From the NCBI RefSeq assembly GCF_004022265.1, contig NZ_SAVB01000002.1, positions 124,001-188,000 on the forward strand: DNA of 64,000 nt. Reading direction: 5' to 3'. The notes beneath the pieces were generated by a model. It did no database searches. It was not told where the DNA came from and saw nothing but the letters and a program-made list of their open reading frames with translations. The translations under genes and the position numbers were made by a program. Below are positions 1-64,000 of the stretch, piece by piece (the stretch's first letter is position 1; each line of letters begins with the position of its first letter). This DNA comes from Paenirhodobacter ferrireducens. GTDB taxonomy: Bacteria; Pseudomonadota; Alphaproteobacteria; Rhodobacterales; Rhodobacteraceae.

Positions 1-449
1 ATCAGCGCGCGACCGACAGCGACCTGCTGGCGCTGACCGCCCGAAAGCTCGCCGGCGTTCTGGAAGCGTTTCTCGCGCAGGATCGGGAAGAGGTCATAGA
101 CCTGTTCCATCGTGTCGCGGAAATCGTCGGTGCGGATGAAGGCGCCCATCTCGAGGTTTTCCTCGACCGACATCGTCGGGAAGACGTTGTTCACCTGCGG
201 CACGAAGCCCATGCCCTTGCGCACGCGCTCCTGCGGCGACAGCGCGGTGATGTCGTCGCCATCGAGCGTCACCTTGCCCGCGCGCAGCCGCAGCATGCCG
301 AAGACCGCCTTCATCGCGGTCGACTTGCCGGCGCCGTTCGGGCCGACGATCACCGCGATCTGGCCCTTTTCGACCTTGAGCGTGCAATCGTGCAGGATAT
401 CGGCGGCACCATAGCCGCCGGTCATGCTGGAAGCGTCGAGAAAGCTCAT
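1..449 (-). CDS. livF: ABC transporter ATP-binding protein, LivF type (partial, runs off left edge)
   Basis: The reading frame is open from the ATG at 449 to the window edge, so the C-terminus is missing. It is one of the two cytoplasmic ATPases of a branched-chain amino acid (HAAT family) importer. Visible features are the Walker A GPNGAGKST at about residues 36-44, a Q-loop region GFVPQVNNVFP typical of LivF, and the ABC signature LSGGQRQQ near residue 136. The start is supported by GGAGGT seven bases upstream. It follows livG in the same direction with a gap of about 50 bases; the permeases livH and livM are not seen and presumably lie further left. The family is secure; the transported substrate (amino acid, urea or amide) is not. 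Confidence 0.93.
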   Translation of the reverse strand, partial: MSFLDASSMTGGYGAADILHDCTLKVEKGQIAVIVGPNGAGKSTAMKAVFGMLRLRAGKVTLDGDDITALSPQERVRKGMGFVPQVNNVFPTMSVEENLEMGAFIRTDDFRDTMEQVYDLFPILREKRFQNAGELSGGQRQQVAVGRAL

Positions 450-501
450 GCGACACCTCCGGGACATCCCATGACACCTTGTTTTATCATGAAAAATCCG
501 A

Positions 502-1290
502 TCATTGCGCGGCTCCCGTCTTGACCTTGTTCTTGAGCCCGCGCCCGAGATAGGCCTCGATCACCGCCTCGTTCTGCATGATGGTGTCGGGGGCGCCTTC
601 GGCCAGAACCTTGCCCTCGGCCATCACGATCACCGGGTCGCAGAGCCGGCCGATGAAATCCATGTCGTGCTCGATCACGCAGAAGGTATAGCCGCGTTCC
701 TTGTTCAGCCGCACGATGGCGTCGCCGATGGTGTTCAGCAGCGTGCGGTTCACACCGGCGCCGACCTCGTCGAGAAACACGATCTTCGCCTCGACCATCA
801 TCGTGCGACCAAGCTCCAGAAGTTTCTTCTGGCCGCCCGAAAGGTTTCCGGCGCGCTCGTCCTTCAGATGAGAGATCGTCAGGAAATCAAGAACCTCGTC
901 GGCCTTCTTCAGAAGTGCCGCCTCTTCCTCGGCGATCCGGCCACGCTGGAACCAGGCGTTCCAAAGCGTCTCGCCGGTCTGACCGCCCGGAACCATCATC
1001 AGGTTCTCGCGCACCGTCATCGTCGGGAATTCATGCGCGATCTGGAAGGTGCGCAGCAGCCCCTTGTGGAACAACTCGTGCGGCGGCAGGCCGGTGATGT
1101 CCTCGCCATCCATCGTCACGGTGCCGGAGGTGGGCTTGTGCACCCCGGCGATGACGTTGAACAGCGTGGATTTTCCCGCCCCGTTCGGGCCGATCAGCCC
1201 GGTGATGGAGCCCGTCGCGATCTCTAGCGAAGCGCCATCGACGGCATGGAAGCCGCCGAAATGCTTGTGCAGGTTCTCGACCCGTATCAT
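502..1290 (-). CDS. livG: ABC transporter ATP-binding protein, LivG type
   Basis: A 262-residue ATPase that pairs with LivF in a branched-chain amino acid type importer. The sequence shows Walker A GPNGAGKST at residues 34-42, signature LSGGQKK near residue 155 and Walker B VFLDEVGAG, followed by the CVIEHDM switch segment typical of LivG. I chose the ATG at 1290 because AGGGGAC precedes it by five bases; the in-frame ATG at 1311 would add seven residues and has no better site. It lies downstream of the binding-protein gene and of a hairpin that may lower its expression relative to that gene. Length matches the family (about 250-260 residues). Confidence 0.94.
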   Translation of the reverse strand: MIRVENLHKHFGGFHAVDGASLEIATGSITGLIGPNGAGKSTLFNVIAGVHKPTSGTVTMDGEDITGLPPHELFHKGLLRTFQIAHEFPTMTVRENLMMVPGGQTGETLWNAWFQRGRIAEEEAALLKKADEVLDFLTISHLKDERAGNLSGGQKKLLELGRTMMVEAKIVFLDEVGAGVNRTLLNTIGDAIVRLNKERGYTFCVIEHDMDFIGRLCDPVIVMAEGKVLAEGAPDTIMQNEAVIEAYLGRGLKNKVKTGAAQ

Positions 1291-1343
1291 GCAGTCCCCT
1301 GTGACCTTCACTCTTTGCGTGAAGAATGCCGTTTTCGGCCTTG

Positions 1344-1375
1344 TTTCAAAAGGAACAGCCCGGATTGCTCCGGGC
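1344..1375 (-). terminator. Hairpin after the binding-protein gene
   Basis: On the minus strand a seven-base-pair stem GCCCGGA/TCCGGGC with a GCAA loop (1358-1375) is followed by TGTTCCTTTTG. It sits between the binding-protein gene and livG. It is probably an attenuating terminator or mRNA-stabilising hairpin that gives more binding protein than ATPase, a common arrangement in ABC operons. The U-tract is imperfect, so read-through is expected. Confidence 0.6.
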
Positions 1376-1399
1376 CGCCCCCAGGTTCTCCGTGCCGCC

Positions 1400-2584
1400 T
1401 CAGCGGTATTTCACGGTCTCGATCTTGCCGTCCTTGATGGCGATCTCGCGGAAGGTGCCCGCGGATTCACCCGCACCGATCAGCTCGACCGAGGTGGCGC
1501 CGACATAGTCGATGTCCTTGCCTTCGGCCAGCAGTTCAAGGCCCTTCGCCAGTTCGCCGGGCATGATCTTCTCGCCCGGAGCGTTGGCGACGTCCATGAT
1601 CTTGTCCTTGTAGACCTTCGGATCGGTCGACTTCGCCGCCTGCATCGCCAGCAGCATCAGCGCCGCCGCGTCATAGGCCTCGGCCGAGTAGATGCTCGAG
1701 CCGTCGAAGCCCGCGGTCTTGGCGAGGGAGACGAACATGTCCTTGCCCTCGCCTTCCGATGCCGGCATCTGGCCGAAGGAGCCGTCGAGCTCGGTGCCGA
1801 AGTTCTTCTCGAGCGTCGCCGCGACCATGCCGTCGGGCAGCACGAAGGTCGAGAAGGCACCGGTGTCGAGCGCGCCACGCAGGATGCCCGAACCGCCCTG
1901 GTCGACATAGCCCGCCACCACGAGCGCATCGCCACCCGCAGCCGCCAGTGCGCCGACCTCGGCCGAATAGTCGGCCTTGCCGTCTTCATGCGCGGCAACG
2001 ATGGTCACCGTGCCGCCCTTGGCCTTGAACGCCTCGGCGAAGCTGTCGGCCAAGCCCTTGCCGTAGTCGTTGTTGGTATAGGTCACCGCCACGGACTTGA
2101 TGCCGTGTTCCATGATGATGTCGGTCATCACTTCGCCCTGACGCGCGTCCGAGGGCGAGGTGCGGAAGAACAGGCCGTTGTCGTCGATCGTCGAGAGCGC
2201 GGGCGAGGTCGCCGAGGGCGAGATCATCACCACGCCGTTCGGCACGGCGACGTTGGTCAGCGAGGCGATGGTCTCGCCCGAGCACATGCCGCCGACGATG
2301 CCCTTCACGCCCTCCGAGGTCACCATCCGCTCGACGGTCGCGGTGGCCGCAGCGGCGTCGACGCAGGTGGAATCGCCGCGCACCGGGGTGACGGTGTCAC
2401 CGCCCAGAAGCTTGCCCGAATCCGAGACTTCCTTCATCGCCAGTTCGGCGCCGGAGGCGATCGGCGGCGCGATCGATTCCAGCGGCCCGGTGAAGCCCAT
2501 CGAGATCCCCATCTTGATGTCCTCGGCGAAGGCGCCGCCCGCGCACAGCGCGACGGCAGCCGTCGCCAGAAGCAGCTTCTTCAT
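1400..2584 (-). CDS. ABC transporter substrate-binding protein, Leu/Ile/Val-binding (LivJ/K) family
   Basis: A 394-residue periplasmic protein with a clear signal peptide, MKKLLLATAAVALCAGGAFA, and probable cleavage before EDIK. The mature start KMGISMGFTGPLES is typical of type 1 periplasmic binding proteins of the HAAT family. The ATG at 2584 is chosen because GGGGAG lies nine bases upstream and the signal peptide begins there; a longer frame reaches 2782 without coding character. The gene heads the minus-strand operon that continues with livG and livF. The ligand is unknown: amino acids, short-chain amides and urea are all bound by close relatives. The 155-base gap to the regulator gene upstream should hold the promoter. 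Confidence 0.92.
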   Translation of the reverse strand: MKKLLLATAAVALCAGGAFAEDIKMGISMGFTGPLESIAPPIASGAELAMKEVSDSGKLLGGDTVTPVRGDSTCVDAAAATATVERMVTSEGVKGIVGGMCSGETIASLTNVAVPNGVVMISPSATSPALSTIDDNGLFFRTSPSDARQGEVMTDIIMEHGIKSVAVTYTNNDYGKGLADSFAEAFKAKGGTVTIVAAHEDGKADYSAEVGALAAAGGDALVVAGYVDQGGSGILRGALDTGAFSTFVLPDGMVAATLEKNFGTELDGSFGQMPASEGEGKDMFVSLAKTAGFDGSSIYSAEAYDAAALMLLAMQAAKSTDPKVYKDKIMDVANAPGEKIMPGELAKGLELLAEGKDIDYVGATSVELIGAGESAGTFREIAIKDGKIETVKYR

Positions 2585-2739
2585 CTGTTCACTCCCCTGT
2601 TGGAACATGATTGCGGAAACGTTAGTCCCGCCTTTGGCAAAAGAAAATAGGGCAGCCCGCGACGGATTGGCCGAAAATAGACCATCTGGGCAAGAAATGG
2701 GCGCTTTGACGCAACGGCGCGGCGCATCGCCGGCGCGGC

Positions 2740-3912
2740 TCAGAACTTTTCTTCCGGAAAGTCGATTCCCGTCAGGTCGCACTCGTCAGCATCAAGCTCG
2801 ATCACGCTGGTCGCCGACGGCACGCCCGAGGCGCCGCGTTCGCGATAGGGGGTGGTCTGATACTGCGCACGGTAGCATTTCGAGAAATGCGAGGGCGAGG
2901 TGAAACCGCAGGCCAGCGCCACGTTGATCACGCTCATCTCGGTCTGCATCAACAGGTTGCGCGCCTTCTGCAGGCGGATTTCCATGTAATAGCGCTTTGG
3001 CGAGCGGCTCAGGTAGCGGCTGAACAGACGCTCGAGCTGGCGCGTCGACATGCCGACCTCGGCCGCAAGGCGCGCCGGGCTGATCGGCTCCTCGATGTTC
3101 ATCTCCATCCGCGCGATCACCTGCGCAAGCTTCGGGTGGCGCACGCCGATCCGGGTCGGGATCGACAGCCGCTGGCTGTCGCGGTCGGTGCGGATCGAGT
3201 TGTAGATCAGCTGGTCGGCGACGGTATTGGCCAGCGCCTCGCCATGGTCGAGCGCGATCATCTTCAGCATCAGATCGACCGAGGCGGTGCCGCCCGCCGT
3301 CGTCAGCCGGTTGCCATCGATCACGAAGACCGCCTTCGACAGCGTCACCTCCTCGAAATCCTCGGCGAAGCTGTCCTGATTCTCCCAGTGGATGGTGGCG
3401 CGCCGGCCGTCGAGCAGCCCGGCCTTCGCCACCGCCCAGGCCCCGGTGCACAGGCCGCCCACCGCCGCGCCGCGCCGCGCCTCGCGCCGCAGCCAGGCGA
3501 GGATCGGCTTCGTCGTCGCCTCGGCCACGTCGATGCCGCCGCACACCATCACCGTGTCGTCGCGGGTGACCTCGCCCAGCCCCATGTCGGCGCGGATCAC
3601 CGTGCCGTTCGAGCAGGTCACGTCGCCACCGTCCTCGGAGGCGAGCTTCCAGTCATAGAGCTTCTCGCCGGAAACCTGGTTCGCAAGCCGCAAGGGCTCG
3701 ATTGCACTGGCAAAAGCCATCAGTGTGAAGCGGTCGAGCAGCAGGAAGATGAAGCGCCGCGTGCGCCCACCGGTGGCCAGGCGCAGGATGCCGTGCGAGG
3801 GGGCCGGTCGGGAATGGGTGCGGGGTGTCGTGGAGGGGATGCGCATTTGCGACGGGGACCTTGTCGTTTCATGCCCAGAAAGCAGGGAACGGGGCGTCTC
3901 GCAAGAGGGCAT
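2740..3912 (-). CDS. GlxA-family transcriptional regulator (DJ-1/PfpI-like domain plus AraC HTH)
   Basis: A 390-residue regulator. The first 44 residues are low-complexity; a class I glutamine amidotransferase-like (DJ-1/PfpI) domain spans about residues 45-220, with [15 protein letters not shown] as its nucleophile elbow. An AraC double helix-turn-helix follows (about residues 265-355; [17 protein letters not shown] and [17 protein letters not shown]). GlxA/GbdR/CdhR relatives sense betaine, carnitine, arginine or related metabolites and activate catabolic or transport genes. It lies immediately upstream of the ABC importer in the same direction, so it could control it. The start at 3912 has GAGGAC nine bases upstream; the ATG at 3846 is an alternative with a poorer site. 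Inducer unknown. Confidence 0.9.
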
Positions 3913-4036
3913 CGGAGCCCGTCCTCATGTCCGTCCACGCGACAGTCATTTTCGCGCGCGCCTGCGGAAAAACCGGTTTGTTCTCGCTAACGCCTGCCTT
4001 ATAACCGCGCAACCTGTGAAAGTCCTGGAGGAGAAG

Positions 4037-5407
4037 ATGGTCAAGGGGTGGACGAAGTCCGGCTGGCGCGCGAAACCGCGGGTGCAGATGCCCGACTATC
4101 CCGACATGGCTGCGCTTGGCGCGGTCGAGGCGCAGCTCGCCAAGATGCCGCCGCTCGTCTTCGCCGGCGAGGCGCGCCGGCTGAAGGCAGATCTGGCGAA
4201 GGCCGCGCGGGGCGAGGCGTTCCTGCTGCAGGGCGGGGACTGCGCCGAGAGCTTTGCTGAATTCTCCGCCGACAACATCCGCGACACCTTCAAGGTGATG
4301 CTGCAGATGGCGATCGTGCTGACCTGGGGCGCGAAAGTGCCGGTGATCAAGGTCGGGCGCATGGCCGGGCAGTTCGCCAAGCCGCGTTCGGCCGCGACCG
4401 AGACGATCGGCGGCGTCGAGCTGCCGAGCTATCGCGGCGACATCATCAACGGCTTCGACTTCACCGCCGCGGCCCGTGTGCCCGATCCCTTCCGGATGCT
4501 GCAGGCCTATACCCAGGCCGCGGCCTCGCTGAACCTGCTGCGCGCCTTCTCGACCGGCGGCTATGCCGACATCCATCGGGTGCAGAGCTGGATTGCCGGC
4601 TTCACCGACGAGGACGAGGCGGCGCGCTATCGCGAGGTGGCCGAGCGCATCGGCGATGCGATGGACTTCATGACCGCGGCCGGGGTGACCTCGGACACCG
4701 CGCATGAGCTCGCGAAGGTCGATTTCTACACCTCGCACGAGGCGCTGCTGCTGGAATACGAAGAGGCGCTGTGCCGTGTCGACAGCACCACCGGCATTCC
4801 GCTGGCGGGTTCGGGTCACATGATCTGGATCGGCGACCGCACCCGTCAGCCCGACGGCGCGCATGTCGAGTTCTGCTGCGGCGTGCAGAACCCGATCGGG
4901 CTGAAATGCGGCCCCTCGACCACGGCCGACGATCTGAAGGTGCTGATGGCGAAGCTGAACCCGGAGAACGAGCCCGGGCGGCTGACGCTGATCGCGCGCT
5001 TTGGCGCGGGCAAGGTCGGCGAGCATCTGCCGCGGCTGATCCGTGCGGTGCAGGCCGAGGGCGCGAATGTGCTGTGGTCGTGCGACCCGATGCACGGCAA
5101 CACGATCAAGGCGGCCTCGGGCTACAAGACCCGGCCCTTCGAGTCGGTGCTGCGCGAGGTGCGCGAGTTCTTCGGCGTGCACAAGGCCGAGGGCACGATC
5201 CCGGGCGGCGTGCATTTCGAGATGACCGGCCGCGACGTGACCGAATGCACCGGCGGCGTGCGCGCGGTGTCGGACGAGGATCTGTCGAGCCGCTATCACA
5301 CCGCCTGCGACCCGCGGCTCAACGCCTCGCAGGCGCTGGAACTCGCCTTCCTCGTCGCCGAGGAGCTGCAGGACCGGCGCGCGCTGCGCAAGGCCTCTGG
5401 CCTCTGA
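4037..5407 (+). CDS. Class II 3-deoxy-7-phosphoheptulonate (DAHP) synthase
   Basis: A 456-residue enzyme that condenses phosphoenolpyruvate and erythrose 4-phosphate, the first step of the shikimate pathway. Class II features are clear: the N-terminal [10 protein letters not shown] and PDYPDM segments, [11 protein letters not shown] with the metal-binding Cys, [42 protein letters not shown] and [10 protein letters not shown]. Length matches the plant-like class II family. The ATG at 4037 has a strong GGAGGAGAAG site; the frame extends upstream to 3725 but has no protein-like content there. It stands alone, divergent from the GlxA-type regulator, with no other aromatic biosynthesis genes nearby. 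Feedback control cannot be read from the sequence. Confidence 0.96.
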
Positions 5408-5438
5408 GCAGGGCGGCGGCAGACGGGCACAAGGACCG

Positions 5439-5468
5439 CGGCCCGGAGCATCGCTCCGGGCCGTTCCC
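5439..5468 (+). terminator. Hairpin between convergent DAHP synthase and PAS-protein genes
   Basis: An eleven-base-pair perfect stem CGGCCCGGAGC/GCTCCGGGCCG with a three-base loop (5439-5463) is followed by TTCCC. It lies 31 bases after the synthase stop and 28 bases before the end of the convergent gene, so it may act in both directions. The poor T-run makes this a moderate call. Confidence 0.55.
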
Positions 5469-5490
5469 GTCATATCCTGCGGCATCGGTC

Positions 5491-6216
5491 TCAGGCGTTG
5501 CTGATGACGTGGAACATCGCGCGACGCTCTTCCGGCGTGCAGTCGGAAAGCGGGCGGGTGGCCAGGGGCGTGTCGAACTCGGGCAGGGCGGGCCGGCGGT
5601 TGCCGAAGACCGGGGCATCAAGGCCAATCTCCTCGGGACGGACCGGCAGCGGAAGGGGGCCGGGCGTCGGCGCGCCGGCGATCACCGGCTCGACATGGGC
5701 CGCGATCACATCGAAGCGGCGCGGCGGGCGGCCGAAACCGTCGCCCTCGGCAACGAGGCAGCCAAGCGCACGGGTGATGTCGCCGAGGTCGGATTTCATC
5801 GGCAGGATCAGCAGCCGCGCATCGAGCCGGGGCCGGCCGGGGCCGCCGTCCGAGACGAGCCGCAGGTCGGCGATCGCCGGACCGCCGAAGACCGCCTCCA
5901 GCGCCTCGGTGACATGCTTGCGGCCCTGCGGTGTGAACAGGGCAGTGAGCGGCATGCCCCGCACCTCCATCCCCATCAGCTCGTTCAGGTGCATGCCGGC
6001 AAGCCGGAACCGGCCGATGCCCGGCGCCACGCGCTCGAGGATGAAGGCGTATTCGAGGGCGCGCTCGATGCCGCGCGGATCGACGTCGGCGCGCGTGGGC
6101 ACCAGCCGGCCACGGCGCAGCGCCTCCCAATAGGCGCGCAGTTCCGAGGCAATCTGCATGCCGAGCCCCGCCTGCGCCCCGAAGTGGATCACCTTGTCGT
6201 CGATATCACGGTCCAT
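5491..6216 (-). CDS. PAS-domain protein (PAS_5 family)
   Basis: A 241-residue soluble protein. Residues about 20-160 resemble the alphaproteobacterial PAS_5 family: an opening LRAYWEALRRGRLVPTRADV, GIGRFRLAGMHLNELMGMEVRGMPL and LLILPMKSDLGDITRALGCLV. The C-terminal quarter is Pro-rich. No kinase, HTH or output domain follows. In this order such proteins are widespread, stand alone, and have no proven role; partner-binding or sensory regulation is the usual guess. It is convergent with the DAHP synthase and divergent from yicC across a 163-base AT-richer region. No membrane segment or signal peptide is visible. Confidence 0.85.
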   Translation of the reverse strand: MDRDIDDKVIHFGAQAGLGMQIASELRAYWEALRRGRLVPTRADVDPRGIERALEYAFILERVAPGIGRFRLAGMHLNELMGMEVRGMPLTALFTPQGRKHVTEALEAVFGGPAIADLRLVSDGGPGRPRLDARLLILPMKSDLGDITRALGCLVAEGDGFGRPPRRFDVIAAHVEPVIAGAPTPGPLPLPVRPEEIGLDAPVFGNRRPALPEFDTPLATRPLSDCTPEERRAMFHVISNA

Positions 6217-6374
6217 CGCATCACCCGTTCCTGCGGCACAGGCGTTCCGCCTCCGCCGCCATCCATTGCAATGCCTCGTGCATTCTGCGGTTATGGGCTT
6301 TCGAATGGCCCCGGAGGCGAAATCCTTACCAAAACCTTAATACGCCAGTTCCGGGCAAAAAGGGGAAAGAAAGT

Positions 6375-6388
6375 GTTAAATGGTTAAC
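6375..6388. promoter_or_regulatory. Palindrome spanning the yicC start codon
   Basis: GTTAA-ATGG-TTAAC is a perfect five-base inverted repeat with its centre on the yicC ATG (6380). About 50 bases upstream, TTAC-N7-TTAA at 6326-6340 differs by one base from the CtrA consensus TTAA-N7-TTAA. Either could bind a regulator; neither is proven, and short TTAA palindromes are common. Confidence 0.3.
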
Positions 6389-7294
6389 ATCGCATCCGGC
6401 CCGCGCACGATCTCGATGACCGGCTTTGCCGCGCGGCAGGGCGGCGGGCTCGGCCATGACTGGGCCTGGGAGATCCGCTCGGTCAATGGCAAGGGCTTTG
6501 ATTTGCGCCCGCGTCTGCCCGATGTCGAGGGACTCGAGGCGGCGGTGCGGGCGGCGGTCGCCGCGGTGGCGGCGCGCGGCAACATCTCGCTGACGCTGCG
6601 GCTGTCGCGCAGCGAGGGGGCCGAGGGGCTGCGCCTGTCGGACGCGGGGTTGCAGGCGGCGCTCGCGGCGCTCGCCCGGGTCGAGGCGGCGGCGGGCGAG
6701 CGGGGGCTTGCCCTGGCACCGACGCGGGCGGCGGACATTCTGTCGCTGCGCGGGGTGATCGAGCAGGGCGCACCCGAGATCGCCGATCCGGTGGCGCTGC
6801 GCGCGGCGCTGCTCGCCGATCTGGCGCCGCTGCTCGAGGACTTCGCCGCGATGCGCGCGGCCGAGGGCGCGCAGATCGGCGCGGTGATTGCGGCCCAGAT
6901 CGACCGCATTGCCGCACTGACCGAGGCCGCGGCCGAGGCCGCCGAGGCGCGCCGGCCCGAGACCGCGGCGGCGCTGCAGGCGGCGCTGGCCCGCGTGCTC
7001 GACACCGCCCCCGGGGCCGATCCGCAGCGGGTGGCGCAGGAACTGGCGATGCTGGCGGTGAAGGCCGATGTCACCGAGGAAATCGACCGGCTGCGCGCCC
7101 ATGTCGCCGCCGCCCGCGCGCTTCTGGCCGAGGCAGGCCCGGTCGGCCGCAAGCTCGACTTCCTCACCCAGGAATTCGTGCGCGAGTCGAACACGCTGTG
7201 CTCGAAGTCGGGCTCGACCGCGCTCACTGCGATCGGGCTTGACCTCAAGGCCGTCATCGACCAGATGCGCGAGCAGATCCAGAACGTGGAGTGA
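6380..7294 (+). CDS. yicC: YicC family endoribonuclease
   Basis: A 304-residue member of the YicC family, recently recognised as endoribonucleases acting on mRNA and small RNA. The diagnostic opening SMTGFAARQGGG, the IRSVNGKGFDLRPRLP segment and the C-terminal LDFLTQEFVRESNTLCSKS are all present, the last being the conserved metal-site region of the family. Length is as expected (about 290-300). The ATG at 6380 has GGGGAAAGA upstream. It ends three bases before gmk, the usual alphaproteobacterial pairing yicC-gmk, so the two are co-transcribed together with the carbonic anhydrase gene. Confidence 0.95.
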   Translation: MVNIASGPRTISMTGFAARQGGGLGHDWAWEIRSVNGKGFDLRPRLPDVEGLEAAVRAAVAAVAARGNISLTLRLSRSEGAEGLRLSDAGLQAALAALARVEAAAGERGLALAPTRAADILSLRGVIEQGAPEIADPVALRAALLADLAPLLEDFAAMRAAEGAQIGAVIAAQIDRIAALTEAAAEAAEARRPETAAALQAALARVLDTAPGADPQRVAQELAMLAVKADVTEEIDRLRAHVAAARALLAEAGPVGRKLDFLTQEFVRESNTLCSKSGSTALTAIGLDLKAVIDQMREQIQNVE

Positions 7295-7297
7295 GCC

Positions 7298-7935
7298 ATG
7301 ACCCAGCCCCGGCGCGGCCTTCTGATTATCCTCTCCTCGCCCTCGGGCGCGGGGAAATCGACGCTGGCGAAGCGGTTGATGGCCTGGGACCCGACGCTGA
7401 CATTCTCGGTCTCGGCCACGACGCGCGCCCCGCGCCCGGGCGAGACCGACGGCGTCGAGTATTATTTCCGCACCAAGCACGACTTCGAGGCGATGGTCGC
7501 GAATGGCGAGATGCTCGAACATGCCGAGGTCTTCGGCAATTTCTACGGCACGCCGAAGACCCCGGTCGAGGCGGCGATGAAGGCCGGGCGCGACACGCTC
7601 TTCGACGTCGACTGGCAGGGCGGGCAGCAGATCCGCCGCTCGAGTCTCGGCAAGGAGGTGATCTCGATCTTCATCCTGCCGCCCTCGATCGCCGAGCTGG
7701 AAAAGCGGCTGCGCACGCGGGCGCAGGACAGCGACGAGGTGATCGCGGCCCGGATGGCGAAAAGCCGCGATGAAATCAGCCACTGGGCGGAATATGATTA
7801 TGTGATCGTGAATCACGACGCCGATCAGGCCGAGAGGGAGCTGCGCGAAATTCTCGCCGCCGAGCGCGCGCGGGCGGACCGGCAGCCCTGGCTGAACGAC
7901 TTCGTGCGCGAGCTGAACAGGGAGTTTGAAGCGCG

Positions 7936-7939
<4 letters not shown>
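7298..7939 (+). CDS. gmk: Guanylate kinase
   Basis: A 213-residue cytoplasmic enzyme that phosphorylates GMP to GDP with ATP. It shows the P-loop [11 protein letters not shown] at about residues 10-20, the GMP-binding [21 protein letters not shown] and a conserved [11 protein letters not shown]. Length is normal for the family. It lies three bases after yicC and its stop overlaps the start of the carbonic anhydrase gene by ATGA, which points to translational coupling. An essential housekeeping gene. Confidence 0.97.
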
Positions 7940-8457
<518 letters not shown>

Positions 8458-8459
8458 GC

Positions 8460-8858
8460 TCAGCCCAGTTTGGGCGGCAGTTCGAGAATGTCGAAATCGC
8501 CTCCGTGCCAGATCTGCCGCACCTCGGCGAGGATCAGCCGCGGGTTCGGTAGCGGTGCGCTATAGGCCCGCAGCGCGCCGCGATAGCCGAGCGCCTCGAG
8601 CTGGCGCGCGAGGTCGAGGATGTCGTGCTCGGGGCAGAGGAGCGGCGAGATCACCACATCTGGCACGGTCCGCGCGAGCAACGCCGCATCGACCGCGGCG
8701 AGCGGCACGATGGTGATCGTGACCCCCGACACCCCGCGCAGCGCGAGCGGCAGCGATTGCGACGGTTCCACCACCAGGATGCGTCGTCCCGACGGAGGCG
8801 AATCGGGTCCGTCCCCGGAATGGGGGCGGCCGGCGGAAGGGCCCTTCGAAGAAGGCAT
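8460..8858 (-). CDS. Conserved hypothetical protein, receiver-like fold
   Basis: A 132-residue protein I cannot assign. After a Pro/Ser-rich start of about 25 residues, the pattern GRRILVVEPSQSLPLALRG, then VTITIVPLAAVDAALLA, then VPDVVISPLLCPEHDILDLA alternates beta strands and helices, like a degenerate response-regulator receiver. The usual phosphoacceptor Asp is absent: VVISP occupies its place. It may be a pseudo-receiver. ATG 8858 is preferred; a GTG lies two codons upstream at 8864. It is divergent from the PhoR-like kinase gene, with 164 bases between the two starts. Confidence 0.6.
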   Translation of the reverse strand: MPSSKGPSAGRPHSGDGPDSPPSGRRILVVEPSQSLPLALRGVSGVTITIVPLAAVDAALLARTVPDVVISPLLCPEHDILDLARQLEALGYRGALRAYSAPLPNPRLILAEVRQIWHGGDFDILELPPKLG

Positions 8859-9022
8859 CGTCACGTTCCGTCACACCGCGCCGCCCGGCACCGGGCGCGC
8901 TGGAAAATGGATTAGCAGACGAAGGCTTTGCCCCGGGATGCTTCGCCTGCAAGCAGAGAATGACGCATGGTTTACTCCCGCGCGTTTTTGGTCAAGGTTT
9001 CGGCGCGCAGAAGGAGCGAAAC

Positions 9023-10078
9023 ATGTCCGATTTTTTGACAGCCTCTCTGGTCGACGCCCTGCCGCTTCCGATTTTGCTGGTTAATCGGGCGGAGAGGATC
9101 GTTTCGGCCAATCCCGCGGCCCGCCTGCTCTTCGGTCGCGACATCGAGGGGCGCGCTTTCGTCACCGTGCTGCGCCAGCCCGCGCTTGGTCAGGCGCTCG
9201 AGGAGGCGTTGCAGGATGACCGCCCCGGCCGGGTGCGGCTGCGGATCTCCTCGAACGGGCGCGAGATGGTGGCGATGGCGACGGTCTCGCCGCTGCCGCC
9301 GGGCGAGGAGATCGGCTTGGCCGAGGGCGGCGCGGTGGTGGCGATCGAGGATGTCACCGCGCTTGAGGAGGCCGAGGTGATGCGGCGCGATTTCGTCGCC
9401 AATGTCAGCCACGAGCTGCGCACGCCGCTCACCGCGCTGATGGGCTTCGTCGAGACCCTGCGCGGCGCGGCCAAGGACGACCCGGTGGCGCGCGACCGCT
9501 TCCTCGCGATCATGGAGCGCGAGGCAGGGCGGATGAACCGGCTGGTGGGCGACCTGCTGTCGCTGAGCCGGGTCGAGGCCGAGGAGCGGCGCCGCCCGAC
9601 CGCGGATGTCGATATCTCGGCGGTGCTGAAAGGGGCAAAGCAGACCTTGCAGCCCTTGGCCGAGGCGCGCGGCGTCGCATTAATCCGCGAGGGCGAGGAA
9701 GGCGTGATGCGGGTGAAGGGCGACCCCGACCAGCTCACCCAGATCTTCGCCAACCTGATCGAGAATGCGATCAAATACGGTGGTTCGGGTGGCGAGGTGC
9801 GGATCAATGTCGCCCGCATCGCGCATGAGCCGGTGCTGCGCGGCCCGGCGCTGCGCGTCGAGGTGAGCGACAAGGGCGAGGGCATCGAGTCGATCCACCT
9901 GCCGCGCCTGACCGAAAGGTTCTACCGCGTCGACACCCACCGCTCGCGCGAACAGGGCGGCACCGGCCTTGGTCTCGCGATCGTGAAGCACATCGTCGCT
10001 CGCCATCGCGGCCGGCTGAAGATCGAAAGCGAGAAGGGCAAGGGCAGCCGGTTCAGCGTGATCCTGCCGGCAAGCTGA
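9023..10078 (+). CDS. PhoR-like sensor histidine kinase lacking membrane segments
   Basis: A 351-residue kinase. An N-terminal PAS-like domain (about residues 8-112) is followed by a HisKA domain with DFVANVSHELRTPLTAL, phosphorylated His130, and an HATPase_c domain with N-box LIENAIKYGG, G1 DKGEGI and G2 GGTGLGLAIV. It resembles the C-terminal part of PhoR closely but has no transmembrane helix, so it should be cytoplasmic. The ATG at 9023 has AAGGAG upstream. No response regulator or pst/phoU genes are adjacent here; in many relatives phoR heads a pst-pho operon. Whether it is the true PhoR is open. Confidence 0.85.
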   Translation: MSDFLTASLVDALPLPILLVNRAERIVSANPAARLLFGRDIEGRAFVTVLRQPALGQALEEALQDDRPGRVRLRISSNGREMVAMATVSPLPPGEEIGLAEGGAVVAIEDVTALEEAEVMRRDFVANVSHELRTPLTALMGFVETLRGAAKDDPVARDRFLAIMEREAGRMNRLVGDLLSLSRVEAEERRRPTADVDISAVLKGAKQTLQPLAEARGVALIREGEEGVMRVKGDPDQLTQIFANLIENAIKYGGSGGEVRINVARIAHEPVLRGPALRVEVSDKGEGIESIHLPRLTERFYRVDTHRSREQGGTGLGLAIVKHIVARHRGRLKIESEKGKGSRFSVILPAS

Positions 10079-10275
10079 ACACCGGCGCGACGGGCAAATT
10101 CCGGCCCAACCCCACGCCCTGCCATGAAGTCTTTACGATCCTCTGGTCGAGTGCCGCAGAAACGGGCAAAGCCGAAACCGCCGGGCCACAGGTGGCGACA
10201 GCCTTTCTGTGCGGCTTGACGGCGTGCCGCCCGCATCCCATCAAGGGGTTAACAACGTGCGCGAAAGGTGTGATC

Positions 10276-12672
10276 GTGAAAGATGTTATCGCCCCCTCCG
10301 TCGAAACCCTGCGGGAAGAGATCCTGCGGCATCTGATCTATTCGATGGGAAAGGACGCGGGGCACGCCTCGGTCTACGACTGGCGCATGGCGCTGAGCTT
10401 CGCGATCCGTGACCGGATCGTCGAACCGTGGTTCGCCGCCACGAAGCAGACCTGGGAACAGGGCCACAAGCGGGTCTACTACCTGTCGATGGAATTCCTG
10501 ATCGGCCGCATGCTCGAGGATGCGGCGATCAACCTCGGCATGCGCGCGGCCTGCCGCGAGGCGATCGAGAGCCTTGGCCAGGACTGGCGCGCGGTGGTCG
10601 AGGACGAGCCCGACGCGGCGCTTGGCAACGGCGGGCTGGGCCGTCTGGCGGCGTGCTACATGGAAAGCATGGCGACGCTCGGCTGCCCGGGCTATGGCTA
10701 TGGCATCCGCTACGAGCACGGGCTGTTCCGTCAGCGCTTCGAGGGCGGGCAGCAGGTCGAAACCCCCGAGGACTGGCTCAAGCAGCGCCACCCGTGGGAG
10801 TTCGAACGCCCCGAGGCGGCCTATGAGATCGGCTTCAAGGGCGGCGTCGAGACCCGCAACGGCAAGACCGTCTGGGTGCCGGCCGAGACGGTGATCGCCG
10901 AGGCCTTCGACATGCCGGTGATCGGCTGGCAGGGCAAATGGGCGAACACGCTGCGGCTGTGGTCGGCGAAACCCACGACGCTCTTCGACCTCGCGCGCTT
11001 CAACCACGGCGATTACACCGCCGCGGCCGAGCCCGAGACGCTCGCCCGCACGCTCAGCCGGGTGCTTTATCCGGACGATACCACCTATCAGGGCAAGGAG
11101 CTGCGGCTGAAGCAGGAGTATTTCCTGACCGGCGCGGCGCTGCATGACATCATCCGCCGGCATCTGGCGGGCGGCTTCAAGCTGGCCGATCTGGCGAAAC
11201 ATGTGGCGATCCAGATGAACGACACCCACCCGGCAATTGCCGGGCCGGAGCTGGTGCGGATCCTGACCGATCTTTACGACATGCCCTTCGACGATGCGAT
11301 CGCGACGGCGATCGAGTGTCTGGGCTATACGAACCACACGCTCCTGCCCGAGGCGCTCGAACGCTGGGCGACCTATCTGATGGGCTCGGTGCTGCCGCGC
11401 CACATGCAGATCATCGAGCAGATCGACGCCTGGCACCTGCGCACAAACCCCTCGCGGCCGCATTACGTCGGCATCGTGAAGCATCACGAGGTGCGGATGG
11501 GCGAGCTCGCTTTCGTCACCGCGCACAAGGTGAACGGCGTCTCGGCGCTGCACACCGAACTGGTGAAGCAGAACCTCTTCCCCGAGCTGCACAAGCTGCA
11601 CCCCGACCGGATCGTCAACGAGACCAATGGCGTCACCCCGCGGCGCTGGCTGCGGATGGCGAACCCGGCGCTGTCGCATCTGATCAGCGACACCATCGGC
11701 GAGGGTTGGGAAGCCGATCTTGACCGCCTGCGCGAGCTGGAACTCTCGATCGAGGACAAGGGCTTCCGCGACGCCTTTGCGGCGGCGAAACGGGTCAACA
11801 AGGAAGCGCTGTCGAACTGGATCGGGCAGACCCAGGGGGTGAAGATCGACCCCGATGCGCTCTTCGACGTGCAGATCAAGCGCATCCACGAATACAAGCG
11901 CCAGCTGCTGAACGTCCTGCAGACGATCGCGCAATGGCACGAGATCCGCAACGACCCGACCGCCGACTGGCAGCCGCGGGTCAAGATCTTTGGCGGCAAG
12001 GCCGCGCCCGGTTATCAGGCGGCGAAGGAAATCATCCGCCTGATCAATGACGTGGCGGCCGTGGTGAATAACGACCCCTATGTCGACGGCCGGCTGAAGA
12101 TCATCTATCCGCCGAATTACAACGTCTCGATGGCGGAACGGCTGATCCCCGCCTCGGACCTCTCCGAGCAGATCTCGACCGCGGGCAAGGAAGCCTCGGG
12201 CACCGGCAACATGAAATTCGCGCTGAACGGCGCGCTGACCATCGGCACGCTCGACGGCGCGAACGTCGAGATCCGCGAGCAGGTCGGGCCGGAGAATTTC
12301 TTCCTGTTCGGTCTGACCGCGCAGGAGGTGATGAAGCACCGCGAGGACCCCGAGCATGCCCGCCATGCCATCCTCGAGAGCCAGACGCTGCAGGACGTCT
12401 TGCAGATGATCGCCGAGGGCCGTTTCAGCCCCGACGAGCCGACCCGCTATCACGGCCTCGTCCACAATATGTGGCACTCTGACTATTTCCTTGTGGCCTC
12501 GGATTTCGAGGCCTACCGTGAATCTCAGGCCGAGGTCGACAAGACCTTTGCCGAGCCGGATAAATGGTGGCGCATGGCGGCTATGAACACCGCGCGCATG
12601 GGTTTCTTCTCCTCTGACCGAGCCATTCGTGGTTACATGACCGATATCTGGGGGACTGAGTCCGCCCTCTGA
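10276..12672 (+). CDS. glgP: Glycogen/alpha-glucan phosphorylase
   Basis: A 798-residue pyridoxal-phosphate enzyme that releases glucose 1-phosphate from glycogen. Family hallmarks include [51 protein letters not shown] and, near the C-terminus, [14 protein letters not shown], where the Lys binds the cofactor. I place the start at GTG 10276 because AAAGG lies seven bases upstream and the protein then has family length; the open frame begins earlier at 10192. It is the first gene of the glg operon; the 197-base gap after the kinase gene must hold the operon promoter, though I see no certain -35/-10 pair. Confidence 0.95.
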
Positions 12673-12680
12673 GGAATTGC

Positions 12681-14840
12681 ATGAGCTTGATTGACAGATC
12701 CGAAGCCGAGGCGCTGGTCGAAGGCCGGCATGGTGATCCGTTTTCCATATTGGGGCTACACCGGACAGCGAAAGGCAACAGGATCGTGGCCCTCGTGCCG
12801 GATGCGCAGCGGCTCTGGGCTGTGGGCGCGACGGAGGTCGAGCTCGAACAGGTCCTGCCGGGGCTCTTCTGTGGCAAGTGGAACGAGCCGCTCTACCGGC
12901 TGCGGGCGCAGAACGCGCAGGCGACCTGGGATTTCGAGGATCCCTATCGGCTGTCTCCCGTGCTCGGCTCGATCGACGAATACCTGATCGGCGAGGGCAC
13001 GCACCACCGGCTGTGGGAGGCGCTCGGTGCGCATGTGATGACGCATGAGGGCCATGAGGGCGTGCATTTCGCCGTCTGGGCGCCAAATGCCGAGCGCGTC
13101 TCGGTCGTCGGCAACTTCAACAGCTGGGACGGGCGGCGCCACCAGATGCGCCGGCGCGGTTCGACCGGGGTGTGGGAGATCTTCCTGCCCGGGCTGATGC
13201 CGGGCGACATGTACAAGTACGAGATCCTCGGCGCCGGGGGCAAGCTGCTGCCGACCAAGGCCGACCCGGTCGGTTTCGGCGCCGAGCATCCGCCGGCGAC
13301 CGCCTCGGTGGTGCGCGAACTGGGCCTGCACGACTGGGGCGACGGTCTGTGGATGAAGGAGCGTGCCAAAGCGCAGGACGTGCATGCCCCGGTGTCGATC
13401 TACGAGGTCCATCTGGGCTCGTGGCGGCGGGTATGGGAAGAGGGCGGGCGACCGCTCAGCTATTACGAGCTCTCGACGCAACTCATTGATTACGTTGCGG
13501 ATCTTGGGTTCACCCATGTCGAGCTTCTGCCGATCACCGAGCACCCGTTCGACGGCAGCTGGGGCTATCAGCCGGTTGGCCTTTTCGCGCCCACCATCCG
13601 CCACGGCCGGCCCGAGGAATTCGCGGCCTTCGTCGATGCGGCGCACCAGCGCGGGCTTGGCGTCATCCTCGATTGGGTGCCGGGCCATTTCCCCACCGAT
13701 GACCACGGGCTGCGGCGGTTCGACGGCACCCCGCTTTACGAACATGCCGATCCGAAGGAAGGCTTCCACCGCGACTGGAACACGCTGATCTACAACTTCG
13801 GCCGGCGCGAGGTGGCGAACTATCTCGAGGCGAACGCACTGTTCTGGCTCGAGCAGTACCACCTCGACGGGCTGCGCGTGGATGCCGTGGCCTCGATGCT
13901 CTACCGCGACTATTCCCGCTCGGAAGGCGAATGGGTGCCGAACCGCTACGGCGGGCGGGAGAATCTCGAGGCGATCGAGTTCCTGAAACAGGTGAACACA
14001 CTCGCCTATGGCAAGTCGCCGGGGATCATGACCGTGGCCGAGGAGAGCACCGCCTTCCCCGGGGTGACAAGCCCGGTGCACCGCGGCGGGCTCGGTTTCG
14101 GCTATAAGTGGAACATGGGCTGGATGAATGACACGCTGCGCTATTTCAGCCGTGATCCGATCCATCGCCGCTGGCATCATAACGAGCTGACCTTCGCAAG
14201 TTCATATACTTACAGCGAAAACTTCATTCTTCCTATCAGCCATGACGAGGTCGTGCACGGCAAGGGCTCGATGATCGGCAAGATGCCGGGCACTGCTGCC
14301 GAGAAATTCGCCAATCTGCGCGCCTTCTATGCCTTCCAATGGGCGCACCCGGGCAAGAAGCTGCTGTTCATGGGGCAGGAATTTGCCCAGTGGCACGAAT
14401 GGGACAGCGGCGCCGCGCTCGATTGGGCGCTGCTCGACGCGCCGCTGCATGCCGGGATGCGCAATCTGGTGCGTGATCTGAACCGGATCTATCGCGAGAC
14501 GCCGGCGCTGCACTGGGGCGATTGCGAGCCCTGTGGCTTCTCCTGGATCGAGGCTGACGATGCCGAGCATTCGCTTTACATTTTCGAGCGCAGCGCGCCG
14601 GGGCAGCGTCCGGTGGTCATCGCCGCCAACCTGACGCCGGTCGAGCGCACGACGCGCATCGGCCTGCCCGTGGCCGGCAGCTGGCGCGAGATCCTGAACA
14701 CCGAGAGCGGCCATTACGGCGGCGCCAACTGGGGCAATCTCGGAGAGATAATTGCAGAAGAAATTCCTTGGATGCGCAGAGAGTTCAGCGCCGAAGTTTA
14801 CCTGCCGCCGCTGGCGGTGGTGATGTTCACGCCGGACTGA
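12681..14840 (+). CDS. glgB: 1,4-alpha-glucan branching enzyme
   Basis: A 719-residue GH13 enzyme that makes alpha-1,6 branches. It has an N-terminal CBM48 module (about residues 125-210; [18 protein letters not shown]), then the barrel with LELLP-type segments, the nucleophile Asp401 in [11 protein letters not shown], acid/base Glu454 in TVAEES and the [11 protein letters not shown] loop. Length and layout match the full bacterial enzyme. The ATG at 12681 has GAGGAA upstream, eight bases after the glgP stop. Works with GlgA, GlgX and GlgP in glycogen turnover. Confidence 0.97.
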
Positions 14841-14861
14841 CGCAGGAAAGAGGAGGGGAAA

Positions 14862-16133
14862 ATGAACACGCATCCCAACCAGCGGCTCTCGTCGCAGGCG
14901 ATGGCCTTCATCCTGGCCGGTGGCCGTGGTTCGCGGCTCAAGGAACTGACCGACCGCCGCGCCAAGCCCGCCGTCTATTTCGGCGGCAAGACCCGGATCA
15001 TCGACTTCGCGCTGTCGAACGCGCTGAACTCGGGCATCCGCAAAATGGCGATTGCCACGCAATACAAGGCGCACAGCCTGATCCGCCACATGCAGCGCGG
15101 CTGGAACTTCTTCCGCGCCGAGCGCAACGAATACCTCGACATCCTGCCCGCCTCGCAGCGGGTGAGCGAAAGCAAGTGGTACATGGGCACCGCCGATGCG
15201 GTGGCGCAGAACATCGACATCATCGAGGATTACAAGGTCAAGTATGTCGTGATCCTGGCGGGCGACCACGTCTACAAGATGGATTACGAGATCATGCTGC
15301 GCCAGCATGTCGAGACCGGCGCCGATGTGACCATCGGCTGTCTGACCGTGCCGCGGACCGAGGCTTCGGCCTTCGGCTGCATGGCGGTCGATGCGCGCGG
15401 CCGGGTGACGGATTTCCTCGAGAAGCCGAAGGATCCGCCGGGCATCCCCGGCGATCCGACGCAGACGCTCGCCTCGATGGGGATCTATGTCTTCGACTGG
15501 GCGTTCCTGCGCGATCTGCTGATCCGCGACAGCGAGGACCCGAACTCGAGCCATGATTTCGGCCACGACCTGATCCCGCAGATCGTGAAGAACGGCAAGG
15601 CGATGGCGCATCGCTTTTCCGAAAGCTGCGTCAAGACCGGGCTCGAGACCGAACCCTACTGGCGCGACGTCGGCACCGTCGATGCGTTCTGGCAGGCGAA
15701 TATCGACCTCACCGAATTCACCCCGAAGCTCGATCTTTACGACAATGCCTGGCCGATCTGGACCTACGCCGAGCTGGTACCGCCGGCGAAGTTCATCCAT
15801 GACGAGGACGGCCGGCGCGGCTCCGCGGTCAGCTCGCTCGTCTCGGGCGACTGCATCGTCTCGGGCTCCGAGGTGCGCAATTCGCTGCTTTTCACCGGCT
15901 GTCGGGCGCACAGCTGGTCGAGCCTCGATCACGTCGTGGCGCTGCCCTATGCCGACATCGGCCGCAAGGCGGAACTCAGCCGCTGTGTCATCGACCGCGG
16001 CGTGCAGATCCCCGAGGGGCTGATCGTCGGCGAGGATCCGGACGAGGATGCGAAATGGTTCCGCGTCACCGAGGGAGGGGTCGTGCTGATCACCCAGGCG
16101 ATGCTGGACCGTCGGGCGGCCACACTCGAGTAA
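14862..16133 (+). CDS. glgC: Glucose-1-phosphate adenylyltransferase (ADP-glucose pyrophosphorylase)
   Basis: A 423-residue enzyme that makes ADP-glucose, the committed step of glycogen synthesis. The nucleotide-binding opening [21 protein letters not shown], the [11 protein letters not shown] motif, the substrate-site VDFLEKP-like region and a C-terminal beta-helix are all visible. Alphaproteobacterial forms are typically allosterically activated by fructose 6-phosphate and pyruvate; that is family knowledge and not read here. A GAGGAGGGGAAA site precedes the ATG, 21 bases after glgB. Confidence 0.97.
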
Positions 16134-16193
16134 GACCGGCGGCGACCTGCGGGTCGCCCCGCCATCATCCCGAACAAGGCGAGAGGGAGACGC

Positions 16194-17626
16194 ATGAAAC
16201 GGGTTCTTTCGGTGGCTTCGGAGGCCGTCCCGCTGGTCAAGACGGGCGGGCTGGCCGATGTGGTGGGCGCGCTGCCGGCGGCGATGGCCGGGCAGGGCTG
16301 GCACATGCGCCTGCTGGTGCCGGGCTATCCCGCGGTGATGACGCGCATCGGCCGCAGGGATATGGTCTGGGCCGAGGAGAATTTCTTCGGCGGGCTCGGC
16401 GAGGTCTATCTCGGCACCGTCGACGGCATCGAGGTGATGGCGCTCGATGCGCCGCATCTGTTCGACCGCGTGGGCGGGCCCTATTCCGACATCCATGGCG
16501 ACTACTGGGACAACCCCGAGCGCTTCGCCGCGCTCAGCTGGGCCGCGGCGGTGATCGCGCGCGACGGCGTCGAGGGCTGGAAGCCGGAACTGCTGATCGC
16601 TCATGACTGGCAGGCAGCGCTGGCGCCGGCCTATCTGCGCTATTGGCGCGTCGATCTGCCGACGGTGCTGACGATCCACAACATCGCCTTCCAGGGCCGC
16701 GTCGGCACCGCGAAGATGGATGCGCTGCGGCTGCCACATGAATGGTTCCACCCCGACGGCTACGAGTTCTGGGGTGACATCTCGATGCTCAAGGCGGGGA
16801 TGATGGCGGCGAACGCGATCACCACGGTCAGCCCGCGCTATGCCGAAGAGCTGATGCGCGGCGAATTCGGCCTCGGCCTCGACGGTGTGATCCGGGCGCG
16901 GGCGAATGCCGTGCACGGCATCCTGAATGGCATCGACCAGAGCGTCTGGGACCCGGCGGCCGATCCGGCGGTGGTGCCGTTCTCGGCGCCCCGGCTGGCC
17001 GCGAAGGGCCGCAACCGCGACGCCCTGCTGGCGGAGTTCGGCCTTGATCCGACCCTGCCCGGGCCGCTCGCGGTGCTGGTCTCGCGGCTCACGCCGCAAA
17101 AGGGCATCGACCTGCTGCCACAGGTGATCGACGAATTCGTCCGGCTGGGCGGCGGGCTGTGCGTGCTCGGTTCGGGCGATGGCTGGGCCGAGCAGGAGAT
17201 GCGCGCCCTCGCCGAGCGCCATCCCGGCCGCGTCGGCGTGCGCATCGGCTATGATGAGGGGCTGAGCCACCGCATGTTCGCCGGCGGCGATGCGGTGCTG
17301 GTGCCCTCGCGCTTCGAGCCCTGTGGCCTGACCCAGCTTTACGGACAGCGCTATGGCTGTGTGCCGGTGGTCTCGGCCGTGGGCGGGCTGTTCGACACCG
17401 TGATTGGCGCGACACCGGCGACCGAGGCGGCGAATGCGGCGACCGGCGTGGTGTTCCATCCGGTCGATGCGCTTGCGCTCGGCCAGGCGTTGCGTAAGCT
17501 GGTGTCCTTGTATCAAGACAGTAAGGGGTGGAGCGCGATGGTGCGGCGCGGGATGAAAGCCGACTGGGGCTGGGGCCGTTCGGCCGCTGCCTATGCGGCC
17601 CTGTTCGACAGTCTCGTGCAGCGGTC

Positions 17627-17630
<4 letters not shown>
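16194..17630 (+). CDS. glgA: Glycogen synthase (ADP-glucose type)
   Basis: A 478-residue GT5 glycosyltransferase that adds glucose from ADP-glucose to glycogen. The ADP-glucose-binding VKTGGLADVVGALP (Lys16) sits at the N-terminus, with HDWQAAL, TIHNIAFQGR and the C-terminal VPSRFEPCGLTQLYGQRYG also conserved. The ATG at 16194 follows GAGAGGGAGACGC. It lies 60 bases after glgC, the largest internal gap of the operon, and its TGA overlaps the glgX ATG. Confidence 0.97.
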
Positions 17631-21267
<3,637 letters not shown>

Positions 21268-21314
21268 GACTTAGGTCGAATAGGAAAAGCCAGACGCGCG
21301 GATAGGCTGACGCC

Positions 21315-23363
21315 ATGATCCGCGCGTTTTTCATATGGTTCTTGCTCGCCACACCGCTCTTTGCGGCGCCGCTGATGCGTGACGCGCTCGAGCCGATGAT
21401 CGTCGCGCCCTATGCGCTTGGCGCGCCGGTCAATGACAAGGGCGTCTGGACGCTGCTGAACTCGGGCGGTGGCGAGGCCGGATATGTCTTTGAAACCGGC
21501 CCCTTGGCGCCGCTTCCGGGGTTTTCCGGCCAGCCCATCGACATGCTGGTGATGCTTGACCGCGAGGGCCGCTTCATCGACGTGCGGCTGGTCTCGCAAA
21601 ACGAGCCGATCTTCGTTTCGGGGCTGGGCGAGGCGCCGTTCCGCGCCTTTTTGGAACAATATCGCGGCCACTCGATCAGCGAGCCGCTGGTGGTGGGCAC
21701 GCCCTATGGCTCGGGCGGCGCGGCCTCGGACAACGTCTATCTCGACGGGGTGACGAAGGCGACGGCCTCGGTTCGCATCGCGCATGAATCGATCCTCGCT
21801 GCCACGCTTGCCGTCGCGCGCGAGAAGATGCAGGGCATCTCGGCCGGACCGCCGCCACGGCCTGACCCTTCGGTGGATCAACCACTCGACTGGAAAGCGC
21901 TGGTGGATCAGGGCCTTGTGACCCGTCTTGTGGTCAGCGAGGGGCAGCTCGACGCGGCTTTTGCCGGCACTCGCTGGGCCGCCGATGGCACCGGAGAGGA
22001 TCCCGACACCCCGTTCATCGACCTTTACGCCGTCGACCTTGGCCCGCCGTCGATCGCCCGCGCGGTGCTGACCCCCGGCACCTTGGCCGAGGTGCAGCGC
22101 TTCACCGCGCGCGCGCCCGATGACGAGCTCTATCTGCTGATCGAGGCCGGGCGGCACGGACTGGTGTCCGAGGATTTCGTGCGCAACACCGCGCCCGACC
22201 GGATCTCGGCCACGCAAGACGGGTTGCCGCTGGCGCTGCGCGATGCCGACATCTTGCCGGACCTTGCGAAGGATGTTCCGCAAGAGCTTGGCGATGCAAC
22301 GAAAATGGTCGTCCGGCTCGACCGTCGTCTGGGCTTCGACCCGACGCGGGAGTGGCAATTGTCGCTGCAGGCGGTGCGGCTGCATGGCCAGTTCCAGCCC
22401 GAGGTGGGCGAAACCCATTTCACCGTGGCCCTGCACACGCCCGAGCGGTTTTTCCTGCGGCCCGAGGCGCCGAAGCAGCTTTCGCCCTTCGGCGAGGCGC
22501 TGCGCAACCGGGCGACGGATCTGATGGTTCTGACCGGCTTCCTTGCCGTTCTGATCGCAGCACTTCTGGCGCAATCGCGGCTGGCGGGACTGCGCGCCTT
22601 CACCCCGGTACGCCTGAGCATCCTGGCCTTTGTCATTGGGTTCATTGGCTTCTGGGGGCAGGGACAGCTGTCCGTGGTGACCATTCTCGCAGTCATCCGC
22701 GGCGTGACGACGGGCGGGCTCGAGGTGCTGCTCTACGATCCCGTCGGCCTGCTGGTCTGGACCGCGGCGATCGTCGGCTTTCTGCTCTGGGGCCGTGGCT
22801 TCTTCTGCGGCTGGCTCTGCCCCTTTGGCGCATTGCAGGAATTTTCCCATCATCTCGGGCGTTTGCTGCACCTTCCTCAGATCGAGCCACCGGCAAGCCT
22901 GGCGCGTGCGCTGCTCTGGACCGGGCCCGTGGCGCTGATCGCACTGATCGTCGTGGCGATCGCGGCGCCGGAGCACGCAGAGACCGCCGCCGAGGTCGAA
23001 CCCTTCAAGACTGCGATCACCGTTCATTTCGACCGGCCCTGGCCCTATGTGCTGTGGGCGGGTGGCTGGCTTGCGGTGTCGATGGTCTGGTTCAAGGGCT
23101 TCTGCCGCTCGCTCTGTCCGCTCGGGGCGGCGATGCGGGTGGGCGGGCTGTTGCGGCTGTGGCGCTGGATCCCACGGCGGGCGGAATGCGGCACTCCATG
23201 CCAGCTATGCCGCGTCCGCTGTCGCTACGGCGCCATCGCAAAAACCGGAGAGATCCGCTATTCCGAGTGTTTCCAATGCCTTGACTGCGTGAAGATCCAT
23301 GACGATCCGGCCACCTGCGTGCCGCTCGTCCTGGCTGCGCGGCGCGACCGGAGGGCGAAATGA
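21315..23363 (+). CDS. NosR/NirI-like membrane flavo-iron-sulfur protein
   Basis: A 682-residue protein with a signal-like N-terminus, a periplasmic FMN-binding domain (about residues 65-185), membrane helices from about residue 405 onward and cytoplasmic iron-sulfur motifs. The flavinylation motif DGVTKAT at 144-150 makes Thr147 the probable covalent FMN site. Cys motifs include FFCGWLCPFGA and FCRSLCPLGA, plus two C-terminal clusters CGTPCQLCRVRC and CFQCLDC...C. In denitrifiers NosR donates electrons to nitrous oxide reductase, but no nosZ, nosD or nosL is here. It is coupled to the apbE-like gene by ATGA and sits in the XoxF island, so a role in electron transfer for periplasmic alcohol oxidation or metal handling is possible but unproven. 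Confidence 0.85.
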   Translation: MIRAFFIWFLLATPLFAAPLMRDALEPMIVAPYALGAPVNDKGVWTLLNSGGGEAGYVFETGPLAPLPGFSGQPIDMLVMLDREGRFIDVRLVSQNEPIFVSGLGEAPFRAFLEQYRGHSISEPLVVGTPYGSGGAASDNVYLDGVTKATASVRIAHESILAATLAVAREKMQGISAGPPPRPDPSVDQPLDWKALVDQGLVTRLVVSEGQLDAAFAGTRWAADGTGEDPDTPFIDLYAVDLGPPSIARAVLTPGTLAEVQRFTARAPDDELYLLIEAGRHGLVSEDFVRNTAPDRISATQDGLPLALRDADILPDLAKDVPQELGDATKMVVRLDRRLGFDPTREWQLSLQAVRLHGQFQPEVGETHFTVALHTPERFFLRPEAPKQLSPFGEALRNRATDLMVLTGFLAVLIAALLAQSRLAGLRAFTPVRLSILAFVIGFIGFWGQGQLSVVTILAVIRGVTTGGLEVLLYDPVGLLVWTAAIVGFLLWGRGFFCGWLCPFGALQEFSHHLGRLLHLPQIEPPASLARALLWTGPVALIALIVVAIAAPEHAETAAEVEPFKTAITVHFDRPWPYVLWAGGWLAVSMVWFKGFCRSLCPLGAAMRVGGLLRLWRWIPRRAECGTPCQLCRVRCRYGAIAKTGEIRYSECFQCLDCVKIHDDPATCVPLVLAARRDRRAK

Positions 23364-24217
23364 AGCGACGGCGGTTCCTGCAGATCTGCGCGGGGGCGGC
23401 GCTGGCCGGCCGGCCCGCCGCGGCGAGCGACTGGCGCGGGCAGGCCTTCGGCGCCGATGTCTCGTTACGCCTTGCGGGCGAAGCGCCGATGGCCGCCGTT
23501 CTGGCCGAGATTGCAGCGATCGAGGACACTTTCTCGCTCTACCGTGAGAGCGAGCTTACACGGCTCAACGCCACCGGCCACGGGCCGGGGTCGGAACGGA
23601 TGCGCGCGGTTCTGGCCTGCGCCGCGCGGGTGCATGCGGCGACCGCGGGCGCCTTCGATCCGACGGTGCAGCCGCTCTGGCAGGCGCTGGCCCGGGGCAC
23701 GGACGGCGCGGCAGAGCGCGCAAGCATCGGCCTTGAACGCATTGATATTTCGTCTGAAATCCGGCTTTCCGCGGGGCAGGGGTTGACCCTCAACGGCATC
23801 GTTCAGGGCTATGCCGCCGACTGCATCGCCGCGCTTCTGGCCGAGACCGGGCTGACCGATTGCCTGATCGACATGGGCGAGTATGCGGCACTTGGCGGGC
23901 CCTATCGGCTGGGCATCGAAGATCCGGCTGCCGGGATGCTCGGTGCGCGCACGATCGGCGCGGGCGCACCGCGGGCGATGGCGACCTCGAGCCCCGCGGC
24001 GCTTGCGCTGCCGGGCGGCAGCCATATCCTCGGGCCGCGGGGCGAGGCGCCGCGCTGGTCGACGGTCAGCGTCGGGGGCGACAGTGCGATGCTCTGCGAT
24101 GCCGCCTCGACCGCCTTCGTGCTGATGGATGCGAGCGCCATCGAAAAGGCCCGCGCCGAGCTGGGGCTCGGCGCGGTGACGCTGATCGACTTTGATGGAA
24201 ACCTGAGTGTGATCTGA
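23360..24217 (+). CDS. apbE: FAD:protein FMN transferase (ApbE/NosX family)
   Basis: A 285-residue periplasmic enzyme that attaches FMN to a threonine of target proteins, almost certainly the NosR-like protein encoded just before it. The N-terminus MKRRRFLQICAGAALAG has a twin-arginine-like signal, as in NosX. The family signatures ETFSLY-type (here EDTFSLYRESELTRLN), GAFDPTVQPLW, GIVQGYAADCIAALL and a C-terminal CDAASTAFVLM are visible; the Mg-binding Asp and Thr lie in the latter. Shorter than E. coli ApbE (about 350 residues) but similar to NosX forms. Start overlaps the upstream stop. Confidence 0.88.
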   Translation: MKRRRFLQICAGAALAGRPAAASDWRGQAFGADVSLRLAGEAPMAAVLAEIAAIEDTFSLYRESELTRLNATGHGPGSERMRAVLACAARVHAATAGAFDPTVQPLWQALARGTDGAAERASIGLERIDISSEIRLSAGQGLTLNGIVQGYAADCIAALLAETGLTDCLIDMGEYAALGGPYRLGIEDPAAGMLGARTIGAGAPRAMATSSPAALALPGGSHILGPRGEAPRWSTVSVGGDSAMLCDAASTAFVLMDASAIEKARAELGLGAVTLIDFDGNLSVI

Positions 24218-24224
24218 GGTTTGC

Positions 24225-24248
24225 GAGGCGGAGCTGAACCCCCGCCTC
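24225..24248. terminator. Shared hairpin between convergent apbE and xoxJ
   Basis: A seven-base-pair stem GAGGCGG/CCGCCTC with a ten-base loop lies eight bases after the apbE stop and overlaps the xoxJ stop codon. There is no T-run. It may block read-through or stabilise 3' ends of both convergent transcripts. Confidence 0.35.
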
Positions 24249-25155
24249 AACGCTCCGGTGGACGGAAATCGACGCCATAGCCGGCGAAGATCGCGGCAAT
24301 CCGGCCGTCTTCCAACCCTGCCGCCACCGCGTCATCGACCGCATAGGCGAGCGGCCGGTGCTGCAGCGAGATCGCCGCGCCGAGCGTCCATTTCGACTTC
24401 GCGAGCCCCAGCAGCGGCGGCTCATGCACCGCCAGCCCCGGCGCAAGGTTCGCATCGAGTTCCGCGCGCGGCCCCATCACCGCCATCACCTCATGCGCCG
24501 ACAGCCCGGCCATCGCCGAGGCCGTGCTCTTGTAGCGGTGAACCTTGTCGGCCGTCGCCCCATGCGCCACCGAGGTCAGGAAGAAATCCGAGATCGAGTC
24601 ATTCTCGACCCCGACCGGATCGAAGCGGAACACCGCTGGCACCGGGCCCTTCTCGGGGTAATCCGCCGTGCCATAGGCAATCGCCAGCCGCTCGACCGCA
24701 TATTGCCCGGTGAACACGACCTGATCGAAACGGCACGCGTAATCAACGTCATAGGGCACATGCAGCATGACGTCAGAGACCCGGCCGCCCACCGTCGCGC
24801 CCTTGTAGACGTAGTTCAGCAAGTCGGCGTCCAGCGTCTCGCTCGAATTCACCAGACGGATGCGCGCCTTCACCCCGAGATCGGCCGCGATCAGATTGGC
24901 AAGATCGACGTCAATGCCGCGCGGCGTGCCATCTTCCGACCAGGACCATGGGCGGAAATCGTCGTAAAGCGCGAATTCCATCCAGCCATCCGCGCGGATC
25001 TGGTCAAGCGACCGGCCGATGTCCTGCGTAAAGGTGTTTTGCAGCTTCTGGTCCGGGGCCACGCCCTTGCAGGCGGCATGGGCAAGGCCGGGCGCAAGGC
25101 CCAGCCCCCCCAGCATCACCGCCAGAACCAGAGCCCGCCGCGACAGACGCGCCAT
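24247..25155 (-). CDS. xoxJ: XoxJ/MxaJ-like periplasmic solute-binding protein (family 3) of a quinoprotein dehydrogenase
   Basis: A 302-residue exported protein (signal MARLSRRALVLAVMLGG...AHAACKG). It belongs to the family 3 solute-binding group found beside PQQ dehydrogenases (XoxJ, MxaJ, TIGR03871-like). Recognisable parts are FALYDDFRPWSWSEDGTPRGIDVDLANLIA, VSDVMLHVPYDVDYACRFDQVVFTGQYAVERLAIAY in short blocks, and the C-terminal LQHRPLAYAVDDAVAAGLEDG. XoxJ is thought to help activate or mature XoxF rather than feed an ABC transporter. It starts only three bases after the cytochrome gene, forming a two-gene operon with it, about 8 kb from xoxF itself. Confidence 0.88.
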   Translation of the reverse strand: MARLSRRALVLAVMLGGLGLAPGLAHAACKGVAPDQKLQNTFTQDIGRSLDQIRADGWMEFALYDDFRPWSWSEDGTPRGIDVDLANLIAADLGVKARIRLVNSSETLDADLLNYVYKGATVGGRVSDVMLHVPYDVDYACRFDQVVFTGQYAVERLAIAYGTADYPEKGPVPAVFRFDPVGVENDSISDFFLTSVAHGATADKVHRYKSTASAMAGLSAHEVMAVMGPRAELDANLAPGLAVHEPPLLGLAKSKWTLGAAISLQHRPLAYAVDDAVAAGLEDGRIAAIFAGYGVDFRPPER

Positions 25156-25158
25156 GGT

Positions 25159-25848
25159 TCACTCCGCCGCGGAGAGGCCGATGGTCAGCACCTCGGCGGC
25201 GTGCTTGAAGCTGGCCGGGTCCGGGGTCAGAACGGCGGCCGCGCGGCTGACCGCGCTGTCGGCCACCGGCGCACCCGATGCGGTGGCGACCTGCGCCCCG
25301 ATCTCGGTCAGCTCGGCCTTGATCGCCGCCTCGTCGCCTTCGCCCTTCATCAGCTCGTCGCGGATCGCGTGGAGCCGCGCCGAATGGGCATCCAGCGCGC
25401 CATCCTCGGGGCGGGTCTCGATATAGGTGCGGATCGCCCAGCCGGCCTTCTGTCCCAGAACCTCGCCGAAGGCCGGCATCTTGGTGGTGCCATTCTGGGT
25501 GAAGCCGTGCTGGAAGCGCTCGACGAACCATTCGTCGCCGCTCTCGTTCGCCTCGAGATAGCGCAGGTCGGGGGCCAGACCGCCCGACACGGCACCCAGA
25601 CCGTGGCAGCGCGCACAGTTCTGGTTGAAACCGGAGTCGCCGATCTGCACGGCCTTGGCCCAGACCTCTTCCCCCGCCGTCTCGGCGCGATAGGGGTTTT
25701 CGGTCAGCCAGTCTTCGCCCACCTCGGGCAGGGCATCGGTGTTCACCGGCTGCGGTGTCACGTCGCCATGCGCCCAAAGCTGCACGGGGGCGATCAGCCC
25801 GGCCATGGTCAGTGCCGCCAGCAGGCGGCGGGTGCGGACATCGAGCAT
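25159..25848 (-). CDS. Cytochrome c of the PedF / c-553i (XoxG-like) type
   Basis: A 229-residue exported cytochrome with signal MLDVRTRRLLAALTMAGLIA...LWAHG and one haem site C78-A-R-C81-H82. The NQNCARCHGLGAVSGGLAPDLRYL block and the conserved SGDEWFVERF, followed by NGTTKMPAF with the probable axial Met, match cytochromes paired with PQQ alcohol dehydrogenases (PedF, CycB c-553i). It is a likely electron acceptor of XoxF. ATG 25848 is chosen for its GGGAGGGAGAC site; the frame runs on to 25992 without protein character. Expected to be driven from the divergent promoter region with the 25959-25980 motif. Confidence 0.88.
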   Translation of the reverse strand: MLDVRTRRLLAALTMAGLIAPVQLWAHGDVTPQPVNTDALPEVGEDWLTENPYRAETAGEEVWAKAVQIGDSGFNQNCARCHGLGAVSGGLAPDLRYLEANESGDEWFVERFQHGFTQNGTTKMPAFGEVLGQKAGWAIRTYIETRPEDGALDAHSARLHAIRDELMKGEGDEAAIKAELTEIGAQVATASGAPVADSAVSRAAAVLTPDPASFKHAAEVLTIGLSAAE

Positions 25849-25958
25849 GTCTCCCTCCCTCTCGATCCTCATGTTTCCCGACATAAGCTGCGTTGCGGCA
25901 TTACGGCCATTCGACCTTCGTCGGGATCTGCGGCGAGTCTGCCTGATCCGGGCGGGGT

Positions 25959-25980
25959 GGCGTATTGGCCATTGGTCTAA
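25959..25980 (-). promoter_or_regulatory. Candidate operator 1, GACCAATG type
   Basis: Read on the minus strand it contains GACCAATGGCCAATAC, an imperfect tandem repeat of an eight-base unit. It agrees at 18 of 22 positions with the site before xoxF (33744-33765). It lies in the 205-base divergent region between the cytochrome c gene (start 25848) and the NMT1-like importer (start 26054), so it could serve both. Probable binding site of the LuxR-type regulator at 35790; inference only. Confidence 0.55.
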
Positions 25981-26053
25981 TAGGCCCCGCATGACCCGCC
26001 CCCTAGGGTGGATGGCAGAGGGCCCGCACCCTTGCGCGGGCGGGGAGGACGGA

Positions 26054-27025
26054 ATGTTTCATCGGATCGGCCGCGTCTTTGCGGCGCTGGCGCTTGGCCT
26101 TGGCCTTGGCGCCGCCCAGGCTCAGGATCTGCCGGTGCTGACGGTGGCCGCGCTTGAGGGCGGCACGGTCACCTGGGAGCTCGACACCATCCGCCATTAC
26201 GGGCTCGACCGGGCGGCGGGGTTCACCCTTGCGGTGATGCCGGTCGCGGGCAACCCCGCGGCGCAGGTGGCGCTGCAGGGCGGTGCGGCCGATGCGATCG
26301 TGACCGACTGGTTCTGGGTCGCGCGGATGCGCGCCACGGGACAGGATTACTGCTTCCTGCCCTATTCGAAGGCGGTCGGCGGGATGTTCGTGCGCGCTGA
26401 CAGCTCCGTCCGGGAAGTGACCGATCTGAAAGGGAAAAAGATCGGCATCGCGGGCGGGCCGCTGGACAAGAGCTGGCTCGTGCTGCGGGCCTGGGCACTG
26501 CAGGCGGCTGGCTTCGATCTGGCGAAGGAGACCGGGCAGGTCTTCGGCGCGCCGCCCTTGATCCTGCAGGCCGGGCTTTCGGGCGAGGTCGATGCGGCGA
26601 TCAACTTCTGGCATTTCAACGCGAAGATGCAGGCCGCGGGCATGCGGCAGCTGATCTCAGTCTCCGAGGCGGCGCAGGCGCTTGGCCTCGATCCCGAAAC
26701 GCCGCTGCTCGGCTATGTGGTCTCGGGCAAGCTGGTCGAGGAAAAGCCTGCCCTGGTGGCCGCGCTGGCGCAGGCCTCGCGCGCGGCCAAGGCGCGGCTG
26801 GCCACGGATGACGCCGCCTTCGAGCGGCTGCGGCCGCTGATGAAGGCAAAGGATGACGCGCAATACGCGGCATTGGTCGCGGGCTATCGCGCCGGCATTC
26901 CGGCACCGGGCCCGGTGGACGAGGCGGCGGCGGCGAAGATGTTCGCGCTGATGGCGGTGCTCGGCGGGGCCGATCTTGTGGGCCCGGCGACGGCGCTTCC
27001 GCCCGGCGTGTTCCTTCCGGACTGA
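26054..27025 (+). CDS. ABC transporter substrate-binding protein, NMT1/SsuA-like
   Basis: A 323-residue exported protein, signal MFHRIGRVFAALALGLGLGA with cleavage near AQA-QDLP. The fold is a type 2 periplasmic binding protein of the NMT1/THI5-SsuA group: GGTVTWELDTIRHYGLD, AAQVALQGGAADAIVTDWFW, VTDLKGKKIGIAGGPLDKSW and LQAGLSGEVDAAINFWHFNAKM. Relatives bind aliphatic sulfonates, taurine, nitrate, thiamine precursors or other small organics. It starts a three-gene importer operon with a GGGGAGGAC site. Its position beside the xoxJ-cytochrome operon and the shared divergent region suggest a task linked to alcohol oxidation, ligand unknown. Confidence 0.88.
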   Translation: MFHRIGRVFAALALGLGLGAAQAQDLPVLTVAALEGGTVTWELDTIRHYGLDRAAGFTLAVMPVAGNPAAQVALQGGAADAIVTDWFWVARMRATGQDYCFLPYSKAVGGMFVRADSSVREVTDLKGKKIGIAGGPLDKSWLVLRAWALQAAGFDLAKETGQVFGAPPLILQAGLSGEVDAAINFWHFNAKMQAAGMRQLISVSEAAQALGLDPETPLLGYVVSGKLVEEKPALVAALAQASRAAKARLATDDAAFERLRPLMKAKDDAQYAALVAGYRAGIPAPGPVDEAAAAKMFALMAVLGGADLVGPATALPPGVFLPD

Positions 27026-27029
27026 GCCG

Positions 27030-27845
27030 ATGAGCAGCGTCGCACGGACAGGGCTTGCCCAGACGGCGCGCAAGGGGGCGGCGCCGAAACCGCCTTCACT
27101 GCGCGGCATGTTCCGTGCGCTGATCTCGCTCGCCGTTCTGGTGCTGCTCTGGGCCGGGCTGTCGGCGCTCCTCGCCGATCCGCTGCGCGCGCCCGGGCCG
27201 CAACAGGTGCTGCCGGCGCTCTTTCAGGGGGTCGTCTCGGGCGAGATCCTCCTCGATCTGTCCGCCACGCTGCGCCGCGTCGGGCTGAGCTTTGTGCTCG
27301 CCATGGCGACGGGGACGGCGGCGGGGATCGTGCTGGGCCTGATGCCGCGGCTCGACCGCTGGCTCGATCCGTGGCTCACCGTCTTCAACACCATTCCGGC
27401 GCTGGTCACGATCGTGCTGTGCTACCTCTGGATCGGGCTGAACGAGAGCGCGGCGATCGCCGCCGTGGCGCTGAACAAGGTGCCGCTCGTCACCCTGATG
27501 CTGCGCGAGGGGGTGCGGGTGCTCGACCCCGACCTTGCCGCGATGGCGCAGGTCTACCGGATGGGGCCGCTCGCGCGGTTGCGCCACATCGTGCTGCCGC
27601 AGCTGGCGCCGCATCTGGTGTCGGCGGCGCGCGCGGGGCTGGCGCTGATCTGGAAGATCGTGCTGGTGGTCGAGTTCCTGGGACGCTCGGACGGCATCGG
27701 ATTCCGCCTTCACCTCGATTTCCAGATGTTTGATATCACAGGGGTTCTGGCGAATGCTCTGGCCTTCGTCGCGGTCATGCTGGCGCTCGAGGCGCTGCTG
27801 ATCGCGCCGCTCGCGGCGCGCGCCGCAAGATGGAGGACGCAATGA
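27030..27845 (+). CDS. ABC transporter permease, SsuC/TauC-like
   Basis: A 271-residue inner-membrane permease (BPD_transp_1). The typical order is visible: first helix around LISLAVLVLLWAGLSALL, then LSATLRRVGLSFVLAMATGTAAGIVLGL, the EAA loop region around AAMAQVYRMGPLARLRHIVLPQLAPHLVSAARAG and a C-terminal helix LANALAFVAVMLALEALL. It starts five bases after the binding-protein stop and its TGA overlaps the ATPase start. Four to six membrane helices are expected. Partner of the two neighbours in one importer. Confidence 0.92.
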   Translation: MSSVARTGLAQTARKGAAPKPPSLRGMFRALISLAVLVLLWAGLSALLADPLRAPGPQQVLPALFQGVVSGEILLDLSATLRRVGLSFVLAMATGTAAGIVLGLMPRLDRWLDPWLTVFNTIPALVTIVLCYLWIGLNESAAIAAVALNKVPLVTLMLREGVRVLDPDLAAMAQVYRMGPLARLRHIVLPQLAPHLVSAARAGLALIWKIVLVVEFLGRSDGIGFRLHLDFQMFDITGVLANALAFVAVMLALEALLIAPLAARAARWRTQ

Positions 27846-28462
27846 TCGCCCTCGATCTGACCGCGAAAAGTTTCGGCGCGACCCAGGTGCTCGGCCCGAT
27901 GCGGCTGCGCGTCGAACCGGGCGAGGTGCTGGGTATCTCGGGCCCTTCGGGGGCTGGCAAAAGTACGTTGCTGCGCATCCTCGCGGGCATCGACCGCCGG
28001 TTCGAGGGCATGCTCGACGCACCGGGCCGCCGCGCCATGGTGTTCCAGAGCCCGACGCTGATGCCCTGGCGACGGGTGATCGACAATGTCACGATCCCGA
28101 CCGGCGCCACGACAGCCGAGGCCGCCGAGATTCTCGCCCGCGTCGGCCTTGCAGGGCTGGAGCGGCGCTGGCCCGGGCAGCTCTCGCTCGGTCAGGCACG
28201 GCGGGTGGGGATTGCGCGCGCCTTCGTCGGGCGGCCGGACTTGCTGATCCTCGACGAGCCCTTCGCCTCGCTCGATGCCGAGCGGATCGAGGATCTGCTT
28301 GCCCTCACCGCCGCGCTGATCGCCGAGACCCGGCCGGCGGTGGTGCTGGCGTCGCACGCCGAGCACGAACTTGCGACGCTTGCCACCCGCCGCGCGCGGC
28401 TGGACGGCCGGCCGGCGCGGCTGATCGAGGCTCAGCGCGAGCGGGTGCGGGCGGGCTCGTAA
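27842..28462 (+). CDS. ABC transporter ATP-binding protein, SsuB/TauB-like (short)
   Basis: A 206-residue ATPase for the NMT1-like importer. Walker [11 protein letters not shown]-loop MVFQSPTLMPWRRVIDN, signature in the altered form LSLGQARRVGIARA (LSGGQ is LSLGQ), and Walker B LLILDEPFASLD are present. ATG 27842 overlaps the permease stop and follows GGAGG; ATG 27830 is an alternative. It is about 40 residues shorter than SsuB. Its last 31 bases overlap the end of the convergent permease gene, an unusual tail-to-tail overlap. Confidence 0.9.
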   Translation: MIALDLTAKSFGATQVLGPMRLRVEPGEVLGISGPSGAGKSTLLRILAGIDRRFEGMLDAPGRRAMVFQSPTLMPWRRVIDNVTIPTGATTAEAAEILARVGLAGLERRWPGQLSLGQARRVGIARAFVGRPDLLILDEPFASLDAERIEDLLALTAALIAETRPAVVLASHAEHELATLATRRARLDGRPARLIEAQRERVRAGS

Positions 28463-29211
28463 CCCAGGAGCGCCAGCCCGAAGAAGAGCGCGAAGGCCAG
28501 CACCGTCCAGCCAAGCGCGGCAAGGTTCATCTGGCCGTAAAGCGCAAAGCGCACAAGCTCGACCGCATGGGTGAAAGGGTTGATTTCGCAAAGGGTTGCA
28601 AGGAGAGGTGAGCTTTCCTGCATCTTCCACAGCGGATAGAGCGCGGTTGACAGGAAGAACATCGGGAAGATCACGAAATTCATCACCCCGGCGAAGTTCT
28701 CAAGCTGGCGGATACGGGCCGAGAGGAACAGCCCGAGCGCGCCCAGCATGATCCCGGCCAGCGCCAGCGCGGGCAGCGCGGCAAGGTATCCTATGAGGCT
28801 GAACTTCAGCCCGTAGCCCCATGCGATCACAAGAAAAATAGCCACTTGCAGCAGCCCGACCATGGCCCCGGCCAGCAATTTCGCGCCGAGCAGGAACCAG
28901 CGCGGCCAGGGCGCCGTCAGCATCAGCCGCATCGTGCCGCTTTCGCGATCGTTCACCAGAGACAGCGAGCTCTGCATCCCGGAAAACAGCAAGATCATCC
29001 CGCAAAGCCCTGGAACGATGTAGGTCTCATAGCTGATATAGGTCTTGTAGGGCGGGATGATCGACAGACCGAGTGCCGCCCGGAACCCCGCGGCGAAGAC
29101 GAAAAGCCAGACCAGCGGTCGCACCAGCGCGGCGAAGAAACGCTCGCGCTGCGTGACGAAGCGGGCAAGCTCGCGGGTGATGATGGCGCGGGCGGCGATC
29201 AGGGCCTTCAT
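28432..29211 (-). CDS. ABC-2 type permease of a PQQ-dehydrogenase-associated ABC system (PedC/LutF-like)
   Basis: A 259-residue membrane protein. RPLVWLFVFAAGFRAAL, YIVPGLCGMILLFSGMQSSLSLVNDRESGTMRLMLTAP in short blocks, and VIFPMFFLSTALYPLWKM are the ABC-2 membrane family core, with about six helices. This permease type is the partner of the ATPase encoded just upstream; their genes overlap by ATGA. From memory, homologues (pedC of Pseudomonas putida, lutF of Methylorubrum) lie in clusters needed for growth with scarce lanthanides. ABC-2 folds usually export, so the direction and cargo of transport are unclear. Last gene of a five-gene operon. Confidence 0.88.
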   Translation of the reverse strand: MKALIAARAIITRELARFVTQRERFFAALVRPLVWLFVFAAGFRAALGLSIIPPYKTYISYETYIVPGLCGMILLFSGMQSSLSLVNDRESGTMRLMLTAPWPRWFLLGAKLLAGAMVGLLQVAIFLVIAWGYGLKFSLIGYLAALPALALAGIMLGALGLFLSARIRQLENFAGVMNFVIFPMFFLSTALYPLWKMQESSPLLATLCEINPFTHAVELVRFALYGQMNLAALGWTVLAFALFFGLALLGYEPARTRSR

Positions 29212-29927
29212 GCGGCGGCTCCGGTCCGGGTGAGGAACCACTCGGCCAAGGGGGTCGCGCCGGTGACGGCATCGACCCGCCCGGCAGCGGCAACGCGGCC
29301 CTGATGCAAGAGCACGAGGTCATCGTCCGGGTGCAGCTCGTCCACCAGATGCGTCGCCCAGAGCACCGAGATCCCCTCGGCGGTCAGCGCATGGACATGG
29401 GCGGTGATCGCGGCGCGGGCCGGGGCGTCAAGGCCGACCGTCGGCTCATCCAGCAGCAGGAGCCGCGGCGCATGGATCAGCGCGCGGGCGATCTCCATCC
29501 GCCGCCGATGCCCGCCGTTCAGTGCCGCGACCTTCTCGCCGGCGCGCTCCTCCATGCCCAGCCGGGCCAGCGAAGCCGCGATCCGATCGCGCGCCATCGC
29601 TCCGGAAAGCCCCTGCAAGGCTGCGAAATACTTGAGATTTGCGAAAACGGAGCGGTCGAGGTCATAGGTCGGCGCCTGATAGACCACACCGATCCGGGCC
29701 AGCGCCGCACGCGGGCTGCGGCCAAGATCGTGGCCGCCCACGCTGACGACGCCGGGGGCCGGGCGGATCAGCCCGGTCAGCACCGCCATCAGCGTCGACT
29801 TGCCCGCGCCATTGGGGCCGAGGAGCGCGCAGAACCGCCCCTCGGGCACGGCGAAGGACACGTCGCGCAGCGCCGGCTTGCGGCCCCAGTCGTGGCTCAG
29901 CCCGGCGACGCGCAACGCTTCAGTCAA
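29208..29927 (-). CDS. ABC transporter ATP-binding protein of the PQQ-associated system (PedB/LutE-like)
   Basis: A 239-residue ATPase with Walker A GPNGAGKST, Q-loop GVVYQAPTYDLDRSVFANLKYFAAL, an altered signature LNGGHRRRMEIARAL (in place of LSGGQ) and Walker B LLLLDEPTVGLD. QAPTYDLDRSV and LNGGHRRR are features I associate with the PQQ_ABC_ATP group. The start is TTG at 29927: it has GGAG seven bases upstream and overlaps the stop of the preceding gene by eight bases. No ATG or GTG lies nearby in frame. Its own stop overlaps the permease start. Confidence 0.88.
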   Translation of the reverse strand: MTEALRVAGLSHDWGRKPALRDVSFAVPEGRFCALLGPNGAGKSTLMAVLTGLIRPAPGVVSVGGHDLGRSPRAALARIGVVYQAPTYDLDRSVFANLKYFAALQGLSGAMARDRIAASLARLGMEERAGEKVAALNGGHRRRMEIARALIHAPRLLLLDEPTVGLDAPARAAITAHVHALTAEGISVLWATHLVDELHPDDDLVLLHQGRVAAAGRVDAVTGATPLAEWFLTRTGAAA

Positions 29928-30366
29928 TGGTGATCTCCAGCCGCTGCTCGGCGCCGGTGGAGCCGGGAATGGCCAGGCTGTAGCGCCCGGGCTTCACCGC
30001 GACGAAGCCGATCTCCATCGTGCCGGCGCGGTCGAACTCGATGGAATGCAGGCCCATCGGGCGGATCTCCAGCCCCTTGATGACGACCTCGTCGACCCAG
30101 ATCGCGCGGAAGAAGTCGGCACCGGAAAGGCCAATTTCGCCAGAGCCATCGGCGGTGATCTTCACCTCGTAGTAATGGCCCGACTTGAGCGCCCAGGGCC
30201 CGCCGAGCGGTTCGCCCACGGAGAGGATCACCTCGGGCAGGTCGGACTTGTTCGGGCCGGCGAGCAGGCCCGCCGGCGGCGCGGCATCGTCGTCATCGTC
30301 CTCGGCGAGCGCGGGATGGGCAATCGCAAGACTCAGGCAGCACATCAGGAAAGCAATGGAACGCAT
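29920..30366 (-). CDS. Small exported protein with an Asp-rich mature N-terminus
   Basis: A 148-residue secreted protein I cannot name. The signal MRSIAFLMCCLSLAIAHPALA is followed at once by EDDDDDAAPP, five Asp in a row. The rest is predicted beta-rich (YYEVKITADGSGEIGLSG, FFRAIWVDEVVIKGLEIRPM, MEIGFVAVKPGRYSLAI), resembling a cupredoxin-like or immunoglobulin-like sandwich. No Cys is left in the mature protein. It sits between the YVTN protein and the ABC ATPase in one operon, so a periplasmic accessory role, possibly metal binding, fits. Homologous clusters contain similar small exported proteins of unknown role (LutB/LutD/LutG class). Confidence 0.75.
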   Translation of the reverse strand: MRSIAFLMCCLSLAIAHPALAEDDDDDAAPPAGLLAGPNKSDLPEVILSVGEPLGGPWALKSGHYYEVKITADGSGEIGLSGADFFRAIWVDEVVIKGLEIRPMGLHSIEFDRAGTMEIGFVAVKPGRYSLAIPGSTGAEQRLEITID

Positions 30367-30383
30367 TGAAATACCTTTCTTCG

Positions 30384-31343
30384 TCAGGGAGTCGGGCGCG
30401 CGGCGGCGCCCCAGGGGAAGCGGCCGACCTTGATCGTCGCCACGGGCTCGAGGCTTGCCACGTCGATCACCGTCACGTCGCCCGAAACGCCGTTGGTGGT
30501 GAAGAGCCTGGTCTGGTCGGGCGAGAACGCCATGTGCCAGACGCGGCGGCCGACGAGGATGTAGCGCTCGACCTTGAGCGTCTTCGCATCGACCACGGCG
30601 ATGTGGTTTGCCGGGCCGAGCGCGACGAAGACCTTCGTCGCGTCGGGCGAGAAGAGCATCCCCACCGGCTGGATCTTTTCGGCCCGCACTCCCTTGATCG
30701 CGAAGGAGATCTTGCCTTTCTCGACCTGCGTCGCGGCGTCGAGCACCGCGACCGTGCCGCCGATTTCCGAACTCACCCAAAGCTCGGATCCGTCGGGGCT
30801 GAACTCGGCGTGGCGGGGGCGGCTGTCGACAAGGGAATTCGCAATGATTTTGTGGGTTTGCGTGTCGATCCAATGGGCCATGTTGGTGGTTTCCGAGGTC
30901 GTCACCTGGACCTTGCCATCGGGAGAAATCCCCATGCCCTCGGGCTCGACGCCCACGTCGATCTGCGCCACCACCTTGCGGGTCTGGGTGTCGACCACCG
31001 TCGTGACCGCGTCATTCTCGTTCGCGATGTAGAGAAGCCGGTCATCGGGGGCGAGGACGAACTGCTCGGGGTCGTCGCCCGAGGGCAGGTCGTGCAGGAC
31101 CTTGCCGGTGTCGGGGTCGATCACCTGCACAGCGTTGCTGTCCGACGCGCAGACGTAGAGATACTTGAAATCCTTGGAAAAGGTGATGCCACGGGGGCGT
31201 TCGCCGATGGCGTAGGTCGCCTTCACCGTCAGCGTGTCGACGTCGATCACGCTCAGCGTATCGTCCATCTCGTTCGTCACCCAGATCTCGTCGGCGAGGG
31301 CCGGCGAGGCGAGCAGAGTGGTGAGCAACAAGGTCCGGATCAT
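30384..31343 (-). CDS. YVTN beta-propeller protein of the PQQ-associated ABC system
   Basis: A 319-residue exported beta-propeller (signal MIRTLLLTTLLASPALA). About seven repeats are visible, each with the pattern xVxVIDxxTxKVxxxI...GxxPxGxxFSPDG, such as DTLSVIDVDTLTVKATYAIGE and VAVLDAATQVEKGKI. This is the PQQ_ABC_repeats type (TIGR03866-like), restricted to PQQ alcohol dehydrogenase clusters. Function is unproven; ligand or partner binding in the periplasm is likely. The start overlaps the stop of the upstream binding-protein gene by ATGA. Second gene of the operon. Confidence 0.88.
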   Translation of the reverse strand: MIRTLLLTTLLASPALADEIWVTNEMDDTLSVIDVDTLTVKATYAIGERPRGITFSKDFKYLYVCASDSNAVQVIDPDTGKVLHDLPSGDDPEQFVLAPDDRLLYIANENDAVTTVVDTQTRKVVAQIDVGVEPEGMGISPDGKVQVTTSETTNMAHWIDTQTHKIIANSLVDSRPRHAEFSPDGSELWVSSEIGGTVAVLDAATQVEKGKISFAIKGVRAEKIQPVGMLFSPDATKVFVALGPANHIAVVDAKTLKVERYILVGRRVWHMAFSPDQTRLFTTNGVSGDVTVIDVASLEPVATIKVGRFPWGAAARPTP

Positions 31344-32515
31344 TTCGCGCCTCCGAAGGCAGTGCATTGGGTTTCGGGCCGGTCGGGGCCGAGGGTGTCG
31401 AGCTCGTTGGTGGCATGCAGGAAGCCCTCGAACGGGGCCTGCGCCACCACCGCGCGTTCGGTGACGATCGGGATCGGCTGGCGCAACTGGCCGTCCCAGT
31501 CGCGAAAGCCGAGCGGGCGACCGAGGAAACCGCCGATGCGGGCCTTGTCTGACAGGAGATAGCTGCGCAGCGTGGCGGCATCGGTGGCCCTGGTGCGCGT
31601 CGCGGCCTCGCCGATCGCGGCGACGGCGACCCAGGCAGCATAGTCGTCGGCACGCATCTCGCGCCCCGAAAGGTCGCGAAAACGGTTTTGCAGCTGCGCG
31701 GCGCCATTCTGTTCGACCACGCCCGACCAGCCGACGGGCTTTGCGCCCTCGGAGCCCGCCAGCGGGCGCGGCAGCCAAGTGTTATAGGCGACATAGCGGG
31801 CGAAATCGCCGGGCTCGTCGGCCACCAGCAGCAGGTCGTGCTCGGGCAGGTCCTGGGTGAAGAGCGGCACCTCGGCGGCGGCGGCGCGGCGCATGTTGGC
31901 GTCGAAAACCCAGGTCTTCTCGGCGGCGAGCGACAGGCCGAATTTCGTCAGTGACGCCCGCAGCGCGGCGGCATAGGCACGGTCCTCGGGCAGCGTGCCC
32001 TCGATCATCGCCAGATACGTCCAGCGCTTCGTCACGATGAACTGCGCCAGCGCATCGGCGCGCATCGCATAGGAGGGCAGGGTGTGCAGCACATTCGCCC
32101 GGCAATCGATGCCGCGCAACGCCTCGTCGGGCGCCTCGGTGTTGAAGATCAGGGCGCCCTGCGCCTCGGGCAGATCGGCCAGCGCCAGCAGATCGGCCGC
32201 GGGGGCACGCACGACCAGAACCCGCGCGCCGTCGGCCAGCGCCGCCTTTGCGGCGGGCAGGAAGTCTGCCTCGGGCGGCACCACAGTCTCGACCAGACGA
32301 TAGTCCTGCCCGGTGAATTTGCCGGTCGTGGCGATGTCGGCCAGCGACAGCCGCGCACCGTCGAGGCCAAGCGTCGCGGGCTCGGCCTGCATGTTCGACA
32401 GCACCGGCGGTGGCACCACCTGCCGCTCGAGCCAGTCGATCCGCAGCATCTCTGCCTGCGCGCCGGTCGCGCCCGCAAGCCCGCCGGCCAGCACTCCTGC
32501 CAGCATCCGTTTCAT
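31340..32515 (-). CDS. PQQ-associated ABC system substrate-binding protein (PQQ_ABC_bind type)
   Basis: A 391-residue exported protein (signal MKRMLAGVLAGGLAGATGAQA) distantly related to LivK-type binding proteins. Blocks such as GQDYRLVETVVPPEADF, GALIFNTEAPDEALRG, LHTLPSYAMRADALAQFIVTKRW and LPRPLAGSEGAKPVGWSG match the group found only beside PQQ alcohol dehydrogenases (TIGR03863-like, PedA/LutA neighbourhood). ATG 32515 follows GGGAGGACGTG. It heads the five-gene operon binding protein-YVTN-Asp-rich protein-ATPase-permease. The ligand could be a lanthanide complex, PQQ-related molecule or signal; not determinable here. Confidence 0.87.
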   Translation of the reverse strand: MKRMLAGVLAGGLAGATGAQAEMLRIDWLERQVVPPPVLSNMQAEPATLGLDGARLSLADIATTGKFTGQDYRLVETVVPPEADFLPAAKAALADGARVLVVRAPAADLLALADLPEAQGALIFNTEAPDEALRGIDCRANVLHTLPSYAMRADALAQFIVTKRWTYLAMIEGTLPEDRAYAAALRASLTKFGLSLAAEKTWVFDANMRRAAAAEVPLFTQDLPEHDLLLVADEPGDFARYVAYNTWLPRPLAGSEGAKPVGWSGVVEQNGAAQLQNRFRDLSGREMRADDYAAWVAVAAIGEAATRTRATDAATLRSYLLSDKARIGGFLGRPLGFRDWDGQLRQPIPIVTERAVVAQAPFEGFLHATNELDTLGPDRPETQCTAFGGAK

Positions 32516-32565
32516 CACGTCCTCCCTCGGGCCAAGGTGGTCGGCCGGGTCGCGCCGCCGCAATA

Positions 32566-32583
32566 CGACCAATGTCTAGGTCG
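32566..32583. promoter_or_regulatory. Candidate operator 2, palindromic GACC site
   Basis: CGACC-AATGTCTA-GGTCG is a perfect five-base inverted repeat with eight bases between, and its left half extends to the GACCAATG core shared with the other sites. It lies between the divergent binding-protein gene (start 32515) and the Sel1 gene (start 32628), 51 and 45 bases away, suited to controlling both. Inference. Confidence 0.5.
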
Positions 32584-32627
32584 GGCGCCGCCCCGCGCGC
32601 GCTAGGCTGGGGGCGGGAGGACACGCG

Positions 32628-33164
32628 ATGAAGACATGGATGCTGGCTGCGATCACCTCGGCGCTGGCGCTGCCGGGCTTCGCCGAGGAACCCGGCGGCG
32701 ATCTCAATCCCGAGGAGCTGACGATCGAGCGGGTGCTGCGCGACGTCGGCCGGGGCGAGACCTCGATGACCAATTGCGCGACCGGCTATTTCATCACCAA
32801 GTCGGGCCGCCATGTCGAGGCGCGCGGCCTGTTCGAGCGCTGCGCCGCGGATGGCTGGACCGGGGCGATGACCTGGATGAGCCAGCTTGACGACAACGGG
32901 CTTGGCGGGCCGCTCGATCCGCAGGCGGCGGCCGAGTGGGACCGGCAGGCGGCCGAGGCGGGCGACCCGGTCGGCGCCTTCAACTTCGGGCTCGACCTGA
33001 TGCGCGGGCGCGGCGTGGCGCGCGACGCGGCGCGGGGCAGGGCGATGGTCGACCGCGCCGCCGAGGCCGGGCTACCGGTCGCCCGCCGGCTGCAGGGCGC
33101 GGATTATGACCTCGATGAGGTGACCCCCGACGCGGACAACTGGAAATATGCGCCGCTGTCGTGA
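32628..33164 (+). CDS. Exported Sel1-repeat protein
   Basis: A 178-residue protein with a signal peptide (MKTWMLAAITSALALPGFA) and two or three Sel1-like helical repeats over about residues 60-155, for example ARGLFERCAADGWTGAMTWMSQL and AAEAGDPVGAFNFGLDLMRGRG. Such repeats mediate protein contacts. It is divergent from the PQQ-associated operon and precedes the cytochrome c gene by 100 bases, so it belongs to the island. Two Cys (in MTNCATGYF and ERCAADG) could form a disulfide. Partner unknown. Confidence 0.82.
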   Translation: MKTWMLAAITSALALPGFAEEPGGDLNPEELTIERVLRDVGRGETSMTNCATGYFITKSGRHVEARGLFERCAADGWTGAMTWMSQLDDNGLGGPLDPQAAAEWDRQAAEAGDPVGAFNFGLDLMRGRGVARDAARGRAMVDRAAEAGLPVARRLQGADYDLDEVTPDADNWKYAPLS

Positions 33165-33170
33165 GAACCG

Positions 33171-33186
33171 CGACCAAAGTCGCATG
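33171..33186 (+). promoter_or_regulatory. Candidate operator 3, GACCAAAG core
   Basis: CGACCAAAGTCGCATG lies seven bases after the Sel1 stop and about 85 bases before the cytochrome c start (33265). The eight-base core GACCAAAG matches the site before the LuxR-type regulator gene exactly; the second half is not conserved. It is the weakest of the five sites. Confidence 0.35.
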
Positions 33187-33264
33187 ACGGGTTTGACCTG
33201 CATCAAGCCCGCCGGCGGCCTCCCGGACCTAACCTTCCCCCAGCTCAGACACAGGAGAAAGCGC

Positions 33265-33660
33265 ATGTTCCCCAAAGCCTTCGGCGCCGCAGTGGCGCTG
33301 TGCCTCGCGGCCCTTGGCGGGGCCGCCACGGCGGCCGACACCACCGACGCGGTGAAGATCGCCGCCGGCAAGGCCTATTTCGACAGCACCTGCCACCGCT
33401 GTCACTCGGTCGATGCCGACAAGAAGAGCTATGGACCGCTGCTCGATGGCGTGGTCGGCCGCCGCGCCGGCACCTTCCCGGGCTATCCCTATTCCGAGGC
33501 GCTGCAGAAGGCGGGCTTCGTCTGGACGCCCGGCGCGCTGCGCGCCTGGATGGAGGCAAACGACAAGTTCGTGCCGGGGACCAAGATGCGCCATGTCGGC
33601 ATCGAGGATCCGACGGTGCAGGATTTCATTGTCACCTACCTCGCAAGTCTCAAGAAATAA
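33265..33660 (+). CDS. Cytochrome c, class I (c2/c550-like)
   Basis: A 131-residue exported monohaem cytochrome. Signal MFPKAFGAAVALCLAALGGAATA, haem site C43-H-R-C46-H47, and probable axial Met108 in FVPGTKMRH. The layout, with KSYGPLLDGVVGRRAGTFPGY after the haem motif, is that of mitochondrial-type c2/c550. ACAGGAGAAAG precedes the ATG. It lies directly upstream of xoxF with a strong terminator between them, so it is a separate transcript. It is a plausible carrier from XoxF or its cytochrome to the terminal oxidase. Confidence 0.92.
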   Translation: MFPKAFGAAVALCLAALGGAATAADTTDAVKIAAGKAYFDSTCHRCHSVDADKKSYGPLLDGVVGRRAGTFPGYPYSEALQKAGFVWTPGALRAWMEANDKFVPGTKMRHVGIEDPTVQDFIVTYLASLKK

Positions 33661-33679
33661 AGGATCTTTCCTGAACTCA

Positions 33680-33715
33680 GGGGCGTGTGCGGACCTCCGC
33701 GCGCGCCCCTTTTTT
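33680..33715 (+). terminator. Strong rho-independent terminator after cytochrome c
   Basis: A 13-base-pair stem (33680-33692 with 33697-33709, two G-U pairs) closed by ACCT and followed by six T. It lies 20 bases after the cytochrome stop and isolates this gene from xoxF. Confidence 0.92.
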
Positions 33716-33743
33716 CATGCCCGGATGCCGCACCGCAGGGTCG

Positions 33744-33765
33744 TAAGACCAATGGACAATATACC
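33744..33765 (+). promoter_or_regulatory. Candidate operator 4, before xoxF
   Basis: Contains GACCAATGGACAATAT, two imperfect eight-base repeats (GACCAATG, GACAATAT). It matches the 25959-25980 site at 18 of 22 positions. It lies about 100 bases before the xoxF ATG and just after the cytochrome terminator, where an activator of xoxF would be expected to bind. Inference. Confidence 0.58.
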
Positions 33766-33865
33766 TCTCGCGCCGCTCACCGATACTTGAACCCGAGTCC
33801 GCCCCCGGTGCGCAGTGCCCGGCCGGCGGGCAGGGAGTGATCGGGAGATCGGGAGGACGACTGCG

Positions 33866-35635
33866 ATGAACCGTTTTGTTCTGGCCACGGTGCTGGCCAT
33901 CACCTGTCTCGGCACGGCGGCCACGGCCGGTGTGACCGAGGAGGACCTGCTGAAGGATCAGGAAAGCACCGAGAACGTGCTGACCAACGGGATGGGGCGC
34001 AACCTGCAGCGCTACAGCCCGCTCGAGATCCTGAACAAGGGCAACGTCAAGAACCTGGTGCCGGCCTGGGCGTTCTCGCTGGGGGGCGAGAAGCAGCGCG
34101 GTCAGGAAAGCCAGCCGCTCGTCTATGACGGGATGATGTACATCACCGGCTCGTATTCGCGCATGTATGCGATCGACCTGAAGACCGGCAAGGAAGTCTG
34201 GCAATATGACGCCCGCCTGCCCGAGGGCATCCTGCCGTGCTGCGACGTCATCAACCGCGGCGCGGCGATCTTCGGCGACAACATCTATTTCGGCACGCTC
34301 GACGCGCGCATCCTCGCGCTCGACCTGAAGACCGGCAAGGTCAAGTGGAACAAGAAGATCGCCGATTACAAGGAGGGATACTCCTACACCGCGGCGCCGC
34401 TGATCGTGAACGGGCTCGTCGTCACCGGCAACTCGGGCGGCGAATTCGGCATCGTCGGCGAGGTGCAGGCGCGTGACGCCGAAACCGGCGAGCTGGTCTG
34501 GACCCGGCCGATGATCGAAGGCAACATGGGCACCTACATGGGCAAGGAAAGCACCATGACGGGCACGCTCAACGCGACCTGGCCGGGCGACATGTGGAAG
34601 ACCGGCGGCGGCGCGACCTGGCTGGGCGGCTCCTATGATGCCGACACCGACACGCTGATCTTCGGCGCGGGCAACCCGGCGCCCTGGAACAGCCACCTGC
34701 GCAACGCCGGCACGCCCGTCGAGGGCAACAAGGGCGACAACCTCTATGCCGCCAGCCGCGTCGGCATCGACCCGAAGACCGGCGAGATCAAGTGGCACTT
34801 CCAGACCACGCCGCGCGAGGGCTGGGACTTCGACGGCGTGAACGAGGTTGTGGGCTTCGTCGACAAGGACGGCAACAAGCGCTATGCCACCGCCGACCGC
34901 AACGGCTTCTTCTATGTTCTGAACCGCGAGGACGGCAAGTTCGTCTCGGCCCATCCCTTCGTGAAGGAGATCAACTGGGCCAAGGGCATCGATGAGAACG
35001 GCCGGCCGATCTACAACGAGGAAAATCGCCCCGGCGCCCCCGATGCCGCGGCCGAAGGCGGCAAGGGCCAGCAGGTCTTCGCCGTGCCCTCGTTCCTTGG
35101 CGGCAAGAACTGGATGCCGATGGCCTACAACCAGAAGACCGGTCTGTTCTACGTGCCGTCGAACGAATGGGGCATGGATATCTGGAACGAGCCGATCAGC
35201 TACAAGAAGGGCGCGGCCTATCTGGGCGCGGGCTTCACCATCAAGCCGCTGTTCGAGGATTACATCGGCTCGCTGAAGGCGATGGACCCGAACACCGGCG
35301 AGGTGAAGTGGGAATACAAGAACTCGGCCCCGCTCTGGGGGGGCGTGATGTCGACGGCGGGTGGCCTCGTCTTCACCGGCAACCCCGAGGGTGAGTTCCT
35401 CGCCTTCGACGCCGACACCGGCGAGAAGCTGTGGTCGTTCCAGACCGGCTCGGGCATCGTCGGCCAGCCGATCACCTGGGAACAGGACGGCGAACAGTAT
35501 GTCTCGGTCATGTCGGGCTGGGGGGGTGCGGTGCCGCTCTGGGGCGGCGAGGTCGCGAAGAAGGTGAACTATCTGAACCAGGGCGGCATGGTCTGGACCT
35601 TCAAGCTGCCGAAGCAGCTCGCCTCGGCGAACTGA
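33866..35635 (+). CDS. xoxF: Lanthanide-type PQQ-dependent methanol/ethanol dehydrogenase XoxF
   Basis: A 589-residue periplasmic quinoprotein that oxidises methanol and other alcohols. Signal peptide [21 protein letters not shown]; eight-bladed propeller with repeated W-docking motifs (AxDxxTGxxxW). Adjacent Cys125-Cys126 form the vicinal disulfide over PQQ. The catalytic Asp321 is followed by Asp323 in GWDFDGVNE; the second Asp is the extra ligand that marks lanthanide-dependent enzymes, whereas calcium MxaF has Ala there. No mxaI small subunit gene is near, as expected for XoxF. GGGAGGACGACTGCG precedes the ATG. Electrons probably pass to one of the two nearby cytochromes c. I have not excluded ethanol or other alcohols as the main substrate. 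Confidence 0.95.
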
Positions 35636-35657
35636 TCGTCACGAGTGGCCTTGGTCG

Positions 35658-35684
35658 GGGCGCGGGGGAAACCTCGCGCCCTTT
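35658..35684 (+). terminator. Hairpin after xoxF
   Basis: A ten-base-pair stem GGGCGCGGGG/CCTCGCGCCC (one G-U) with a GAAA tetraloop, followed by TTT, 22 bases after the xoxF stop. It fits a terminator or 3'-end stabiliser for an abundant mRNA; the T-run is short. Confidence 0.65.
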
Positions 35685-35698
35685 CGCGTGCCGGGCGC

Positions 35699-35720
35699 TC
35701 CGACCAAAGGACAGTATGGC
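35699..35720 (+). promoter_or_regulatory. Candidate operator 5, before the response-regulator gene
   Basis: Contains GACCAAAGGACAGTAT, differing from the xoxF site at two of sixteen positions. It lies 70 bases before the start of the LuxR-type regulator (35790). If that regulator binds it, the gene is autoregulated. Inference. Confidence 0.55.
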
Positions 35721-35789
35721 GTGCGGGCGGGGCTTGCTAGGGTGGAGACAAGCCCGCAAGATCGGGAAAGAAGACGACAGGATCGCAAG

Positions 35790-36500
35790 ATGACCCATTC
35801 CGCCACAGCCCCTCATCGCGGTGATTTCCGCTCGGCGCTGATCGTCGACGACCATCCGCTGTTTTGCGACGCGCTCGGCATGACGCTGCAGGCGGTGGCG
35901 GGGATCGGGGAGATCGCCCAGGCCGACCGGCTGTCAGTGGCGCTCGAGCGGATCGAGGGGCAGGGGCCGCGCCCCGATGTCATCGTGCTCGACCTCAACC
36001 TGCCCGACGTGAACGGTCTGGAGGGGCTGATGAGCCTGCGCGCGGCGGCGCCCGATCTGCCGATCGTCGTCGTCTCCTCGGTCGACGAGCCGCGGGTGAT
36101 CCGCGCGGCGATCCTCGCCGGTGCGGCGGGCTTCGTGCCCAAGCATTCGAAGCGCGAGCTCTTTCGCGCGGCCTTTGCCGCGATCGCACGCGGCGAGACC
36201 TTCGTCCCTGAAAGCAGCGGCGAGACGCTGGCCGAGGGCAACGGCATGACGCCGCAGGACGAGGCGATCCGCCGGCTTAGCGCGCTCACCCGGCAGCAGG
36301 CGAACATCCTCGAGCAGATCTGCGCCGGCAAGATGAACAAGCAGATCGCTTATGACCTGTCGATCGCCGAGACCACGGTGAAGGCTCATGTCACCGCGAT
36401 CATGCGCAAGCTCGGCGTCTACAGCCGCACCCAGGCGGTGCTGCTGGCACGCGAGGCGCAGACCACCGGGGCATTGCCCGGAAGCTGGCAGTCGCGCTAG
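35790..36500 (+). CDS. LuxR/NarL-family response regulator (FlhR/AgmR-like)
   Basis: A 236-residue two-component regulator. The receiver (about residues 14-130) has the acidic pocket VDDH and phosphoacceptor Asp68 in VLDLNLPDVNG; the NarL-type HTH (about 165-230) has LTRQQANILEQICAGKMNKQIAYDLSIAETTVKAHVTAIMRKL in pieces. It follows xoxF and precedes a FIST protein and a hybrid kinase in one direction. FlhR of Paracoccus and AgmR/ExaE-type regulators control PQQ alcohol dehydrogenase genes, so control of this island is the natural reading. ATG 35790 has only a weak site (AAGACGACAGG). Confidence 0.9.
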   Translation: MTHSATAPHRGDFRSALIVDDHPLFCDALGMTLQAVAGIGEIAQADRLSVALERIEGQGPRPDVIVLDLNLPDVNGLEGLMSLRAAAPDLPIVVVSSVDEPRVIRAAILAGAAGFVPKHSKRELFRAAFAAIARGETFVPESSGETLAEGNGMTPQDEAIRRLSALTRQQANILEQICAGKMNKQIAYDLSIAETTVKAHVTAIMRKLGVYSRTQAVLLAREAQTTGALPGSWQSR

Positions 36501-36520
36501 GCTGGCCCGGGGAGGAGCCC

Positions 36521-37693
36521 ATGCCAGAACAACCGAACGCCCGTGCCGGCGCGCCGGGGCCCTTGCCGTGCCCGGTGTCCGCCTCGGCCCCCGCCGGGGC
36601 CGAGAACCTGATCGCGCGTCTCGCCTGCGGCCTTGGCCCCGGGCCCTTCGCGCAGATCTTCCTGTTCGCCAGCCCCGCGGCCGATCTGGGTGCCCTGTGC
36701 GCTGAGGTCGAGGCGGCCTTTCCCCGCGCCCTTGTCTGCGGCTGCACCACGGCGGGCGAGCTGACCGGGGCGGGATATGACGAGGGACAGGTGGTGGCCT
36801 TCGCGCTGCCGCAGGCAGGGTTCGAGGTCGAGATGCTGCTGATCGAACACCTCGACAGGCTCGACCCGAAGGCGCTGATCGGTGAGGTGCTGCGCGCCCG
36901 TCAGGGGCTGGGCCGGCGTGCGGGCGCGGCGATCCACGAATTCGCCGTGCTGCTTGTCGACGGGCTCTCGGGCGAGGAAGACCGGCTGGTGGCACAGCTG
37001 TCGGGCGCCCTTGGTGCGGTGCCGATCGTCGGCGGTTCGGCGGGCGATGGCGGCGACTTCCGCCGCACCGAGATCTGCGCGCGGGGCAGGGTGCTTGGCA
37101 ATGCCGCAGTGCTCAGCCTGGTGCGCTCGTCCTGCGCGGTGCAGCCGTTCTCGCTCGATCACCTGCAGCCGACCGGGCGGCGGATGGTGGTGACCGGCGC
37201 CGATCCGGCGCGCCGCGTCGTCACCCGGATCAACGACGAGCCCGCGGCGCGGGAATACGCGCGCCTGCTGGGCCTTGCGCCCGAACAGCTGTCGCCCTTC
37301 GTCTTCGCCTCGCACCCGGTGCTGGTGCGGGCGGGCGGGCGCCACCATGTGCGCGCGATCCAGTCGGTGGGCCCCGACGGCGCGCTGATCTTCTTTGCTG
37401 CGATCGCCGAGGGGCTGGTGCTGACGCTCGCCGAGCCCACCGACATCGCCGAGCACCTCGACCGCGAGCTGGCGGCGCTGGCCCGCGACGGCGCGCCCTC
37501 GGCGATCCTCGGCTTCGACTGCATCTTCCGCCGGATCGAGGCGACGGCGCGGCAGCGGGTGCGGGCGGTCTCGGAAACGCTCGCGCGGCACCATGTCACC
37601 GGCTTCTCGACCTATGGCGAACAGATCGGCGCAATGCATGTGAACCAGACGATGACCGGCCTCGCCTTCTTCCCGCCCGGAGAGCGGCGATGA
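36521..37693 (+). CDS. FIST-domain signal sensor protein
   Basis: A 390-residue cytoplasmic protein with FIST_N (about residues 45-240; FPRALVCGCTTAGELTGAGYDEG, VPIVGGSAGDGGDF) and FIST_C (about 245-375; DEPAAREYARLLG, GFSTYGEQIGAMHVNQTMTGLAFF). FIST domains are thought to bind small ligands such as amino acids and often accompany kinases. It lies between the response regulator (20-base gap) and the hybrid kinase (ATGA overlap), so the three probably form one signalling path. No membrane segment. Ligand unknown. Confidence 0.9.
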   Translation: MPEQPNARAGAPGPLPCPVSASAPAGAENLIARLACGLGPGPFAQIFLFASPAADLGALCAEVEAAFPRALVCGCTTAGELTGAGYDEGQVVAFALPQAGFEVEMLLIEHLDRLDPKALIGEVLRARQGLGRRAGAAIHEFAVLLVDGLSGEEDRLVAQLSGALGAVPIVGGSAGDGGDFRRTEICARGRVLGNAAVLSLVRSSCAVQPFSLDHLQPTGRRMVVTGADPARRVVTRINDEPAAREYARLLGLAPEQLSPFVFASHPVLVRAGGRHHVRAIQSVGPDGALIFFAAIAEGLVLTLAEPTDIAEHLDRELAALARDGAPSAILGFDCIFRRIEATARQRVRAVSETLARHHVTGFSTYGEQIGAMHVNQTMTGLAFFPPGERR

Positions 37694-39924
37694 GCGGGCA
37701 GGGGATGGACGCCGATCTGGCGCTCTCGCTGGTTGATCCGGCTGACAGCCTGGCGCGGCAGAACGAAAAGCTGCTGACCATCGCCGGCGCGCTGATCCGT
37801 CATGCCGAAGAGATGACCGAGGACCGCGGCACCGGCTTTGCCCAGTTCCAGCGCGCCGCGATGCTGGAGGAACAGGTGCGCGAGCGCACCCGCGACCTCG
37901 AACGCGCGCTCGACCTGCTCAACGCCTCGAACGCGCGGCTCGCCGATGCCAATCGCGAGACCGCGACGACGCGGCAGAACCTCGCCGCCGCGGTCGAGAC
38001 GCTGCACGAGGGCTTTGCGCTCTTCGACAGCAACGAAATCCTGGTGATGTGCAACACGCGCTTCAATGCGCTTTTGCCCGACATCCGCGATCAGCTGATG
38101 CCGGGGCTGCATTTCTTGGACTATCTGCGCACCGTGGCGCGTTCACGCCATCTCGGCCTGGCCGAGGGCATGACGCCCGAGACCTGGATCGAGATGCGCC
38201 AGCTGCGCCACGAGCAGCACCATTTCATCCTGACCCAGAGAATGGGCGAGGATCGCTGGGTGCAGGTCTCGGAACACCGCACCCAGGACGGCGGCACGGT
38301 GATCCTGCAGACCGAGGTCACCGACCTGATCCGCGCCGAGCGGCGCGAGCGGGGGCGGATGCTCGACGATCAGGCGGCGGTCTTGCGCGCCACGCTTGAA
38401 CACCTGAACCTCGGCGTGTGCATCTTCGACGCGCGGCTGCATCTGCTGGGCTGGAACGGGAAGATGGCCGATTTCCTGACCCTGCCGCGCAACCGGCTGC
38501 GCGCGGGGATGCATTTCGACACGCTGCTCGAACAGGTGCGCAACCAGTTCATCTTCCCGAACGGGCTCAGCGCCTATCGGCTGGCCGACTGGGTGCGCCG
38601 CGCGCGCCGGCGCGACCATTTCCAGATGGAGGTGCGCCACGAGGGCGGGCAGATCTACGAGATCTTCGCGCAGGAGCTGCCCGACGGCGGCTTCGTGATC
38701 TCGCTCGCCGATGTCACCGCGGAACGATCGGCGCTGGCCGCACTCGAGCGCGCGAACGAGACGCTCGAGGCACGGGTGGCCGAGCGCACGCTCGAGCTCG
38801 AGGATGCGCTCGAACGGGCCGAGCGGGCGAATGCCTCGCGCTCGCGCTTCGTCGCGGCGGCCAGCCACGACCTGTTGCAGCCGCTCTCGGCGGCCAAGCT
38901 CTATCTGACCTCGCTTGGCGATGACGCGATCAGCCCGACGGCGCGCGGCACGCTGGAAAAGGCGCAGAACGCGCTTCTGTCGGTCGAGGGCATCCTTGGC
39001 GCGCTTCTCGACATCTCGCGCCTGGAATCGGGCCGGGTCGCGGTCGACATGGCACCGGTGGCACTCGGCCCGATGTTCCGCGCACTCGCCGACGAATTCG
39101 CCCCGATCGCCGCGCTGAAGGGGATCGATCTGGCGATCCGGCCGACCGAGGCCGTGGTGATCTCCGACCGGGCCTATCTGCGGCGGATCCTGCAGAACCT
39201 GATCTCGAACGCGATCCGCTATACCGAGAGCGGCCGCGTCGCGGTGCTGACGCGCCGGCGCGGCACGATGCTGCGCGTCGAGGTGCGCGACAGCGGCACG
39301 GGCATTGCCGAGGAGGATCAGGAGCTGATCTTTCGCGAATTCCATCGGTTGAACGCCCATGCCTCGGCCTCCGAGGGGATGGGGCTTGGCCTGGCCATCG
39401 TCGAGCGCGCGGCGGCGGTGCTGGGCCATCCGCTCGGCCTGCGCTCGGCACTGGGCTGCGGCTCGACCTTCAGCGTCGGGCTGCAGCCGGTGGCGGGCCC
39501 GGTGCCGCGGCCCGAGGGACCGGCACCGGTCGAGATGCGGGGCGCCGAGACGCGCGATCTGCTCGTGCTGCTGGTCGAGAACGACGCGGCGCTGGCTGGT
39601 GCGATGGTCCAGCTTTTGGAGAAATGGGGGGTGACGGTGCTGGATGTGGCGAGCGGCGAAGAGGCGCTCGAGCTGATCGACGCGACCGGGGTCGAGCCGG
39701 ACGTCTGCCTGATCGACTTCCAGCTTGGCGACGGGATCGACGGGCTCGACTGCCTGAGCGGGCTGCGGGCCCGGCTGGGCGATGTGCCGGCGCGGATCGT
39801 CACCGCCGACCGCAGCGAGGCGCTGCAACGCCGGGCAACGGCTATGGGGGCGCAGATCATGGCGAAACCGATCCCGCCGTCGGAACTGGCGACGGTTCTG
39901 TTCGGCCGTCAGCGCCGCGGCTGA
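37690..39924 (+). CDS. Hybrid sensor histidine kinase (PAS-PAS-HisKA-HATPase-receiver)
   Basis: A 744-residue cytoplasmic kinase. A coiled coil (about 55-100) leads to two PAS domains (about 100-215 and 232-345), a second coiled coil, HisKA with FVAAASHDLLQPLSAAKLYL (His393), HATPase_c with NLISNAIRYTESG, DSGTGI and GMGLGLAIVERAA, and a C-terminal receiver with VENDAAL and CLIDFQLGDGIDG carrying the phosphoacceptor Asp. No transmembrane helix. It is the FlhS-like partner expected for the LuxR-type regulator two genes upstream. Signal entry may come through the FIST protein whose gene overlaps it. Confidence 0.9.
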   Translation: MSGQGMDADLALSLVDPADSLARQNEKLLTIAGALIRHAEEMTEDRGTGFAQFQRAAMLEEQVRERTRDLERALDLLNASNARLADANRETATTRQNLAAAVETLHEGFALFDSNEILVMCNTRFNALLPDIRDQLMPGLHFLDYLRTVARSRHLGLAEGMTPETWIEMRQLRHEQHHFILTQRMGEDRWVQVSEHRTQDGGTVILQTEVTDLIRAERRERGRMLDDQAAVLRATLEHLNLGVCIFDARLHLLGWNGKMADFLTLPRNRLRAGMHFDTLLEQVRNQFIFPNGLSAYRLADWVRRARRRDHFQMEVRHEGGQIYEIFAQELPDGGFVISLADVTAERSALAALERANETLEARVAERTLELEDALERAERANASRSRFVAAASHDLLQPLSAAKLYLTSLGDDAISPTARGTLEKAQNALLSVEGILGALLDISRLESGRVAVDMAPVALGPMFRALADEFAPIAALKGIDLAIRPTEAVVISDRAYLRRILQNLISNAIRYTESGRVAVLTRRRGTMLRVEVRDSGTGIAEEDQELIFREFHRLNAHASASEGMGLGLAIVERAAAVLGHPLGLRSALGCGSTFSVGLQPVAGPVPRPEGPAPVEMRGAETRDLLVLLVENDAALAGAMVQLLEKWGVTVLDVASGEEALELIDATGVEPDVCLIDFQLGDGIDGLDCLSGLRARLGDVPARIVTADRSEALQRRATAMGAQIMAKPIPPSELATVLFGRQRRG

Positions 39925-39953
39925 GCCCGTCGCAGGGGCCGTTTTTGTGACGC

Positions 39954-39988
39954 GTCCAATTGGCCAATAATTGGTATTATGTAAATTT
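39954..39988 (+). promoter_or_regulatory. AT-rich promoter with tandem CCAATTGG dyads before fructose-bisphosphatase
   Basis: Two palindromes abut: CCAATTGG (39956-39963) and CCAATAATTGG (39964-39974). TTGGCC at 39960 and TAAATT at 39982, 16 bases apart, could be -35 and -10. The block GTCCAATTGGCCAATA also resembles the island motif (GACCAATGGCCAATAC) with one inserted base. It is the most AT-rich spot in this part of the window. The 217 bases between genes hold nothing else I recognise. Confidence 0.45.
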
Positions 39989-40141
39989 AGAACGCCATCC
40001 GGGCCAGTTTTGGCCGGTCCCCGGCAGATCTGCCCGCGAAACGATGCCAAGGCCGTGTTTTCAATTCCTTGGCGATTGAATCTTTCGCGCGCCGGGTGCA
40101 AATCAGGACGCGCACGCGACCTATCGCGCAAGGAGGATTCC

Positions 40142-41128
40142 ATGTCACTCGATCTCGACGGTCTGGCGCTCGCGCCTGAACTCGCCGATGTGATGCAGCG
40201 GCTCAGCATTGTCGGGGCCCGGCTGCAACGACTGATCGCCCGCAACGGCATCGACCAGGACCTGGCCGCAGCCCGCGGCACCAATGCCGGCGGCGACGGC
40301 CAGAAGGCGCTCGACGTGATGGCCGACGCCGCCTACATGGAGGCGCTCAAGGGCTCTGCCGTGGCCTTCTACGCCTCGGAAGAAGAAGACGAGATCCTGA
40401 CCCTCGGCCCGGGCACGCTGGCGCTCGCCGTCGACCCGCTCGACGGTTCGTCGAACATCGACGTCAACGTCTCGATCGGCACGATCTTCTCGATCTTCCC
40501 GGCAGCCGCGACGCCCGAGGCGAGCTTCCTGCGCCCGGCGCGCGAGCAGATCGCCGGTGGCTACATGATCTTCGGGCCGCAATGCGCGCTGGTCGCGACC
40601 TTCGGCGACGGCGTGCACCACTGGATCCTCGATCCCGACACCGGCCGCTTCGAACGTCAGCCGGATTTCGCGCCGATCCCCAAGGATACCTCGGAATTCG
40701 CCATCAACGCCTCGAACAAGCGGCACTGGCCGGCGCCGATCCGCGCCTATGTCGACGACCTGATCGCCGGCGAGGAAGGCCCGCGCGGGCGCAACTTCAA
40801 CATGCGCTGGATCGCCTCGCTGGTCGCTGAAACCCACCGCATCCTGCGCCGCGGCGGCGTGTTCCTCTATCCGGGCGACAGCCGCAAGGGTTATGAGCGT
40901 GGCCGTCTGCGCCACGTCTACGAATGCGCGCCGATCGCCTTCGTCATCGAACAGGCCGGTGGCCGGGCGACCGACGGCGTGCACCCGATCCTCGACCAGG
41001 CGCCCGACAGCCTGCATGCGCGCACGCCCTTCGTCTTTGGCACCGCGCCCAAGGTGAAGCGCATCGCGCATTATTATGACTCGCCCGAGACCGCCGCGGT
41101 GATGCCCGACGAGCACCTGATGCCCTGA
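40142..41128 (+). CDS. fbp: Fructose-1,6-bisphosphatase, class I
   Basis: A 328-residue enzyme that hydrolyses fructose 1,6-bisphosphate in gluconeogenesis or the Calvin cycle. The class I metal site ASEEEDEIL and [23 protein letters not shown], the RYIGSLVAD-like [11 protein letters not shown] and the GGVFLYPGD motif are clear. ATG 40142 follows GCAAGGAGGATTCC; the open frame starts at 39971. It is followed by rpe after 150 bases. No cbb genes (rubisco, phosphoribulokinase) are present here, so the symbol cbbF is not justified by context. Confidence 0.95.
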
Positions 41129-41176
41129 GACTTGCGCCGCGGGGCGCTCCCGTGGCACAAGCCCCGCAAGACCCTG

Positions 41177-41220
41177 AGCGCCGCCCCTGGACACCGCCTT
41201 GGGCGGCGCTTCAGCTTTAC
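41177..41220 (+). terminator. Hairpin between fbp and rpe
   Basis: A perfect ten-base-pair stem AGCGCCGCCC/GGGCGGCGCT (41177-41186, 41201-41210) with a 14-base loop, followed by TCAGCTTTAC. The weak T-run suggests partial termination, so rpe may be partly co-transcribed with fbp. Confidence 0.55.
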
Positions 41221-41278
41221 CCTTGAACGCCTTGGCTAGACGGGGAAATCCGTCCGCGCCCCCTGCCCCGAGGATACC

Positions 41279-41971
41279 ATGACCAGCTTTGACCGCTCCA
41301 TCAAGATCGCGCCGTCGATTCTTTCCGCCGATTTCGCCAACTTCGGACAGGAGATCCGCGCGATCGAGGCGCAGGGTGCCGACTGGGTCCATGTCGACGT
41401 GATGGACGGGCATTTTGTGCCGAACCTGACCTTCGGCCCGCCGCTGGTGAAGGCGATCCGGCCGCATATCAAGACGGTGATGGACGTGCACCTGATGATC
41501 TCGCCGGTCGATCCCTATATCGACGCCTTTGCCGAGGCTGGCGCCGACGTGATCTCGGCCCATCTCGAGGCAGGGCCGCATGTCCACCGCACTCTGCAGG
41601 CGATCCGCGGTGCGGGCTGCAAGGCGGGCCTCGCGATCAACCCGGGCAGCGGGCTCGATGGCGTCGAGTATCTGCTCGACATGATCGACCTCGTCTGCGT
41701 GATGACGGTGAACCCGGGCTTTGGCGGGCAGAAGTTCATCCACAGCCAGATCGACAAGGTGAAGACGCTGCGCGCGAAGATCGGCGACCGCCCGATCCAT
41801 ATCGAGATCGACGGCGGCATCACCCCGGAAACCGCGCCGCTGATGGCGGCGGCGGGCGCCGATGTGCTGGTCGCGGGCTCGGCGGTGTTCAAGGGCGGCT
41901 CGGTCGAGAACCCCGAACCCTATGGCGCGAACATCCGCGCAATCCGCGCCGCGGCAGAAGCCGCCCGCTAA
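41279..41971 (+). CDS. rpe: Ribulose-phosphate 3-epimerase
   Basis: A 230-residue TIM-barrel enzyme that interconverts ribulose 5-phosphate and xylulose 5-phosphate. Conserved pieces include IAPSILSADFANFG, WVHVDVMDGHFVPNLTFGPP (metal His/Asp), MDVHLMI, TVNPGFGGQKFI and EIDGGI. Length is normal. It serves the pentose phosphate pathway and, with fbp, sugar-phosphate recycling. A clear terminator follows. Confidence 0.97.
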   Translation: MTSFDRSIKIAPSILSADFANFGQEIRAIEAQGADWVHVDVMDGHFVPNLTFGPPLVKAIRPHIKTVMDVHLMISPVDPYIDAFAEAGADVISAHLEAGPHVHRTLQAIRGAGCKAGLAINPGSGLDGVEYLLDMIDLVCVMTVNPGFGGQKFIHSQIDKVKTLRAKIGDRPIHIEIDGGITPETAPLMAAAGADVLVAGSAVFKGGSVENPEPYGANIRAIRAAAEAAR

Positions 41972-41994
41972 GGGAAAACACGTCTCTTCAAGGG

Positions 41995-42032
41995 CCTGCG
42001 GCGCATATCTGATGTGCCGCGGGTTTTCTTTT
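41995..42032 (+). terminator. Rho-independent terminator after rpe
   Basis: A ten-base-pair stem CCTGCGGCGC/GTGCCGCGGG (two G-U) with a nine-base loop, followed by TTTTCTTTT. It lies 24 bases after the rpe stop. Confidence 0.85.
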
Positions 42033-42112
42033 GCCGCCCGCGACCGCGCGGCGCCTTGCCTCGGGGCGTGCTTGCGCTACTGTGCGGGCGTCCTTGAGTG
42101 CAGGAGGTTCGG

Positions 42113-42667
42113 ATGGCGGTCACCCCCCCGGTTTGCGATTTCGGTTGGAAGGCGCCCGGCTTCACCCTGCCCGGCACCGACGGTCGCGACTGGTCGTTTG
42201 AGGCGATCCGCGGGCCGAAGGGCACGCTTATCATGTTCATCTGCAACCATTGCCCCTATGTGCAATCGGTGCTCGACCGGATCCTGCGCGACGGTGCGGC
42301 GCTGATCGAGGCCGGGATCGGCGTTGCCGCGATCTCGGCGAATGATGTCGCCACATATCCCGAGGACAGCTTCGAGAACATGGTGCGGCTGGCCCGGGAC
42401 CGGGCCTTCCCCTTCCCCTACCTCTTTGACGAAACGCAAGAGGTGGCAAAGGCTTACGGCGCGGCCTGCACACCGGACTTCTTCGGGTTCAATGCCGCGG
42501 ATGAGCTGCAGTATCGCGGCCGGCTCGATGCCTCGGGCCGCACCGCCGGCCCCGCGGACGCCAGGCGCGAGCTTTACGAGGCGATGCTGCAGGTCGCCGC
42601 AACCGGAAAAGGCCCGGCCGAGCAGGTCGCCTCGATGGGCTGCTCGATCAAGTGGAAGGACGCCTGA
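42113..42667 (+). CDS. Thioredoxin-fold redoxin family protein
   Basis: A 184-residue cytoplasmic protein of the AhpC/TSA-redoxin superfamily. The active-site region GTLIMFICNHCPYVQSV has Cys44-Asn-His-Cys47, the CxxC of this group, and a later CTPDFFGF supplies the cis-Pro loop. The substrate is unknown; peroxide or disulfide exchange is usual. GCAGGAGG precedes ATG 42113 (a start at 42098 is less likely). Its stop overlaps the gph start as TGATG. Confidence 0.88.
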   Translation: MAVTPPVCDFGWKAPGFTLPGTDGRDWSFEAIRGPKGTLIMFICNHCPYVQSVLDRILRDGAALIEAGIGVAAISANDVATYPEDSFENMVRLARDRAFPFPYLFDETQEVAKAYGAACTPDFFGFNAADELQYRGRLDASGRTAGPADARRELYEAMLQVAATGKGPAEQVASMGCSIKWKDA

Positions 42668-43347
42668 TGACCCTGCCCGCCCTGATCTTCGACCTCGACG
42701 GCACGCTGATCGATTCCGTGCCCGATATCCACGCCGCCTCGAACGAGGTGCTGGCCGAGAACGGCTTTGCGCCGCTCACGCTGATGCAGGTGCGCGGCTT
42801 CATCGGCCGCGGCGTGCCGCATCTGGTGCACTGCCTGCTCGAGGCCTCGGGCGCGGGCGGGGATGAAGTCCTCCAGGCCCGGATCACCGCCGAGTTCAGC
42901 GCCCGCTACGAGGGCGCCGTCGGGCTGACCGCGCTGTTCCCGGGCGTGCGCGAGGCGCTGACCGCCTTCCGCGCCGCGGGCCATCCGCTGGCGATCTGCA
43001 CCAACAAGCCGCTTGCCCCGACCTCGGCGGTGCTGCGCCATTTCGAGATCGAGCCGCTCTTCGCCACGATCATCGGCGGCGACAGCCTGCCCGCGCGCAA
43101 GCCCGACCCCGCGCCGCTTCTGAAGGCGCATCAGATGCTGGGCGGCGGCCGCGCGCTCTATGTCGGTGACAGCGAGGTCGATGCCGAAACCGCACAGCGT
43201 GCTGGCCTGCCCTTCCTGCTGTTCACCGAGGGCTATCGCAAGGCCCCGGTCAGCGCCCTGCCCCATGCCATCGCCTTTTCCGACTTCGCCATGCTACCCG
43301 GCATCGTCGCGCATTGGCCCTGGCAGGCTGACCTCGCGTCCCCCTGA
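42667..43347 (+). CDS. gph: HAD-family phosphoglycolate phosphatase
   Basis: A 226-residue HAD hydrolase. Motif I FDLDGTLIDS at the N-terminus, cap helices, motif II ICTNKP, motif III RKPDPAPL and motif IV YVGDSEVDAETA are intact. The sequence is of the Gph/CbbZ type, which removes 2-phosphoglycolate produced by rubisco or DNA repair. The start overlaps the redoxin stop by one base. The HAD family is large, so another phosphate ester cannot be excluded. Confidence 0.87.
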   Translation: MTLPALIFDLDGTLIDSVPDIHAASNEVLAENGFAPLTLMQVRGFIGRGVPHLVHCLLEASGAGGDEVLQARITAEFSARYEGAVGLTALFPGVREALTAFRAAGHPLAICTNKPLAPTSAVLRHFEIEPLFATIIGGDSLPARKPDPAPLLKAHQMLGGGRALYVGDSEVDAETAQRAGLPFLLFTEGYRKAPVSALPHAIAFSDFAMLPGIVAHWPWQADLASP

Positions 43348-43408
43348 CACATTCGCCGCTTGCGATATGTTTCAGACAGCCTATATCTGGCGGAATCAGG
43401 AGGATACG

Positions 43409-44284
43409 ATGAGCGAGAGCGTGAACCCTGCGGTGAAGCCTTTCTTCGACGAGGCCACCAACACCGCCACCTTCGTGGTTCGTGATCCGGGCGGCGACGT
43501 CTGCGCGGTGATCGATTCCGTGCTCGACTTCGATTACGCCTCGGGCCGCACCGACACCCGCTCCGCCGATGCGGTGATCGACTGGATCCGCGCCGAGGGG
43601 CTGCGCGTCGAGTGGATCCTCGAAACCCATGTCCACGCCGATCACCTGTCGGCGGCGCCCTATATCCAGGAACGCCTTGGCGGCAAGATCGGCATCGGCG
43701 ACCGCATCACCGTGGTGCAGAACACCTTCGGCAAGATCTTCAACGAGGGAACCGAGTTCCAGCGCGACGGCTCGCAATTCGACAAGCTCTTCGTCGAGGG
43801 CGACCGCTTCGCCATCGGCGCGCTCGAGGGCCATGTGCTGCACACCCCGGGCCACACGCCGGCCTGCCTGACCTATGTCATCGGCGATGCGGCCTTCGTC
43901 GGCGACACCCTCTTCATGCCCGATTACGGCACGGCGCGCTGCGACTTTCCGGGCGGATCGGCCGATGCGCTCTATGCCTCGATCCAGAAGATCCTCACCC
44001 TGCCCGACGCGACCCGGATCTTCGTCGCCCATGACTACAAGGCGCCGGGCCGCGACAGCTATGCCTGGGAGACGACGGTCGCCGAGGAGAAGGCGCGCAA
44101 CGTCCACATCGGCGGCGGCACCTCGCGCGAGGATTTCGTCAAGATGCGCGAGGCACGCGATGCCACCTTGTCGATGCCGCGCTTGATCATCCCGTCTTTG
44201 CAGGTCAACATGCGCGCCGGTCAGATGCCGCCCCCAGAGGACGACGGCAGGACCTATCTGAAGGTGCCGGTGAACGGGCTCTGA
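43409..44284 (+). CDS. MBL-fold hydrolase, probable persulfide dioxygenase (ETHE1/Blh-like)
   Basis: A 291-residue metallo-beta-lactamase fold enzyme. The metal motif THVHADH (His74, His76, Asp78, His79), HTPGHTPACLTYVIGDAAFVGDTLF and the final VAHDYKAPGRDSY are those of ETHE1-like persulfide dioxygenases and of the Blh protein of the bigR operon. Such enzymes oxidise glutathione persulfide to sulfite. The ATG follows AGGAGG. Next come a TIGR01244-type protein and a SulP carrier in one direction, supporting a sulfide/sulfur detoxification role. No sqr or bigR/sqrR gene is in view. Confidence 0.88.
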   Translation: MSESVNPAVKPFFDEATNTATFVVRDPGGDVCAVIDSVLDFDYASGRTDTRSADAVIDWIRAEGLRVEWILETHVHADHLSAAPYIQERLGGKIGIGDRITVVQNTFGKIFNEGTEFQRDGSQFDKLFVEGDRFAIGALEGHVLHTPGHTPACLTYVIGDAAFVGDTLFMPDYGTARCDFPGGSADALYASIQKILTLPDATRIFVAHDYKAPGRDSYAWETTVAEEKARNVHIGGGTSREDFVKMREARDATLSMPRLIIPSLQVNMRAGQMPPPEDDGRTYLKVPVNGL

Positions 44285-44319
44285 CCCGGCCGGCATCCCC
44301 GGTCGAGCAGGAGAGACAG

Positions 44320-44748
44320 ATGGACGTTCGGCAGATCACACCGGAATTCGCGGTGGCGCCGCAGATCACCCCCGAGGATGTCGCCGAGGCGGCGCGGATG
44401 GGTTTCCGCACGCTGATCGACAACCGCCCCGACGAAGAGGCCGGCGACGCGCTCGACAGCGCGGCGATGGCGGCGGCGGCGGCCGAGCACGGGCTCGCCT
44501 TCCACTACCTGCCCTATTACCCGGGCGCGATGACGCCCGAGCTGGTCGCCGAGTTCGAGGCGGCGATGGAAGCGATCGAGACGCCGGTTCTGGCCTGGTG
44601 TCGGTCGGGCACGCGCTCGTCGCACCTGTGGGCGATGTCGCAGGCGGGCACGCGCCCGGTGGACGAGATCGTTACCCTCGCGGCCGAGGCTGGCTATGAC
44701 CATACGGGGCTTGCGCCCCTGCTCCGGATGCACGCTGAAAGGCGTTAA
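44320..44748 (+). CDS. TIGR01244-family sulfur transferase (DUF442, phosphatase-like fold)
   Basis: A 142-residue protein of the group often fused to or encoded beside Blh-type persulfide dioxygenases. The opening ITPEFAVAPQITPEDV and active loop VLAWCRSGTRSSHLWA (Cys-x5-Arg, as in dual-specificity phosphatases and some rhodanese-like enzymes) are diagnostic. It lies 35 bases after the dioxygenase gene and 20 before the SulP gene. It probably handles persulfide or thiosulfate sulfur. Biochemistry of the family is thin. Confidence 0.88.
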   Translation: MDVRQITPEFAVAPQITPEDVAEAARMGFRTLIDNRPDEEAGDALDSAAMAAAAAEHGLAFHYLPYYPGAMTPELVAEFEAAMEAIETPVLAWCRSGTRSSHLWAMSQAGTRPVDEIVTLAAEAGYDHTGLAPLLRMHAERR

Positions 44749-44768
44749 AGAATGAACCGCAAGCCCCC

Positions 44769-46520
44769 ATGCTGAAAAGATATTTTCCGATCCTGACATG
44801 GGGGCGCGACTACGGCCGCGCGACGTTTGAGGCAGATCTGGTGGCGGCGCTGATCGTCACCATCATGCTGATCCCGCAGGCGCTGGCCTATGCGCTGCTG
44901 GCGGGTCTGCCGGCGCAGGTCGGGCTTTATGCCTCGATCGCGCCGCTTCTCGGCTATGCGCTTCTGGGCACCTCGCGCACGCTCGCCGTGGGCCCGGTCG
45001 CCATCATCTCGCTGATGACCGCGACCGCCGTCGGCGGGCTTGCCGCCCGCGGCACCCCCGAATATCTGGGCGCGGCGGTGGCGCTTGCCTTCCTCTCCGG
45101 GCTGATCTTCGTGGCCATGGGGCTTTTGCGGCTTGGCTTCATCGCCGCCTTCCTCAGCCATCCGGTGATCTCGGGCTTCATCTCGGCGACCGGCATCCTG
45201 ATCGCCGCCGGGCAGATCAAGCATTTCCTCGGCGTCGGCGTCGAGGGCAAGACACTGCCGCCGATGCTTCTGGGCCTGGTCGAGAACCTTCCCGGGATCA
45301 AGCCGGTGACGGTGCTGGTCTCGGTGCTGGTGCTTGGCTTTTTGTACTGGGCACGCAAATACTTGAAGCCATTTCTTGAGGCACGCGGCCTGTCCCCGCG
45401 GCTGGCCGGTGTGCTGTCGCGGGCAGCGCCCCTGGTCGCCGTTGCCGGCAGCACCGCGGCGACCTGGGCCTTCGACCTCGAGCGCTATGACCTTGCCGTC
45501 GTCGGCCATGTGCCGCAGGGCCTGCCGGGCCTCGCCCTGCCGCCGCTCGACCTCGCGCTCTGGCGCGAGCTGGCGCTCCCCGCGCTGCTGATCACCATCA
45601 TCGGCTATGTCGAGACGATCTCGGTCTCCCAGACCCTCGCCGCGAAACGGCGCCAGCGCATCGACCCGGACCAGGAGCTGATCGCGCAAGGCGGCATCAA
45701 CCTCGCCTCGGCCTTCTCGGGCGGCATGCCGATCTCGGGCGGTTTCGCCCGCTCGGTGGTGAATTTCGACGCCGGCGCCGCGACCCCGGCCGCCGGCGCC
45801 TTCACCGCCCTCGGCATGGCGCTGGCCACGCTGCTGCTGACGCCCGCGCTCTTCCATCTGCCGAAGGCGACGCTGGCCGCCACGATCTTCGTCGCCCTCG
45901 CCTCGCTCATCGACCTGCGTGCGCTCGGCCGGGTCTGGCGCTACAGCCGCAGCGACGGCATCGCGATGCTCGCGACGATCGTCGTCACCCTGATCGAGGG
46001 CGTCGAGACCGGCATCGCCACCGGGGTCGTGCTGTCGATCGGGCTGCATCTCTGGCGTTCGTCGCGACCGCATTACGCCGTGATCGGCCAGGTTCCGGGA
46101 ACCGAGCATTTCCGCAATGTCCGCCGCCACCGCGTCGTGCTGGCGCCCGAGGTGTTGTCGATCCGCATCGACGAGAGCCTGTGGTTTGCCAATGCCCGCT
46201 TCCTCGAGGACGTGATCTACGACGCCGTTGCCGCCGACCCGGAGATTCGCCATCTGGTGCTGAACTGCCCGGCGATCAACGCCATCGACGCCTCGGCGCT
46301 CGAGGCGCTCGAAGCGGTGAACGTGCGGCTCAAGGATGCCGGCGTCTGCCTGCACCTGAGCGAGGTGAAGGGCCCGGTGATGGACCGGCTGCTGCGCTCG
46401 GGCCTGCTCGGTGCGCTTGGCGGTCAGGTTTTCCTGACCCAATTCGACGCGATGAACGCACTTGCCCCGGCGCTCACCCGCGAGACACTGGCGCAGCCGC
46501 GCTGCGAAACCGCGCGCTGA
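44769..46520 (+). CDS. SulP-family anion transporter with STAS domain
   Basis: A 583-residue inner-membrane carrier. The signature LIVTIMLIPQALAYALLAGLPAQVGLYASI and about twelve helices fill residues 25-430; a cytoplasmic STAS domain follows (about 450-570; LNCPAINAIDASALEALEAVN). SulP proteins carry sulfate, bicarbonate or other anions. Since two sulfur-metabolism genes precede it in the same direction, export or import of sulfite/sulfate is the simplest idea; bicarbonate is possible. Confidence 0.92.
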   Translation: MLKRYFPILTWGRDYGRATFEADLVAALIVTIMLIPQALAYALLAGLPAQVGLYASIAPLLGYALLGTSRTLAVGPVAIISLMTATAVGGLAARGTPEYLGAAVALAFLSGLIFVAMGLLRLGFIAAFLSHPVISGFISATGILIAAGQIKHFLGVGVEGKTLPPMLLGLVENLPGIKPVTVLVSVLVLGFLYWARKYLKPFLEARGLSPRLAGVLSRAAPLVAVAGSTAATWAFDLERYDLAVVGHVPQGLPGLALPPLDLALWRELALPALLITIIGYVETISVSQTLAAKRRQRIDPDQELIAQGGINLASAFSGGMPISGGFARSVVNFDAGAATPAAGAFTALGMALATLLLTPALFHLPKATLAATIFVALASLIDLRALGRVWRYSRSDGIAMLATIVVTLIEGVETGIATGVVLSIGLHLWRSSRPHYAVIGQVPGTEHFRNVRRHRVVLAPEVLSIRIDESLWFANARFLEDVIYDAVAADPEIRHLVLNCPAINAIDASALEALEAVNVRLKDAGVCLHLSEVKGPVMDRLLRSGLLGALGGQVFLTQFDAMNALAPALTRETLAQPRCETAR

Positions 46521-46648
46521 GCTTCCGGGGCGGCGCGATTGTTTCCCAGAGTGCGACAAGGGTTGCGCCGTAACTCTCCCCCATGCCAATATCGTCGCTG
46601 CGACCAATCGTGCGCTCACGGCGCCACGGGTCCCGCGAATTGGGAAAC

Positions 46649-46664
46649 AGATGATAAATCATCT
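46649..46664. promoter_or_regulatory. Inverted repeat over the LuxR-type gene start
   Basis: AGATGAT-AA-ATCATCT is a perfect seven-base inverted repeat containing the start codon (46651). It is in the right place for autorepression, or for an mRNA hairpin that hides the start. Untested. Confidence 0.35.
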
Positions 46665-47457
46665 CGAAAAACTTCTTTCTCTTCAGGATATTGATAAGCT
46701 TTGGGAGCTCCATTGCGAGCTTATGTCTCAATACGGTTTCGACCGGCTGATCTATGCCTTCACCCCTTTCCGCACCGGGGCCGGGCTTGGCCGGCTTGAG
46801 GACACGCTGATCCTGTCGAACCATGATGAGCCCTACCTGAATGAATTCCTGCGCGGCGGGCTGTTCATGCATGCGCCGATGGTGCGCTGGACCGCCGAGA
46901 ATGTCGGTGCCTGCTCCTGGAGCTGGGTCGAAGAGCGCGTGCGCGCCGGCCTGCTGACGCCGCCGGAACTGCATGTGCTCGACGTCAATCACCGGCACGG
47001 GGTGCATGCGGGCTATTCTATCTCGTTCATCGACGGATCGAGTCGGGCCCGCGCCGGTATCGGCCTGTGCGCCGAACCCGGCCTGCGGCAAAGCGATGTC
47101 GACGAGATCTGGGAGCGCCATGGCCGCGAGCTGATGGTGGTGAACGCGATCACCCATCTGCGGATCTCGACCATGCCCTTCGTCACCGCGCACCGGGCGC
47201 TGACGCGACGCCAGCGCGAGGTGCTGGAATGGGTGGCCGATGGCAAGACCACGGCCGATATCGCGATGCTGATGGGGTTGACGATTGCGACGGTGGAAAA
47301 GCATCTGCGGCTCGCGCGCGAGGCGCTCGATGTCGAGACCACGGCGCAGGCGGTGCTGAAAGCCTCGCTGCAGCGGCAGATCTTCTTCAACCGCTCCTAC
47401 ATTGACGGCGCGAGCCGGTCCTCCGCAGGCAACGGTGATAATTTTTCCTTTAAGTAA
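46651..47457 (+). CDS. LuxR-family regulator with autoinducer-binding-like domain (solo)
   Basis: A 268-residue protein: an N-terminal autoinducer-binding-like domain (about residues 15-160) and a C-terminal LuxR HTH (about 195-255; LTRRQREVLEWVADGKTTADIAMLMGLTIATVEKHL in pieces). No luxI homologue is in the window. In the pocket, HAP stands where TraR-type proteins have the conserved DP, so the acyl-homoserine lactone contact Asp seems missing, hinting at another ligand or none. GGGAAACAG precedes the ATG. It does not obviously belong to the preceding SulP operon, since 130 bases separate them. Confidence 0.82.
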   Translation: MINHLEKLLSLQDIDKLWELHCELMSQYGFDRLIYAFTPFRTGAGLGRLEDTLILSNHDEPYLNEFLRGGLFMHAPMVRWTAENVGACSWSWVEERVRAGLLTPPELHVLDVNHRHGVHAGYSISFIDGSSRARAGIGLCAEPGLRQSDVDEIWERHGRELMVVNAITHLRISTMPFVTAHRALTRRQREVLEWVADGKTTADIAMLMGLTIATVEKHLRLAREALDVETTAQAVLKASLQRQIFFNRSYIDGASRSSAGNGDNFSFK

Positions 47458-47782
47458 GGAAAACCGGACTGGCGGGAATCTCTGCATTCGGCTTTCATGT
47501 CACCGTTCCGTGAGTGGTGGCTTCGGCCAGGAACAGGGGCAAGGGCCGGGTATATTGCCGGCGAAAGCTCCAGCCGGTTTTCCGGTTGCGGCTCGGGCAG
47601 GTGCATTCTCACCACGTCCGGGCCGTTCTCATTTCTGCAGAAACGCCAGCAGACGCCCGGAGCGCCCGTGCATTTCACGCAGCGTGAACCGGTATCCCCG
47701 CATGCGGGCTGTCTTTCCCGACCGCACAAAAGCAAACGCCGCCCCGGAGGGACGGCGTTGCTCGATCTTCCGAAAGGTCGGA
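47458..47782. other. 325-base gene-free region between the LuxR-type gene and tsf
   Basis: Convergent intergenic region. I see an eight-base hairpin TTTTCCTT/AAGGAAAA over the LuxR-type stop codon (47443-47463) and the tsf terminator at 47725-47759. The remaining 260 bases contain no open frame with coding character and no further element I recognise. Confidence 0.6.
47725..47759 (-). terminator. Rho-independent terminator after tsf
   Basis: On the minus strand AACGCCG/CGGCGTT, extended by CCC/GGG, forms a stem at 47735-47759 followed by TGCTTTTGT. It lies 24 bases after the tsf stop. Confidence 0.8.
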
Positions 47783-48682
47783 TCAGGCGCCGGCCATGGT
47801 CTTGGCGACCTCAGCGGCGAAATCCTCTTCCTTCTTCTCGATGCCTTCGCCGACGGCGATGCGCTCGTAGGCGATGATCTCGACACCGGCGTCCTTGGCG
47901 GCCTGCGCCACGGTCAGATCCGGGTTGATGACGAACTTCTGGTTGAGAAGGGTGTTCTCTTCCAGGAACTTCTTCATCCGGCCCGGGATGATGTTGTTGT
48001 GGATCACCTGCTCGGGCTTCGGCTTCGCCGAGGTCGCGTTCTCTTCGAGCGCCTTGGCAGTCTGCACCTCCAGCTCGCGCTGCAGCACGGCCGGATCGAG
48101 CGAGGCCTCATCCAGCGAGGCCGGCGCGGTCGCGGCGATGTGCATCGCGATCTGCTTGCCGATGCCGTTGTCCGAGCCCTTCAGCGCCACGAGAACGCCG
48201 ATCTTGCCCATGCCGGGAGCGGCGGCGTTGTGCACGTAGGAGACGACGACGTCGCCCTCGACCTTGGCCATGCGGCGCAGGGTCATGTTCTCGCCGATCA
48301 CGGCGATGGCGCCGTTGATCGCTTCCGAAACCGGCTTGCCGTTGACTTCGGCGACTTTCAGGCCCTCGACGTCGGCAGCGGTCAGCGCGGCGGTCGCGAT
48401 GTCCGAGACGAGCTTCTGGAAGTCGGCGTTCTTGGCGACGAAGTCGGTTTCCGAGTTCAGCTCGACCGCGACGCCCTTGCCGCCGTCGACGGCCACGCCG
48501 ACGAGGCCCTCGGCCGCAACGCGGTCAGCCTTCTTCGCAGCCTTCGCCAGGCCCTTGGTGCGCAGCCAGTCGATCGCGGCTTCCATGTCGCCGTCGGTCT
48601 CGGTCAGCGCCTTCTTCGCGTCCATCATGCCTGCGCCGGTCGTCTCGCGCAGTTCCTTCACCATCGCTGCGGTGATCGCCAT
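47783..48682 (-). CDS. tsf: Translation elongation factor Ts
   Basis: A 299-residue GDP exchange factor for EF-Tu. The N-terminal UBA-like [20 protein letters not shown], the TDFVAKN motif and the core repeats are typical. ATG 48682 follows GAGGAGGCCGAG. It lies downstream of rpsB, the standard bacterial order, with a 111-base spacer that folds into two hairpins. Confidence 0.98.
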
Positions 48683-48730
48683 CTCGGCCTCCTCGAAATC
48701 TTTTGGAATCTCGGCGCGGTTGAACCACGC

Positions 48731-48783
48731 CGTCATGTCAGCGGAATGACATGACGGGGCCAGGCGGTCTCGCCGGCCCCGTC
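48731..48783 (-). promoter_or_regulatory. Two overlapping hairpins between rpsB and tsf
   Basis: Hairpin A: GACGGGGCC/GGCCCCGTC (48753-48761 with 48775-48783). Hairpin B: CGTCATGTCA/TGACATGACG, ten perfect pairs with a GCGGAA loop (48731-48740 with 48747-48756). They share four bases (48753-48756), so both cannot form in full. In transcription order A comes first. This may be an attenuator setting the rpsB:tsf ratio. Confidence 0.6.
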
Positions 48784-48793
48784 GGGTGAGGTC

Positions 48794-49549
48794 TCAGGCC
48801 CCGACTTCTTCCTCGACCGGCGCTTCTTCCAGCGCCCCGAGGTCGACGCCCGCGGCGCCCATCTGCGCGGTCATGCCGTCGAGGGCCGCGCGCGAGACGA
48901 GGTCGCAGTAGAGCGCGATGGCGCGCGCCGCGTCATCGTTGCCCGGGATGATGTAGTCCACACCCTTCGGCGAGCAGTTGGTGTCGACCACGGCCACGAC
49001 CGGGATGCCCAGCTTCTGCGCTTCGAGGATGGCGAGGTCTTCCTTCGACACGTCGATGACGAAGAGCAGATCCGGCAGGCCGCCCATTTCACGGATGCCG
49101 CCGAGCGAAGCCTGAAGCTTCGTCTGCTCGCGTTCCATGTGCAGGCGTTCCTTCTTGGTCAGCCCTTCGGCGCCCGAGGCCAGAACCTCGTCGATGTTCT
49201 TCAGACGCTGGATCGACTGGGAGACGGTCTTCCAGTTGGTCAGCGTACCACCGAGCCAGCGGTGGTTCATGTAGTACTGCGCGCATTTCTCGGCGGCATC
49301 GGCGACGGCCTTCGAGGCCTGACGCTTGGTGCCGACGAAGAGCACGCGGCCACCCTTGGCGACGGTGTCACGCACCACCTGCAGCGCCGCGTCGAGCATC
49401 GGCACGGTCTGGGTCAGGTCGATGATGTGGATGCCATTGCGCTCGCCATAGATGAACTCCGCCATGCGCGGGTTCCAGCGTTGCGTCTGGTGGCCATAGT
49501 GAACGCCAGCTTCGAGCAGCTGACGCATCGAGAAATCGGGAAGCGCCAT
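48794..49549 (-). CDS. rpsB: 30S ribosomal protein S2
   Basis: A 251-residue ribosomal protein. The opening [24 protein letters not shown], the FVGTKRQA region and [25 protein letters not shown] are invariant hallmarks. ATG 49549 is preceded by AAAGGAAATG. The promoter should lie in the 294-base gap to psuK, which also holds an inverted repeat. Co-transcribed with tsf. Confidence 0.98.
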
Positions 49550-49701
49550 GTTCCATTTCCTTTCCGGTTTGCGCCTTGGCGGAGGATCAGGGATCTCTCC
49601 CAACCGGTGGACCGCCGGGGATGTCTCCCCCGGAAGGCCCGCCTCCGCCTGTGAAGTGCGCGCCATATAGCCGGCCCCGCTCCGGCTGGCAAGCGGCGGA
49701 T

Positions 49702-49776
49702 GCCTCCGGCGGGAGTATTTTCGCCAGGAAAAGCCCTCCCTCTCCTTTTCCTGGCTGAAATCCTCCGGGCGGAGGC
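49702..49776. repeat. Long inverted repeat, intergenic repeat family copy 1
   Basis: Two 32-33-base arms (49702-49733 and 49744-49776) are near-identical in inverted orientation around a ten-base pyrimidine loop. Each arm runs from GCCTCCG to GCCAGGAAAAG with TATTTT or GATTTC in the middle. The pattern CCGGGAGTATTTTCGCCA resembles the other intergenic copies listed (CCGAGGTATTTTGGGCAAGG). Confidence 0.75.
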
Positions 49777-49843
49777 CGCAGGACGGGGGCATGGCGCCCC
49801 CTCTCCCTCTTGCGTCGCGCGCCCCGTCGGGGCACCAAGAGCC

Positions 49844-50736
49844 ATGGACAAGACACCCGACATTCTGTGCATCGGCTCCGTGCTGTGGGACATCATCGGC
49901 CGCGCGCCGCTGCATATGCGGCCGGGCGCCGACGTGCCCGGGCGGATCATCCGCCTGCCCGGCGGCGTCGCGATGAACATCGCGATGACCCTCACCCGCT
50001 TCGGCCTGCGCCCGGCGATCCTGACCGCGATCGGGCGCGACCCGCAGGGCACCGAACTGATCGGCGCGGCCGAGCTGCATGGCATTGACTGCCGCTTTCT
50101 CTATCGCTCGGATGACCTGCCCACAGACCGCTATATGGCGATCGAGGGGGCAAACGGGCTGGTGGCGGCGGTGGCCGATGCCCATTCGCTCGAGGCGGCG
50201 GGCGACAAGATCCTGCGCCCGCTGGCGGACGGCCGGCTGGGCACCCCGCACGCGCCCTGGAACGGCCCTGTCGCGCTGGATGGCAACCTGACCGAGGCGC
50301 TGCTGGCCGAGATCGCGCGCTCGCCGCTCTTTGCCCGGGCCGACCTGCGCGTCGCACCGGCAAGCCCGGGCAAGGCCGCCCGGCTGACCCCGCTTCTCGC
50401 CCATCCGGGCGCGACGCTCTATGTGAACCTCGAAGAGGCCGGCATCCTGTGCGGAACCGACTTCCCCGATGCCACGGCCGCGGCCGAGGGGCTGCTCGCC
50501 CGCGGCGCCGCCCATGTGCTCGTGACCGATGGCGGCCGCGCGGCCGCCGATGGCACGCGCGGTGCCGAGGTGATCTGCCGCGCCCCGCCCACCGTTCTCG
50601 TCACCCGCGTCACCGGCGCGGGCGACACTTTCATGGCCGCCCATCTGGTGGCAGAACGCGCCGGGCTCGGCCGCGAGGCGGCGCTTGCGCGCGCCCTCGA
50701 GGCCGCCGCGCGCTATGTTTCGGGAGACATCGCCAC

Positions 50737-50740
<4 letters not shown>
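49844..50740 (+). CDS. psuK: PfkB-family carbohydrate kinase, probable pseudouridine kinase
   Basis: A 298-residue ribokinase-fold enzyme. Its N-terminal [15 protein letters not shown] and [18 protein letters not shown], and the catalytic [15 protein letters not shown], are PfkB signatures. It overlaps psuG by ATGA, which identifies the likely substrate as pseudouridine. It phosphorylates the nucleoside so that PsuG can split it. The direct upstream region has no strong ribosome site (CCAAGAGCC), so the start is the best in-frame ATG rather than certain. Confidence 0.9.
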
Positions 50741-51651
<911 letters not shown>

Positions 51652-51714
51652 CGCCCCCATTGCGGCGGTCGCGGCACGCGCCTAGGTAGTGGCGAACACC
51701 TGTCTGGAGCCGCC

Positions 51715-52431
51715 ATGACCGAGCCGCCGACCGACCTGCCCCACCCCCGCAAGAAGGGCGTCTTCGCCGGGCTTCGGGCCTCGTTCCTGACCGGGCTCGT
51801 GGTGATCTCGCCGATCGGGCTGACGCTGTGGCTGATGTGGACGGTCGCCGGCTGGGTCGATGGCTGGGTGCTGCCCTTCGTGCCGCAGGAGTTCCAGCCC
51901 GAGCAATATATCGGGCTGAACGTGCGCGGCTTCGGCGTGGTGTTCTTCCTCGTCTTCACCATCATCGTCGGCTGGCTGGCGAAGAACATCATCGGCCGCT
52001 CGGTGCTGCGCTTCGGCGAAAGCCTCGTCGACCGGATGCCGGTGGTGCGCTCGGTCTACAACGGGCTGAAGCAGATTGCCGAGACCGTCTTCGCTCAGGG
52101 CGAGACCAAGTTCGACCGCGCCTGCCTCGTCGAATACCCGCGCCCGGGGCTGAAGGCGGTCGCCTTCGTCTCGTCCCGTTCGAAGGGCGAGATCGCCGCG
52201 AACGGCAGCGAGGACGACCCGCTGATCTCGGTCTTCCTGCCGACGACTCCGAACCCGACCTCGGGCTTCCTGCTCTTCGTGCCGGAAAGCCAGATCACCT
52301 ATCTTGAGATGTCGGTCGAGGATGCAGCGAAGCTGATTATCTCGGCGGGCCTTGTCTATCCGGGGCCGAAGCCGGTGAAACCCGCCAAGGATCAGCCGAA
52401 GAGCCCGGCCAGATCGACCGAGGCGCGCTGA
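51715..52431 (+). CDS. DUF502-family membrane protein
   Basis: A 238-residue inner-membrane protein with two helices, around GLVVISPIGLTLWLMWTVAGWV and VVFFLVFTIIVGWLAKNIIG. The soluble rest includes VRSVYNGLKQIAETVF and VFLPTTPNPTSGFLLFVPES, hallmarks of DUF502. Function unknown; plant homologues (COV1-like) affect vascular patterning and trafficking. Its last 40 bases overlap the convergent patatin gene. Start ATG 51715 has a TGGAG site. Confidence 0.9.
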   Translation: MTEPPTDLPHPRKKGVFAGLRASFLTGLVVISPIGLTLWLMWTVAGWVDGWVLPFVPQEFQPEQYIGLNVRGFGVVFFLVFTIIVGWLAKNIIGRSVLRFGESLVDRMPVVRSVYNGLKQIAETVFAQGETKFDRACLVEYPRPGLKAVAFVSSRSKGEIAANGSEDDPLISVFLPTTPNPTSGFLLFVPESQITYLEMSVEDAAKLIISAGLVYPGPKPVKPAKDQPKSPARSTEAR

Positions 52432-53441
52432 CCGATCGCATCGGCGTGCTCGGTCAGGAAGCGCTCCGCCGCCACCTGCCCCGCCGCCTTCAGCCGCTTC
52501 AGCGTGCCGGTGGTGGGGGTGACCTTTGTCGCCGCACCAAGCCCGGTCATCGTCTTGTCATCAGCCACCATGTGGACGAGCACATCCTTCATCGCCCCTT
52601 CGGCGAGCCGGCTTTCCGAGATCAGCCGCCGCACGAAGCTGATCGCGCGCAGCTCGCGCAAGAGCGAGGAGTTGAACGAGATCTCGTTGATCCGCTCGTC
52701 GATTTCCGTGGGCGTCTTCGGCACCCCCTCGCGGTAGAGCGGGTTGATGTTGACGATCACGATGTCACGCGGCAGCTCGGGCCCGAACAGCGGGAAGAGC
52801 GGCGGGTTGCCGGTGAAGCCGCCATCCCAGAAGGCCTCGCCCTGCCCGGTCTGCGGGTCATAGAACTCGATCGCGCGGAACAGGTTCGGCAGGCAGGCCG
52901 AGGCGAGAATCGCCTTCGCGGTGATCTCCTTGCCGGAAAACACCCGGATCTTGCCGGTGCGCACGTTGGTGGCGGCCACGAAGAAGGCCGGACCGGTCTC
53001 GGAACAGACATGCTCGTATTCGAAGCGCTCGACGATGTGCTCAAGCGGGTTGATGTAGAAGGGACCGGTGTCATAGGGCGAGATCATTCGCGTCAGCTGA
53101 TCCATCCAGGCCGCGGGCGCGAAGGCCTCGATCCAGCGGTTGATCGCCTCGGGCTGCGGGAACAGCGCCGAGACCCAGCGGTCGAGGCGCAGGTCGTTCA
53201 CCTCGGAGACCTGCGACCAGAGCCAGTCGAGGTTCTCGCGCGCATGGCGCCGGCCCGCCTTGCCCTCGGCCCGGCCAAGCCCCGCCTTCAGCGCCGCACC
53301 GTTCAGCGCGCCCGCCGAGGTGCCCGAGATCGCCGCGATCTCGAGCCAGTCCTCGTCAAGGAGCCGGTCGAGCACACCCCAGGTGAAGGCCCCATGCGCG
53401 CCGCCGCCCTGCAGCGCGAGGTTGATCCGCTTCGTTTCCAT
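52392..53441 (-). CDS. Patatin-like phospholipase
   Basis: A 349-residue cytoplasmic serine hydrolase. The oxyanion loop GGGAHGAF (residues 12-19), nucleophile Ser42 in GTSAG and the catalytic Asp in FWDGGFTGNP are intact. In alphaproteobacteria this type lies beside 3-hydroxybutyrate dehydrogenase and is linked to polyhydroxybutyrate turnover, but the substrate is unproven. Downstream of bdhA in the same direction with one repeat element between; tail overlaps DUF502 gene by 40 bases. Confidence 0.9.
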   Translation of the reverse strand: METKRINLALQGGGAHGAFTWGVLDRLLDEDWLEIAAISGTSAGALNGAALKAGLGRAEGKAGRRHARENLDWLWSQVSEVNDLRLDRWVSALFPQPEAINRWIEAFAPAAWMDQLTRMISPYDTGPFYINPLEHIVERFEYEHVCSETGPAFFVAATNVRTGKIRVFSGKEITAKAILASACLPNLFRAIEFYDPQTGQGEAFWDGGFTGNPPLFPLFGPELPRDIVIVNINPLYREGVPKTPTEIDERINEISFNSSLLRELRAISFVRRLISESRLAEGAMKDVLVHMVADDKTMTGLGAATKVTPTTGTLKRLKAAGQVAAERFLTEHADAIGQRASVDLAGLFG

Positions 53442-53465
53442 CGGTCGTCCTTTCGAGATGCGTCG

Positions 53466-53530
53466 CCGGGGGGCGCGGCCCCCCGGTCTGCTGCGCAGAC
53501 TCCCCCCGAGGTATTTAGGGCAAGATGAAG
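53466..53530. repeat. Intergenic repeat family copy 2 (between patatin and bdhA genes)
   Basis: Order: perfect nine-base hairpin CCGGGGGGC/GCCCCCCGG (53466-53486), a second small hairpin GTCTG/CAGAC (53486-53500), then CCCCCCGAGGTATTTAGGGC and AAGATGAAG. The GC hairpin plus the CCGAGGTATTT block is shared with copies 3-5. Confidence 0.75.
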
Positions 53531-53566
53531 GGCCGGGCCCGTCTCACCTTGCGTCACGGATCGCGA

Positions 53567-54340
53567 TCAGAGGGCGGTCCAGCCACCATCGACCGAGATC
53601 GTGGTGCCGGTGATCTGCGCGGCAGCCTCCGAGCACAGGAAGACCGCGGTGCCGCCGAGCTGCTCGACGGTGGCGAACTGCTTCGAGGGCTGGCGCGTCA
53701 GCATGACCTCGCGGATCACCGTCTCGCGGTCCATGTCGTGCACCTTCATCTGGTCGGGGATCTGCGCCTCGACCAGCGGCGTCAGCACATAGCCCGGGCA
53801 GATCGCATTCGCGGTGATCGGCTCCTCGGCGGTCTCGAGCGCGGTGACCTTGGTGAAGCCGACGACGCCATGCTTGGCCGCGACATAGGCCGACTTGAAC
53901 GGCGAGGCGGTCAGCCCGTGCGCCGAGGCGATGTTGACGATCCGGCCCCAGCCCGCCTTGCGCATCAGCGGCAGCGCCGCGGCGGTGGTGTGGAAGGCCG
54001 AGGACAGGTTGATCGCGATGATCCGGTTCCAGGTGTCGACCGGGAAGGTGTCGATCGGCTCGACATGCTGGATGCCGGCGTTGTTCACCAGGATGTCGCA
54101 GGCCCCCGCCTGCTCGATCAGGGCACGGCACTCCTCGCCCTTCGACATGTCGGCCTTGATGTAGCGCCCGGTCACGCCGAACTCGCGGCCGATCTCGGCG
54201 GCAAGCGCGTGGTCTTCGTCGCGGTCGGTGAAGGAGTTCAGCACCACATCGGCGCCCGCCCGCGCCAGTTCGCGCGCCACACCAAGGCCGATACCGGAAT
54301 TCGAGCCGGTGATGATGGCCGTCTTGCCCTTGAGACTCAT
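53567..54340 (-). CDS. bdhA: 3-hydroxybutyrate dehydrogenase
   Basis: A 257-residue short-chain dehydrogenase that oxidises D-3-hydroxybutyrate to acetoacetate with NAD. TGSNSGIGLG, NNAGIQHVEPI, Ser139, Tyr152 and Lys156 (SAYVAAKHG) are in place, and AQIPDQMKVHDMDRETVIREVML is the BdhA-specific substrate loop in part. ATG 54340 follows AGGAGTTGAAC. It works in polyhydroxybutyrate degradation, together with the patatin-like protein next door. Confidence 0.95.
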   Translation of the reverse strand: MSLKGKTAIITGSNSGIGLGVARELARAGADVVLNSFTDRDEDHALAAEIGREFGVTGRYIKADMSKGEECRALIEQAGACDILVNNAGIQHVEPIDTFPVDTWNRIIAINLSSAFHTTAAALPLMRKAGWGRIVNIASAHGLTASPFKSAYVAAKHGVVGFTKVTALETAEEPITANAICPGYVLTPLVEAQIPDQMKVHDMDRETVIREVMLTRQPSKQFATVEQLGGTAVFLCSEAAAQITGTTISVDGGWTAL

Positions 54341-54455
54341 GTTCAACTCCTGAAAACCGAAAGAGATGCCCGAAAGATTAGCGGAGCGCGAACGAAGGTC
54401 CACGTCCGAAGCGCACAATGCCGTGAGCCGGATCGCGCCATCAATGCCTTGATGC

Positions 54456-54534
54456 AAAAGAAAAAGACGCCCGCGCAAGGCGGGCGTCAAGTCATGAGGC
54501 AGGTTTCATACAGGCAAGAAACCTATCGAGCAGT
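54456..54534 (-). ncRNA. Candidate small RNA (about 75-80 nt) with two hairpins and a strong terminator
   Basis: Minus-strand unit. A seven-base hairpin AGGTTTC/GAAACCT with a ten-base loop (arms 54518-54524 and 54501-54507) is followed by a single-stranded GCCTCATGACTT and then a terminator stem GACGCCCGC/GCGGGCGTC (54466-54488) with TTTTTCTTTT. A good promoter sits just upstream. No credible protein is encoded. I cannot match it to a named family. Confidence 0.72.
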
Positions 54535-54540
54535 GAGATC

Positions 54541-54569
54541 TTTATAAGCCTGATGCCGCTGCAATCCAA
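54541..54569 (-). promoter_or_regulatory. Housekeeping-type promoter for the candidate sRNA
   Basis: On the minus strand TTGGAT (54564-54569) and TATAAA (54541-54546) are separated by exactly 17 bases, close to the sigma-70 consensus and unusual in such GC-rich DNA. Transcription would begin near 54534. Confidence 0.65.
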
Positions 54570-54644
54570 GGGAAAAGTTTGCGCCCCCGTCTCAGCATCG
54601 TTAGCTTGCCGCCTGAAAATACAGGCAAACCGGGGATTGTTGCG

Positions 54645-56465
54645 ATGATGCGATCTGTCTTTTTCCGCCATCTCGGAGCGGCGGCGCTCGCCTTTCTCCC
54701 TGTATTTGCAGGGCCGGCCGCAGCCGAGCCCGTGCCGGCGATCGCGATGTATGGCGCGCCTGCCCTGCCCGCGGGTTTCACCCACCTGCCCTATGCGAAC
54801 CCCGACGCGCCGAAGGGCGGCCGCATCCGTTTCGGTGAATCCGGCAGCTTCGATTCGCTCAATCCGTGGATCCTCAAGGGGCGGCCGGCGCAGGGGATTG
54901 CCACTTTCGTGACCGAATCGCTGATGGACCGCTCGATCGACGAGCCCTTCACCCTCTATGGCCTCCTCGCCGAAAGCGTCGAGACCGACGCGGCGCGCAG
55001 CTGGGTCGCCTTCACCCTGCGCCCCGAGGCGCGGTTCTCGGACGGCCGGCCGGTGACGGTCGAGGATGTGATCTGGTCCTATCAGACCCTCGGCACCGAG
55101 GGCCATCCGCGCTATCAGAACGCCTGGCGCAAGGTGAAGTCGATCGAGCAGACCGGCCCGCGCAGCCTGCGCATCACCTTCACCGAGCCCGACCGGGAGC
55201 TGGCGCTTCTGATGGGGATGCGGCCGGTGCTGGAAAAGGCGCAATGGGAAGGCAAGGACTTCGCCCAGGCGACGCAGGTCGCGCCGGTGGGCTCAGGCCC
55301 CTATGTCATCGACCGGGTCGAGACCGGGCGCTTCATCACGCTGCGCCGCAACCCCGACTGGTGGGGCAAGGATCTGCCCCTGAACCGCGGCCGCTTCAAT
55401 CTCGACGAGATGCGATGGGATTACTTCGGCGACGGCGGCGTGGTCTTCGAGGCCTTCAAGGGCGGCGAGACCGACACCTTCCGCGAGACGAACGCCGCGA
55501 AATGGGCGCGCGACTACGATTTCCCAGCGGTGCGCGACGGGCGCGTGGTGCTGTCCGAGATCCCGCACCGGCGGCCCTCGGGGATTTCCGGGCTGGTGAT
55601 GAACACCCGCCTGCCGGTCTTTGCCGACTGGCGCGTGCGCGAGGCGATGATCGACGTCTTCAATTTCGAATTCATCAACGCCACGCTGAACGGCGGCCGC
55701 GAGCCGCGTATCACCTCCTATTTCGCGAATTCGGATCTGGCGATGCGCCCGGGCCCGGCCGAGGGCAAGGTCGCGGCACTGCTGGCCCCCTTTGCCGCAA
55801 GCCTGCCGCCCGGCACGCTCGAGGGCTATGCCCTGCCGGTGTCGGACGGCCGCGAACTGAACCGCAAGAACAGCCGCAAGGCAATGAAGCTGCTCGAGGA
55901 GGCGGGCTGGAGCGTGGGTGCGGATGGCGTGCTGAAAGACGCCGCGGGCGCGCCCTTCAGCTTCGAGATCGTGCTGCAGCAGGGCGCGGCCGAGACCCAG
56001 TCGATCGTCGACATCTATGTCGAGGCGTTGCGCCGGATCGGCATCTTCCCGAAGGTGACGACGGTCGACGATGCGCAATATCAGGCGCGCACCAACACCT
56101 ATGACTTCGGCATGGCCTGGTACACCCGCGCCCTCTCGCTCAGCCCGGGCAACGAGCAGATGCTGTATTGGGGCGCACGCGGGGTCGGCGAGCCCGGCTC
56201 GCGCAACTGGATGGGGATGAACGCCCCCGCCGCCGAGGCGATGGTGCGTGCCATGCTCGAGGCGCGCACGCCCGAGGATTTCACCGCCGCGGTGCGCGCC
56301 CTCGACCGGGTGCTGACGGCGGGGCGCTACGTCATCCCCGGCTGGTATGCGCCGATCTCCCGCATTGCCCATGACTGCAACCTTCACTTTCCCGAAAGAC
56401 TTCCGCTATATGGGGACTGGCCGGGCTTTCAGCCCGAAGTCTGGTGGTATGAGGCAGAGCAATGA
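54645..56465 (+). CDS. Family 5 extracellular solute-binding protein (oligopeptide/microcin C type)
   Basis: A 606-residue exported protein (signal MMRSVFFRHLGAAALAFLPV...GPAAAEP). The opening THLPYANPDAPKGGRIRFGE and FDSLNPWILKGRPAQG, the WVAFTLRPEARFSDGRPVTVEDV block and WDFDLP-type ending are those of the YejA/OppA-like subgroup. No permease or ATPase genes adjoin it here, unlike yejABEF operons. It is followed with an ATGA overlap by an entericidin-like lipoprotein gene. GGGGA lies eight bases before ATG 54645; ATG 54648 is equally possible. Confidence 0.88.
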   Translation: MMRSVFFRHLGAAALAFLPVFAGPAAAEPVPAIAMYGAPALPAGFTHLPYANPDAPKGGRIRFGESGSFDSLNPWILKGRPAQGIATFVTESLMDRSIDEPFTLYGLLAESVETDAARSWVAFTLRPEARFSDGRPVTVEDVIWSYQTLGTEGHPRYQNAWRKVKSIEQTGPRSLRITFTEPDRELALLMGMRPVLEKAQWEGKDFAQATQVAPVGSGPYVIDRVETGRFITLRRNPDWWGKDLPLNRGRFNLDEMRWDYFGDGGVVFEAFKGGETDTFRETNAAKWARDYDFPAVRDGRVVLSEIPHRRPSGISGLVMNTRLPVFADWRVREAMIDVFNFEFINATLNGGREPRITSYFANSDLAMRPGPAEGKVAALLAPFAASLPPGTLEGYALPVSDGRELNRKNSRKAMKLLEEAGWSVGADGVLKDAAGAPFSFEIVLQQGAAETQSIVDIYVEALRRIGIFPKVTTVDDAQYQARTNTYDFGMAWYTRALSLSPGNEQMLYWGARGVGEPGSRNWMGMNAPAAEAMVRAMLEARTPEDFTAAVRALDRVLTAGRYVIPGWYAPISRIAHDCNLHFPERLPLYGDWPGFQPEVWWYEAEQ

Positions 56466-56578
56466 AGAAGCTGATCCTTCTGACCGCACTTGCGGTCGCC
56501 CTGACCGGGTGCAACACGGTCGCCGGTGTCGGCGAGGACGTCTCGGGCGGTGCCCGGACGGTGCAGAGCTGGTTCTGA
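56462..56578 (+). CDS. Entericidin-like small lipoprotein (38 aa)
   Basis: A tiny gene: MKKLILLTALAVALTGCNTV gives a signal with lipobox LTGC, Cys17 being the lipidated residue, followed by a 21-residue tail with GEDVSGGARTVQSW. The tail pattern (G-D-V-x-x-x-G) is that of the entericidin A/B family, small membrane lipoproteins linked to toxin-antidote behaviour in enterobacteria. Its ATG overlaps the stop of the binding-protein gene. Role in this organism unknown. Confidence 0.8.
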   Translation: MKKLILLTALAVALTGCNTVAGVGEDVSGGARTVQSWF

Positions 56579-56689
56579 GCGGGCTCCGTTCCGCGACAAT
56601 CGAAACAGGAGAAAGGCCTTTTCTCCCGCCCCGTTGAAGCGCAATGTTGAGGCGGGCGCGGGAGGGTTTGCGCCGGGAAGGAGACTGAG

Positions 56690-57007
56690 ATGAAATGGCA
56701 CCATGTTCAGGACAACTGGAGCGCCTTCTATGAGGCGATCCAGAACCGCTGGCCCGATGCCGAGGAAGACCGGCTTGACGAGATCGACGGTGACCAGCGC
56801 GCCTTCATCAGCTATATCGCCGAGCTGACCGGGCAGGACCCGGCCGAGGCCCGCGATGAGATCCGTGACTGGCTGACGGGCGAGCTGCCCTCGGATGTCG
56901 TCATGGACCCGCTGCACGACAACCACTCGATCCTGCTGTCGGAGAAGTTCGTGCCTGAGGGCGAGGATGAGTACGACGACGATTCGCGCTTTGGCGACAA
57001 CGAGTAA
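56690..57007 (+). CDS. Small acidic protein of unknown function
   Basis: A 105-residue soluble protein, very acidic at the C-terminus (EGEDEYDDDSRFGDNE). The first 65 residues have a two-helix pattern with spaced aromatics, WHHVQDNWSAFYEAIQNRW and LDEIDGDQRAFISYIAE, that recalls CsbD-like stress proteins at low similarity. GGAAGGAGACTGAG gives a strong start. It stands alone. No function can be assigned. Confidence 0.7.
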   Translation: MKWHHVQDNWSAFYEAIQNRWPDAEEDRLDEIDGDQRAFISYIAELTGQDPAEARDEIRDWLTGELPSDVVMDPLHDNHSILLSEKFVPEGEDEYDDDSRFGDNE

Positions 57008-57014
57008 GACGAAG

Positions 57015-57085
57015 GCAGGGGGCGCTGCCCCCTCTTTTGCCTGACGGCAAAATTTACCCCCGGGATATTTTCGGCAATTGGAAGC
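57015..57085. repeat. Intergenic repeat family copy 3
   Basis: AGGGGGC-GCT-GCCCCCT hairpin, then TTTTGCC/GGCAAAA hairpin (57035-57052), then ACCCCCGGGATATTTTCGGC and an AATTGGAAGC end. It follows the small acidic gene and faces the convergent MFS gene, where it could act as a terminator. Confidence 0.75.
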
Positions 57086-57142
57086 GGGGCGTTGGCGCAG
57101 TGCGTGCCATCGTATCTGTGCCGGAACGAGCGCGCGCGCCTC

Positions 57143-58360
57143 TCAGATCTGATCGTCGGTGCGCCCCATCAGCGCCCAGGCAAGGCCCGAGCAGATCAGC
57201 GTGGCGATCACCACCGGCCGCGCCGTGCCATCGAACATCAGCCCGACCGGGGCCGCGATCGACACCGCGCCCACCGTCGAGAGCGCCGTGACGACCGAGG
57301 CGGTCATGCCGGCCAGGTGCCCCATCTTCTGCATCGCCAGCGCATTCAGGTTGCCGAAGGTGAGGCCGGCGATGAAGAACACCGACACGTTCCAGGCGAA
57401 GACCGCGAGCAGCCCGCCCGCCGGGGTCACAAGGCCCGCCAGCAGCGCCGCCAGCATCAGCGCCGAGAGGCACACCTGCATCAGATAGGCTCCGCGCACG
57501 ATCCGCCGCATGCCGAGCCGCATCACGAAGCGCGCGTTGAAGACCGAGCCGGTGCCGGCCAAGATTGCCACCGCGCCGAACCACAGCGGGAAGGTCTCGT
57601 GCACGCCATAGGCGGCGTAGAGCTGCTGCGAGGAGGACAGCACCGAGAACATCTGCCCGAAGCCGAGCGCGAGGATCGCCGTGTAAAGCCGCACGTCGCG
57701 ATCCGACAGCACCTCGCGCGCGCCCGAGAGCAGCGCGCCCGGCACGAAGGGGCGGCGACGCTCGGGCGGCAGGGTCTCGGGCTGGCGCAGGTTCACCCAG
57801 AGCACGCCGAGCACGCCGAACACCAGGAAGGCGCCGAAGATGCCGCGCCAGCCGAAGACCGCGGCGATCGCCCCGCCGATCGTCGGCGCCAGCGCCGGCA
57901 CCAGGATGAAGAGCATCATGATGAAGGAGGTGATCTTCGCCATCTCGCGCCCGGCGTAAAGATCGCGCACCAGCGCCATCGGCACGATCCGCGGCCCCGA
58001 GGCGCCGATCCCCTGCACGAAACGCGCGATCAGCAGCATCTCGAGGCTCTGCGACCAGGCGGCGGCGAGCGCCCCCACCACATAGATCACGATGCCGCCG
58101 GTGATCGTGCGCTTGCGCCCGATCGCGTCCGAGATCGGCCCGACGAAGAAGGTGCCAAGCCCCATGCCGAGCACGAAGACGGTCAGCACCAGCTGGGCGC
58201 GGTTCACGTCCCCGGGCGAGAGCGTCGCGGCGATCTCGGGCAGCACGGGCAGCATCGCATCGATCGAGAAGGCGACGGTGGCGGTGAGCGAGGCGAGCAT
58301 CGCCACGAATTCGGGCAGCGACAGGGTGCGCACAGGTGCGGGAACAGGGGACTGGGTCAC
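57143..58360 (-). CDS. MFS drug exporter, Bcr/CflA family
   Basis: A 405-residue inner-membrane protein with about 12 helices. The motif A region GPISDAIGRKRTITGG, the N-terminal FSIDAMLPVLPEIAATL and RFVQGIGASGPRIVPMALVRD are typical of Bcr/CflA multidrug or bicyclomycin exporters. Start ATG 58360 follows GAAAGGCCCC. It stands alone, with the FrnE-like operon just upstream in the same direction, 91 bases apart. Substrate unknown. Confidence 0.92.
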   Translation of the reverse strand: MTQSPVPAPVRTLSLPEFVAMLASLTATVAFSIDAMLPVLPEIAATLSPGDVNRAQLVLTVFVLGMGLGTFFVGPISDAIGRKRTITGGIVIYVVGALAAAWSQSLEMLLIARFVQGIGASGPRIVPMALVRDLYAGREMAKITSFIMMLFILVPALAPTIGGAIAAVFGWRGIFGAFLVFGVLGVLWVNLRQPETLPPERRRPFVPGALLSGAREVLSDRDVRLYTAILALGFGQMFSVLSSSQQLYAAYGVHETFPLWFGAVAILAGTGSVFNARFVMRLGMRRIVRGAYLMQVCLSALMLAALLAGLVTPAGGLLAVFAWNVSVFFIAGLTFGNLNALAMQKMGHLAGMTASVVTALSTVGAVSIAAPVGLMFDGTARPVVIATLICSGLAWALMGRTDDQI

Positions 58361-58451
58361 GGGAGGGGCCTTTCAGGTTCGCGCCGACCATAGCCCCCTT
58401 GCGCGGGAATGCCAGCCCCGCGCCGCGCGGGATCGCGCAGGGGGCTGTGCG

Positions 58452-59102
58452 TCAGTGCTCAGCTTCGGGATCGGCTTGCGGGGCGGCCGCAAGCTCGTCG
58501 ATCACCGCAAGCCAGGTCTCGACCGGCTGCGCGCCCTCGACCATGTGCTGGTTGCCGATGATGAAGCTCGGCACGGCGCGGATGCCGCGCTCGCGCGCAT
58601 GGGCCTCGCGGGCAAGCACCTCGTCGCGATCGGCATCGCTGGCAAGGAGCCGCATGACCAGCGCCCGGTCCATCCCCGCGGCCTCGGCGATCCCGGCCAG
58701 AACCTCGGGCGCACCGATGTCGCGCCCCTCGCGCCAGAAGGCGCGCATCAGCGCCGACATCACCGGGGTCTGCCGCCCCTCGATCCCCGCCCAGTGCAGC
58801 AGCCGGTGCGCATCGAGCGTATTCGGCACCCGGGCGATGGCGGTCAGGTCCAGCGTGACCCCGGCCCGCCGCGCGGCTTCGAGCACCGGAATGTCGATAG
58901 TGTCGGCCTCGGCCCCGAACTTCGCGCGCATGTAGTCGCCGCGCGCCATGCCACCCGGGGGCATCGTCGGATCGAGCCGGAACGGATGCCAGGCCAGCAC
59001 GAAGGGATGGCCCGGCCGCGCCTCGAGTGCGCGGTCGAGATTGGCCTTGCCGATCAGGCACCAGGGGCAGACGGGGTCGGCGAAGATGTCGAGCGGGATC
59101 AT
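58452..59102 (-). CDS. DsbA-family oxidoreductase, FrnE-like
   Basis: A 216-residue cytoplasmic thioredoxin-fold protein. The active site PVCPWCLIGK (Cys12, Cys15) is at the N-terminus, with the helical insert and the cis-Pro segment AVPSFIIGN. FrnE-type proteins act as 2-hydroxychromene-2-carboxylate isomerase-like or thiol-disulfide enzymes and are linked to oxidative stress. Its ATG overlaps the stop of the acyl-CoA ligase gene, so the two are co-expressed. Confidence 0.9.
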   Translation of the reverse strand: MIPLDIFADPVCPWCLIGKANLDRALEARPGHPFVLAWHPFRLDPTMPPGGMARGDYMRAKFGAEADTIDIPVLEAARRAGVTLDLTAIARVPNTLDAHRLLHWAGIEGRQTPVMSALMRAFWREGRDIGAPEVLAGIAEAAGMDRALVMRLLASDADRDEVLAREAHARERGIRAVPSFIIGNQHMVEGAQPVETWLAVIDELAAAPQADPEAEH

Positions 59103-60625
59103 GCGTCGGGCTCCTTGGGCCAGGCATCGCGCAGGGCGCGGCGGTCGATCTTGCCGTTGCGGTTGCGCGGCAGCTCGGCAACGGCGCGGAACAGGCGGGG
59201 CTGCTTGTAGCGGGCCAGCGTGGCGCCGGCATGGGCGGCAAGCGCCCCGGGCGTCGCGGCGCCGGTATGGGCAAGGGCGATCACGCTCGCCTCGGCGCTG
59301 ACCCGGATCTCGACGGCCGCGACTTCCCCCGCCTCCGGGCAGATGGCCATCGCCGCCTCGACCTCGAGCGGGCTGACACGGAAGCCGCCCGCATTCATCA
59401 TGTCATCGGCGCGCCCCTCGTAGCGGATCGCACCGGCCGGGGTCATCGTCACCGTGTCGCCGGTGAGGAACCACTCCCCATCGGCGCTGAAGCGCGCGGC
59501 GGTCTCCTCGGGTGCGCCCATGTAGCCGAGGAACAGCCCCGGATCGGTGCGGTGCACGGCGAGCGTGCCGGGGGTGCCGCGCGGCACCGGCACGCCCTCG
59601 GGGTCCAGCACGGCGAGGGTGCGCCCCTCCTGCGGCCAGCCCGCACAGCCCTCGGGCGCCGGATGCCCCGGCGCGCCCGAGACGAAGGTCGAGCATTCCG
59701 ACATGCCGAGCGCCTCGTAGATCTCGGTGCCGGTCGCCTCGCGCCAGTGCTGCCGGGTGAGCGCGGGCAGCGCCTCGCCGGCGCTGAGACCGTGCCGCAG
59801 CCGGGGTAGGTCGATCGTCGCGTGATGTTTCAACATCTGCCGGTAAACCCCCGGCGCGGCGGCAAAGATCGTCGCGTCGAAGCGGCGCAGCAACAACGGC
59901 AGCGCCTGCACCGGCACGCCGGGCGCCGGGATCAGCGCGGTGGCGCCGACCGACCAGGGGTCCATCAGCCCGGTGCCGAGCGTGTAGGTCCAGTTGAAGG
60001 CGCCGGCGTGCAGGATCCGGTCCGCGGGCGTCAGCCCGTACCAGCCCGCATGCATCATCCGCCGCGCCCAGATCGCGCGATGCGCATGCATCACCGCCCG
60101 TGGCTGGCCCGAGGTGCCCGAGGTGAAGACGATATAGGCCAGCCGGTCGGGAGCGCCCATCTCCCAGACACAGGGGGCGAGCGCCTCGAAGCCGCGCAGC
60201 TCGGCCTCGCCGATCACCCGCGCGGGGCTCTCGGGCAGCGCGATCCCCTCGCCCGCGACGATCGCCGCCGGGGCGACCTGCACCGCCATCTTGGTGATCT
60301 CGCCCGCCGTCAGCTGCGGCGAGGTCGGCACCGGCACCAGCCCGACCGCGATGGCGCCGAGATAGGCCACCGGAAACTCGGGCGTATTGCCAAGCCGCAA
60401 CAGCACCCGGTCGCCCGGCACCAGCCCGGCGTTCAGGAACCCCGTGCCCGCGCCGCGCACCGCCGCCTCGAGCCGCGCCCAGGACCAGCGCTCGGCCCCG
60501 GTCGGGCTGAGGATCTGCAGCGCCGAGCGATCGGCGCGCTCGGCCGCGGGCGCCAGCACATGGGCCGCCATGTTGAAGGACGGGGGCGCGGGGTCTGCAA
60601 AGGAGGAAGCATGGACAGAGAGCAT
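59099..60625 (-). CDS. AMP-dependent acyl/aryl-CoA ligase (benzoate-CoA ligase-like)
   Basis: A 508-residue adenylate-forming enzyme. The P-loop YIVFTSGTSGQPRAVMH has Arg where Lys is usual, followed by YEALGMSE, the FLTGDTVTMTPAGAIRYEGRADDMMNAGGFRVSPLEVE hinge in parts, and the catalytic Lys in RNRNGKIDRR. It is most like the benzoate/cyclohexanecarboxylate-CoA ligase group, but the carboxylate cannot be chosen here. Divergent from an XRE-cupin regulator, 48 bases apart, which is the usual partner for such ligases and may respond to the CoA ester. Confidence 0.9.
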   Translation of the reverse strand: MLSVHASSFADPAPPSFNMAAHVLAPAAERADRSALQILSPTGAERWSWARLEAAVRGAGTGFLNAGLVPGDRVLLRLGNTPEFPVAYLGAIAVGLVPVPTSPQLTAGEITKMAVQVAPAAIVAGEGIALPESPARVIGEAELRGFEALAPCVWEMGAPDRLAYIVFTSGTSGQPRAVMHAHRAIWARRMMHAGWYGLTPADRILHAGAFNWTYTLGTGLMDPWSVGATALIPAPGVPVQALPLLLRRFDATIFAAAPGVYRQMLKHHATIDLPRLRHGLSAGEALPALTRQHWREATGTEIYEALGMSECSTFVSGAPGHPAPEGCAGWPQEGRTLAVLDPEGVPVPRGTPGTLAVHRTDPGLFLGYMGAPEETAARFSADGEWFLTGDTVTMTPAGAIRYEGRADDMMNAGGFRVSPLEVEAAMAICPEAGEVAAVEIRVSAEASVIALAHTGAATPGALAAHAGATLARYKQPRLFRAVAELPRNRNGKIDRRALRDAWPKEPDA

Positions 60626-60673
60626 GGCTTCCTGCTACGCCGCGTGCAGCGGGGTTGCAAGCCGGAGGCCGCC

Positions 60674-61297
60674 ATGGGCGAGATCGAACACGCGAAGATC
60701 ATCCGCATCGCGCGCGAGAGCGGCGAGGAAGTGGTGCCCGAACCCGTCGACCTCGCCGCCCGCGTGCGCGAGCTGCGCAAGGCCCGCGGCTGGACGCTCG
60801 AACAGGCGGCGGCGCAGGCGGGGCTCGCCCGTTCGACCCTCTCGAAGATCGAGAACGGGCAGATGTCGCCGACCTACGAGGCACTGAAGAAGCTCGCCGA
60901 GGGGCTGGCGATCTCGGTGCCGCAGCTCTTCACCCCGCCCTCGAAGGGGCAGGTGACGGGGCGGATGGCGGTGACCCGCGCGGGCGAGGGCGTGGCGCAT
61001 CTGACCACGACCTACGAGCACGAGCTTCTGGCGAATGCGCTGCGCAACAAGCAGATGCTGCCCTATCGCGCACGCATCCGGGCGCGCAGCTTCGAGGAAT
61101 TCCACGGCTGGGTGCGCCATGACGGCGAGGAATTCCTCTATGTCCTCACCGGCATCGTCCGGCTTTACACCGAGTTCTACGAGCCGCAGGAGCTCAAGCG
61201 CGGCGACAGCGCCTATTACGACGCGAGCATGGGCCACAACCTCGTGTCGGTCAGCCATGAGGATGCGACGGTGCTCTGGGTGACCTCGCTCGTCTGA
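60674..61297 (+). CDS. XRE-family regulator with C-terminal cupin domain
   Basis: A 207-residue regulator. HTH_3 at about residues 28-85 (LRKARGWTLEQAAAQAGLARSTLSKIENGQMSPTYEALKKLAEG in parts), then a cupin_2 domain (about 120-205; HDGEEFLYVLTGIVRLY, GDSAYYDASMGHNLVSVS). The cupin binds a small ligand or metal. It is divergent from the acyl-CoA ligase, which it probably controls. ATG 60674 follows GGAGG six bases away; an upstream ATG at 60611 would add 21 unlikely residues. Confidence 0.9.
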   Translation: MGEIEHAKIIRIARESGEEVVPEPVDLAARVRELRKARGWTLEQAAAQAGLARSTLSKIENGQMSPTYEALKKLAEGLAISVPQLFTPPSKGQVTGRMAVTRAGEGVAHLTTTYEHELLANALRNKQMLPYRARIRARSFEEFHGWVRHDGEEFLYVLTGIVRLYTEFYEPQELKRGDSAYYDASMGHNLVSVSHEDATVLWVTSLV

Positions 61298-61308
61298 GCC
61301 GAGACAGA

Positions 61309-61372
61309 CAGGGGGCGCTGCCCCCTCTTGGCTACGCCAATTCACCCCCGAGGTATTTTGGGCAAGGAGAAA
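61309..61372 (+). repeat. Intergenic repeat family copy 4
   Basis: AGGGGGC-GCT-GCCCCCT hairpin, TTGGC/GCCAA hairpin, then CACCCCCGAGGTATTTTGGG and CAAGGAGAAAGC. Its partner copy 5 lies 15 bases away in the opposite direction, together forming a large imperfect palindrome at the ends of two convergent genes. Confidence 0.8.
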
Positions 61373-61387
61373 GCGCAAAGGGGCTTT

Positions 61388-61439
61388 GGCTTCCAGTTGC
61401 CTCAAATATCCCGGGGGTGAGGGGCAGCGCCCCCTGCCC
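61388..61439 (-). repeat. Intergenic repeat family copy 5 (inverted)
   Basis: Read on the minus strand: GGCAGGGGGCGCTGCCCCTC, then ACCCCCGGGATATTTGAGGC and AACTGGAAGCC. It closely matches copy 3 (57015-57085). It starts 13 bases after the end of the DUF6456 gene and may terminate it. Confidence 0.8.
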
Positions 61440-61452
61440 GCCTCCGGGCCGT

Positions 61453-62568
61453 TCAGCCGATCAGCGGCGAGGTGCCGCCACAGGTCTCGTCGTAATGGCG
61501 CTTGAGCCGCATCAGCGCGATGCGCAGCACGATCTTGCCCGATCGCGCCGACCAGCCCAACCGCCGCTCGGCGGCCTCGAGCCCCTCGAGAAAGCAGCAG
61601 CAGCGCAGCACCATGTCGCCGAGCCCCGGGCCGAGGTCGCGCAGCGCCGCGGCGAGGCGTTCGCGGGCGCGGTCGGAGCCGCCGGAGCCCGGGCCGAGAT
61701 CCGGGCGATAGCCCGCGCGCTCGCCACAGGTGAGAAACCGTTCCCAGTTCTGTGCCACACGCGGGCCGATCTGGGCGAGTTCGAAATCCTCGCGCAGCCG
61801 CTCGCCCGCCGCGACCAGCTCCGGGCCGAGAAAGGGCTGCCCCTGCGCGTCGCGCCGTCGCGCCAGCACCGCGAGCGGGCTTTCGGCGAGGTTGGCGCGC
61901 AGCCGCCGCGTCTGCCCCGTGGCCTCGGGCACCGCGCGCTCGCCCCAGTCGCGATGCTGGCCGGCAAAGACCGAGCCTGCCGCCTCTCCGCCCGGCAGGC
62001 CGCGTGCGAGGGTCTCCTCCTCGATCATCCGCTTCAGCGCGGCGCGCCCGGCAACGGTGATCTCATAGCTCGTCACCCGGCCGGCGCGGTGCAGCTGGAT
62101 CCAGTCCTTCAGCGCGAAGACCCGGGCCAGCGCGCGTTCGGTCACCGCGGTACGGACCGTGCCGCGCAGCACCACGGCCTTGTCCATGTCATCGGCGATG
62201 AGCAGCAGCGCCGAGGGTTCGGCGAGGCGGCGCAGGATCCGGCGCCCCTCGCGCGCCACAAGCTCCTCGTCCGCGGGCAGGCCCGCAGGGCGGATCGGTG
62301 CGGTCATCTCGGTCTCGTCCTTTCGATGAACGGCCGTCCCGACGAAAGCGGAGCCATGCCCGAGCCGCGCCAGCGCCTCGTCGACCAGCGGGTCGTCCCG
62401 GCGCGCCTCGACCTGGCGCACGCGGCGCAGCACCGTCGAGGCGTGACAGCCCTCGGCCCGCGCCAGCGCACGCAGCGGGATCCCCTCCTCGACATGGCGC
62501 AGATAGAGCCGCGCATGGTCCGGCAGCCATGCCGGAAGCGGTGCCAGGGCCGGGCTGGTCGTCGTCAT
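61453..62568 (-). CDS. DUF6456-domain HTH protein
   Basis: A 371-residue protein found across Rhodobacterales. The N-terminus has an HTH-like RALARAEGCHASTVLRRVRQVE; the middle has VTSYEITVAGRAALKRMIEEE; the C-terminal DUF6456 region has LAESPLAVLARRRDAQGQPFL, GDMVLRCCCFLEGLEAAERRLGWSARSGKIVLRIALMRLKRHY in parts. A DNA-binding regulator is likely; in relatives it is linked to cell-cycle or replication genes, unproven here. Divergent from the DUF6477 gene over a 226-base AT-richer spacer. Confidence 0.85.
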   Translation of the reverse strand: MTTTSPALAPLPAWLPDHARLYLRHVEEGIPLRALARAEGCHASTVLRRVRQVEARRDDPLVDEALARLGHGSAFVGTAVHRKDETEMTAPIRPAGLPADEELVAREGRRILRRLAEPSALLLIADDMDKAVVLRGTVRTAVTERALARVFALKDWIQLHRAGRVTSYEITVAGRAALKRMIEEETLARGLPGGEAAGSVFAGQHRDWGERAVPEATGQTRRLRANLAESPLAVLARRRDAQGQPFLGPELVAAGERLREDFELAQIGPRVAQNWERFLTCGERAGYRPDLGPGSGGSDRARERLAAALRDLGPGLGDMVLRCCCFLEGLEAAERRLGWSARSGKIVLRIALMRLKRHYDETCGGTSPLIG

Positions 62569-62794
62569 GTCTTCCCCCGGATCGGCGCGGCGCAGGCGCC
62601 GTCGCCCTGCCGCCGTTTCGTCGGTAACAACCGTGGGTTGCTTTGATTACCCGTTCGTTAATAACTCGGGCGACCCCCAGATTTCTTTAAAAATTCTAAA
62701 GATTTCCATATGGGCCGCGCGGTTCTGCGGGGCTTCGCGCAACACCCGTATAGGTTGAGTGATGCTACTCTGGTCTTTGCACGGGGGATCTGCC

Positions 62795-63082
62795 ATGACC
62801 GACCTTCACGACAGTATCGCCGCGCTGCGCCGGCCGCGTCTGCTGATCCGCGCCGCGCGCTGTGGCCAGGGCGAGTACAACCGCGCGCGCGATCTGAAGC
62901 GGCTGATGCGGCTTGCCGAGGCGCCCCCCCCCGAGGCGGCGCTGCGCGCGCTGATTGCCGAAGAGGCGACGCTCGAGGCGCATCGGCGCGAGGGGGGCGC
63001 GCAGTACAGCCTGGCGCGCCACATCGAGTTGTTGATCGCGATGATGGCCGAGGCGCGGCTTCTGCCGCGTCCCGGCGCCTGA
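62795..63082 (+). CDS. DUF6477-family small protein
   Basis: A 95-residue protein of unknown function, typical of Rhodobacteraceae: IAALRRPRLLIRAARCGQGEYNR and RDLKRLMRLAEAPPPEAAL match the family. It is almost all helical and basic at the N-terminus. ATG 62795 follows GGGGGATC; an ATG at 62759 would add twelve residues. It ends directly at the stop of the convergent HerA-like gene with no spacer. Confidence 0.8.
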   Translation: MTDLHDSIAALRRPRLLIRAARCGQGEYNRARDLKRLMRLAEAPPPEAALRALIAEEATLEAHRREGGAQYSLARHIELLIAMMAEARLLPRPGA

Positions 63083-64000
63083 TCAGCGGGCGCGAAACAG
63101 CGTGCCGAGCACACCGCGCACGATCTGCTGCCCGGCCTTGGTGCCAAGCTGGCGCACCAGGCTCTTGCCGAAGGTCTCGAGCAGGCTGTCGTTGCGGGCG
63201 GAGGAGTTGCGCCGCGGCGCGGTCCTGGCCGTCTTGTCGCTGCCGCCGCCGTCATAGCGGCGGGCATTGCGGAACTCGCGCGCCGCGTCGGCCGTCGCGG
63301 CCTTGTCCTGCGCGGCCTTCTCCTCGGCCTCGGCCGCATCCTGTGCGGCGGCGGCCGCGCGCGCGGTCAGGATTTCATAGGCCGACTCGCGGTCGATGAC
63401 CTTGTCGTATTTCAGCCCGAAGGGCGAGGCGGCCAGAATCGCGCGGCGCTCCTCGGGCGTCAGCGGGCCAAGGCGCGATTGCGGCGGGCGCACCAGGGTG
63501 CGCTCGACCATGCCGGGCACGCCCTTCGCCTCGAGGAAGGAGGTCACCGCCTCGCCGGTGCCGACCTCGCGGATCGCGTCTTCGGTGTCGAAGCGCGGGT
63601 TGGCACGGTAGTTCTCGGCGGCGCGCTTCAGATCCTTCTGGTCGCGGGCAGTGAAGGCGCGCAGCGCGTGCTGCACCCGGTTGCCAAGCTGCCCGAGGAT
63701 GTCCTCGGGCACGTCCGCCGGGTTCTGGGTGACGAAATAGACCCCCACCCCCTTCGAGCGGATCAGCCGCGCGACCTGCTCGACCTTGTCGACCAGCGCC
63801 TTCGGCGCGTCGTCGAAGAGAAGATGCGCCTCGTCGAAGAAGAAGACGAATTTCGGCTTTTCCGGATCGCCCACCTCGGGCAGCTGCTCGAAGAGTTCCG
63901 ACAGCAGCCAGAGCAGGAAGGTGGCGTAGAGCCGCGGGCTGCCCATCAGCCTGTCGGCGGCCAGCACGTTGACCCGGCCGCGCCCGTCGGGCGCCGGGAT
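63083..64000 (-). CDS. HerA-like ATPase, DUF853 family (partial, N-terminus off right edge)
   Basis: The frame is open to the window edge, so the Walker A part is missing. The visible 305 residues hold the GRGRVNVLAADRLMGSPRLYA start of the C-terminal half, Walker B FVFFFDEAHLLFDD, the arginine-finger region VYFVTQNPADVPEDILGQLGNRVQHALRAFT in parts and a low-complexity Ala/Lys-rich tail before a conserved SLVRQLGTKAGQQIVRGVLG. The family (YjgR-like) contains predicted DNA-pumping or helicase ATPases of unknown role. Confidence 0.9.
   Translation of the reverse strand: MPAPDGRGRVNVLAADRLMGSPRLYATFLLWLLSELFEQLPEVGDPEKPKFVFFFDEAHLLFDDAPKALVDKVEQVARLIRSKGVGVYFVTQNPADVPEDILGQLGNRVQHALRAFTARDQKDLKRAAENYRANPRFDTEDAIREVGTGEAVTSFLEAKGVPGMVERTLVRPPQSRLGPLTPEERRAILAASPFGLKYDKVIDRESAYEILTARAAAAAQDAAEAEEKAAQDKAATADAAREFRNARRYDGGGSDKTARTAPRRNSSARNDSLLETFGKSLVRQLGTKAGQQIVRGVLGTLFRAR

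Follow-up and report, generated by a model that had tools for sequence, protein, structure and literature searches.

A conserved promoter element in a XoxF island of Paenirhodobacter ferrireducens is a probable operator of the island's FlhR-type response regulator

In the parts of the published record available to us, FlhRS, AfdRS and AgmR are activators of C1 or PQQ-alcohol genes, and GSH-formaldehyde dehydrogenase is a target of FlhR and AfdR. According to the same partial sources, FlhSR of Paracoccus denitrificans and AfdRTS/RfdRTS of Rhodobacter sphaeroides control C1 oxidation genes, and each has regulator, middle gene (orf2 or afdT) and hybrid kinase in one operon. Knowledge of FlhR, AfdR and AgmR comes from genetics, and an operator at a fixed promoter distance would make their direct regulon readable from sequence. 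The literature searched, which consisted of partial texts other than the first genetic studies from 2001 and 2004, yielded no operator for any of the three and mentioned neither xoxF as a target of FlhR nor a FIST-type protein in the orf2/afdT position.

Here we describe a candidate operator in a 64,000-nucleotide stretch of P. ferrireducens DNA (the window) that carries a XoxF island, predicted to serve lanthanide-type methanol oxidation. The island resembles the systems above, with regulator, middle gene and sensor kinase in the order of flhR-orf2-flhS and afdR-T-S as these appear in the partial sources. The genes are:

21315..23363 (+): NosR-like membrane protein; NosR model 431.6 bits (below the 1000-bit cut-off), Fer4_5 above cut-off
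23360-24217: ApbE-family gene after the NosR-like gene; ApbE above cut-off
24247..25155 (-): periplasmic binding protein (SBP_bac_3), XoxJ-like, a name we presume from gene context
25159..25848 (-): cytochrome c-550, PedF family; TIGR04494, 193.7 bits, cut-off 122
28432..32515 (-): PQQ-ABC genes, namely pedC, pedB, a small protein, pedA2 (beta-propeller) and pedA1 (binding protein); TIGR03863 and TIGR03866 above cut-off
32628..33164 (+): Sel1-repeat-like protein, below the Pfam cut-off
33265..33660 (+): cytochrome c (profile matches)
33866..35635 (+): xoxF, PQQ methanol/ethanol-family dehydrogenase; TIGR03075, 778.9 bits, cut-off 480
35790..36500 (+): response regulator of probable FlhR/AfdR/AgmR type, proposed to bind the operator; receiver PF00072 77 bits, LuxR/GerE PF00196 72.3 bits
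36521..37693 (+): FIST/NosP-like protein in the orf2/afdT position; FIST domains exceed their cut-off, the NosP model does not (352 bits against 450)
37690..39924 (+): FlhS-like hybrid sensor kinase with PAS domains (profile matches)

TIGR03075, TIGR04494, TIGR03863 and TIGR03866 each scored above cut-off, as expected for a XoxF island with PQQ-ABC genes. The assignment to XoxF within the PQQ methanol/ethanol family is a likely one that draws on the original prediction and gene context, and the Ped names are provisional, given by analogy with published ped clusters. That the island encodes a NarL/LuxR-type regulator, as had been proposed, was borne out at 35790..36500, where PF00072 and PF00196 both exceed their cut-offs, although these domains are common to all NarL-type regulators. 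Its probable FlhR/AfdR type was set by domains and gene order.

The original prediction held that a core, GACCAAWG, lies upstream of five transcription units, that it extends to 16 bases at three of them, and that the first and fourth sites agree at 18 of 22 positions. All of this was recovered. The cores lie at 25970-25977 (-), 32567-32574 (+), 33172-33179 (+), 33747-33754 (+) and 35702-35709 (+), 1 to 11 bases off the positions first quoted; the 16-base form GACCAAWGGMCARTAY matches exactly at 25962-25977 (-), 33747-33762 (+) and 35702-35717 (+) in the window scan; and a hand count of TTAGACCAATGGCCAATACGCC against TAAGACCAATGGACAATATACC gave 18 of 22. The core by itself is weak evidence: the window has 7 copies where 2.5 would be expected, and 3 of 100 shuffles also reach 7. 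Chance occurrence of the core within genes, foreseen from the copy at 11622, extends to a copy at 26871 (-) in the importer gene. Nor is GACCAAWG the left edge of the motif, which reaches further upstream (TAC/TAA).

The genome-wide scan found exactly 3 copies of the 16-mer in 4.07 Mb, every one inside the XoxF island rather than spread at a chance frequency, together with 0 matches at one mismatch and 10 at two. With up to 3 mismatches the pattern and its reversed control were level (103 vs 101), so that only the exact copies stand out, and relaxed-pattern matches elsewhere in the genome were set aside (pattern vs reversed control 103 vs 101, 44 vs 44 and 34 vs 58). A search of 80 related loci together with 20 kb of the window turned up 14 copies of the 16-mer without a mismatch and 8 with one; the reversed control gave 0 at either level. 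The candidate operators and associated elements in the window are:

21263..21282 (no strand assigned): operator 6, minus-strand reading TATTCGACCTAAGTCTCAGG, ahead of the NosR-like gene; 20.6 bits, relatives-only matrix
21303-21308: -10-like TAGGCT of operator 6
25962..25980 (-): operator 1, TTAGACCAATGGCCAATAC, directed at pedF-xoxJ; exact 16-mer and matrix score
25936..25941 (-): -10-like CAGACT of operator 1, at +36 counted from the G of its GACC
32562..32581 (no strand assigned): operator 2, AATACGACCAATGTCTAGGT, near-palindromic, between the divergent pedA1 and sel1-like genes; 23.7 bits
32603-32608 (+): -10-like TAGGCT of operator 2, sel1 side
33167..33186 (+): operator 3, ACCGCGACCAAAGTCGCATG, before cytochrome c; 15.2 bits
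33193..33206 (+): FNR-like box TTGACCTGCATCAA, just 3' of operator 3
33744..33762 (+): operator 4, TAAGACCAATGGACAATAT, before xoxF; exact 16-mer and matrix score
33782..33787 (+): -10-like GATACT, +35 from operator 4
35699..35717 (+): operator 5, TCCGACCAAAGGACAGTAT, before flhR; exact 16-mer and matrix score
35738..35743 (+): -10-like TAGGGT, +36 from operator 5

All five expected sites are thus present, but the window holds six, the one before the NosR-like gene having been missed; this site also occurs in the orthologues L028 and L044. The importer gene, at 26054, is divergent from operator 1. A -10-like hexamer lies at +35/+36 for 5 of the 6 sites, with none at +36 of operator 3 or, on inspection of the sequence, on the pedA1 side of operator 2. 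With the relatives-only matrix the best scores were 26.2 (pedF), 23.7 (sel1/pedA1), 22.6 (xoxF), 20.6 (NosR-like) and 15.2 bits (cytochrome c), and the flhR site reached 13.1, level with a coding-sequence match at 37604 (13.2). Across 200 column-permuted matrices the window maximum had a 95th percentile of 18.0 and never passed 21.7; the cytochrome c and flhR scores lie below both values, so that neither is significant alone. The flhR operator rests on the exact 16-mer and its position, and the cytochrome c operator, which does not rise above 4 bits with the xoxF-only matrix, on orthologous promoters.

De novo motif search in 38 xoxF promoters of relatives, with the window and the near-identical locus L021 left out, recovered the same element, TACGACCAWWGNNCAATWY. 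In xoxF promoters the conserved blocks are the operator and the -10-like hexamer, the latter 35-37 bp downstream in 38/39, and the operator stands in front of xoxF at two Paracoccus loci as well (L028, L087). TAnnnT was present at +35 to +37 in 16/16 coxG promoters having a site, and of the 41 flhR promoters with a site, 24 have NAnnnT at +36 and 9 have it at +37. Scanning 80 loci and 20 kb of the window with the matrix gave 104 sites that scored above 16 bits, where column-permuted matrices gave 2.4. Of the 104, 41 stand before xoxF and are circular because xoxF was the training gene, 59 stand no more than 200 bp ahead of coxG, the NosR-like gene or another gene of the island, and 4 lie elsewhere. 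Same-strand sites of at least 9 bits (window and L021 counted) preceded xoxF in 39/41, pedF in 31/36, pedA1 in 23/41, sel1 in 10/32, flhR in 41/81 and importer genes in 4/21; for cytochrome c the count was 8/19, the window's own not among them. TTGAN6TCAA occurred in 15/19 cytochrome c upstream regions vs 0/41 for xoxF (window and L021 counted). Together, this phylogenetic footprinting shows the operator to be conserved in orthologous promoters and tied to xoxF, PQQ and alcohol-oxidation genes, in keeping with the original prediction.

The conserved site is 18-19 bp long, reading TA(C/A)GACC-WW-G..CAATW at xoxF and TTCGACC-WW-GGTCGAA-like where symmetric. The best spacing is a 7-2-7 inverted repeat at pedF, pedA1, sel1, cytochrome c, xoxF and the out-of-family sites, and about 4.5 of 7 positions fit it at pedF, pedA1, sel1 and the out-of-family sites. 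The tandem eight-base repeat first proposed for a NarL/LuxR-type dimer survives at flhR promoters, where a lag-8 direct repeat scores 3.26 vs 2.41 for the inverted repeat; as a general geometry it was ruled out in favour of the NarL-like 7-2-7 arrangement.

The genes preceded by sites are xoxF, flhR, pedF, PQQ-ABC, Sel1, cytochrome c, pqqA and the NosR-like gene, with coxG in 16 relatives. Of these, NosR-like/ApbE, coxG and pqqA would be new regulon members predicted by a defined operator. Six of the 10 pqqA promoters recognised in the family sample had a site at p<=0.01, including that of this genome, which on inspection has no hexamer at +36. At 13 loci with no xoxF in view, a coxG gene with a site lies near the flhR operon. 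GSH-formaldehyde dehydrogenase, although among the published targets of FlhSR and AfdRTS, had a site at p<=0.01 in 0/30 promoters (this genome's and 29 others), and its 12-kb stretch in this genome held none above 6 bits. For this gene, the one scanned to probe the expected link to formaldehyde genes, no link was seen, and its control through this operator was dropped.

A near-identical element, TACTACCAAGG, is also present outside the family, where it stands before pedF in 16/18 genomes with an FlhR-like regulator (called at E<=1e-30) and in 0/5 without one (Fisher p = 0.0006); as these genomes are related, the counts are not independent, and by family they became 6/7 vs 0/3 (p = 0.03). Within the window's family the broad pattern gave no separation (8/20 with FlhR vs 10/41 without; p = 0.24), and a stricter form, chosen post hoc, gave 7/20 vs 1/41 (p = 0.001).

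The contact residues of NarL are Lys188, Val189 and Lys192. The 35790 regulator aligns with DevR and NarL, and the recognition-helix residue aligned with NarL Lys192 (numbered by hand count, the chain assumed to lack Met1) is Thr in 81/81 regulators of the first set; among out-of-family regulators of at least 37% identity (n = 11, within the fetched regions) it is Ser in 10 and Thr in L319. Out-of-family sites are mostly TACTACC or TAGTACC, vs TACGACC in the window's family. Strict covariation of Thr/Ser with G/T in the half-site fails on L318 (Ser with TACGACC) and on L306 and L311 (mixed sites), so that the correspondence stays a hint.

We consider it roughly 80% probable that the element is the FlhR-bound activator operator of the island's FlhS-FlhR two-component system, with the 35790 regulator as its predicted binder. 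In the xoxF, coxG and most of the flhR promoters that have a site, the -10-like hexamer lies at a fixed 35-37 bp from the G of GACC. Should this hexamer be the -10 box, the site would run from about -51 to -33 and take the place of the normal -35, a class II position (class II sites are centred near -42 and overlap the -35). The best reading makes the element an operator for class II activation by FlhR (FlhR/AfdR/AgmR type). Phosphorylated FlhR would bind as a dimer on the 7-2-7 half-sites in the manner of NarL, with a degenerate right half-site over the -35 region, and would contact RNA polymerase. It would then turn on XoxF and its cytochromes, the PQQ-ABC genes, the NosR-like/ApbE pair, the distant pqqA gene of the same genome and, by positive autoregulation, flhR itself, on a signal from FlhS and perhaps also from the FIST/NosP-like protein.

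It is unlikely, given the evidence at hand, that these are real operators for a different regulator sharing the fold (e.g., PedR2/ExaE-type or another NarL-type), with flhR a fellow target. Candidates are plentiful, with 68 at first look in the genome G000, and ped clusters contain two LuxR-type regulators in the partial accounts available; yet at E<=1e-60 this genome has a single FlhR homologue, in genomes outside the family the site goes with an FlhR-like protein, and flhR loci with no xoxF in view have the site at coxG. The rigid 35-37 bp phasing to the -10 would also suit a promoter part recognised by an alternative sigma factor, but we regard this as very improbable, as the element is 18-19 bp long, has dyad symmetry with symmetric copies between divergent genes, and places CAATWY about 19-21 bp from the -10, beyond the usual -35 distance; in cytochrome c promoters it mostly precedes the FNR-like box instead. 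Chance similarity or general conservation of promoter regions is scarcely credible: the 8-base core is only about threefold over expectation in the window, but flanks and spacer show no conservation, at 0.13-0.14 bits per column, exact 16-mers are confined to the island and the element was recovered de novo.

Beyond the FlhR operator itself, we lean slightly towards a joint reading in which one ancestral FlhR/AgmR-type operator-regulator pair runs periplasmic PQQ/lanthanide-linked alcohol oxidation phylum-wide. The architecture would have been kept while one base of the half-site changed, from TACGACC in the window's family to mostly TACTACC in other families and classes, a shift accompanied by Thr or Ser at the Lys192-aligned residue. 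The regulon would include the NosR-like/ApbE genes and would extend, in some relatives, to a CoxG/molybdenum hydroxylase operon.

The island resembles the AgmR/ErbR (PedR1) regulon of Pseudomonas ped/exa, which in the partial sources has a LuxR-type activator with NosP and NahK/PedS1 neighbours, targets PQQ dehydrogenases and the pqq operon, and includes PedA1A2BC in the cluster. The out-of-family sites, compared with that system by analogy, differ from the window in being mostly TACTACC/TAGTACC. Cut-offs of the Pseudomonas-type NCBIfam models were missed in the window for ErdR (154.8; cut-off 390), NahK/ErcS' (395.8; 1500), near_NosP_CTERM (344.8; 400) and NosP (352; 450). The half-site sequence differs from the NarL consensus. 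Unlike NarL-type operators, the element is strongly asymmetric at xoxF and flhR promoters; it is like them in having two inverted 7-bp half-sites with 2 bp between.

All five GACCAAWG cores placed in the window by the original prediction were found there. The eight-base core also arises by chance, as had been anticipated, with 7 occurrences in the window against 2.5 expected, a weak excess; it is the extended 16-base form that carries the argument: the 4.07-Mb genome contains it unaltered 3 times, each time inside the 10-kb island. Genome matches to this form with 2 or 3 mismatches were no commoner than those of a reversed-pattern control, so the case depends on the exact copies and on conservation. 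A motif-like stretch, TTTTCGACCTATGGCGAACA, and its variants lie inside coding sequence approximately 50–100 bp before flhS in many loci (window 37604, late in the NosP-like gene) and are probably conserved coding sequence.

Related loci were fetched with FlhR (35790-36500) as query, keeping the best 80 of at least 492 relatives, and their genes were placed by tblastn with 16 island proteins. A Gibbs search of 38 xoxF upstream regions of relatives, with one site forced per sequence and the window and the near-identical locus L021 left out, recovered TACGACCAWWGNNCAATWY de novo, its 24-base segment starting 94–139 bp upstream of the xoxF start codon; the L047 promoter gave a poor match only. 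Among 33 xoxF promoters thinned to <70% identity, conservation in bits per column was 1.43 in the operator, 0.13 upstream, 0.14 in the spacer, 0.72 in the −10 region and 0.13 downstream; these promoters were picked by matrix score (≥18 bits), a choice that inflates the figure for the operator and leaves the difference between spacer and −10 region unaffected. A set of 36 flhR promoters with a site gave 1.01, 0.10, 0.13, 0.33 and 0.17, respectively. Run on the 80 loci plus a 20-kb part of the window, the xoxF-site matrix found 104 sites above 16 bits, compared to 2.4 with column-permuted matrices. Of these, 41 precede xoxF and are circular, the matrix being built from xoxF sites, 59 stand no more than 200 bp ahead of coxG, the NosR-like gene or a further island gene, and 4 fall elsewhere. 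Second operator-like sites occur 130–155 bp before xoxF in L047 (7917), L093 (7942), L053 (7883) and L058 (7929), the last three also being 54–64 bp before a divergent importer gene.

In xoxF, coxG and most flhR promoters with a site, the distance from the operator to a −10-like hexamer was nearly constant. Counting the window and L021, the best such hexamer, mostly NATAMT, begins +35 to +37 from the G of GACC in 38 of 39 xoxF promoters; in the sole exception, L092, another hexamer scores equally high, yet GATACT is present at +36. All 16 coxG promoters with a site carry TAnnnT at +35 to +37. Among the 41 flhR promoters that have a site, 24 show NAnnnT at +36 and another 9 show it at +37. The NAnnnT peak likewise falls at +35 to +37 in pedA1 promoters (20 counts, n = 23) and is faint there in pedF promoters (9 counts, n = 31). 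In the window, NAnnnT was found at +35 or +36 for xoxF, flhR, sel1, pedF and the NosR-like gene (the latter counted by hand), and was absent at these positions for cytochrome c. If the hexamer is the −10 box, the operator would cover about −51 to −33 and take the place of the −35 element, and from this we infer a class II arrangement.

The tandem eight-base repeat originally proposed held at flhR promoters, where a lag-8 direct repeat was best (3.3 matches vs 2.4 for a 7-2-7 inverted repeat), but not elsewhere. The 7-2-7 inverted repeat was best, in matches out of 7 between halves, at pedF (4.5), pedA1 (4.5), sel1 (4.4), cytochrome c (3.3), xoxF (3.2) and 18 out-of-family sites listed by hand (4.6). 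The sites counted are related by descent, and the pedF and pedA1 groups overlap because both genes share intergenic regions in many loci.

A PedF search over the phylum covered 299 genomes, 31 above cut-off. It yielded 22 pedF promoters that lie outside the window's family, 18 in other classes and 4 within its class, and de novo search of these returned TACTACCAAGGGACTAGA, TAGTACCAAAGCACAATG and similar, near TACGACCAA, with a score of 296 compared to 194–198 in four shuffled sets given fewer restarts. In the co-occurrence test, each matrix was built without the family being scored, and L257 was added; the threshold (site at p ≤ 0.02 before pedF; FlhR-like at E ≤ 1e-30) was fixed before its scores were seen, but after the de novo search and the fetched-region scan. 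The site was present in 16/18 genomes with an FlhR-like protein and 0/5 without (Fisher p = 0.0006), or 6/7 versus 0/3 by family (p = 0.03). When the regions fetched from all 30 genomes (≤20 kb each) were scanned, a site at 18 bits occurred in 21/25 with versus 0/5 without; some of those regions had served to train the matrix, which makes the count partly circular. Within the window's family a broad pattern failed to separate genomes (8/20 with FlhR vs 10/41 without; p = 0.24), while a stricter pattern, chosen afterwards, did (7/20 vs 1/41; p = 0.001). Where the helix aligns with NarL Lys192, 81/81 regulators of the first set (the window's and the best 80 of at least 492 relatives) carry Thr, and 10/11 out-of-family regulators carry Ser. 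A tie between this residue and operator specificity is a lead only, because the sites of L318, L306 and L311 are exceptions to the pairing of helix residue and half-site.

The candidate regulon in the window comprises pedF-xoxJ, PQQ-ABC/Sel1, cytochrome c, xoxF, flhR, and the NosR-like gene followed by ApbE. Features not in the original prediction are as follows.

21263-21282: site before the NosR-like gene (ApbE next), newly found here
33193-33206: FNR-like box TTGACCTGCATCAA between the operator before cytochrome c (operator 3) and that gene
Loci with coxG and the operator (16): L061 (14165-18491), L090, L039, L048, L035, L049, L096, L032, L055, L051, L033, L042, L095, L030, L083, L063

The NosR-like and ApbE pair (21263-24217) adjoins the XoxF island and has its own operator; a NosR-like match occurs in 10/80 loci, and the two orthologues looked at (L028, 71% identical; L044, 59%) both have the site upstream. 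In L044 the stretch with the site sits between the NosR-like gene and a divergent pqqA. TTGAN6TCAA was present in 15/19 cytochrome c upstream regions and 0/41 xoxF upstream regions, a motif distribution that suggests a second, oxygen- or NO-linked control.

The predicted link to PQQ, xoxF and formaldehyde genes was borne out in part, by sites at PQQ-ABC, pqqA and xoxF. Outside the window, the site of this genome's pqqA begins 95 bp before the ATG (p = 0.007 vs shuffles), and pqqA was recognised in 10 of the 15 family genomes whose PqqB passed cut-off, 6 of these 10 having a site at p ≤ 0.01; L097 and L044 are also positive, but both were chosen for showing the site and L097 duplicates one of the six. 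The formaldehyde part did not hold for glutathione-dependent formaldehyde dehydrogenase, with a site at p ≤ 0.01 in 0/30 promoters, although FlhR/AfdR are its published activators. One site in L099 precedes a gene reading like an aldehyde dehydrogenase. coxG was matched in 27/80 loci, and in the 16 noted for the site (11 other coxG loci lie outside this count) it stands 68–75 bp before the start; 13 of the 16 are without xoxF within the stretch covered. In L061, coxG is followed by genes for a molybdenum hydroxylase (Fe-S, Mo-binding and FAD subunits), whose nearest matches, none reaching cut-off, are to glyceraldehyde or CO dehydrogenase.

FlhR, AfdR and AgmR are already known as regulators of such genes, and no operator for any of them was found in the open-licence literature searched. 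Judged from sequence, the element would be a NarL-type operator with its regulon, showing fixed promoter phasing, wide persistence and new candidate targets. The window's order of regulator, middle gene and hybrid kinase is that published for flhR-orf2-flhS and afdR-T-S.
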